A DNA stretch of 30,734 nt from a virus. Under the pieces are notes generated by a model. The model was not told the origin of the DNA, ran no database searches, and saw only the letters and a list, made by a program, of their open reading frames with translations. The DNA is taken from the IMG/VR virus record IMGVR_UViG_3300043431_000068, positions 1 through 30,734 of that record; one strand, written 5' to 3'. The translations under genes were made by a program, and so were the position numbers. Below are positions 1 through 30,734 of the stretch, piece by piece; the first letter of the stretch is position 1, and each line of letters begins with the position of its first letter.

Positions 1-3000
1 AGCTCTGGGCCCGGAACTTTTCCAGTAAAGAATTGATAAATACCTGTAATGCTCTTTGGAATATCTTCACCAAAAAGCTTCTTAAGCATGTTAGCCATTG
101 ACTGAGTTTCAACCAGAAGCCCGGCTTCCTCAAACTGCTTGCCAGTTGGGGCTTCAATTCCGTAGTTAGCGAACTCTTTACCAAGAGTTGTAAGGTCTGG
201 TAGCGAACCTCCATGTAGCGTTAGCGGGATCTGTAGCTCATAAATTTTGTTAAGCAAGAAAGCAACGTCTTGCAACTGGTCTACATAAGTTTGCTCGTCG
301 CCTTTTTGCTTGTCTTCACCGATGCCAAGCTGTTCCATGCGCTTAATAAGGTTTGGAAGAATCTGTGTATTGGATTCATTGTCTTCAACTAGACCAACAC
401 CCTTAGCGGCTCCACGAGTGAATCGAGTTCCTGACTCTGGATCTTTTGGCGGAACAACCATGCCAAACATGAGGCCTTCGGATTGTGGCACAACAGCTGG
501 AACGTTAGGGTTACCAGCAGCGCGACCTTCAGATTCGACACCAAAAGCTGCGGATGCGCCAACTGCGTAAACCATTGCGCGCTTACCAGGCTTTGCAGGC
601 TCTCCGTCCTTTGCTGGCGTCGGGTTTAACCCACCACTGTGCTCAATGTCAAGGGCGATAAGAAGATCATCTTGGCTTTCGGCAAGTTTTTTAAGCTTGT
701 CAGCAAGCTCCTTGTTTCTTTTAGCAACTTCTTCTTCGCCCCTGAGAACAAAACCTGTTTCCGCACTGCCTGGTTTTCCAGGCTTCTTGTCCTGAGCTGG
801 TGCTTCACGCATCTGCTTCTTAAGAGCTTCAGCCTGCTTTGTTAGACCAGCGTTTTCAAGTTCCTGAATCTTAGCAATAGCATTGACCTTAGCCTGGTCG
901 GAGTATCCTGCGTTAAACGATTCGGCAAGTGCACGACCTGCGTCGTTAAGGTCTTTCAGGCGTTTCTGCGCACCAACAATTACACCCTCAGCGGCGTCAT
1001 CAGCGGCGTCAATAAAGTATTGTGCTGGAGAGTTTCGACCGATCTGTTCGTCAAAGCCATCACCAAGAGCCTGGCCCATGTCAGCACCAGCTTGGCCAAT
1101 CTCACCTTCTTTAGCTGATAAGCCTTGAGTTAAGCCAGCAACAACATCCGAAGCAACTCCTGGGTCAAGCTGAAGAAGCTCATTAGGGTCGTATCCAGGG
1201 ATGAGTTCAACAGGTCGCATCAAGTCTTCTAGTTCAAACTTATACAAGTCCTCGCCCAGGTTAGGGTTAGCTGAAGGCTTTTCTCTTTCAGCGTTGAAAG
1301 CTCTAGGGTTTGGTCGATCACCCATCTGTTTCTTAGCCTGGTCAACAGACCATTTAAGAACCGGACCATTCTTTAAATCTTTAAAGCTTGGGGTTTGGCT
1401 GGTTAGGTCAATGTCATCAACATAGCCTGATAGAATTTCAGAAATCCAGTTATTAAACTTCTGGCGCACAGCCTTGATTTGGTCACCCATCGCAATTGGG
1501 GTCCCCTCGTCCCCAGCGAACTCTCCAGACTCCAACTGCTTGACAAGAGTTTCTTCAACTCTTTCATATTCGCTTTGGAAATATTCTGCAAAAGGCTTTG
1601 CGGCATCAAAGACTGCTGAATCAAAAACGTCTTCGCTAGCTCCACCAAACTTTGCGGTTGCCTCTGTGAGCACAGAAGATTCTCTCATCCACTGCTGGCG
1701 GTCGCGCTCGTTGAAACCCATTCTCGAAGGGTCTTGAGAAGCATCATACATGTTTCGGTAGCTTGCCATCTCGCCACGCGAGTAAGGCCCGCCGTTTGCG
1801 GCTGTAGTGGTTCCCTTTTCTAGGGCTGCGTCAACCTGTGGCAAAGCCTGTGTAATGTCACCAATCATTAGACGCTGAGTGTGCTTAGCAATGTATTGGA
1901 AGAAGGCGTCGCGGTTCTTTACAAATGCTTCACCATAGGTCATTCCAATTACGTTGGAGTCGCCTTCTTTTGCGCCTTCTGGGGCTGGCTTAAATGTTGC
2001 GGCATCAAATAGTCCGCTCTTGCCAATTAGATCCTTAAAGCCACCGCCGTAAATTTTGCGGAAATCGTCTTCAAGAGATTCCAAAATCTTTTGTAAAGGG
2101 GAGAAGAGTTTAACCCCAATCTCATTTCCGCCCATGTAACTGCCAGGTGTTGAACCAGTAGAGGTAGAAGAAGATTCTTTACCAGTTGTTGGGTCAATAA
2201 ATTTAACTGAAGCGCTTGGTGAATAGTTGTTTTGATCAAAAAGTTTTTCAAGGGTATTCTGGTTTGGGATGTTTGAGTTCCCCATACCAAGTTTAGATAG
2301 CTGTGCCCCAGAGCTTTGAAGGTTATCTGTGAGGATTCCCATGAAAATGCCGGCCTGTTCAGCGACACCAATAAGCTTTTGAAGTCCAGGCGCAAGGTTT
2401 GCAAAGTCTTGCATGAATGAATCCCATTGGGAGTTAACTAATCTTCCAACATTAGGATCTTCTTCGCCCGGCTTAACCACAGGGTTGCGAGCGCCGTAAG
2501 TGATCTTCTGAACCATTTCCCAAAGCTTTTTGGTCATGTCCTGGTTTGGTCCAATTTGAGGAATTCCACCATTTATGTCCTGCTGTGTGTCAGAGAACCA
2601 AAGACTCGATGAACCTTTCTTCTTGCGCTTATCTTCTAAGGCGCGCTTGTCCCAAGCGTCCTGCGCGGCATTGCGACGAGCAATTTCAGCGGCGAGGTCA
2701 ATCTTTGTTAGTTCACCGCTGTATTCATCTTCAGAGCTGTAGAAAGGTTTAGGGTTTTGCTGAACGATGCCTGGGGTTGGAACGCTTCCGCGCACATTGT
2801 CTTTGTTAACAATTTTAAGCGCAACAGTTGCGTCAGTAAAAGCGCGAATAAGATCATCGGCTGCGATTGTTAAGCCACCATAGTTCGGGTCGTCTTCTTC
2901 GCCAAGTTTATTGATTGGGAAAAGACCACCGATGTAGTCAAGCGGTGCAACACCGCGACTGTTCATTCCAGTTTCAGGGTCGTAAGTTGAACCAATCTTT

Positions 3001-4799
3001 GAACCCCTTAGCCCACCGACTTCGTTGCCGAGGCTAATCATCTCAAGGATGGCCATTACAAGATCGTTTTTCTCCTGAGCTTGCTTGCGTAAAGCTTCCG
3101 CTTCGGTTGTAATGTCTGAACCAATACCAAAGTTAGAGCGCTGGTTACCTAAGTCATCAGCCCTGTTCTTGTCGTCCGCAGAATATTGCGACCTTGCAAT
3201 TGATTCTGCTTCGTCATCGTCGCGATTACTCTCTAGAACTGTTAGAATATCGCCAAGCGTTCTAGCCTGATCAATTTCACTGTCTGTTTCTTCGTTATCG
3301 GAATCTTCTTCTTCTACTCCATTAGCTTTCATCGCTTGACTTACAATGTCGCCAATGTCTTCTTTACGCACACCGATGCCGGTAAAACTGATACCGCCAG
3401 AGGTTAGCGCTGCTTCAATTTGACTTCCTAATGCAGTTGAAAACTCTGGGGTAAAGTCAGTGCTTTCAACACCAGTTTTTCCAACAGACGACCTGGTAAT
3501 TGCACCTTCGACTGTAGGTGCAGCTTCTTCAGTTAATGCTTGCAGGCCTGCTTTGCTTTTATCTTTCCGACCAGCGCTAAGAGCTTCACCAGCTAGCTTT
3601 AGCACAGAAGATTCGCGTGAGGAAATTACTGCCGCGGCTTGCTCTGCTGTGATAACATCACGCTTAACAAGCGCTTCAATAATCAAATCATTTAATGCAC
3701 CGCTAGATGGAACGCCAGACTTTTTGATTTTAGTTAAGAATGACTCGGCAACAGCCTCAGCAACCTGAGTTGTTACAGCATCCGCAACTAGCTTGTTCTT
3801 TCCATCTTTGCCCTTTGTAGGGGTAAAGCCCTGGCCAAGCGCACTAAGCGGGTCATACTGGACTAGCCCCTTCTTCTTGCCCTTGTCGAGCTTATTAGGC
3901 TTGTAGCCACTTCCAATCTCGCGTAGAGGTAATCCGGCAGATTCTAACTGTAGCTCTGCATACTCAATATACTTGATTGTTTCATCTCGCCACTCCCTGA
4001 GGTCTTTGAGTTGCTCCGCCAGTTGCTTATACTCTAGTGTGGCAGCGCCAGAATAGTTTCTCCTCAACTTTGTTGAACGAGAAGTCATAGCAGCAATTTC
4101 AGCCTCTAAACGCTTCTCTTCCTCAATGAAAGGGCTCTGCTTTTGGCGCATAGCAACAACATGCTTTTTGCGAGTTTCATTAGTCTTTGGGCCGTCGCTA
4201 GCTTTCCACTCGGCCATGGATTCGTCTTTGACCTTTTTGATCCTGCCACGGGCGGTAGCAAGTTCTTTATAGGCCAACTGAAGCGAGCCGGTAATAGATT
4301 GTAGTTCGCCACTAATGTCAAGCTGAGCCTCTGAAGGCTTCATAGACTTTAGGCGTCTATCTACCTTTTGGATTTCGGCATTCAACCGATTGGCAAGCAC
4401 AACAGGCTCGCTAGTTAGTTTACGGAACTGTGCAAGCAACTGTTGCTGAGCACCCTCGTTAAGTCCGATACCCTTTTTAATGTCTTTCATGCGACTGCCA
4501 CGAGCCGACTTTGTTTGTGGGGTCATACTGTCCCACTCGCGGCTCATGAGCTTGCCTAGCTCTTTTTGTTCTTTCTTAAGAACTTTAGAGGTTTGCCTGA
4601 CAGTATTGATTTTACTTATCATTGTGTCAAGGGACTTTGCATCATCAACGAAGTGAATTGGCACAGCCATGCCACCCAGGCGCTTCTCTAACTTCTTCTG
4701 TTCATCTAAAGCTTCCTTGCTGAACCGCTTGAAGTCGAGAAGGGCAGGCCCAGTGTCAAGACCGAGTGATATGTTAAATCTTTCGTCCGCCAAAGCCAT
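1..4799 (-). CDS. Tape-measure protein (partial, runs off left edge) with a DnaQ-like exonuclease signature
   Basis: The frame is open without a stop from the ATG at 4799 to the left edge, giving 1599 residues with the C-terminus missing. Its size, its place directly after the frameshifted tail-assembly chaperones, a charged helical N-terminal third (about 1-350, rich in Lys/Glu/Gln) and a mid-protein repeat-like Gly/Ala segment with an NSPAQYF motif near residue 1270 all fit a tape-measure protein, which sets tail length and is threaded through the tail tube. I see no strong membrane helices. From about residue 1378 the protein resembles a DEDD-family 3'-5' exonuclease: LLIALDIEHSG gives D1384 and E1386 (Exo I), LTLHGGSLPDL gives D1535 (Exo II), and LLVETQSMANML resembles the segment before Exo III. 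Exo III would lie past the edge. The ATG follows a purine-rich TAGGTAGGA. The tape-measure call is firm from context; the exonuclease call is inference. Confidence 0.85.
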   Translation of the reverse strand, partial: MALADERFNISLGLDTGPALLDFKRFSKEALDEQKKLEKRLGGMAVPIHFVDDAKSLDTMISKINTVRQTSKVLKKEQKELGKLMSREWDSMTPQTKSARGSRMKDIKKGIGLNEGAQQQLLAQFRKLTSEPVVLANRLNAEIQKVDRRLKSMKPSEAQLDISGELQSITGSLQLAYKELATARGRIKKVKDESMAEWKASDGPKTNETRKKHVVAMRQKQSPFIEEEKRLEAEIAAMTSRSTKLRRNYSGAATLEYKQLAEQLKDLREWRDETIKYIEYAELQLESAGLPLREIGSGYKPNKLDKGKKKGLVQYDPLSALGQGFTPTKGKDGKNKLVADAVTTQVAEAVAESFLTKIKKSGVPSSGALNDLIIEALVKRDVITAEQAAAVISSRESSVLKLAGEALSAGRKDKSKAGLQALTEEAAPTVEGAITRSSVGKTGVESTDFTPEFSTALGSQIEAALTSGGISFTGIGVRKEDIGDIVSQAMKANGVEEEDSDNEETDSEIDQARTLGDILTVLESNRDDDEAESIARSQYSADDKNRADDLGNQRSNFGIGSDITTEAEALRKQAQEKNDLVMAILEMISLGNEVGGLRGSKIGSTYDPETGMNSRGVAPLDYIGGLFPINKLGEEDDPNYGGLTIAADDLIRAFTDATVALKIVNKDNVRGSVPTPGIVQQNPKPFYSSEDEYSGELTKIDLAAEIARRNAAQDAWDKRALEDKRKKKGSSSLWFSDTQQDINGGIPQIGPNQDMTKKLWEMVQKITYGARNPVVKPGEEDPNVGRLVNSQWDSFMQDFANLAPGLQKLIGVAEQAGIFMGILTDNLQSSGAQLSKLGMGNSNIPNQNTLEKLFDQNNYSPSASVKFIDPTTGKESSSTSTGSTPGSYMGGNEIGVKLFSPLQKILESLEDDFRKIYGGGFKDLIGKSGLFDAATFKPAPEGAKEGDSNVIGMTYGEAFVKNRDAFFQYIAKHTQRLMIGDITQALPQVDAALEKGTTTAANGGPYSRGEMASYRNMYDASQDPSRMGFNERDRQQWMRESSVLTEATAKFGGASEDVFDSAVFDAAKPFAEYFQSEYERVEETLVKQLESGEFAGDEGTPIAMGDQIKAVRQKFNNWISEILSGYVDDIDLTSQTPSFKDLKNGPVLKWSVDQAKKQMGDRPNPRAFNAEREKPSANPNLGEDLYKFELEDLMRPVELIPGYDPNELLQLDPGVASDVVAGLTQGLSAKEGEIGQAGADMGQALGDGFDEQIGRNSPAQYFIDAADDAAEGVIVGAQKRLKDLNDAGRALAESFNAGYSDQAKVNAIAKIQELENAGLTKQAEALKKQMREAPAQDKKPGKPGSAETGFVLRGEEEVAKRNKELADKLKKLAESQDDLLIALDIEHSGGLNPTPAKDGEPAKPGKRAMVYAVGASAAFGVESEGRAAGNPNVPAVVPQSEGLMFGMVVPPKDPESGTRFTRGAAKGVGLVEDNESNTQILPNLIKRMEQLGIGEDKQKGDEQTYVDQLQDVAFLLNKIYELQIPLTLHGGSLPDLTTLGKEFANYGIEAPTGKQFEEAGLLVETQSMANMLKKLFGEDIPKSITGIYQFFTGKVPGPE

Positions 4800-4826
4800 T
4801 CCTACCTATCGAAGTGTATACACCTA

Positions 4827-5851
4827 TTATACACTATCGCGGTCGGCTAAAGACTGCAAATAATCCGACCTGGAAGGCATAGGGCCGTTGTCATAAGTGT
4901 AAGCAACAATGTAAGGATACTCCCCATAACTCTTCTTTGTGCTCTTCTTCTTCGAGTCTTTTTCGAGCCATTTATCCAGCTCAGCCTTGCCAAAGCAACG
5001 TCCAGTCTTAATCTTAAAACCAACATTGCTAGCATCTTCATTACGGCACACCCACACAGGGTTGCCACACTCATTACAAGTTTCATCCTCAAGCGTCTGA
5101 TACGCTTCTAAAAGCAAAAAATCGAACGGAACCCAAGGGTCGCTAGGCTGCTCATGGAACAGCATAGCGACCGGACGAATCCCATTCTTAACGGCAGTCT
5201 TAACTCTGACGAGATATTGGCGATTGCCCTCCCAGGTTAAGACTTCGGTAAAAAACCTGCATCCGTTAGTTGTTCAAAATAGCCACTGGCAAGAGTTAGC
5301 TTCTGCATAGTATCTGCAAGCACATCCCAAGCGTCACGAGTAAGCTGTTCACGAAGCTCATACATGTCTTCGACAGTAAAGATCTTCTCGTCAACATTGC
5401 CATTAGCGTCAGTTACACGAATAATGTTCTGCGCAACAAGGCTTGAGACATAGAACTTAACCCACTCAGGGTTGTTACCATTAGCGTCATCACGTGGGTG
5501 CTTTTCATTTGCGTCAGCCATAACCTTATCAACAATCTTCTGGCTAACGCCACGCATTGTGAAAGTAAGAGCTGATTCACGAATCTTTTTAGCCAAATCT
5601 TGTGCACGAGTGTCTAGCTCTGCACGATAATCGGCGTCAAGAAAATCATTCATCTCTTCGTCAATCTGGGCAAGGTTAAACGCAGCCTCAGCGTCAAGAT
5701 AAATTGTTACATCCTTTGTAGGGAAACCACGTCCCTTAATAACCTCACTGAGGTTAAACACTCCCTTAGCCTGAGCTTCCTTAACGATAGCAAGAGTTTC
5801 CGCTACCTGATCTGGGATCTGCTCAGTTGTTGCTGTTGTTTCTTCGCTCAT
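4827..5851 (-). CDS. Tail assembly chaperone, -1 frameshift fusion product (about 341 aa)
   Basis: Ribosomes that slip back one base at the T-TTT-TTA heptamer (5255-5249) leave the first chaperone frame just before its stop at 5237 and enter an open frame running to the TAA at 4827-4829. This gives 201 residues of the first chaperone plus about 140 new ones. The extension holds a CNEC pair, a later VWVC cysteine and a RCFG cysteine, suggesting a small zinc-binding module, and then a Lys/Ser-rich linker. An ATG at 5165 in this frame has no convincing ribosome site, so frameshifting is the better explanation. The arrangement matches the lambda G/GT type found just upstream of tape-measure genes in long-tailed phages, where both products coat the tape measure during tail assembly. 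Confidence 0.85.
5237..5851 (-). CDS. Tail assembly chaperone, unshifted product (204 aa)
   Basis: This is the shorter, more abundant member of a lambda G/GT-type chaperone pair. The start chosen is the ATG at 5851 (MSEETT), preceded by GAAAGG at a normal distance; an ATG 27 bases further upstream lacks a site. The protein is acidic and mostly helical, with a Thr/Glu-rich N-terminus and a central segment KGRGFPTKDVTIYLD of the kind seen in chaperones that bind the tape measure. It sits between the major tail protein and the tape measure, the conserved position. A 13-bp hairpin separates it from the major tail gene and may lower its expression. The frameshift heptamer lies five codons before its stop. 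Confidence 0.85.
   Translation of the reverse strand: MSEETTATTEQIPDQVAETLAIVKEAQAKGVFNLSEVIKGRGFPTKDVTIYLDAEAAFNLAQIDEEMNDFLDADYRAELDTRAQDLAKKIRESALTFTMRGVSQKIVDKVMADANEKHPRDDANGNNPEWVKFYVSSLVAQNIIRVTDANGNVDEKIFTVEDMYELREQLTRDAWDVLADTMQKLTLASGYFEQLTDAGFLPKS
5249..5255 (-). promoter_or_regulatory. Programmed -1 frameshift slippery heptamer T-TTT-TTA
   Basis: In the zero frame the codons are GGT TTT TTA CCG, so the heptamer fits the X XXY YYZ rule exactly with U-UUU-UUA, among the best-known slippery sequences. Slipping back one base gives ACC GAA GTC and leads straight into the open frame ending at 4827. The zero-frame stop follows 12 bases after the heptamer. I did not identify a clear stimulatory pseudoknot downstream. 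Confidence 0.88.
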
Positions 5852-5891
5852 TATTGCGCCTTTCGTAGAACTGCCCATTGTGGAAGTTTAA

Positions 5892-5932
5892 GGTTGGAGC
5901 GGGGCAAATGGGCGCAAGTCCCCGCTCCAACC
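5892..5932 (-). terminator. Strong 13-bp hairpin between major tail protein and chaperone genes
   Basis: GGTTGGAGCGGGG at 5892-5904 is the perfect complement of 5920-5932, around a 15-base loop. No U-run follows on the minus strand (TTAAACTTCC), so it may be a weak terminator, an RNA-processing site or a 3' stabiliser. Its place between a very abundant tail-tube protein and a low-abundance chaperone suggests control of expression ratio. Confidence 0.6.
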
Positions 5933-5945
5933 GGTCTAGTTAAAC

Positions 5946-7022
5946 TTAGTCAGTAGCCGAAACCATTACGCCAAGCTTACCCTGTGGGGCAAAGTTGACC
6001 ATGAACTTAACTGAGTCTTCGCCTTCGGTGTTGTCCATGTAAGCGTCTGCAATGAACTTGTAGACAGATACAACATCGTTGTTAGCGTAAGCGCCAGTGG
6101 CAGCCTTGTTGATTCGGGTAACTAGGTAACCCTGTGGGCGTGTGCCATCAGTCGAAGCCTTGAAAGCTTCGCGAGCGATAGCGTATGCACCAGTGGTGTC
6201 CTCTAGGTCACCTTCACGGAAGAAGGTTAGCGAACCGCTGAACTGAGCGAATCCACGAACCTGAACCTGGCCCTCGTCGATGATCGAACGGTCGTCGATC
6301 TTGTTCGAGTCCTGAGCACCAAGGTCGTAACCGTCCCAAGCAATAGCTGAGGTTAGTTCGATTCCGTCGTTTAGGATAGCAATGTCTGGACCTGCAAGGA
6401 ATGCTGATTCGTTTGTTACGTCAGCAACAGGAACCCAGGTAACCTTTACTTTACCGTTAGAGGTCGACTTTGTGCCAACGGTTGAAGCAAGAGCTGGGCC
6501 AACGCCAGCAGTTCCAGCAGCAACAGCAACGTTAACAGCAACTTCACCAGTGGTTAGGAAACGAGCGCCTAGACGCACCATCTCGCCATCACCAATAAGC
6601 TCAGTTGGGAAGTCAGTCTTCACACCGAAGATGCTGATTTCCTGAGCTGCCTCGAAGGCTGCGTCGTGCTCAAAACCAACACGCTTGATTAGGTAATACT
6701 TAACATCAGCAGTCTTGAATAGGTCGCGGAACTTGTTGTAAACCGAAGTTGCACTTAGGTTCTCGTCGCGGAAGCCATCAAGCGAAGCCTCGTAGTTGTA
6801 GTAGGTTGGGGTGGTAACATCTGCGTTGTCAACGATCGACAGCGAGTTGTCTGACTGAGATTCAGTCTGGTTTAGTGTGTAGTCGTCAGTGACGGCCTGT
6901 GAAATGTTGAACACCTTAGTAGCGTCGGTGATTTCTGTAAGGGTAGGAGCCTTCCAGTCAGCGAACGCATCTCCGGCTGCAACGTAAATACCCACATTAG
7001 GGCGTAGCATCTTAGTAGCCAT
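5946..7022 (-). CDS. Major tail (tube) protein, 358 aa
   Basis: The product should polymerise into the non-contractile tail tube. I call it from position (between the tail terminator-type gene and the frameshifted chaperones), from size, and from content: an N-terminal MATKMLRPNVGIYVAAGD strand segment, a DDYTLNQTESQSDNSL patch, and a long beta-rich body with many Thr/Val/Asp/Gly residues and few cysteines. Residues about 170-230 (alternating Ala/Gly/Val/Thr, then GKVKVTWVPVADVT) look like an inserted immunoglobulin-like segment, common in tail-tube proteins. The start has GAGGA eight bases upstream. The gene begins 3 bases after the preceding stop, so the two are one transcription unit. Confidence 0.82.
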   Translation of the reverse strand: MATKMLRPNVGIYVAAGDAFADWKAPTLTEITDATKVFNISQAVTDDYTLNQTESQSDNSLSIVDNADVTTPTYYNYEASLDGFRDENLSATSVYNKFRDLFKTADVKYYLIKRVGFEHDAAFEAAQEISIFGVKTDFPTELIGDGEMVRLGARFLTTGEVAVNVAVAAGTAGVGPALASTVGTKSTSNGKVKVTWVPVADVTNESAFLAGPDIAILNDGIELTSAIAWDGYDLGAQDSNKIDDRSIIDEGQVQVRGFAQFSGSLTFFREGDLEDTTGAYAIAREAFKASTDGTRPQGYLVTRINKAATGAYANNDVVSVYKFIADAYMDNTEGEDSVKFMVNFAPQGKLGVMVSATD

Positions 7023-7025
7023 GTT

Positions 7026-7241
7026 TTATTCCTCGTTAGTCTCGATGGTTGGGGTTTCGCCCTCTTCGGCTTCTACCTCAACAGGTATCGCCACTGGAGC
7101 TTCTTTCTTCTGCTTCTTCTCTGGCTTTGCCGGAGCTTCAGCATCTACTGGAATGAGGTTCTTTCCCAATACAGGGTTAAGAGCATAATGCGCAGGGGCA
7201 TCAATAATCTCACCAGTAAGCTTGTGTTTAAAAAGTGCCAT
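7026..7241 (-). CDS. Small Lys/Glu/Pro-rich protein of unknown function in the tail operon (71 aa)
   Basis: I do not recognise this protein. The first 35 residues (MALFKHKLTGEIIDAPAHYA and on) look like a small folded segment; the rest is low-complexity, with a Lys block (KPEKKQKKEA) followed by an acidic tail (EVEAEEGETPTIETNEE). Similar short proteins often sit just before the major tail protein in actinobacterial siphophages. GAAAGGA lies nine bases before the ATG, and the stop is 3 bases from the next start. It may be a tail-tube accessory protein or chaperone; that is inference from position only. Confidence 0.7.
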   Translation of the reverse strand: MALFKHKLTGEIIDAPAHYALNPVLGKNLIPVDAEAPAKPEKKQKKEAPVAIPVEVEAEEGETPTIETNEE

Positions 7242-7263
7242 GATGGTCCTTTCTTATCTTATA

Positions 7264-7695
7264 CTATGATACCACATCAGTATTTACGAAAAATATGAAT
7301 GTGATCTCAGAAATATATTTAATTGGTTTGATGGTGTTGTCAAATACTAGGGATCCAGCATTCGGTGCTGGAGTTAGTTCTCCAGCGTCCACCGGCTTGA
7401 AACCGGTGAGTTTGTTGAGCACAAGGTCTGCGACCTGTCGTGCTGAGCGTTCGGTTGGTCCAACACATGCGACTGTGACGTAGCTTTGCCCAAGGTCGTC
7501 ACGGACGCTGGTGATTCCTCGGCCCTGGTATGCGTGTGCGTATCCTCCGTAGATTGGCACAATAAAAGGTAGCATAGTTCCGCCACTGTATTCTAGTTGG
7601 TCGTCTGCTGGTGCTGTGTTCTCGTAGACCGACTGAGGTAGCTCACGAAGCTTTGTTGTGATCTGGTCATGCACAGCGAGGAGTGATAGAGCCAT
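7264..7695 (-). CDS. Tail terminator-like protein (143 aa)
   Basis: Length and position, directly after the gp10-like gene and before the tail-tube gene, fit a tail terminator of the lambda gpU type, which caps the finished tube and joins it to the head. An N-terminal helix (MALSLLAVHDQITTKLRELP) is followed by a beta-rich body with FIVPIYGGYAHAY and a C-terminal strand EITFIFFVNTDVVS, the alpha/beta order typical of these proteins. The ATG shares its A with the upstream stop (TAATG), so translation is coupled; AAGAAGG lies eight bases before the start. The assignment rests on synteny and fold pattern, not a clear signature. Confidence 0.65.
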   Translation of the reverse strand: MALSLLAVHDQITTKLRELPQSVYENTAPADDQLEYSGGTMLPFIVPIYGGYAHAYQGRGITSVRDDLGQSYVTVACVGPTERSARQVADLVLNKLTGFKPVDAGELTPAPNAGSLVFDNTIKPIKYISEITFIFFVNTDVVS

Positions 7696-8237
7696 TATTT
7701 AACCTTCTTGTATAGTTTGCCGAACTCTTGCATAGCGTATTTCTCCGCCACAGCTAGAGCTCTACGAGTTGCATGCATACCAACTTTGACGTTTGAGCCT
7801 GGCATTTCGGAACCATATTCTTGCATAGCAATATAATTTTTGTCTGCTGCCCAAGGGCGGAACTTTGGATTGCGCATAGAGTTTACACGCTTCTGGTATT
7901 TTGCTGATGAACGAGTGTCTCGAATACCTTTAAAGCCTGTTGGGGAAAAAGGAAAACCAAATGAAGCTTCCCACATTTTTGTTTCAGGATTCCAAACTGG
8001 TCTACTAAACTTTACGCTCTCAAACATTTTACCAGTCTCTTTACGAGCACCAAATTGGTTTCCACGCATCTTGTTAATCATCACATGCCATTGAGACCCG
8101 GTAGGTGAACCACCAAGAATATTCTTACGAGTTTCTTCCGCGCCTAGCCTTGCTGCGCGACCCATAATTCTACGGATCTTTTCGTCTTGGCTTTTAATCC
8201 AAGCTTCTGCATCGATAAGTGTTGATCTTCTAGCCAC
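7695..8237 (-). CDS. HK97 gp10-like head-tail/tail completion protein (180 aa)
   Basis: This basic protein opens with a helical segment rich in Arg/Lys (KIRRIMGRAARLGAEETR) and contains an aromatic middle with FGFPFSP and FRPWAADKNYIAMQEYGSE, then MHATRRALAVAEKYAMQEF. The segment with an aromatic-rich MQEYG-type motif and a C-terminal helix is typical of HK97 gp10-like neck or tail-completion proteins. The GTG start at 8237 follows GAGG by seven bases and overlaps the upstream stop by 8 bases, as expected in a coupled connector cluster. Confidence 0.62.
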   Translation of the reverse strand: MARRSTLIDAEAWIKSQDEKIRRIMGRAARLGAEETRKNILGGSPTGSQWHVMINKMRGNQFGARKETGKMFESVKFSRPVWNPETKMWEASFGFPFSPTGFKGIRDTRSSAKYQKRVNSMRNPKFRPWAADKNYIAMQEYGSEMPGSNVKVGMHATRRALAVAEKYAMQEFGKLYKKVK

Positions 8238-8703
8238 GGACTGGCCTCGATTCCTGATTCACCTCACAGGTAATACCGCGTGACCAAGAGTTTGAACTGT
8301 TGATTACGGATTTAACTGTGTATTGAAAACCTGTTAACAGAGGGTCTGCGACAGCACTTATGACGATTACTTCATATCCTGGGCGAATATCCGCCAGGGT
8401 GTTGTCCCAGTCTTCCATCAAATTCTTTTTAAGGTTGAAGAACATGGAAACGTCTTTGCCGGTCATTGGAATAAAGTCGTTGCTTGATTCAGAAATTGTG
8501 GACTGGCGTAGTGGCTGGATTCGTGCCCAACCTTCGTAAATGATTGCAGTTGATTCTGTCCAAGTGTTTGTTTCTGGGTCGTAAGTTTTGTCAATGGCGT
8601 TAGGTCTAATAATCTGAATGAGCGCAAGCCCCAAGCCATCCTCGACTGGAGTGTTGTGGCTTGTCCATTTAGGGTGCAAAACCGGACGAGTGTTTAGAGC
8701 CAA
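8230..8703 (-). CDS. Head closure-type connector protein (157 aa)
   Basis: The protein begins MALNTRPVLHPKWTSHN from a TTG start overlapping the end of the upstream gene by 10 bases. A beta-rich body (STAIIYEGWARIQPLRQ, then SMFFNL, then DIRPGYEVIVIS, then FQYTVKSVI) resembles small beta-barrel head-closure or stopper proteins, including DUF6093-type proteins of actinobacterial phages. The order adaptor, closure, gp10-like, terminator, tail tube is the standard siphovirus order and supports the role. The start codon is the least sure part: only a weak GTGGGA-like site precedes the TTG. Confidence 0.62.
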   Translation of the reverse strand: MALNTRPVLHPKWTSHNTPVEDGLGLALIQIIRPNAIDKTYDPETNTWTESTAIIYEGWARIQPLRQSTISESSNDFIPMTGKDVSMFFNLKKNLMEDWDNTLADIRPGYEVIVISAVADPLLTGFQYTVKSVINSSNSWSRGITCEVNQESRPVRG

Positions 8704-9098
8704 TCGTTATCCCACTTTGTTGTTGGAGAAACTACCATAAAGGTTTCAAAAGAATCAACCATGTCATCCTGATTTGCTTCATCCTGAAGCATTTTAGCTT
8801 GTGCGCGAAGTTCTGCACCAAGCTTGGCTCCGTCGGTTGTGAAGTCGTAGGTTTTGATAACCTTGTTGATTAGGGCTTCAGAGGTGGCTAGGACAAGCTT
8901 GGCTTGTGCTGCGGCGCGCTTAACGTTGTTGCCATAAAGCACGAGGAATGCCTGGATTTGGGAATCCCCGAAAAGGTAGGCCGGTGTTGCTTCAGGGTCT
9001 CTCGGGTCGTCTAGTTGCTCTACGTCGGGAATTAGAAGTCGAACCTGACCTACGGCTGTTGAGTAGTCTGGTGGGGTAATGTCTGGAATGATTGCCAT
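8694..9098 (-). CDS. Head-tail adaptor protein (134 aa)
   Basis: An N-terminal segment (ITPPDYSTAVGQVRLLIPDV) is followed by three or four helices (YLFGDSQIQAFLVLYGNNVK, then RAAAQAKLVLATSEALINKV). This all-helical pattern with a VRLLIPD motif is typical of gp6/gp15-type adaptors that bind below the portal in long-tailed phages. Unusually, it is not next to the capsid gene: the three fibre-type genes lie between. The ATG at 9098 is preceded by AAGGTATAATTAG, which also precedes the gene at 11496. Confidence 0.66.
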   Translation of the reverse strand: MAIIPDITPPDYSTAVGQVRLLIPDVEQLDDPRDPEATPAYLFGDSQIQAFLVLYGNNVKRAAAQAKLVLATSEALINKVIKTYDFTTDGAKLGAELRAQAKMLQDEANQDDMVDSFETFMVVSPTTKWDNDWL

Positions 9099-9104
9099 TG
9101 TCTA

Positions 9105-9112
9105 ATTATACC
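9105..9112 (-). promoter_or_regulatory. GGTATAAT element before the adaptor gene
   Basis: The minus strand reads AAGGTATAATTAG just before the ATG at 9098, identical over 13 bases to the sequence before the gene at 11496. It may be a -10 box, a ribosome site with an A/T spacer, or both. No good -35 box was found. Confidence 0.4.
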
Positions 9113-9118
9113 TTATTG

Positions 9119-11089
9119 TTATGTGTTTTCTGAATTTTGTGGCCTCATTTGCACAGCCAGCCAATTTACAACTACTGGAGTATTGTTTGGAATAGCCACG
9201 TTATCTATTGTTTTGAGAGTTATGGTCATTGTTGTAGTTGTAACGTTAGAAACTGTGGCTAAAATATTTTTCACATCTGTAGTTAGGGTGATTATTGGTT
9301 GGTCAGCAAATGGAATTTCTGTAGTGTCTGCAACAAAACTTATGTTGTTGGTTACCTTCTCAGCAGAACCGGATCCATATATTAGCTGCCTACCTGCCAC
9401 CATATTAAATGGTGTTCCGCCAATTCCAGGAGCGGCTACTGTTCCGTTTTGTATTTCTTCCTGGAGCGTGTCTTGAACTGCGGTTCCAACGTTAGATGAA
9501 GTAACCAAGGTAACCCATTCAAAATGGTAATCAACATCGCTTACTTTTGCTAAAACCTGATCTCTGCTTCCGCCAATTGGAAGTCCGATTCCATCGTTTC
9601 CATCAACACCTCTGACGACAAATCTTATAAAATCTGCTTCGTTATCAACAAAAACTTGATTATAATTTTTTCCAGTATTATAATCTGTGAATTCTCCGTT
9701 TGGGTCATAATCTTGATACCAGTTTAACTGCTCACTAACTGCGATTTCATAAGCACTTAATCCAATGTCACCTTGCGGACCAGTCGGCCCACGAGGCCCC
9801 TCAATGCCACGTTCGCCTTGAGGACCTTTTACATAACCAGCATTTGTGTCTGTAGAAAAAGAATCAGTAGCTGGGTCGTATATTCTGTATACTAAATAGC
9901 CGTCTTCTAACCTAAAAGATGCTGCATACTTGCCTTGAACACCTTGAATGCCTTGCTCGCCTTGGGGTCCTTGGTCACCAGTGTCACCCTTTTCTCCTGC
10001 TGGAATTCCAAAGTTAAGAACATTTATTTCAGAACCATAATCCCCTGTTCGCGTAATGTTCACATACGGATTTTCATAAGATTCAAGGACTGTAGCCGAA
10101 CCGGCCTGAACTGAGCCAATCTCGCCTTGAGGGCCTCTTACGTAACCAACCTCTTCCCACCCAGTTCCGTCTGTTTTATAGAGACTTAATATTCCATCTT
10201 CTACATTTGCACTGGTATAACCAGGCCCACGAACATCCCCAGAAACAGATATAGATGTGTCATCACTCATGTTGAGGGTCATTGAGCCATATGCGCTAAC
10301 GCTCGCGCTTTCAATGTATGGCGCATCTTGGCCGTCATAACCAACAACTCGGCCCAGATTTTCGCTAGTGCCATTATCGTAAAATAATGTAAGGTTATTG
10401 TTATAAATTTCAGCATCTTGGATTGAAACTCCAGTATCACCCTTTTGCCCCTTAAGTGAGGCGATCCACTCAGATTCAGAACCCACAAAACCATTTTGCA
10501 AAGCTACAACATAAGCTGAATCACCAGCACCAGAACCCGGAGCACCCTGTGGACCACGAGGACCTTCTGCGCCTTGAGGACCCGGAGGGCCGCCAGGAGT
10601 TCCTGGGGGCCCTTCTGGTCCTTGAGGGCCAACGTCGCCCCTGTCGCCCTTTACATACAGCACACCATTGGAATCTTGCAAAGGCATAGCGCTAGTTAAA
10701 TCAATGGTTTCTCCAGCCTCAACACTGAATGAGTAAGAAGGGATTGGCCTTGTCGGCACACCGAGTTCGTCGGTTAGGCGGAAGTCTACCGTCCATGTCC
10801 AGTCGACGGGGTTGTTTTCTGCAATGTTAGTCGCTAAAAGTTTTACCCCAACAGAATCGTCGATTCCTAAAATATTTCCGCCTGAATCAAGCTGGCATTC
10901 AACGGTCGCTGGCAGGAATGTTAAGTCTTCTTCTGCGTTTACGATGAAAGCTGGGGAGGGGGTGAAGAGGACTGTTCCGCCCGCAGCAACCCAGTCAAGA
11001 TCAGAGTTTTCATCAGAGCCGTCGGTGTAGGCAAGTAAGAACCTGCCAGTGACGGTCCCGTAAGCGTTTTGAATTGGCGGGTTTACCAT
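9119..11089 (-). CDS. Collagen-like fibre protein with beta-sandwich N-domain (656 aa)
   Basis: Residues 1-140 form a beta-rich domain (GTVTGRFLLAYTDG, then LLATNIAENNPVDWTWTVDF) nearly the same in layout as the whole neighbouring 134-aa protein, so the two are paralogues. Gly-X-Y runs follow (for example [14 protein letters not shown]), broken by the spacer SAYVVALQNGFVGSESEWIA, a motif that recurs between collagen blocks in this fibre family. More collagen-like runs ([29 protein letters not shown]) alternate with beta segments. The final 110 residues, rich in Thr/Val/Ile, look like a distal knob. It is probably a trimeric fibre for binding a receptor or surface. It lies between capsid and connector genes, so it could decorate the head rather than the tail tip. 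Confidence 0.75.
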   Translation of the reverse strand: MVNPPIQNAYGTVTGRFLLAYTDGSDENSDLDWVAAGGTVLFTPSPAFIVNAEEDLTFLPATVECQLDSGGNILGIDDSVGVKLLATNIAENNPVDWTWTVDFRLTDELGVPTRPIPSYSFSVEAGETIDLTSAMPLQDSNGVLYVKGDRGDVGPQGPEGPPGTPGGPPGPQGAEGPRGPQGAPGSGAGDSAYVVALQNGFVGSESEWIASLKGQKGDTGVSIQDAEIYNNNLTLFYDNGTSENLGRVVGYDGQDAPYIESASVSAYGSMTLNMSDDTSISVSGDVRGPGYTSANVEDGILSLYKTDGTGWEEVGYVRGPQGEIGSVQAGSATVLESYENPYVNITRTGDYGSEINVLNFGIPAGEKGDTGDQGPQGEQGIQGVQGKYAASFRLEDGYLVYRIYDPATDSFSTDTNAGYVKGPQGERGIEGPRGPTGPQGDIGLSAYEIAVSEQLNWYQDYDPNGEFTDYNTGKNYNQVFVDNEADFIRFVVRGVDGNDGIGLPIGGSRDQVLAKVSDVDYHFEWVTLVTSSNVGTAVQDTLQEEIQNGTVAAPGIGGTPFNMVAGRQLIYGSGSAEKVTNNISFVADTTEIPFADQPIITLTTDVKNILATVSNVTTTTMTITLKTIDNVAIPNNTPVVVNWLAVQMRPQNSENT

Positions 11090-11091
11090 TG

Positions 11092-11496
11092 TTACACCTG
11101 TGCTATATCAGCTAAGTCTTCTGTGGTTCCACCAATAACATGGAATGAGAACGAGTCTACTCCACGGGTTGGGATTCCTTCAGCGTCAGTTAGTCTGAAG
11201 TCTGCTTGCCAAGTCCAGTCGCTCGGCACATTGTTTTGATTGTCTGTTGCTAAAAGCTTTACGTTAATGTAACCCTGAGCATCTAACTGTGCTTCAACAG
11301 TGGCCGGCATAAATGTCACATTCAGCGTAGAGTTCTTCAAGAAAGCCGGTGACGGAGTGAATAGGACAGAGCCCTTACAAGCAACCCAGTCAAGATCGGT
11401 ATCACCATCTGGCCCATCAGTATAGGCGAGCAAGAACCTTCCGGTTATTGTGCCGTAGGTTATGTTTTGATTTGAGGGCTGATTTGTGATAGTCAT
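11092..11496 (-). CDS. Stand-alone fibre N-domain protein (134 aa)
   Basis: The whole protein is a version of the first 140 residues of the 656-aa fibre next door: both share TGRFLLAYTDG, LDWVA, VLFTPSPAF, ATVE, QLD, VKLLAT and a WTW core. It ends shortly after that domain (GGTTEDLADIAQV), with no collagen repeats. The likely origin is a duplication giving a separate adaptor or a capping partner for the fibre base; that is inference. It lies 14 bases after the 777-aa fibre and 2 bases before the 656-aa fibre, so the three genes form one module. The upstream AAGGTATAATTAG is repeated before the gene at 9098. Confidence 0.72.
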   Translation of the reverse strand: MTITNQPSNQNITYGTITGRFLLAYTDGPDGDTDLDWVACKGSVLFTPSPAFLKNSTLNVTFMPATVEAQLDAQGYINVKLLATDNQNNVPSDWTWQADFRLTDAEGIPTRGVDSFSFHVIGGTTEDLADIAQV

Positions 11497-11502
11497 ACAC
11501 TA

Positions 11503-11510
11503 ATTATACC
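11503..11510 (-). promoter_or_regulatory. GGTATAAT element before the 134-aa fibre-domain gene
   Basis: In the 14-base gap between two fibre genes the minus strand reads AAGGTATAATTAG, a perfect -10-like TATAAT. The identical 13-mer sits before the gene at 9098. No convincing -35 was seen, so promoter activity is uncertain. Confidence 0.4.
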
Positions 11511-13844
11511 TTACTTAGCTTCTAAAGCTTCTAGTCTGGCAGTCAAGTCCGCAATTTGTGTTGCCTGGTGTCGGGCAACAGCCTGTAATGCAGTAACATA
11601 CATGCTGTAATGAATACCCTCAATTGAACCGTTTTTACCGTAGTCAACTAGCTGAGTTAAACCTGCATCATGCAAGTCTTCAGCAATCATACCTAGCTCG
11701 ATTGGGGCTTGGTCGCCAAGTTCTTCAACTGCGCTAATGTATCTAAAGAACTTTGGTTCGATCTCTAGCACGGCGTCGACGTTTATTTCGGCCCCTGTAA
11801 TGTCTTGTTTTCTTTCACGGCTTGACGAGGCGTAACCGAAAACACCAGCAGAGCTCATCCACATGGCGCGACGAGTGGTAGTAATTTCGTTTGCGTAGGT
11901 GTCGTTGGAGTCTAGTAGCCCACCGAACTGAACTGTTCCACCACCAGAACCATTTAGAACGAGGGTCGCACCAACACCGTTAGTTAGGACCTCAATCTCG
12001 TTATTATCAATTCTTAAGTTGGTGCTAGAAGTTTCACCGATCTGGAAGTTGTGGTCTGTAGATGTTGCTGAAAGGTCTACAGCTGGGTTTAGTCTAATCC
12101 TAGAAGCGTTTACAGAACCGCCAAGAGTTAAATCGCCACCAGCATTAAATGTTACACGAGTATTTGTGCCTTCAATAAAGCGCAAGTCTGGTGTGCTAGT
12201 TGAACCAAAAGCGTCAATACCCCAAGCCATTTCATTGTCCAGTGCACGAGCAAAGTCAAGTTGTCCACCTTCAGAGGCGGAGTTGGTGCGGTGAAGCTTT
12301 GCATCAACGTTAGGCATGATGCCGGCTTCTTCAAGGGTCTTGTTTTCCCACAGGTTAGAAGCAGTGCGTTGGATTACTTCACCAGTTGCTGGCGAGCTAA
12401 TCAGAACATCATGCAGCTCATTCAACTCGAAACCGTTTTGAGGCTTAACAAAGATCTCACCATTGTTAGAGTTTGACCTTGTAACAACACCGATGAATAC
12501 GAGATGTGCTGGTGCGACTGGCTTGTTTGCCAAACCATAAATTAGGTTGCCATTGGTCCCAAGCCACACAGGGTCGCCAGCTGTGGCTGTAGATGTGTCA
12601 AGTCCGGAAAGTAAACCTTCAGCGATTAACTTCACTTTAGCGTTAGTTGAACCACCTAGTTCAAGCAATCCCATAGTCTTTGAAGATGTGGCCTCCGAAG
12701 CGTTAGAAGCCTTAGAGACAATCATGTTTGTGCCGTCAGCAGAGCTTACATAAACAGCTTGACCTTTAGAAATTGATTCGCCCAGTTTAACTTCGTGCTT
12801 AACTTGCGAAGTCCAGTTGGCGTAGTTGTCAATCCAGGTAGTGCTGTAGTCTGTTCCGTCAAGCTTTGCAAGGATTTGTCCAGCATCTCCGCCGGTTGGA
12901 ATACCAACGCCAGGGTCGCCTTGAGGCCCAGTTGCACCATCGGCACCGTCGGCACCTGCGGATCCTGTAGGACCAGTTTCGCCTTGAATGCCTTGCTCCC
13001 CTTGAATACCCTGTGGACCCGTAGGCCCAGTGGGGCCAGTGGCTCCAGTTTCACCTTGCGGGCCTGTGGGACCTGTAGCGCCGTCTGCGCCATCAGTTCC
13101 GTCAATTCCATCCGCACCAGCTGGTCCAGGCTCGCCTTGAGGCCCCTGAGGGCCTGTTTCACCAGTTAAACCGTTCTCGCCCTGGACACCTCGCTCACCC
13201 TCCGGCCCCTGTGGGCCAACCAAGCTAGCAAGCCACTCAGTCTCAGTGCCTGTGAACCCTTCAACCTGCGCAACCTGATAAGCACTAAGTCCAGTTAGTC
13301 CATCTGATCCAGCCGGTCCTTGAGGACCAGTCGCACCTGTCGCACCAGTAGCCCCAGTCGCACCTGTCTCGCCCTGGATTCCTTGGGGACCAGTAGGCCC
13401 CACTTCACCCTGTGGACCAGTAGCACCAGTTGCACCTGTAGCTCCGTCAGCTCCGGGTTGTCCATCTGCACCATCAGCTCCCGCTGGGCCCTGAGCCCCA
13501 TTCTCACCTTGAATACCTTGAATACCTTGCTCACCCTGAATACCCTGCTCTCCTTGAGGCCCTTGCGGACCAGTTTCACCTTGCGGACCCTGCGCGCCAT
13601 CAGCGCCATCAGCCCCATCAATACCAGGCTCACCCTGCAAACCCTGTGGCCCAGTCGGACCGGCAGGACCTTCCGGCCCCTGTGGCCCAGTCGGACCAGG
13701 TGTGCCAGTAGAAGAAGTAGAGTCTCCCCCACCACCGCCACCGCCACCAATAGGACGCTTATCAAGCTTCTTAATTTCGCGCTCGACAGTATCGGCCCAG
13801 TCTTGCGACCCGCCTGGAAGATTATTGTCTGGAAAGATTATCAT
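11511..13844 (-). CDS. Collagen-like fibre with C-terminal peptidase S74 (intramolecular chaperone) domain (777 aa)
   Basis: Order of parts: an N-terminal helix ([14 protein letters not shown]) and an eight-Gly run near residue 38; a long Gly-X-Y block to about 185 with GPTG, GATG and GIQG units; a spacer [20 protein letters not shown]; a second collagen block to about 320; [20 protein letters not shown]; and a beta domain ([14 protein letters not shown], then VWLGTNGNL) resembling a DUF2190-type fold. The C-terminus from about residue 674 has [23 protein letters not shown] and IHYSMY, then a coiled coil ([11 protein letters not shown]). This matches peptidase S74, which folds a trimeric fibre and cleaves itself off before the serine; S674/S675 and K679 are the expected dyad. 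GGAGG directly touches the ATG, an odd spacing. Confidence 0.85.
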
Positions 13845-13850
13845 CCTCCA

Positions 13851-13858
13851 ATTCTACC
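13851..13858 (-). promoter_or_regulatory. GGTAGAAT element before the 777-aa fibre gene
   Basis: The minus strand reads TGTGGTAGAATTGGAGG between the U-run of the terminator hairpin and the start codon. It matches the GGTA-K-M-AT motif at other late-gene junctions and could allow transcription to restart after the terminator. Only the motif is seen; activity is inference. Confidence 0.3.
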
Positions 13859-13860
13859 AC

Positions 13861-13900
13861 AAAAAAGCGCCACCCTGGAGTAAAAACTCAACAGGGTGGC
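13861..13900 (-). terminator. Rho-independent terminator just upstream of the fibre genes
   Basis: GCCACCCTG at 13869-13877 pairs perfectly with 13892-13900, with an inner GAG/CTC pair, and the minus-strand RNA continues GCTTTTTT. It would stop transcripts begun at the promoter at 13929 after about 60 nt, so fibre expression needs read-through or another promoter. Confidence 0.78.
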
Positions 13901-13922
13901 AGTCGCGAAGGAGGCGCGCGAC
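13861..13922 (-). ncRNA. Candidate 62-nt small RNA with anti-Shine-Dalgarno loop
   Basis: An extended -10 promoter (TGCTATAAT) is followed by six bases and then G13922. The RNA would begin with a hairpin whose 6-bp stem is GTCGCG (13922-13917) with CGCGAC (13907-13902) and whose 9-base loop reads CGCCUCCUU. The loop holds CCUCCUU, the same as the anti-Shine-Dalgarno end of 16S rRNA, so it could pair with AAGGAGG ribosome sites. A terminator hairpin and U-run follow at once, giving a complete promoter-hairpin-terminator unit. Against this, it could be only an attenuated leader of the fibre genes. RNA evidence is needed to decide. Confidence 0.45.
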
Positions 13923-13928
13923 AATACT

Positions 13929-13937
13929 ATTATAGCA
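13929..13937 (-). promoter_or_regulatory. Extended -10 promoter TGCTATAAT
   Basis: A consensus TATAAT with the TG extension lies directly after the U-run of the capsid-gene terminator. The region 17 bases upstream is inside that terminator stem and does not resemble TTGACA, so the promoter would depend on the extended -10. Confidence 0.6.
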
Positions 13938-13940
13938 GGT

Positions 13941-13967
13941 AAAAGAAAACCCCCACCGAAGTGGGGG
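13941..13967 (-). terminator. Rho-independent terminator after the major capsid gene
   Basis: The minus-strand RNA forms a 7-bp stem CCCCCAC/GTGGGGG closed by a UUCG tetraloop and followed by UUUUCUUUU. It lies 17 bases past the capsid stop codon. A textbook terminator. Confidence 0.93.
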
Positions 13968-13984
13968 CTTTCATTGTGAAGCTA

Positions 13985-15094
13985 TTAGCTAGCGGCACCA
14001 GTCGAAGCGATGGTTCCGGTTGGAAGCAAGAAGCCACCAGTAGCAATGTGACGGATTCTCATCTCGAAGTCGTCGTTGTCGAACGAACCTTCGCGAGCTG
14101 GAACCTGGCCACCACCAAGGTATAGACCCGAGTTTGCCTTCACGCGAAGCTCTGGAGCTTCGTGTCCGCGTAGGAAACCAAGAACGATACCTGGGTTGAT
14201 TGTGTCCGAAGGCACAGGTAGCAAGAACCACATCTTGTCAGCGTTGCTGTTGTTGTAGATCTTCTTAATCCAAGGGTTTACAACGATCTGGATCGAAGAA
14301 GCAATTGGGTTACCCGAAACAGTCGAAGTAACAGTGCTTCCCGAAGTGATCTCGTTGCGAACCTGCTGGATAGCAAGGATCTTCTTAGCAGTTAGCTCAA
14401 GAGCCTGTGGCACAACAAGCACGAAACGGCTTAGAGGTGTTACAGAGTTACCATTGTAGGTCTGAACGTTTGCTGCGGTGATAGCTGCCTCAAGAGCCTC
14501 TAGCGATAGAACTGGGTTGCCCGAAAGCAAGTTCTGGTTACCAGACTTGAAGTTGTCGGTGTTTAGACCAGAAGCGCCAACAAGCTGCTTCGTAACTTCT
14601 TCGTCTTCCTTGCCAGCAGCCTTGCGGGCTAGCTCCAAAGGTAGACGCTCTAGTAGCGAGATGTTGCCATCGTTAACGATTGATTCCCATGAGAAACGAA
14701 CGCGCGAACCGGCCTTCTTCACAGAGAACTCAGCCTCTGAGAAAGAGAACCAACCAGCGGTAGGATACTCGTCGTATTCGCCAACAGTTGGAAGCGAACC
14801 ATTGCGGAACTTGTCGCCAGCGTTGTCAAGACCTTCGTCTTCGTAAGCTAGGTTCATGTATTGCTGTGGGCGGAAGTCATCAACAACAAGCTTGGTAGCG
14901 AAAGCGTCCCAAACCTTTGGCTGCTCTGCATAGTTTGCAAGCATAATCTTGTTGATGGTTGGGGCAAGCTGAACTGGCAGGTCAGAGGTAGAGATACCTT
15001 CCTGTAGCTTTAGCTTGTCCATGCGGTCACCGCGTAGAGCACCTTCGAGGAGCTTTGCGGCTTCAACCTGGCGGGTTGTAATGTTTTCAGTCAT
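13985..15094 (-). CDS. Major capsid protein, HK97 fold (369 aa)
   Basis: Position after protease/scaffold and decoration genes, size and sequence pattern fit an HK97-fold capsid subunit. The N-terminus (MTENITTRQVEAAKLLEGAL) is short and helical. FDNDDFEMRIRHIATGGFLL near the C-terminus matches the conserved last strand of many actinobacterial capsid proteins. Segments VRFSWESIVNDGNISLLERL and LELARKAAGKEDEEVTKQL correspond to the long spine helix region, and PLSRFVLVVPQALELTAKKI to the A-domain. TAAGGATAGG before the ATG doubles as the upstream stop and ribosome site. A strong terminator follows the gene, as expected for a highly expressed product. Confidence 0.88.
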   Translation of the reverse strand: MTENITTRQVEAAKLLEGALRGDRMDKLKLQEGISTSDLPVQLAPTINKIMLANYAEQPKVWDAFATKLVVDDFRPQQYMNLAYEDEGLDNAGDKFRNGSLPTVGEYDEYPTAGWFSFSEAEFSVKKAGSRVRFSWESIVNDGNISLLERLPLELARKAAGKEDEEVTKQLVGASGLNTDNFKSGNQNLLSGNPVLSLEALEAAITAANVQTYNGNSVTPLSRFVLVVPQALELTAKKILAIQQVRNEITSGSTVTSTVSGNPIASSIQIVVNPWIKKIYNNSNADKMWFLLPVPSDTINPGIVLGFLRGHEAPELRVKANSGLYLGGGQVPAREGSFDNDDFEMRIRHIATGGFLLPTGTIASTGAAS

Positions 15095-15106
15095 TTTTAC
15101 CTATCC

Positions 15107-15433
15107 TTAGTTCTGGTGTAGGCGAACGACTACATAGCCGGTGCCTGCCTTGATAGCGTGACCAATAAGCTTGTTGCTTGTGCTGGTAGTGGTAACAACG
15201 CCTGCGCTGCTAACATATACCTTTGCACCAACAGAAATTGTGTCTTCGGTTTCTAGTTTGAATGCGCCAGTAAGCTTAAGGGTAGCGTAAGTGTTGCCAT
15301 CCTCGCCTTCTTTTGCGTCGTGCTCGGCAATACCAACAATCTGACCAACCTGAACTAGATCTCCCGAAACAACGGTGTCTGCTACAGGAAAGACCAGGCT
15401 ATTAGCTACTGCATAAATCTCGTTAAGAGCCAT
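15107..15433 (-). CDS. DUF2190-like capsid decoration protein (108 aa)
   Basis: The pattern of short beta strands with GDLVQVGQIVGIAE, YATLKLTGAFKLE, ISVGAKVYVSSAG and KLIGHAIKAGTGYVVVRLHQ is that of the DUF2190 family, small proteins encoded beside capsid genes that decorate or cement the shell. Here it lies 13 bases from both the protease/scaffold gene and the capsid gene. AAAGG precedes the ATG by seven bases. A related beta domain seems to occur inside the 777-aa fibre ([17 protein letters not shown]), hinting at shared ancestry or a shared binding mode; that comparison is by eye only. Confidence 0.8.
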   Translation of the reverse strand: MALNEIYAVANSLVFPVADTVVSGDLVQVGQIVGIAEHDAKEGEDGNTYATLKLTGAFKLETEDTISVGAKVYVSSAGVVTTTSTSNKLIGHAIKAGTGYVVVRLHQN

Positions 15434-15446
15434 GATTTACCTTTCT

Positions 15447-15869
15447 TTACTTACCAAGCATACGAGAAACAACGCTGTCGAAGTCCTCTGCTAGGGTTGT
15501 GGTTGACTTTGCAGCCGACTCGTGGACAACGCCAGCGGTCTCGGTAGCAACAGGGGTGATAGCTTCTGTCAACGAAGCAGCGTAAGCCTTTTCGCTTTCA
15601 AGTAGCTCGTCAAGTGACTTGACGTTGGTCTCAACGCTAAGAGCCTCAGCTACACGCTGAAGGGCAATCTTAGGTAGACCTGATTCGTTGAACTTCTCTG
15701 CAATGTCTAGTGCGCTAAGAGCAGGAACTTCCTGGCCCTCTTCGCTCTCGACAGGCTTTGCAGCTTCTACCAACACCGAGACAGACTCGACTACAGGTAG
15801 TAGTGCCTCAACGAAGGCAGTTTTGAGGTCAGCAATTGCTGCATCAAATTCTTCCTTAGTAATGGACAT
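15447..15869 (-). CDS. Nested scaffold protein from an internal in-frame start (140 aa)
   Basis: Inside the protease gene, an ATG at 15869 (MSITKEEFDAAIADLKTAF) is preceded by GGAAGGA at about the right distance, in an otherwise Ser/Thr/Glu-rich linker. Starting here would give a free scaffold: a long helical, acidic region with two blocks of Val/Glu/Ala and a C-terminal basic tip (SRMLGK) that could bind the capsid protein. The ribosome site and domain border coincide, which argues for real use, but only protein data can show it. Confidence 0.6.
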   Translation of the reverse strand: MSITKEEFDAAIADLKTAFVEALLPVVESVSVLVEAAKPVESEEGQEVPALSALDIAEKFNESGLPKIALQRVAEALSVETNVKSLDELLESEKAYAASLTEAITPVATETAGVVHESAAKSTTTLAEDFDSVVSRMLGK

Positions 15870-16403
15870 ACCATTTCCTTCCGTTAGTGATTCGGTAACT
15901 TCTGTTAACGATTCTCTTGTGTAACTTTCGAGGAGAGTAAGAAACTTACCCCCAGCTCCGGCTACGGTGACAACATCGACGCTAGTCAAAGGATCTTCAA
16001 TCAGCGACTCGACGATAGGGCCTTGTCGACCCTCTGCTTCTCCAAGCTTGGCATCGCCAAAAGCGTGGATCGACAAACCTACATCTCCAGCCATCTCACG
16101 GATAACCGGAGCGTAACTAGAGTAAAATTCAATATCTGCAAAAAGAGCATTCTCTTTAAAAACTGCATCGCTTACAAGTTTACCAGCAAGCTTCTGCACA
16201 TCACGCTCAGGGCGGTCATTTAACCCAGGGTGATTCATGAAAACTTTTGTGCCAGCTTTAAAAACAGATGGTCCATCCGCTTCTAGCACAGACGCAGGGT
16301 AATAACCTGAAGAACCCCAGCCTGCCTCAATGATCTTGACGTGCCATTTCTTCTTGGTTTCACTGGCCTCGAAGCCAAGTGATTCACTAAGCTTAACGGT
16401 CAT
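15447..16403 (-). CDS. Capsid maturation protease fused to scaffold (318 aa)
   Basis: The N-terminal 165 residues look like a prohead serine protease of the Mu-I type: VFMNHPG supplies the probable catalytic His and VGLSIHAFGD the probable Ser, followed by a hydrophobic beta segment ending DVVTVAGAGGKF. The C-terminal half (after about residue 178) is helical, acidic and Ala/Glu-rich, as in scaffolds, and ends DFDSVVSRMLGK. Protease plus scaffold in one frame, with an internal start for scaffold alone, is known from lambda C/Nu3. ATTGGAG precedes the ATG at 16403. The protease would remove scaffold from the prohead before packaging. Confidence 0.8.
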   Translation of the reverse strand: MTVKLSESLGFEASETKKKWHVKIIEAGWGSSGYYPASVLEADGPSVFKAGTKVFMNHPGLNDRPERDVQKLAGKLVSDAVFKENALFADIEFYSSYAPVIREMAGDVGLSIHAFGDAKLGEAEGRQGPIVESLIEDPLTSVDVVTVAGAGGKFLTLLESYTRESLTEVTESLTEGNGMSITKEEFDAAIADLKTAFVEALLPVVESVSVLVEAAKPVESEEGQEVPALSALDIAEKFNESGLPKIALQRVAEALSVETNVKSLDELLESEKAYAASLTEAITPVATETAGVVHESAAKSTTTLAEDFDSVVSRMLGK

Positions 16404-16439
16404 AAAAACTCCAATACATAAAATGTTTTTCTATATGTA

Positions 16440-16447
16440 ATGATACC
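16440..16447 (-). promoter_or_regulatory. GGTATCAT element between portal and protease genes
   Basis: The minus strand reads TATGGTATCATTACATATAG in the 55-base gap after the portal stop. It shares the GGTA-K-M-AT core with other late junctions. A promoter or processing site is possible but not shown. Confidence 0.35.
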
Positions 16448-16458
16448 ATACTCTTTTT

Positions 16459-17871
16459 TTATGCGGTTGGGTTGCCGTCCATATCGCGGAGTGTGTTATC
16501 GCTGTTAGACATTTTACCAACAGCACCAGACTGGCCTTGACCAGAAGAAGCCGGAGTATTGTTGTCGCCAGAAGAATCTTGCTGGCTGTTAGCGTTAGCT
16601 TCAAGACCATCAAGCTTAGACTGAGCCATTGGCGAAATACCCTTGTGCTGTGGCACAACATCCAACTCGTCCAAAACAGCAGAACGGTATTCGTCTTCCC
16701 AAAGGGCCCCAGCCTCATAAGCCAACGAAATCGCTTGGATCTGACGGTAAGTAGCTTCCTGCTCCATCTTAGGCCATTTCACACCAGACTTAGCACTAGC
16801 ACCAAAGAACTTCAACACGCGACCAAACAACTGCTCCCAAATCTTTTGACGAGCCTGCATAGCCTTAATGGTTGGAACATCCAAAGTCTGTGCAGTTCCG
16901 TAAGCACCAGACGAACCAGGATCCGACATAAGCGTAACAACAGAAACCTCCAAAGCAGAAGCCACCATAGCAGCCAAAGCGCGACCACTACCCAAGTCGA
17001 CACTGTTAGAACGAGGCAAAGCATTCAACTCCATGTCCGAACCAGTAATAGCCATCGAACCAGCAGCCTGTGGCGTAGCAATCGAAGCGGCAGCTTGTGT
17101 CGCACCGTTACGGCTCTTAGCTTTCAACTGCCAAGCAAACATAGCCAACGACTTTAGAATGCGAGAACCATCCTTCAAATACTCGTTATAAGCGTGAGCC
17201 CAAGGATAAGCAGAGATAGCGTCAGGCACACCCCAAATAGTTCCAGCGCGTTTGTTAACCGCAGAAGTAAACATTACCTTAGTAGGGTCAACCGGCACAC
17301 CCTCAATCGAAGAAGGGAAACGACCCATAGGAGTGTAAAGGTCAGAAGGATACCAAGCCGAAACCTGAACAGGTTTGCCACCATTCTCAGGGTGACGAGT
17401 CCAAGAACGCTTGTAATAGCGCACAAACTCCATGTCATCAGGGTCTGTAACCCAGCCAGTGATCTCGTTAAACGGAATGCGCTGAAGGTTTTTGTTGCTC
17501 ATGTTACCTAGAATAAAAAACTGTCCAGCAGTAAAATGTGAGTGCTCATTAATCGCCATCGCCTGCGAACTGAACAAAACAGCCTGATTTTGAGGAGACT
17601 CAATAAGTTCCTTAACACGAGCCGAAATGTTATCAAATTCGACCCCCTTACCAAAAACATAGCTTGTGCGAAGGCCCAAACCGCGCTTTAACAGCGGGTT
17701 ACCATCCACACGCTCAGACAGCTCTTTAGCGATATCGTGCAACGCACCAAGGCTAAAAGCGTCTAATTCAGTGGCAAGTTCACCCAAAGGCGTCCAACCC
17801 TGGTCATCAAGAGCCAAAATAGCTCGTGCCATGTCGTTGTAAGACTCGTCAAAAAGGTCCGGATTTGTCAA
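16459..17871 (-). CDS. Portal protein (about 470 aa)
   Basis: Directly downstream of the large terminase and of portal size. Characteristic parts are NPLLKRGLGLRTSYVFGKG, NMSNKNLQRIPFNEITGWV, EFVRYYKRSW, VMFTSAVNKRAGTIWGVPD (the segment after the wing) and ALEVSVVTLMSDPGSSGAYG, then TIKAMQARQKIWEQLFGRVL for the long stem helix. The C-terminus is Gln/Ser/Gly-rich and low-complexity. Start choice: the frame opens with a TTG at 17883 that lies inside the TTTGGAG ribosome site; the TTG at 17871, six bases after GGAG, is preferred (TNPDLFDESY). The portal forms the 12-subunit DNA channel at one capsid vertex. Confidence 0.87.
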   Translation of the reverse strand: MTNPDLFDESYNDMARAILALDDQGWTPLGELATELDAFSLGALHDIAKELSERVDGNPLLKRGLGLRTSYVFGKGVEFDNISARVKELIESPQNQAVLFSSQAMAINEHSHFTAGQFFILGNMSNKNLQRIPFNEITGWVTDPDDMEFVRYYKRSWTRHPENGGKPVQVSAWYPSDLYTPMGRFPSSIEGVPVDPTKVMFTSAVNKRAGTIWGVPDAISAYPWAHAYNEYLKDGSRILKSLAMFAWQLKAKSRNGATQAAASIATPQAAGSMAITGSDMELNALPRSNSVDLGSGRALAAMVASALEVSVVTLMSDPGSSGAYGTAQTLDVPTIKAMQARQKIWEQLFGRVLKFFGASAKSGVKWPKMEQEATYRQIQAISLAYEAGALWEDEYRSAVLDELDVVPQHKGISPMAQSKLDGLEANANSQQDSSGDNNTPASSGQGQSGAVGKMSNSDNTLRDMDGNPTA

Positions 17872-17904
17872 AATAAGCTCCAAAAAGTTAAAATATCTAC
17901 TATT

Positions 17905-17912
17905 ATTCTACC
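17905..17912 (-). promoter_or_regulatory. GGTAGAAT element overlapping the terminase stop codon
   Basis: The minus strand reads GTGGTAGAATAATAG; the TAG is the terminase stop. The same GGTA-K-M-AT core occurs at five other late gene junctions. Confidence 0.3.
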
Positions 17913-19419
17913 ACGTCCACGAGTTGTAGAAAGGAAAACGCGAATCCATCATGTCAGCATCCATCAAAACCCTGTCACCAGGGCGAGAATTAGCAAACGG
18001 CGAACCCAAAAGCTTAGACATATCCAACGCCGCATACATGGCAGAGTCCAAACGGTCAGGAGACTTCATACCCCTAGAACGCATGTCATCCTTAGACTCA
18101 ATCTGAATCGAACCCTTAGCACTAAACTTGTATTTAATGCCCATCATCTCGTCCAACAAGTCCTTGTCATCCAAATCCAAATCGATCCTGCCCATAATCA
18201 TGCCCTCACGCAAAGAATCATAACCAGCGGCACGGGCATTCAGCCAACGAGTGTTATCAGGTGAAGCCGCCGAACCAATAATGCTAATAACAATATATTT
18301 GTTATCACACATAGTCGCCAACATATCCACAACCGGCGCACCCAAACCGGTAGCATCCACACGAACCTCAGTCGCACCCAAAGCCACAGCAGCCTCGTGG
18401 ACGCGGTTAGCCGACTCAACAGCGTTAGCTTTGTTCCATGTCGCATAATGGCGCAGAAGGCCCCCTCTGTTCGTGTAAATCACCGAATCGTCATCACCGA
18501 AGCGCGCCAAGTCCACACCCAACACAACCGGAATGTTCATATCCTCTTCGATCTCCAAATCCACAGCCTTATCAATAGCCTGCTGACTAAAAAACGTGGT
18601 GTCATCCTCTTCAGGGAACTCAGCCAAAATTTTAGAACGGTAACGAGCCGAATCCTCACCCCACGCAATTTTTTGACGATCCACCCACGTCGGTTGAATC
18701 AACAACGGCGTCAAATTCTCTGGAACTTTTTCCCCAGTAAAATTCGGTGTATCAAACGCAGAAATCTGAATTTTATTCCAAGTCTCGTCCTCACGGAAAA
18801 TGCGGTGAAACTCTGTGCCACGACGGTCCGGGTTACCAATCGCTAAAACACGCGAGTCAGCAGTAGTAGTAACAGCTTCAGCAGCAGTATACAAATCAGT
18901 AGGGATACCTCCAGCTTCATCAAGAACCACCATAACGTATCGACGGTGAATACCCTGGAAGGCAGAAACAATATCGGTGTCAGCAGGACGACGACCAAAA
19001 CCAACCAAAGTTCCATACTCATCGTCCAACTTCCATTCCTCAGACTGGTTAATGTGCCCAGGCAAATTAAACCCACGCAAAGCCGCAGCCTTATGGTTAT
19101 CCTTCAACTCACGAAACAAAACACGCGCAATCTGAGGATACGTCGGAGCCGAAGCAATCAACGCCACCTCATACGGATCATGCACCGAAACCCACCAAGC
19201 ACCAGCCATACCCGCAATAGCAGACTTGCCAGCACCATTACAAGACACAACAGCAGTGTGCGTATTGTCAACAAGGGAACGCATAATATCAGCCTGCTTA
19301 GACCACACATGCTTACCCAACACATCCGCGCACCAAGCCACAGGATCCGTCAAATACAAAGAATTCTTAGAACGGCGCTGAATATCAGCAACCACCCCAT
19401 CAATCACACCATCAATCAT
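17908..19419 (-). CDS. Terminase large subunit (503 aa)
   Basis: This is the ATP-driven DNA packaging motor with nuclease. The Walker A loop is SCNGAGKS (residues 59-66) and Walker B is YVMVVLDEAGG with D167/E168. ADTDIVSAFQGIH precedes Walker B, as in many phage terminases. The nuclease domain carries GVDLARFGDDDS (D303), VRVDATGLG (D355) and a late DRLDSAMYAALDM, giving the three expected acidic residues. Length is normal. The ATG overlaps the end of the small terminase gene by 8 bases, so both subunits are translated together. Nothing appears truncated. Confidence 0.96.
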   Translation of the reverse strand: MIDGVIDGVVADIQRRSKNSLYLTDPVAWCADVLGKHVWSKQADIMRSLVDNTHTAVVSCNGAGKSAIAGMAGAWWVSVHDPYEVALIASAPTYPQIARVLFRELKDNHKAAALRGFNLPGHINQSEEWKLDDEYGTLVGFGRRPADTDIVSAFQGIHRRYVMVVLDEAGGIPTDLYTAAEAVTTTADSRVLAIGNPDRRGTEFHRIFREDETWNKIQISAFDTPNFTGEKVPENLTPLLIQPTWVDRQKIAWGEDSARYRSKILAEFPEEDDTTFFSQQAIDKAVDLEIEEDMNIPVVLGVDLARFGDDDSVIYTNRGGLLRHYATWNKANAVESANRVHEAAVALGATEVRVDATGLGAPVVDMLATMCDNKYIVISIIGSAASPDNTRWLNARAAGYDSLREGMIMGRIDLDLDDKDLLDEMMGIKYKFSAKGSIQIESKDDMRSRGMKSPDRLDSAMYAALDMSKLLGSPFANSRPGDRVLMDADMMDSRFPFYNSWTW

Positions 19420-19915
19420 CTTCAGCCATCAACTCATGCTTAGCCAACAAAAGCCCCTCACCAACAAGCGCATCCAACTTATCCGAATCAACATCCGGAT
19501 ACTGCTCCTTCAACTGCCTCTTAGCAAACCCCAAAGCCGAATCCATAGCCCTTAGCAAGATACCCTGCTGAAACTCAGACAAACGCAACACCTGCTCATC
19601 CAACTGTGCCTTCTGCGAATCCAAACGCCGACCCAACTCAGTCAACGTCTGCAACAACAACCTAGCACTCGTCGGATCCTTAAACTCAATCGCATTCTGC
19701 TGCAACGAATTCTTCAACTCATTCAACTCATGCACCAACAACTGCCTCTGCTCAACCTCAGACCACACATCCCTTCTAGCAAGGATGTTCTTCACATGCA
19801 CAACAGCCTGCGCAGCCGGAATACCCGTCAAACGCTCAATCTCCTCACCAGACTTACCCGAAGCCGCAGCCCGCAACAAAGTCTCGTCAAGTAAACTAAT
19901 CTCGCCTCTAGCCAT
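19412..19915 (-). CDS. Terminase small subunit (167 aa)
   Basis: Assigned from direct overlap with the large subunit and from fold: an N-terminal helix-turn-helix-like segment (ISLLDETLLRAAASGKSGEE, then IERLTGIPAAQAVVHVKN) that would bind the packaging site, then long helices with a coiled-coil pattern (LLVHELNELKNSLQQNAIEF; LLQTLTELGRRLDSQKAQLD) for ring formation. The C-terminus is acidic (KHELMAEDD) and probably contacts the large subunit. The gene follows a small upstream gene by 3 bases, suggesting coupling. Confidence 0.8.
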   Translation of the reverse strand: MARGEISLLDETLLRAAASGKSGEEIERLTGIPAAQAVVHVKNILARRDVWSEVEQRQLLVHELNELKNSLQQNAIEFKDPTSARLLLQTLTELGRRLDSQKAQLDEQVLRLSEFQQGILLRAMDSALGFAKRQLKEQYPDVDSDKLDALVGEGLLLAKHELMAEDD

Positions 19916-19918
19916 CTT

Positions 19919-20068
19919 CTACTTCTCTAACAACTTATCCAGCTTCTCATGCAAAAGCTTAACCTCATTAAACACAATAAACACCATCTCCGCCAACTCA
20001 TTCAAATCAACAGCATCCTCAGACGTCTCCTCAACATCCTCAGCATCATCAGTAATTCCTCTAGACAC
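19919..20068 (-). CDS. Small acidic coiled-coil protein before the terminase (49 aa)
   Basis: A GTG start at 20068 has a perfect AGGAGG seven bases upstream. The peptide begins VSRGITDDAEDVEETSEDAV, strongly acidic, and continues as an amphipathic helix (LNELAEMVFIVFNEVKLLHE, then KLDKLLEK). It stops 3 bases before the small terminase start, so it belongs to that operon. I do not recognise the family. A small partner of terminase is possible from position. The ribosome site makes it a likely real gene despite its length. Confidence 0.66.
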   Translation of the reverse strand: MSRGITDDAEDVEETSEDAVDLNELAEMVFIVFNEVKLLHEKLDKLLEK

Positions 20069-20192
20069 GATTAAACCTCCTGGCCTTCCTCTGGTTTTTA
20101 TTTTTCTTACGACGCGAAATTTTTTCCGGCTTAGAAACCGAAGACGGATAAATCTCAGCTGAAGTTTTAACCTGATTCAAAGTTAAAAGCAT
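20061..20192 (-). CDS. Small basic protein (43 aa), overlapping the next start
   Basis: An ATG at 20192 opens a 43-residue frame starting MLLTLNQVKTSAEIYPSS and ending in a very basic tail (KPEKISRRKKNKNQRKARR), as in nucleic-acid-binding peptides. Its stop overlaps the GTG start of the next small gene by 8 bases, and it begins 14 bases after the preceding stop, so spacing fits an operon. The ribosome site is weak (only AGCGG close to the start). No family recognised. Confidence 0.45.
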   Translation of the reverse strand: MLLTLNQVKTSAEIYPSSVSKPEKISRRKKNKNQRKARRFNRV

Positions 20193-20206
20193 CCGCTGAG
20201 ACTGAG

Positions 20207-20416
20207 TTAACCCAACCACTCCAACTCCTCATTCAAACACTGCACAGCCACCTGCACCAAAGACCAAAACGGAACATCCGCCGTAGCCTCAAAAAACACA
20301 ACATGCTCATCATTAAAAGTCGCCACATAAACAATCGACTCATCACCCTCATCATAAGCGGCAAGGTGAAGAGAGATCGGCTCATCCGACCAAGTAGCAT
20401 CAATAAAAATATTCAT
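20207..20416 (-). CDS. Small protein of unknown function (69 aa)
   Basis: The ATG at 20416 (MNIFIDATWSDEPISLHLAA) is chosen because AGGA lies nine bases upstream; an ATG 6 bases further up is less well placed. The protein is acidic with a beta-rich first half (SIVYVATFNDEHVVFFEATA) and a C-terminal helix (LVQVAVQCLNEELEWLG). It is the first gene of the terminase-proximal block, just after the structured intergenic region. No family recognised. Confidence 0.65.
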   Translation of the reverse strand: MNIFIDATWSDEPISLHLAAYDEGDESIVYVATFNDEHVVFFEATADVPFWSLVQVAVQCLNEELEWLG

Positions 20417-20422
20417 ACACAC

Positions 20423-20654
20423 ATCCTACCACACCATTTTCACAAAACAGCTTCCGATACGCATGTGGGGGGAGAACACTACCTTATTTATCTTTTCGGC
20501 TAATAAATTGAAGTCTTTGATACCACACTGGAGGGCTGGCGGATGCGAGCGTCGCTGGCGGCGTGAGTAGACGACAATTGGCCGAATTAGGAAAAGGCCG
20601 ATAACCGAAGGGGGAGTTCGATTACCGGCTTTCCTGTCTAGCGTGAAGGGGGGG
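20423..20654. other. Structured intergenic region upstream of the late genes; possible packaging (cos/pac) region
   Basis: No gene is supported in this 232-base stretch. It holds a G-run (GTGGGGGGAG near 20465), two GCTGGCGG copies (20535-20542 and 20554-20561), the minus-strand GGTATCA motif at 20524, direct GGCCGA copies, a 13-bp hairpin (20597-20629) and an inverted repeat CTAGCGT/ACGCTAG (20638-20663). The place upstream of the terminase genes, with G-rich runs and repeats, is usual for cos or pac sites, but no cleavage site can be named. Confidence 0.35.
20597..20629. terminator. 13-bp hairpin, possible bidirectional terminator
   Basis: GCCGATAACCGAA (20597-20609) pairs along its full length with 20617-20629 if two wobble pairs are allowed in the minus-strand RNA; the loop is GGGGGAG on the plus strand. 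CUUUUCC follows on the minus strand and UUUCC on the plus strand. It lies after the membrane-protein gene ending at 20655. Confidence 0.55.
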
Positions 20655-20870
20655 TTACGCTAGAAACTTGCGAACAGCGTGGGCTGTTGCGGCGATTGTG
20701 GTGAGTAGCATGATTGTTAGGCTTGCGGTGAAGAACATGTTTCCGTGTTCTAACGCTTTGGCTATGCTGGTTTCGCCGTCTTGTAGTTGGCGGGCTATGC
20801 TGTCGTTGTTGGCTTGAACGAACCATGCGAGCGTGAGTGTGGTTGTCCACATTAGGATTAGCGTTTTCAT
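20655..20870 (-). CDS. Small membrane protein (71 aa)
   Basis: Two hydrophobic segments, MKTLILMWTTTLTLAWF near the N-terminus and MFFTASLTIMLLTTIAATAH toward the C-terminus, are joined by a polar helix (QANNDSIARQLQDGETSIAK). The first could be a signal peptide or a membrane helix; the second is probably a true membrane span ending in basic residues (VRKFLA). This size and topology is compatible with a holin-like or superinfection-type membrane protein, but no lysis gene is nearby, so the role is open. AAAGG lies seven bases before the ATG, which follows the zinc-ribbon stop by one base. Its stop codon lies in an inverted repeat. Confidence 0.7.
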   Translation of the reverse strand: MKTLILMWTTTLTLAWFVQANNDSIARQLQDGETSIAKALEHGNMFFTASLTIMLLTTIAATAHAVRKFLA

Positions 20871-20871
20871 T

Positions 20872-21042
20872 TTACGCCTTTCTGCTTAGTGCTAGTTGTC
20901 CGATTGGGCTTTCGATTTCTGCCCAGTGTCCGCTTGCGTTACATTTGATACATGCTTGGTTCTCTGGTAGTTCGTTGTAGGTGGTTGAACACCATACGCA
21001 AATGATAGTTTCGATACACTTGGTTCCGTTTAGTTCACACAT
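20872..21042 (-). CDS. Small zinc-ribbon protein (56 aa)
   Basis: The peptide starts MCELNGTKCIETIICVWCST and has two CxxC pairs, C15-x2-C18 and C31-x2-C34, separated by 12 residues, the layout of a treble-clef or ribbon zinc finger. The C-terminus is ordinary (ESPIGQLALSRKA). AGAAAG lies before the ATG. The stop is one base before the membrane-protein start, so the two are coupled. Such small zinc ribbons are frequent in phages and may bind nucleic acid or protein; no role can be assigned. Confidence 0.72.
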   Translation of the reverse strand: MCELNGTKCIETIICVWCSTTYNELPENQACIKCNASGHWAEIESPIGQLALSRKA

Positions 21043-21078
21043 GTTTTTATCTTTCTACTATTTTTTACAAGAGGTAAT

Positions 21079-21099
21079 CCCCCCTTGCGTCAAGGGGGG
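21079..21099 (-). terminator. 9-bp G/C-rich hairpin after the DUF669-like gene
   Basis: CCCCCCTTG pairs perfectly with CAAGGGGGG around a 3-base loop, 17 bases past the stop of the upstream minus-strand gene. No U-run follows, so it may be a U-less terminator or a transcript end stabiliser. Confidence 0.6.
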
Positions 21100-21115
21100 C
21101 TTACACTCATACGGG

Positions 21116-21616
21116 TTAGAACGCTTGCTTTGCCTTAGCTGCCATTACTTCGGCCTGAGCAATGTCGAAGTGAGACGCCACTTCTTCAACAAACTTTTCT
21201 ACTTCTGCCTTTTGGGTAGATAGTGCGAACGAGCCAATGTCGTTGGTGGTGTTGCCATTGCGTGGTGTCCATACGACAATGTTAGCGGCAACGAAAGCGC
21301 CAATCAATTCGGCAGGGTTTGCTGGAACATACATTCCGCCTAGGTGGTGTTCAGCGGCTTCTACAAGGCTCTTGGTCTTGTATGCTGAAGGGGCGCTAGC
21401 GTCAAGAACGCATAGGGTGGTTACATAACGACCGCTCTGCTTTGGACCGTTGATACGGAACTGAACCCACAAACGCTGTTCACCAGTAGACTTTACATCT
21501 ACGAAACGAGCGTCTGTGATAACGCCAGCGTAACGACCAACAGGGATAAGCGTGTATTCTCCGCCACCCGATACTGCGTTGAAGTCGAACGAAATTGCCT
21601 TGTTTTGCTTTGACAT
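21116..21616 (-). CDS. DUF669-like protein, probable ssDNA-associated replication/recombination protein (166 aa)
   Basis: The N-terminal two thirds follow the DUF669 pattern: a FDFNAVSGGGEYTLIPVGRY opening, then VITDARFVDVKSTGEQRLWV and QFRINGPKQSGRYVTTLCVL, then a segment for a helix with EAAEHHLGG and a strand near AANIVVWTPRNG. Family members are found in phage replication/recombination clusters, and an ssDNA-binding-like fold is often suggested. The C-terminus is an acidic to Ala/Lys helix (QAEVMAAKAKQAF). AAGG precedes the ATG. It is a lone transcription unit between hairpins. Confidence 0.6.
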   Translation of the reverse strand: MSKQNKAISFDFNAVSGGGEYTLIPVGRYAGVITDARFVDVKSTGEQRLWVQFRINGPKQSGRYVTTLCVLDASAPSAYKTKSLVEAAEHHLGGMYVPANPAELIGAFVAANIVVWTPRNGNTTNDIGSFALSTQKAEVEKFVEEVASHFDIAQAEVMAAKAKQAF

Positions 21617-21690
21617 GATGTTTTACCTTATCTATTTTATGTTTTACGCCTACACGGTGTGTGTCTGCGTTACCAACCACCAAAAGAATC

Positions 21691-21716
21691 GAGGGGGCCG
21701 GCTTGTCGGTCCCCTC
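21691..21716 (+). terminator. Plus-strand-favouring hairpin
   Basis: GAGGGGGCCG (21691-21700) pairs with CGGTCCCCTC (21707-21716). One position is G-U in plus-strand RNA but A-C in minus-strand RNA, so the plus-strand RNA is the better fold. TAATCTTTC follows. It may block antisense transcription into the DUF669-like gene region, or be part of a plus-strand transcript not otherwise seen. Confidence 0.4.
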
Positions 21717-21769
21717 TAATCTTTCAACTAAAGGGGACCACGAACTAAAGTGGTGCGTGTAAGGGGGGT

Positions 21770-21792
21770 GCAGGGGGGAACGCCCTGCTTTT
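21770..21792 (+). terminator. Plus-strand terminator-like hairpin abutting the DUF4326-like gene
   Basis: GCAGGG pairs with CCCTGC around a 7-base loop and is followed by TTTTAT on the plus strand. The minus strand has no U-run here. It lies at the 3' end of the minus-strand gene ending at 21791. Confidence 0.45.
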
Positions 21793-22057
21793 ATCCCCTC
21801 ATCTTTTCCACATACTCAACTAACACATCCCCATGGCAAGCCGCAGGCTTGCAAAAGCATCCTAATCTCATGCCTTCCAATTCACATAAAAGCACACTCA
21901 ACAATTCCACATTTATGCTCAACATCTTTTCATATTTTTCAATTACCTCTTCCCTACTACCATCCTTTCCTATCACAAAAGGATTACCCCACTTACTACC
22001 TCTACCAATATAAACATCATATTCATCTTTATATTTATTCACAACAACGCTTTTCAT
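21791..22057 (-). CDS. DUF4326-like protein (88 aa)
   Basis: The signature GRGSKWGNPFVIG (residues 18-30) and the C-terminal LGCFCKPAACHGDVLVEYV are the two hallmarks of DUF4326, a small family found in many phages and bacteria. The Cys/His pattern suggests metal binding or catalysis, but the function is not established. GAAAGG lies seven bases before the ATG. The gene is visibly richer in A/T than the flanking genes, which may mean separate acquisition. A 7-bp hairpin (22080-22102) lies in its leader. Confidence 0.85.
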   Translation of the reverse strand: MKSVVVNKYKDEYDVYIGRGSKWGNPFVIGKDGSREEVIEKYEKMLSINVELLSVLLCELEGMRLGCFCKPAACHGDVLVEYVEKMRG

Positions 22058-22245
22058 TACTACCTTTCAGCAAGGACGAGATGCCCCAGCGTAGCGGGCA
22101 TCACGACCTGCCAACACCCACAAATAACCACAATATCCACACCACAGGTTTTATTGGTGCCACCAGGAAAACAACTAACTATCTATCTATACGCAGCATG
22201 AACCACACAAAAATGTGCGCGGATTTTCCCTGCCCAAACAACAAT
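22058..22245. other. Leader/intergenic region of the DUF4326-like gene
   Basis: No convincing gene is seen. The stretch contains a hairpin GATGCCC/GGGCATC at 22080-22102, 22 bases before the minus-strand start, and a short TATAGATAGATAG tract on the minus strand that could be part of a promoter, without a clear -35. Confidence 0.4.
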
Positions 22246-22292
22246 AAAAAAAGGGCAGACCCACACGCCACAATATGCGTGTAGATCTGCCC
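22246..22292 (-). terminator. Rho-independent terminator after the coiled-coil gene
   Basis: In the minus-strand RNA GGGCAGA (22292-22286) pairs with UCUGCCC (22259-22253), an inner stem ACACGC/GCGTGT extends it, and seven U residues follow. It ends the transcript 10 bases past the stop at 22302. Confidence 0.93.
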
Positions 22293-22301
22293 AAACTTTT
22301 A

Positions 22302-22544
22302 CTACTTCTTGTTGAACTCTTCCTCAGCGTCCAACTCAGCCTCATACAGCTCACGCCATACATTGTCCAACTCATACAAACGCTGGTCCAACGCTGCAAT
22401 TACCTTCTTCTGCAAACGCTTCGGCCAACCAATGTCCTGCCCAAAGTCTGCAATAACGCGTTCATAAGCGTCAACAAGCTCCTGCAACGACTCCAACTGC
22501 AACTCAGCGTTTGATTTCTCTTTGATTTTCTTTGAAACGCCCAT
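22302..22544 (-). CDS. Small coiled-coil protein (80 aa)
   Basis: The ATG at 22544 (MGVSKKIKEKSNAELQLESL) is chosen because AAGGAGA lies just upstream. The open frame extends further up but has no supported start there. The product is nearly all helix with heptad-like leucines (LQELVDAYERVIADF; LQKKVIAALDQRLYELDNVW) and an acidic C-terminus (YEAELDAEEEFNKK). No family recognised. It is flanked by a strong terminator downstream and a small hairpin (22571-22591) upstream, so it may be transcribed on its own. Confidence 0.7.
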   Translation of the reverse strand: MGVSKKIKEKSNAELQLESLQELVDAYERVIADFGQDIGWPKRLQKKVIAALDQRLYELDNVWRELYEAELDAEEEFNKK

Positions 22545-22570
22545 AAGGCTATCTCTCCTTGTTATAAAAT

Positions 22571-22591
22571 CATGGCAAAGGCCATGTTTTT
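22571..22591. terminator. Small hairpin with U-run, bidirectional
   Basis: CATGGC pairs with GCCATG around a 4-base loop. Five T follow on the plus strand, and ATTTTAT on the minus strand. In the minus direction it falls between the zinc-finger gene (ending at 22664) and the coiled-coil gene, as a possible end of the amidotransferase transcript. Confidence 0.5.
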
Positions 22592-22663
22592 CGGATTTCA
22601 CACGGCACGATGCGCGCATGAAGGGTGTTTTGAGCCTTTTTACATCTTGCTCGGGATGTGTTG

Positions 22664-22765
22664 CTAGTTTTTTGCTAGGTGTGCTTGGAATTGCCAGTAG
22701 AGCATCATTTCTCCGCACACATCGCATGTGATGACTTCGTTGTTTGATTTGTCATCGCCAGTCAT
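22664..22765 (-). CDS. Very small zinc-finger-like protein (33 aa)
   Basis: The frame starts at an ATG at 22765 that overlaps the end of the amidotransferase gene by 14 bases. The peptide MTGDDKSNNEVITCDVCGEM continues to a C-terminal FQAHLAKN. A CxxC knuckle with a following Trp/Phe segment and a His fits a small zinc finger. There is only a weak G-rich ribosome site, so translation would be coupled to the gene before it. No role can be assigned; it could be a regulator of this operon. Confidence 0.5.
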   Translation of the reverse strand: MTGDDKSNNEVITCDVCGEMMLYWQFQAHLAKN

Positions 22766-23810
22766 CTACACGACCCCATAGTTCGGTTTCTGAGGGTTCT
22801 TTTCGGCCTTGGCTGTGTTCTTCTAGCCATGCACCGTATTTGAAGTCCTCGTATTCGTCCATGAGTTGTTCGATGTCGCCAATCATGTCGCCGTTGCCGT
22901 CGTAGAATACTCCGCCTACTTCGCTGAAGCATGCTCTGAAGTCTGCGAATGTGTTGATTCCCCAGTTTGCCATGTCTTCGTGGTTTGGTGTGTATTCTGT
23001 GATGCCTCCGCCTATGTCTAGGCCGGTGCCGTAGGATTCCCATGAACTGTTTGGGTTGCCTCCGGCTGTCATGTGACGGTATTTGTCGTAGTAGCTTGGT
23101 GTCCAACGTTCTTCGTATGCTGGGTCTAGTTCGACTACATTTTCAAAGTTGGTTACTACACCTTCGCTTACGGTGAACATTTTGCGTTCTCCGACTTCGT
23201 ATACCCATTCGTAATCAATTTTGGCACGGTCTAATGCTGTGCATAGGATGTGTTCGGTTGATGCGAAGAAGAATGAGCCGTCTCTGCTTTGTGCGACCCA
23301 TACTGGTGAGTGGTTGATTCGTGCTACTGTGATTTGGTTTCGTAGGTCACTGTCTAACCATGCTACTGCAGCGTCGCCGTCGAGCATACTGAACTTGTCT
23401 ACACCGTATTTTTGCAGGATTGCTGGGATTACTGATGTGTCTACTTCTGGTAGCTGGTATGGTAGTTCGCCTCGCACTTTGGTGTGGTTGTAGATTACAC
23501 CGTTGTGCACGAGTGCGATGTTACCGTTTGGTGACATTACTGGGTGGTTGTTGGCGTTGACTGATGCACTGCCGTGTGTGGCTAGGCGAGTGTGCAGGAT
23601 AGCATTTTTTGCGTTGCGTGGCATGTGCCACATGCTTAGTTTGGATCCTGCAATGTCTCGTTTGTAGACACCTGATGATTTTGCATTTTCCCATGCATAA
23701 CCTGAGGCCATTGAGCCTCTGGCTTCCATTTCGGTTAGTAACGCATGCGCTACTTTGCGTGGGTTGATTTTGCTTTGTTTGGATAGGCTAAAGCCACCGA
23801 TTCCGCACAT
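22752..23810 (-). CDS. Class II glutamine amidotransferase (Ntn-type), 352 aa
   Basis: It should release ammonia from glutamine for an amide- or amine-forming partner. The ATG at 23810, nine bases after AAGGAG, gives MCGIGGF, so processing would expose Cys2 as N-terminal nucleophile. Glutamine-site motifs are all present: LHTRLATHG (R75, H79), NANNHP (87-90), VHNGVIYNH (N103, G104) and EVDTSVI (D124), plus LDGDAAVAWLDSD near 143. After about residue 225 there is no sugar-isomerase or asparagine-synthetase domain; a 120-residue acidic tail of unknown fold replaces it. It therefore needs a separate synthase partner, and the amidoligase 450 bases upstream in the same operon is the obvious candidate. 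Substrate unknown. Confidence 0.9.
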   Translation of the reverse strand: MCGIGGFSLSKQSKINPRKVAHALLTEMEARGSMASGYAWENAKSSGVYKRDIAGSKLSMWHMPRNAKNAILHTRLATHGSASVNANNHPVMSPNGNIALVHNGVIYNHTKVRGELPYQLPEVDTSVIPAILQKYGVDKFSMLDGDAAVAWLDSDLRNQITVARINHSPVWVAQSRDGSFFFASTEHILCTALDRAKIDYEWVYEVGERKMFTVSEGVVTNFENVVELDPAYEERWTPSYYDKYRHMTAGGNPNSSWESYGTGLDIGGGITEYTPNHEDMANWGINTFADFRACFSEVGGVFYDGNGDMIGDIEQLMDEYEDFKYGAWLEEHSQGRKEPSETELWGRVDDWR

Positions 23811-23834
23811 ATTGTGTTTCTCCTTAGTTTGGTT

Positions 23835-23865
23835 GTGGGGGCCATTTCTGACCCCCACATTTTTT
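23835..23865 (+). terminator. Hairpin in the amidotransferase leader; plus-strand terminator-like
   Basis: GTGGGGG pairs with CCCCCAC around a 10-base loop. TTTTTT follows on the plus strand. In the minus-strand transcript it sits just before the amidotransferase ribosome site with no U-run, so it may protect or adjust that mRNA, while blocking antisense transcription on the other strand. Confidence 0.5.
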
Positions 23866-23954
23866 ATTCAACAAAATAGTGGACCTAATGCGATTATTAG
23901 GAACACTGTGAAACTGACGCACATTGCGATAGTTTCTTCTACTTTATTTCGTTT

Positions 23955-24254
23955 CTATTTCTTCTCCTTTGGAAGGTCTGGATTGTATCTCATGTATACT
24001 GTCCAGAGTTTTTTATCTGGGTGGGTCACAGACAGGTTGTTTCCGCCTGTCTGTGCTACCTCGATTTGAGCGAATCGTTCTGAGATTCGATACGCCCAGG
24101 CGTGTGAGTTTACTTTCACTGGATATTCTGCCCATGCGTTTGGGTTTGCATAGAGTTCTTCCATGAATTGTGTAACCTCGTAACGGACTTTGCGACCTGA
24201 TTTGATTTTTAGTATCTCTTCAGTGTCTACCCATTTCATTTTGACTTTAGCCAT
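23955..24254 (-). CDS. Protein of unknown function in the amidoligase operon (99 aa)
   Basis: I do not recognise this protein. It starts MAKVKMKWVDTEEILKIKSG from an ATG 4 bases after the amidoligase stop; a TTG 12 bases earlier is also possible. It has a basic N-terminus, a helical middle (YEVTQFMEELYANPNAWAEY) and a C-terminal beta segment (KKLWTVYMRYNPDLPKEKK). AWAYRISERFAQIEV could be a DNA- or protein-binding helix. Close spacing with the amidoligase suggests joint action. An accessory or substrate role is possible but not supported by a motif. Confidence 0.68.
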   Translation of the reverse strand: MAKVKMKWVDTEEILKIKSGRKVRYEVTQFMEELYANPNAWAEYPVKVNSHAWAYRISERFAQIEVAQTGGNNLSVTHPDKKLWTVYMRYNPDLPKEKK

Positions 24255-24258
24255 TTGA

Positions 24259-25761
24259 CTAAGCAACCTGGAAGGTGCGTGTTACTTGACGGTAACGCGA
24301 ACCGTATGGGTCTTCAACTTTTGCTGTTTCTTCGCTGAAGGTGAATCCGTATTTTGCGTAAATTTCGACGAAATCGGTGATGTTCTTTACTGCAAAGAAG
24401 TCATTGATTTGTGCGCCGTTCTTTACGGTTTGGATGAGTCCACGAGCCATCCACGCCATGAAGGTGATTCGGTCGAAGCTGAAGTTACAGTCCATTTGAC
24501 GGAACTCTAAAGTGCCTCGCTCGTTTGCTGCGTGGTGTGTGTTGATGGCTGTGAATTTGCCAACGTGATACAGAGTGTCAGTGCGTAGTGTTGCACTGAT
24601 TGATTCTGCTGGAATGTGGTTTGCGTAGGTTCTGCAACGACCATCGTCGTCGTTTACATTACGGCCACAGATTACATCCCAGATACGCTGTGTGATTGCG
24701 TAACCTGCTAGAACGATACCAATCTGTTTTGCAGTCAAGTCTTTTGCAAAGACGTGAATGTGTGTTCCAGCGGTTTCGTTCTTTTCTGTGTCCTTGATTT
24801 GGTCAAGGAGCATACGAAGTCCTGGGTGCAGTGCACGGGTGATGCCACCGGTGGTGCGGAATTCGTAGGATACAATGTTGTTGCAGTCACTGTCGTTGCA
24901 GTGTTCTGGGTCGTCATTGTAGTCGTTGCAGTTGCCACAGTCGCATGAGTGGTAGGTGCATGAACGACAGTCGCATTCGCAACCGTCTGTGTCGGTTTCG
25001 TATGATTCTACTGAACCGTCTGATCCTGCTTCTACACCCATTGGTGTGCGAACACCTGAGCCTGGGTTTGGTGCTTCAATTTCCCATCCCCATGTTCTGG
25101 ATACAATGTGGTTACCAATTTGTGTTTGGTATTTTTGTATCTCGTCTTCGATTGCCATCCATTGTGCTGGCTCTAGTTCTTGAGCTTGACGATCTGCAAT
25201 CTTTTTGCTTAGGCCTTCAGTGGATTGGTTTTGACCGTTGATTCGCTGGTTACGCTCGTAGTGTGCGAAGTAGTCTGCGAATGTGCGGTTGTAACTTGAC
25301 AGTCCGTATGCTAGGAATTCTACACCGAATGTCATGTCTTCCATTACAATTTCTAGCATTTTCTGCAACTGTGCTGAGTCTGCAAGATTGATACGGATGT
25401 AGTTGCCATCACTGTATGTTTCAATGCCTGCTTCGTTGAGTAGGTTGCTTAGTTCGTAACGGAACTGCATCCATAGGATTGCGTCGTTGCGATACTTTTT
25501 TAGCATTTCGTATGTTGTTTCTAGCAGGTAAATGTCCCCGTTGTCTGGGTCGCTTACTAAGCCTTTGAATGTGATACGACTTACACCACCGTAGTATGCG
25601 ATACCTACACCGTTGATGTTGTTTGAGTCAATGAATGAGTTTAGTTCATTGATTGATTCAACGCTTATCTGTGATGCGGTTTCGGTGAATGTTCCGTGTG
25701 TTGCTGCTACTTCGTGTAGCTTTTTTGCGACTTCGATGAAGTCTCGGTTGAGATTTCTCAT
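24259..25761 (-). CDS. Amidoligase (COOH-NH2 ligase, glutamine-synthetase-like fold) with Cys-rich insert (500 aa)
   Basis: The C-terminal half matches the amidoligase superfamily (Amidoligase_2 type), ATP-dependent enzymes joining an amine to a carboxylate: TWGWEIEAP (E227, E229, metal ligands), GSDGSVESYETD (D248), VSYEFRTTGG (E300), GTHIHVFAKD (H334, H336), GKFTAIN (K402) and GTLEFRQMD (E419, R421) in the usual order. Between D248 and E300 is an insert (261-293) with nine cysteines in CxC and CxxC spacings, probably a zinc cluster. Residues 1-220 are a helical, acidic region without a recognised domain. It is the longest gene of the minus-strand operon and is followed by a small unknown and the class II amidotransferase. 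Phage amidoligases are thought to modify cell-surface peptides or small molecules; the substrate here is unknown. Confidence 0.82.
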   Translation of the reverse strand: MRNLNRDFIEVAKKLHEVAATHGTFTETASQISVESINELNSFIDSNNINGVGIAYYGGVSRITFKGLVSDPDNGDIYLLETTYEMLKKYRNDAILWMQFRYELSNLLNEAGIETYSDGNYIRINLADSAQLQKMLEIVMEDMTFGVEFLAYGLSSYNRTFADYFAHYERNQRINGQNQSTEGLSKKIADRQAQELEPAQWMAIEDEIQKYQTQIGNHIVSRTWGWEIEAPNPGSGVRTPMGVEAGSDGSVESYETDTDGCECDCRSCTYHSCDCGNCNDYNDDPEHCNDSDCNNIVSYEFRTTGGITRALHPGLRMLLDQIKDTEKNETAGTHIHVFAKDLTAKQIGIVLAGYAITQRIWDVICGRNVNDDDGRCRTYANHIPAESISATLRTDTLYHVGKFTAINTHHAANERGTLEFRQMDCNFSFDRITFMAWMARGLIQTVKNGAQINDFFAVKNITDFVEIYAKYGFTFSEETAKVEDPYGSRYRQVTRTFQVA

Positions 25762-25779
25762 TTTTCCTTTTTTCCTTGG

Positions 25780-26097
25780 TTATACCTGAAAAGTTAGTTC
25801 TTCAGGTAGGTTTGAGTGGAACCAGCCCATGTATATGATTCTGGCGTAATCGATTAGTCCTTCTTGTTTGAATTCTTCCCAGTCTTGCCCGTGTAGTGGG
25901 ATTAGGTTTACTAACTGGTAGAAGGATTCTTCTCGTTTTGTGATACCGTTTGTTACCCATATGTCACATTGGTTCAACGATTTGTTGAATGTGAACAGAT
26001 AGTTTGGTATTACATCTACTTCTACGATTTCACTGTCGCCTTCGTCGATTCCGCGAAGTTTGTCAGTGATTTCTTCGTAACTGTGTAGTTTGCGCAT
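25780..26097 (-). CDS. Protein of unknown function in the amidoligase operon (105 aa)
   Basis: No family recognised. The start MRKLHSYEEITDKLRGIDEG is helical and charged; the middle has beta-like stretches (IVEVDVIPNYLFTFN, then CDIWVTNG), then LVNLIPLHGQDWEEFKQEG and a C-terminal YARIIYMGWFHSNLPEELTF. AAAGG lies about ten bases before the ATG. It lies 18 bases before the amidoligase start and 6 bases after the preceding gene, so all are probably one transcript. The aromatic-rich C-terminus may mark a binding surface. Confidence 0.68.
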   Translation of the reverse strand: MRKLHSYEEITDKLRGIDEGDSEIVEVDVIPNYLFTFNKSLNQCDIWVTNGITKREESFYQLVNLIPLHGQDWEEFKQEGLIDYARIIYMGWFHSNLPEELTFQV

Positions 26098-26103
26098 TGT
26101 CTA

Positions 26104-26481
26104 TTACCTTTTTAGTGATAGTGGTGAATAGTCTGGGAATACGAAACTTCTAGTTTGGTGGTAGAAGTGACCTGCATCAAGTAGTGCTTGGTTGAATCCG
26201 CTTTCTAGTTCTAGGTCTAGGTATTCGGTTTCAACTTCTTGATACTGGTTGTAGCGTGTTGGGTATTCCATGATTAGTTTGCCGTTTTCGTCGGTTTTGT
26301 TTGCTAACCATGAGTATCCGATGAACTTGTGGCATGGTGTCCATAGTTCGTCTACATAGTCTCTGATGTATCCGAAGTCTGCGTCGTTTTCTTTGAGAAC
26401 TAGCTCGTATCTTGCTTCGGATGTTACAGGGTCTATTTTGTAAATTACTTTGAATAATTTACGCGAATCTCTTAGATTCAT
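26104..26481 (-). CDS. First gene of the amidoligase operon, unknown function (125 aa)
   Basis: No family recognised. It opens MNLRDSRKLFKVIYKIDPVT, followed by a charged and aromatic-rich body with DELWTPCHKFIGYSWLANKT, EYPTRYNQYQEVETEYLDLE and HFYHQTRSFVFPDYSP. Trp and Tyr are unusually frequent for a protein of this size. AGGAG lies seven bases before the ATG. It is the most upstream gene of the minus-strand operon, directly after the long structured leader at 26482-26640, so it would be the first product affected by leader control. Confidence 0.7.
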   Translation of the reverse strand: MNLRDSRKLFKVIYKIDPVTSEARYELVLKENDADFGYIRDYVDELWTPCHKFIGYSWLANKTDENGKLIMEYPTRYNQYQEVETEYLDLELESGFNQALLDAGHFYHQTRSFVFPDYSPLSLKR

Positions 26482-26513
26482 TTTTTCTCCTATGTTTAGT
26501 TGTTTGTTTTTAT

Positions 26514-26557
26514 CGAGCCGTTGGGAGGCGAGCTCGTAGAGTCGCCTACCAAAGGCG
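26514..26557 (-). promoter_or_regulatory. Leader RNA of the amidoligase operon with mutually exclusive hairpins
   Basis: In the minus-strand RNA CGCCT/AGGCG (26557-26543) and CGAGC/GCTCG (26536-26514) can form together. Alternatively AGGCGA pairs with TCGCCT (26547-26526) with an inner CTC/GAG, which uses arms of both other stems. This two-state layout is the sort used by switches and attenuators. The first start codon is 33 bases downstream. No known riboswitch class recognised. Confidence 0.45.
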
Positions 26558-26605
26558 TAACTACAGTTTTTGTTTTTTCTGTTGTTTCTGTTGTTTCTTT
26601 ATTAG

Positions 26606-26640
26606 CCAAGGCGGACCCCGGCCTTTAGGGGTCGACTTGG
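26606..26640 (-). promoter_or_regulatory. Two-part stem-loop in the amidoligase leader
   Basis: CCAAG/CTTGG forms the outer stem and GACCCC/GGGGTC the inner stem around an 8-base loop. No U-run follows on either strand, so it is not a simple terminator. A regulatory RNA element or protein site is possible. Confidence 0.4.
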
Positions 26641-26650
26641 GCCTGGCTGT

Positions 26651-26753
26651 ATTTGCTGAATACTGTATGTTTAATGCTGAATGCTGAATTCTAAATGCTG
26701 ATTGCTAATGTCACATTCTAAATTTTGTGATCTGTAGTGATGCTAAATGCTGC
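26651..26753. repeat. Degenerate 7-bp tandem repeats, consensus GAATGCT
   Basis: From 26651 the sequence reads in heptads: ATTTGCT, GAATACT, GTATGTT, TAATGCT, GAATGCT, GAATTCT, AAATGCT, GATTGCT. Two more units (TGATGCT, AAATGCT) follow at 26738-26751. The array is gene-free and A/T-rich, like iterons or repressor sites. Confidence 0.75.
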
Positions 26754-26785
26754 AGTATTATTTGTTGCTTTACACAGGTGCTTTT

Positions 26786-26845
26786 TTTGAAAAATATGCG
26801 GGGTTTTAGACGCAGGGCGGTGGTTTGAAAATTCTGCGCGGTTTT
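26786..26845. repeat. Two imperfect 22-bp direct repeats
   Basis: Copies at 26786-26807 and 26824-26845 agree at 19 of 22 bases, starting TTTGAAAA and ending GGTTTT, 38 bases apart. The second copy is itself an inverted repeat (GAAAA, 10 bases, TTTTC), as expected of an operator for a dimeric protein. Confidence 0.7.
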
Positions 26846-26877
26846 CATATTTAATTCCTAAAGTTTTGGTTTGGGTC

Positions 26878-26937
26878 TCTATCTGTATTATTTATATATA
26901 TATTATTATATATAATAATTAGATAGACTGGGAGATT
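26878..26937. repeat. 60-bp A/T-rich inverted repeat
   Basis: TCTATCT (26878-26884) and AGATAGA (26931-26937) are perfect outer arms; ATTATT and AATAAT and alternating TA continue inward with one or two unpaired bases. It could extrude as a cruciform or act as an unwinding element. Confidence 0.65.
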
Positions 26938-26958
26938 TTCATTTTGTCCCTTTTCTCG

Positions 26959-27134
26959 ATTGAATATGGTAAATTATACTCTTTTTCTCATTGTTTTTAT
27001 CATATTCAATTCCAATATCTAAACGCTACATCCGTAAACACTATTTATTTTCACTAATGAAATAGTATTTTTTTGAAGGAATAAAATAGTGTTTCTGGAA
27101 ATAGTGTGGGGTAGTGGTGGTTGAATATGGTAAA
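26959..27134. repeat. Three copies of TTGAATATGRTAAA
   Basis: Copies: 26959-26973 direct, 26996-27010 inverted, and 27121-27134 direct. The first two face each other across 22 bases. The third lies 41 bases upstream of the first early promoter. They are likely binding sites for a regulator of the divergent promoters. Confidence 0.65.
27036..27109. repeat. Four copies of AAATAGTRT
   Basis: An inverted copy AAACACTATTT at 27036-27046 is followed by direct copies at 27060-27070 (AAATAGTATTT), 27084-27094 (AAATAGTGTTT) and 27099-27109 (AAATAGTGTGG). They lie upstream of the first early promoter and interleave with the TTGAATATG elements. Confidence 0.6.
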
Positions 27135-27175
27135 ACTTATCATAAATAATTCTTTGACTATTTTGCGTTTTTTGC

Positions 27176-27203
27176 TTGACAAGCCTCTAAAAAGGACTAA
27201 ACT
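27176..27203 (+). promoter_or_regulatory. Early promoter P1: TTGACA-16-TAAACT
   Basis: A perfect -35 box (27176-27181) is followed by a 16-base spacer and TAAACT (27198-27203). It lies 34 bases before the first plus-strand start. The same pair of boxes occurs at two other places in this operon. Confidence 0.8.
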
Positions 27204-27236
27204 GGACTTATAACCAATCGATCAAAGGAGGCCCAA

Positions 27237-27422
27237 ATGGCTAATGAAAGAGTTTACGATTATGCATTCGACCACGAAATTGCCGGTAGTTTGACAATTT
27301 CCATTGTTGGCAAAGAAAGTTGGAACCACGAAATGTTTGACAGCGTGGCCTATGACACATTGGAAGAGTTGGTAAAAGTGCCAGGCGATTGGAGCATGAA
27401 TGATTGTTGGGAAACAACTTGA
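27237..27422 (+). CDS. Early protein of unknown function (61 aa)
   Basis: It is the first gene after the strong early promoter, with AAAGGAGG at 27224-27231, the best ribosome site in the window. The product is acidic, starts MANERVYDYAFDHEIAGSLT and ends DWSMNDCWETT. Short beta segments (SLTISIVG) and a helix (MFDSVAYDTLEELVKV) suggest a small alpha/beta fold. No family recognised. Its TGA stop lies within the TTGACA box of the next promoter. Strong expression right after entry is likely, which suits host takeover or anti-defence work, but no motif supports a specific role. Confidence 0.75.
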   Translation: MANERVYDYAFDHEIAGSLTISIVGKESWNHEMFDSVAYDTLEELVKVPGDWSMNDCWETT

Positions 27423-27446
27423 CAAACATTCAAAAACCACTAAACT
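27419..27446 (+). promoter_or_regulatory. Early promoter P2: TTGACA-16-TAAACT
   Basis: TTGACA (27419-27424) contains the stop codon of the gene before it; TAAACT follows after 16 bases (27441-27446). It lies 30 bases before the next start. Confidence 0.8.
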
Positions 27447-27476
27447 AGATATATGACAACAACACAAGGAGAGATA

Positions 27477-27671
27477 ATGACTAAAAAATATGTAGCATGG
27501 GCTAGCATGACTGAAACTATCAAATACTATTTTGAGGCTCCATCAAAAGAGGAGGCCGACATTCTAGTTGCCAGAGTAAACGCTGGTTACATTGACCTTG
27601 AAGATTTGCACAAGGGTAACTTCTCCAGCAAGGGTTATGAAGTTTTGAGTGAATACCCGGAGGAGGCCTAA
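27477..27671 (+). CDS. DpnD/PcfM-like small early protein (64 aa)
   Basis: The start at 27477 (MTKKYVAWASMTETIKYYFE) follows AAGGAG by five bases. The layout is strand, strand, helix (APSKEEADILVARVNAG), strand, with the central x-A-x-S-x-E-E-A motif that marks DpnD/PcfM-like proteins. Three other proteins in this operon share the pattern, so they look like paralogues. The function of this family is not established. The frame could start 24 bases earlier but no ribosome site supports that. It ends 4 bases before the next start, and its last codons (EYPEEA) form the ribosome site GGAGGAGG. Confidence 0.7.
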   Translation: MTKKYVAWASMTETIKYYFEAPSKEEADILVARVNAGYIDLEDLHKGNFSSKGYEVLSEYPEEA

Positions 27672-27675
27672 GACC

Positions 27676-27918
27676 ATGGAATATTTGATGGACACTAAGC
27701 AGTGGATTAGCGGCGACAATTACACAGTCATTGCTAGGCGAGACCTTGAGACCAGACCAGTGTTTATTGTGTGTGAGATTAGCGTTACCACTATTGGTGA
27801 TATTACTGTTCATGGCACATTCAGCACCTTTGATGATGCGTTGGCTCGTCAAGTAAGAGTTCATAAAGAAGAAGATGATTACATTCGTTCTTTCAACACA
27901 GTAGAGGAGTTGGTATAA
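27676..27918 (+). CDS. Small early protein of unknown function (80 aa)
   Basis: The ATG at 27676 (MEYLMDTKQWISGDNYTVIA) is chosen from GGAGG about eleven bases upstream, formed by the end of the previous gene. The protein has beta segments (PVFIVCEISVTTIGDITVHG) followed by a helix (FDDALARQVRVHKEEDDYI) and an acidic end (FNTVEELV). It could be a diverged member of the small alpha/beta family in this operon, but the E-E-A motif is lacking. The stop touches the next start (TAAATG). Confidence 0.68.
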   Translation: MEYLMDTKQWISGDNYTVIARRDLETRPVFIVCEISVTTIGDITVHGTFSTFDDALARQVRVHKEEDDYIRSFNTVEELV

Positions 27919-28116
27919 ATGCCAAAATACATTTTAGAAACAGTAGAAACAATAAACGGCTATTACGAGATTGAGGCCGCAACAATTGAAGAGGCTAGAG
28001 AGATTGCTTTGAGCGACGACTTTACCGAAACTTATAATATTGAGTGGGTTGACGGCTATACTGAATGGGACGAAGATTATATTTACGAATTCAAGGAGGC
28101 ACAAAAGAATGGCTAA
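27919..28116 (+). CDS. Very acidic DpnD/PcfM-like small protein (65 aa)
   Basis: MPKYILETVETINGYYEIEA followed by ATIEEAREIALSDDF is the strand-strand-helix pattern of the DpnD/PcfM-like group. About 18 of 65 residues are Asp or Glu and only four are Lys or Arg, so the net charge is near -14. Such a charge is compatible with DNA mimicry or with an inhibitor of a DNA-binding host protein; that is inference only. GAGGAG lies nine bases before the ATG. The end overlaps the next gene by 8 bases, and AAGGAGG within its last codons serves that gene. Confidence 0.72.
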   Translation: MPKYILETVETINGYYEIEAATIEEAREIALSDDFTETYNIEWVDGYTEWDEDYIYEFKEAQKNG

Positions 28117-28327
28117 AGTGGTAGCGTTTTACACGCCAGAAGATAGTGTTTTGGTTCAAGCGTTTGGCACTCTAAAGAGTGCGAACACTTGGCCAGACCG
28201 CAACAACTTCTACCGGGTTGAGTATGAATACTTGACCCTTGATCAAATCAAAACACTAAGTTACACCCAGGCCACTTTCTTTGAAGTGGTTATGAAAGCG
28301 AGGAAAGATATTTATGACAACTTATAG
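28109..28327 (+). CDS. Small early protein of unknown function (72 aa)
   Basis: The ATG at 28109 (MAKVVAFYTPEDSVLVQAFG) has AAGGAGG nine bases upstream inside the preceding gene, which sets the start; the frame is open further upstream without such a site. Beta segments at the start, then RVEYEYLTLDQIKTLSYTQ, then a helix (FFEVVMKARKDIYDNL). No family recognised. It overlaps both neighbours (8 and 14 bases), a sign of tightly coupled translation. Confidence 0.7.
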   Translation: MAKVVAFYTPEDSVLVQAFGTLKSANTWPDRNNFYRVEYEYLTLDQIKTLSYTQATFFEVVMKARKDIYDNL

Positions 28328-28571
28328 AGTGATTGTTGCAAGCGAAGACCAGATGGTTTACACCAGCCCATTACTGAATGGCTTTGAGGCTGCTAGGGAA
28401 ATGTTGGTTACTCAGTTGTTGGATACGGCTGAGAACGATTGGGCTGTTCAGGCTGAAGAGATTGATGCTGTTGTTTCTAAGGCTGAAGTGTTGACTTTGG
28501 AAGAGGCTACAGTCCCAGTTTTCTTAGGAAATTATGTTCACATAATTCTTGAAGAAAAACTTGACAACTAA
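28314..28571 (+). CDS. Small acidic early protein (85 aa)
   Basis: MTTYRVIVASEDQMVYTSPL opens with a beta strand; a helix follows (GFEAAREMLVTQLLDTAEND), and then acidic segments ending GNYVHIILEEKLDN. The order is compatible with the small alpha/beta family here, with GFEAAREML in the place of the E-E-A helix. AGGAAAG precedes the start. Its last codons CTT GAC AAC form the -35 box of the next promoter. No function known. Confidence 0.7.
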   Translation: MTTYRVIVASEDQMVYTSPLLNGFEAAREMLVTQLLDTAENDWAVQAEEIDAVVSKAEVLTLEEATVPVFLGNYVHIILEEKLDN

Positions 28572-28589
28572 TTCCAAAACCTATAAACT
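28561..28589 (+). promoter_or_regulatory. Early promoter P3: TTGACA-17-TAAACT
   Basis: The -35 box (28561-28566) lies in the last codons of the upstream gene. TAAACT follows after 17 bases (28584-28589). The next start is 37 bases further on, behind AAAGGAG. Confidence 0.8.
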
Positions 28590-28625
28590 GAATTTATAAA
28601 CAAAAACCGAACAAAGGAGAACCGA

Positions 28626-28997
28626 ATGAAAAGTTACTTACTACCATTTACTACTACCACTACTGGCACTTGGGAAATCCACGCTGAGAGCCTTGAGGAT
28701 GTGAAGAAGATTATTGGCATGGGTTGGCCTTATGAGCATGCCCAGTATGAAGAAGTTGTTGATGTGAACACTGTGTGGGACATTGATGCTGTTGTCGTAA
28801 AAGAGGAGCAGCCTGACCTTGTGTTTAGAGATTACATCATTGAGGCTAGTCAACGCCGGTATTTGTCTGTGACTGTTCAGGCTGTGTCTTATGAAGAGGC
28901 TGAACTGATTGCTGAAGAACTACTGACTGAGGATTTCAAACTTGACAGCACCGACTTTAGTATCGATAACATTTACAGCAAGATTGAGGAGGACTAA
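28626..28997 (+). CDS. Two-domain DpnD/PcfM-like protein (123 aa)
   Basis: The protein appears to be a tandem duplication of the small domain used singly by its neighbours. The first copy is MKSYLLPFTTTTTGTWEIHA with ESLEDVKKIIGMGW; the second is YIIEASQRRYLSVTVQAVSY with EEAELIAEELLTEDFKLDST and DFSIDNI, which is the clearest match to DpnD/PcfM-like proteins in the window. It is strongly acidic. AAAGGAG precedes the ATG, and promoter P3 lies just upstream. The end (KIEED) forms the GAGGAGG ribosome site of the next gene. Function unknown. Confidence 0.75.
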   Translation: MKSYLLPFTTTTTGTWEIHAESLEDVKKIIGMGWPYEHAQYEEVVDVNTVWDIDAVVVKEEQPDLVFRDYIIEASQRRYLSVTVQAVSYEEAELIAEELLTEDFKLDSTDFSIDNIYSKIEED

Positions 28998-29000
28998 TAC

Positions 29001-29111
29001 ATGGCAAAAATGGCTAGTTTACAGGAAGAAAGCATGACATTACCAGATTGGTATATTGCAAAACTTGAAGAGGCATATAACATTACACAAGGAGAAGATA
29101 ACAATGAGTAA
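29001..29111 (+). CDS. Short early protein (36 aa)
   Basis: An ATG at 29001 lies eight bases after AGGAGG. The peptide begins MAKMASLQEESMTLPDWYIA and continues KLEEAYNITQGEDNNE. It ends by overlapping the start of the next gene by 8 bases, and AAGGAG within it serves that gene. The strong ribosome site and overlap support translation. No function known; it may mainly couple translation across the operon. Confidence 0.66.
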   Translation: MAKMASLQEESMTLPDWYIAKLEEAYNITQGEDNNE

Positions 29112-29349
29112 AGTAAACACAGTAGAGTATTTCATGGAAATCTTGGAGAAGATGGATAAGGATGCCGAAGTGGCTATTCCGTTCATTTGGACTAAGGCAG
29201 ATTTGGAAGACCTTTATGGTCAACCAGTCAGCGACTTCGATTGGTCTGGCATCATTGAGGCTTACAACACCAACGACTTCTTCTGTGAGGTATCGATCAA
29301 TACGCTAGTAGATTATGCGGCACATGAATTGGGTGGTTACCCTGAGTAA
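29104..29349 (+). CDS. Small acidic early protein (81 aa)
   Basis: The ATG at 29104 (MSKVNTVEYFMEILEKMDKD) is set by AAGGAG nine bases upstream. The frame is open further up without a ribosome site. The body includes AEVAIPFIWTKADLEDLYGQ, VSDFDWSGIIEAYNTNDFF and a final LVDYAAHELGGYPE. It is acidic and rich in aromatic residues. No family recognised. A DNA-mimic or anti-defence role would be guesswork. Confidence 0.7.
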   Translation: MSKVNTVEYFMEILEKMDKDAEVAIPFIWTKADLEDLYGQPVSDFDWSGIIEAYNTNDFFCEVSINTLVDYAAHELGGYPE

Positions 29350-29581
29350 GCCAACATTGGTAGAACACTTTGTCGTTACTTACAACCATTACACAGGCTT
29401 TTGGGGCATTGACCTCGGCCAGTTGGGTGAATTTACCGGCTCTGGTGATGTTTACGATTTTGAAACCTGTGAATGGTCTTACATCAACGACACACCGCTT
29501 GACCCTGCTGATGCTAAAAAGCGTGTAGGCTTTTTGATGGATGCAATTGCGGTCATGAACGACTTGACAGACCCAGAATAA
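29315..29581 (+). CDS. Small acidic early protein with uncertain start (up to 88 aa)
   Basis: The frame is open from ATGs at 29315 and 29324, both inside the previous gene and both without a clear ribosome site. A TTG at 29357, eight bases after the previous stop, would give LVEHFVVTYNHYTGFWGIDL as N-terminus and is a fair alternative. The rest is acidic and aromatic (GSGDVYDFETCEWSYIND) and ends in a helix (RVGFLMDAIAVMNDLTDPE). Its last codons TTG ACA form the -35 box of promoter P4. No family recognised. Confidence 0.62.
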   Translation: MRHMNWVVTLSKPTLVEHFVVTYNHYTGFWGIDLGQLGEFTGSGDVYDFETCEWSYINDTPLDPADAKKRVGFLMDAIAVMNDLTDPE

Positions 29582-29592
29582 TCTGGTAGTTT
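29564..29592 (+). promoter_or_regulatory. Candidate early promoter P4: TTGACA-17-TAGTTT
   Basis: TTGACA (29564-29569) again lies in the last codons of a gene. The -10 (TAGTTT, 29587-29592) is poorer than in P1-P3. It precedes the SSB gene by 30 bases. Confidence 0.55.
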
Positions 29593-29622
29593 AGATTTAT
29601 CAACGAAACAAAGGAGAGATAT

Positions 29623-29991
29623 ATGAGCATTTATATAGCAAGTAACACACTGGTAGCAACAACCCCAAGGCACATTGTTACGCAGGATGGCATGCCCATC
29701 ACTTCGTTCCGGGTTGCCGAGCCAACGGAGAGACAGAATGTAACCAACAACTGGTTTACTGTTACAGTCTTTGGCGACATGGCTATTTGGGCGGCCGCTA
29801 ATGTTAGTAAAGGCGAGCGTTGGGATGTTCATGGCGAACTTTACATTCGCGACTGGGACAACGGCGAAACTACTGGCACATCAGCAGAGATTGAGGCTGC
29901 TCTTCTAAGGAAGACTGACAGCCCCGAGGACAATCACGAATGTAATTGTCCAAACCACAAAGGAAAAGAAAAACTAGAGAGGAAACGATAA
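29623..29991 (+). CDS. ssb: Single-stranded DNA-binding protein (122 aa)
   Basis: NWFTVTVFGDMAIWAAANVS followed by KGERWDVHGELYIRDWDNGE is the classic SSB OB-fold core (strand, V-F-G, A, KG, V-x-G, L, R-x-W), with a shorter N-terminal segment (IASNTLVATTPRHIVTQDG). It should coat ssDNA during phage replication. The usual acidic DDDIPF-like tip is absent; the C-terminus is instead Cys/His-containing and basic (HECNCPNHKGKEKLERKR), a possible zinc knuckle. AAAGGAG lies before the ATG. It is downstream of promoter P4 and 2 bases before the next start. Confidence 0.85.
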   Translation: MSIYIASNTLVATTPRHIVTQDGMPITSFRVAEPTERQNVTNNWFTVTVFGDMAIWAAANVSKGERWDVHGELYIRDWDNGETTGTSAEIEAALLRKTDSPEDNHECNCPNHKGKEKLERKR

Positions 29992-29993
29992 AT

Positions 29994-30305
29994 ATGTATA
30001 CAAACAAACTAATCATCAACGGAGAAATTGACGAAGTAACTTCAATGGCATCACCATTCACTCATGAAACGCCTACCGGCTTTTTTGATCGATTGGGTGA
30101 CACCGAGGTTCTTGAGGTTGTCATTGGTCAGTCGCTTGGCGAGGGCTTGTTCACTGCTCATGTAGCGTTCAAGAGTTCGGTTGAGCCTACTATTGACGAC
30201 CTGACCACTTATCTCAAGGAGTATGAGAACACTGACACTACTGTGTTCTTGGAAACCGAGAGCGGTATTCTGCTAGCGTCTGGTGGCGTTGGGGTGTCGG
30301 TATAG
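29994..30305 (+). CDS. Early protein of unknown function (103 aa)
   Basis: The ATG at 29994 (MYTNKLIINGEIDEVTSMAS) is chosen from AGAGGA about ten bases upstream; the frame opens earlier within the SSB gene without a site. The protein is acidic and beta-rich (VLEVVIGQSLGEGLFTAHVA) with a helix (PTIDDLTTYLKEYENTDT) and a Gly-rich end (LLASGGVGVSV). It follows the SSB gene closely and may act in replication, from position only. The stop is one base before the next start. Confidence 0.7.
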   Translation: MYTNKLIINGEIDEVTSMASPFTHETPTGFFDRLGDTEVLEVVIGQSLGEGLFTAHVAFKSSVEPTIDDLTTYLKEYENTDTTVFLETESGILLASGGVGVSV

Positions 30306-30306
30306 T

Positions 30307-30734
30307 ATGACCCGACTATCGCCCCACGCAAAAGCCAGTCTTGATGCTCTGGCTGAAAAGCACTTGGCGTTCACTATTGCCAAGGCGACTATCGAGGCTG
30401 AACTCAAGGCTCAGTTCGAGGAGCGTATCTCTTCCTATCGCATGGATAGAGATATGGCTCTTCGGCTGGCTGACGAGGCCGGTGTGCCGCGAACCCAACT
30501 GGGTAAGGCTATTGGCACAACTAACTATAAGACTGTTCAGGAAATCCTGGAGGTCACAGAACACATGGCGCACACTCAGGCAGATGCGCATGGTAAGTGG
30601 TCTCTTGTGAAACTACCGACTGGGTTGTATAACTTGTCTATCTTTGAGTTGGGTGCTGGTTCAGCATCTGGTTCTGCCGAGATCGAAATGACTGATGACG
30701 ACATTGTGTTTGTGTCGGGTGACGAGTTCGTTAT
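30307..30734 (+). CDS. Partial gene with HTH-like segment (runs off right edge, first 142 aa)
   Basis: The frame starts MTRLSPHAKASLDALAEKHL and continues to the edge without a stop. A long helix (FTIAKATIEAELKAQFEERI) is followed by ALRLADEAGVPRTQLGKAIG, which has the size and pattern of a helix-turn-helix (LADEAGVPRTQLGKA), and by KTVQEILEVTEHM. The later part (VKLPTGLYNLSIFELGAG, then GSAEIEMTDDDIVFVSGDEF) is beta-rich. It is probably a DNA-binding early protein. The ATG directly follows the previous stop; no strong ribosome site is seen, so translation is probably coupled. Confidence 0.7.
   Translation, partial: MTRLSPHAKASLDALAEKHLAFTIAKATIEAELKAQFEERISSYRMDRDMALRLADEAGVPRTQLGKAIGTTNYKTVQEILEVTEHMAHTQADAHGKWSLVKLPTGLYNLSIFELGAGSASGSAEIEMTDDDIVFVSGDEFV

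Follow-up and report, generated by a model that had tools for sequence, protein, structure and literature searches.

A predicted DEDDh exonuclease domain within the long tape-measure proteins of a phage group

The window, meaning the whole stretch of DNA analysed here, is a virus record of 30,734 bases. Its left edge cuts the reading frame of a tape-measure protein (TMP) after 1599 amino acids, and a predicted exonuclease domain lies across that edge. The features relevant to this domain in the window are the following.

3..4799, minus strand: tape-measure protein, first 1599 of 3624 residues; reading frame open at the left edge of the window
3..719, minus strand: visible part of the DEDDh exonuclease domain (residues 1361-1599), predicted from family alignments and from AlphaFold2 and Foldseek on a homologue
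642..650, minus strand: Exo I, codons of D1384-I-E1386 (LIALDIE); D and E invariant in 8/8 members
195..215, minus strand: Exo II, H1529-x5-D1535 (HGGSLPD); H and D invariant in 8/8 members
105..110, minus strand: E1564-T1565 (LLVETQ), counterpart of the DT...LA segment that precedes Exo III; invariant in 8/8 members
1..3, minus strand: window edge; Exo III (H1618-x4-D1623, AHDPLID) lies outside the window and is encoded in L002
5946..7022, minus strand: probable major tail protein, used as a conserved syntenic anchor to retrieve 39 related loci

The frame is completed in an overlapping contig, L002 (IMGVR_UViG_3300044806_000037; 56,974 bases), where an IMG/VR scan found the last 239 residues of the window's TMP encoded at 100% identity. 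Window positions 1-21029 correspond to L002 35946-56974 (100% identical) and positions 20903-30734 to L002 1-9832 (99.97% identical), and the window is a fragment of the phage represented by L002. Positions 20903-21029 match both ends of L002, which is therefore read as a circular map of ~56.85 kb opened at another point. Two features were placed on this contig.

L002:3921-14795: complete tape-measure protein of 3624 amino acids, an open reading frame in the contig of the window's phage
L002:8001-8849: full span of the predicted DEDDh domain, to about residue 1645, from the contig of the window's phage

The complete protein has the features of a siphophage TMP: it is long, is encoded in a tail cassette after the probable major tail protein, and contains the PhageMin_Tail core (PF10145, residues 2052-2237, E 1.9e-12), which falls beyond the window. 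It also matches PHROG 17594 at residues 1958-2385 (E 2.9e-130). The exonuclease domain is internal to the protein rather than at its end, occupying residues ~1361-1645 of 3624 within an N-terminal extension of 1.9 thousand residues that precedes the ordinary TMP core. The remainder of this extension (residues ~1-1340 and 1650-1940) matched no Pfam family. A conserved GFDEQIGRNSPAQYFIDAADDAAEGVIVG stretch stands directly before the exonuclease domain in the TMP of L002, and it presumably resembles stretches in other TMPs.

Elsewhere in the window, two collagen-repeat proteins are encoded between the genes for the capsid and the tail, at 9119-11089 and 11511-13844 (minus strand), and the second of these also carries an endosialidase-type chaperone (Peptidase_S74) at its C-terminus. 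Close to each other at 22752-23858 and 24259-25761 (minus strand) are the genes of a class II glutamine amidotransferase and of an Amidoligase_2 protein that has a Cys-rich insert; the two may form a peptide- or cell-wall-modifying pair.

The first-pass annotation of the window had reported a DnaQ-like exonuclease signature inside the TMP. The motifs, their order, their spacing and the predicted fold are all of the DEDDh type, and PF10145 and PHROG 17594 identify the frame as a TMP. The motif residues are exactly where they had been placed: D1384 and E1386 of Exo I sit in ALDIE, within LLIALDIEHSGG, and the Exo II-like D1535 sits in LTLHGGSLPDLTTLGKEFANYGI, with LLVETQSMANML coming after. The segment proposed to stand in for (L/V)DT...LA contains the pair E1564-T1565. 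A third motif, H-x4-D, had been predicted within about 30 codons of the left edge. Across that edge, the residues GPE continue into LIPKKGVAPAYTGNTAEAHDPLIDAQASG in L002, which gives H1618-x4-D1623; these two residues lie 19-24 residues beyond the edge, in TAEAHDPLIDAQASG, so that a test set in advance was passed.

Relatives, all from uncultured phages, were gathered by scans with the domain and by a scan with the probable major tail protein, which gave 39 loci. The domain is present in eight distinct TMPs: that of the window's phage (L002) and those of L003, L007, L039, L015, L052, L054 and L012. Identity among these domains ranges from 38 to 77%, and the 264-residue alignment of the eight members has 37 invariant columns. 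Among these columns are the six signature positions (D, E, H, D, H, D) and the E-T pair at the usual DT place, kept in every member. For instance, Exo I, II and III read ALDIETTG, IHSSSMSD and AHDPTID in L015, ALDIETTG, IHSQPLSD and AHDPTID in L052, and AFDDEKT, MHNIGYSD and AHDPTID in L012. The domain is under purifying selection (pairwise dN/dS ~0.13 for L003-L007 and ~0.18 for L052-L054). An assembly chimera is unlikely, since the fusion occurs in eight lineages, three of which were each recovered as two separate records. A search with the AHDPTID nucleotide pattern found no additional lineages.

Single-sequence and profile searches of Pfam, PHROGs and PDB sequences gave no significant exonuclease match for either the TMP or the domain. 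PF00929 did not match the domain, and it was the profile-profile scores alone that exceeded shuffles; a match to a curated family such as PF00929 helps detection and does not define the DEDDh superfamily. Against a 14-member profile of DnaQ, RNase T and ExoX, the profile-profile score was 25.5, compared with 21.6 for the best of 200 column shuffles, and Exo II and Exo III were in register. A MAFFT alignment of the domain with E. coli DnaQ, RNase T and ExoX was dropped in favour of this comparison because it misplaced Exo II and Exo III. The six signature positions were taken from the known motifs of the family and not fitted, and the chance that all six fall in invariant columns is ~5e-6. Given this invariance, and DnaQ profile-profile scores above every shuffle, the motif set is more than chance.

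The structure prediction that the first-pass annotation had called for was made on the L052 homologue, whose domain is 47% identical to that of the window. From the eight-sequence alignment, AlphaFold2 returned a confident DnaQ-type fold (pLDDT 81.5, pTM 0.83). The model places D11 and E13 on the first strand (7-14), has the Exo II D153 opening helix 152-164 after a later strand and puts the Exo III residues H239 and D244 at the final helix (241-261); as modelled, the motif arrangement is that of the DnaQ (RNase H-like) fold. A two-sequence AlphaFold2 model, built from the window's domain and one homologue, was left unused because its pLDDT was 40, and Foldseek on it was meaningless.

When the L052 model was compared with the PDB by Foldseek, the top 12 matches were TREX1 (PDB 9kjg, 8hcf, 5ywv), with a best E of 5.7e-6, a probability of 1.00, a TM-score of 0.49-0.58 for most and nearly the whole domain covered. 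These were followed by Pan2 (1.5e-4), human TREX1, E. coli DnaQ epsilon (2gui, E 6.8e-4, TM 0.61 by target length), ERI2 and 3'hExo, and a viral library returned DnaQ, DEDDh and related proteins. The phage domain has the DxE, H-x5-D and H-x4-D pattern of TREX1 at only ~15% identity, and it differs in being embedded in a tail protein and in carrying an extra segment between beta-3 and Exo II. With DnaQ epsilon and the phage DnaQ-like exonucleases (PF00929, PHROG 192) it shares the fold and, by profile-profile comparison, motifs in register. Unlike them it has no significant PF00929 sequence match, is not a replication protein and is fused to a TMP. The DnaQ likeness reported earlier was thus right as to superfamily, but the domain is nearer to TREX1 than to DnaQ, because its Exo II step from His to Asp exceeds that of DnaQ by one residue and because TREX1 fills the top 12 Foldseek matches. 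The longer spacing is, we take it, also that of TREX1.

The simplest objection to these results is that a long protein resembles the motifs by accident and contains no exonuclease domain. The lack of significant Pfam, PHROG and PDB-sequence matches would fit such an accident. The third motif, however, had been predicted in advance and then turned up, the pattern is conserved in eight lineages, the fold is confident and the structural matches are to TREX1 and DnaQ, so that a chance resemblance is hardly credible. The fold and active-site pattern are very probably those of a DEDDh 3'-5' exonuclease of the TREX1/DnaQ type.

A second, very divergent DEDDh-like version occupies the same place in five more TMPs. 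Four of these (2.4-2.6 thousand residues) were missed by the profile and recognised by eye, and L093 is the fifth.

L022:14519-15367: second-version domain, DTEF / ADF / PxH-x4-D pattern; Exo II Asp seemingly absent
L023:13496-14350: second-version domain, DTEF / ADF / PxH-x4-D pattern
L035:14155-15015: second-version domain, DTEF / ADF / PxH-x4-D pattern
L036:14003-14893: second-version domain, DTEF / ADF / PxH-x4-D pattern
L093:8588-15301: tape-measure protein frame with the second-version domain

Exo I reads ALDTEF, AFDTEF, GLDSEF or GFDTEF in four of these proteins and is followed by an E on the second strand. Exo II is (G)SN..xxADF-like, with its Asp present in 4/5, and Exo III takes the form P-(A/P)-H-x4-D, with H-x4-D kept in 5/5. 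Aligned to the first version by hhalign, the second scored 34.6 (E 4.7e-4; best of 150 shuffles 25.9), and against the DnaQ profile it scored 29.8 compared with 19.9 for the best shuffle, the match lying at Exo I. These sequence comparisons link the second version to the first as a related, putative DEDDh-like domain.

It has to be considered whether structure or nucleic-acid binding, and not catalysis, is what preserves the fold and its residues, the domain being a pseudo-enzyme or a length spacer. Such a reading could draw on L022, which has E or N at the expected Exo II Asp position, and on the large length changes that TMPs tolerate. Yet the invariance of the six signature positions in all first-version members, at identities down to 38%, is hard to explain without catalysis, and we regard a non-catalytic domain as very unlikely.

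The distribution of the two versions follows TMP length. Among complete, distinct TMPs adjoining the conserved major tail protein (L003 was left out because the contig end cuts its TMP), all 12 of at least 2.2 thousand residues carry one version: the first in those of 3.3-3.7 thousand residues (n=7), the second in those of 2.2-2.6 thousand (n=5). Neither version occurs in the 18 complete TMPs of 1.24-1.82 thousand residues, which have just 44-257 residues ahead of the core. In the seven complete first-version TMPs, the domain lies within residues 971-1642 and the core starts at 1376-1963. The extra length of the long TMPs in this group therefore comes from an N-terminal extension, and the domain is always part of it.

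This distribution also bears on where the enzyme would work. It might act on host or competing nucleic acid inside the producing cell, up to and during tail assembly or once freed by proteolysis, with the fusion to the TMP incidental. Late genes are strongly expressed, which counts for this alternative. TMPs are also often fragmented on gels (PMC11661146). Against it, the fusion is kept in every long TMP and in two very divergent versions, which is hard to explain if the fusion were irrelevant, and version-1 profiles found no free-standing copy of the domain among the open reading frames of the related loci. Action in the producing cell therefore seems quite unlikely.

The TMPs of eight named phages share a homologous core with the window's TMP at 31-42% identity. 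They are those of the Curtobacterium phages Yappy and Commonplace, the Stenotrophomonas phage Jojan60, the Arthrobacter phage Molivia, the Microbacterium phages Hubbs, Erenyeager and WaterT, and the Pseudanabaena phage Pan2. These proteins (~1.1-1.6 thousand residues) have no room for the domain, as the core match starts no more than 250 residues into the protein. Neither version had a relative in 50,697 phage records, or in one genome per species of 84,980 prokaryote species (two scans); these searches detect only fairly close relatives. Enterobacter and Salmonella phages, suggested by weak tblastn matches, were set aside as relatives; the one match examined was a short hypothetical protein beside an RNA polymerase. 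The genome of the window's phage also encodes a WhiB-family protein (PF02467, E 3.9e-18) joined to a C-terminal WhiA-type HTH (L097:700-1224). With this protein, and with the nearest named TMP cores coming mostly from actinobacteriophages, the sequences point to a likely actinobacterial host.

TMPs with a fused enzyme are already known; what appears to be new is that the enzyme is an exonuclease. A search of the open-access literature for an exonuclease, DnaQ, DEDDh or nuclease domain in a TMP returned only separate genes or other subjects. The nearest precedent is gp96, the TMP of phage P23-45, which has an active N-terminal RNA polymerase that was shown experimentally to be present in virions within the full-length protein (PMC10770324). 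In both cases a giant TMP has a nucleic-acid enzyme towards its N-terminus, before the tape region, and all seven complete first-version TMPs have this order. The two differ in that gp96 is an RNA polymerase in a 5002-residue protein of a Thermus phage, whereas the exonuclease is predicted from sequence and a model. A metallopeptidase has been called characteristic of many TMPs (PMC10770324); peptidase and transglycosylase TMPs likewise have an enzyme domain inside the protein, but those enzymes act on the cell wall, whereas the predicted target of the exonuclease is nucleic acid.

Sequence and prediction supply the domain, an active-site pattern that is complete and conserved, the place of the domain in the protein, and its occurrence in every long TMP but in none of the short ones. 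From these we somewhat favour a role at entry, in which the TMP carries a TREX1/DnaQ-type DEDDh exonuclease that is packed in the tail and acts in the newly infected cell. By analogy with other TMPs, it would be packed in about three copies. In phage 80-alpha, three TMP N-termini lie in the neck beside the tail completion protein holding the DNA end, and the C-termini are found at the other end, the tail tip (PMC11661146). TMPs are believed to enter the envelope, where they form a DNA channel (PMC10770324), and the lambda TMP was labelled at the inner membrane during injection by proximity labelling (PMC13190303). The exonuclease, in the head-proximal part of the TMP, would by the same analogy leave the virion just ahead of or with the DNA. 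The DEDD residues would hold two metal ions, with nucleotides then removed from 3' ends. Passage of a folded domain of ~30 kDa inside a narrow tail tube is not trivial and counts against delivery by the tail.

The main rival to this role is that the exonuclease serves the phage's own genome, by trimming or checking the 3' end at the neck or by preparing ends for circularisation. It arises because the TMP N-terminus adjoins the leading DNA end: the N-terminus in 80-alpha sits directly against the tail completion protein holding the DNA end (PMC11661146), and the domain belongs to the N-terminal, head-proximal portion of the protein. But 18 related TMPs manage without the domain while sharing the tail cassette, and an exonuclease beside the phage's own DNA end would need tight control. 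Service to the phage genome is accordingly judged unlikely. For entry with the tail, the most probable target would be nucleic acid at the entry site, either the host's or defence-related, attacked ahead of all phage gene expression, and the purpose would be counter-defence or take-over. Such a target is favoured because relatives dispense with the domain, as expected of an accessory function, and because its predicted catalysis is conserved.

TMPs are usually viewed as length rulers that also form the entry pore; some bear cell-wall enzymes, and that of one described phage an RNA polymerase. An exonuclease in the TMP would bring a nucleic-acid enzyme into the cell at time zero, the point at which injection-stage host defences operate. 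Among such defences, one nuclease system has been described as TMP-associated (PMC13190303). A bolder and more doubtful proposal is that the TMP is a syringe-loaded exonuclease of actinobacterial phages, with about three TREX-like copies destroying host or defence nucleic acid ahead of the genome. If true, virion-borne nuclease counter-defence would reside in one protein with the DNA-delivery channel. A TMP-borne exonuclease with defined catalytic residues poses a testable question: what must a tail digest while it delivers DNA?
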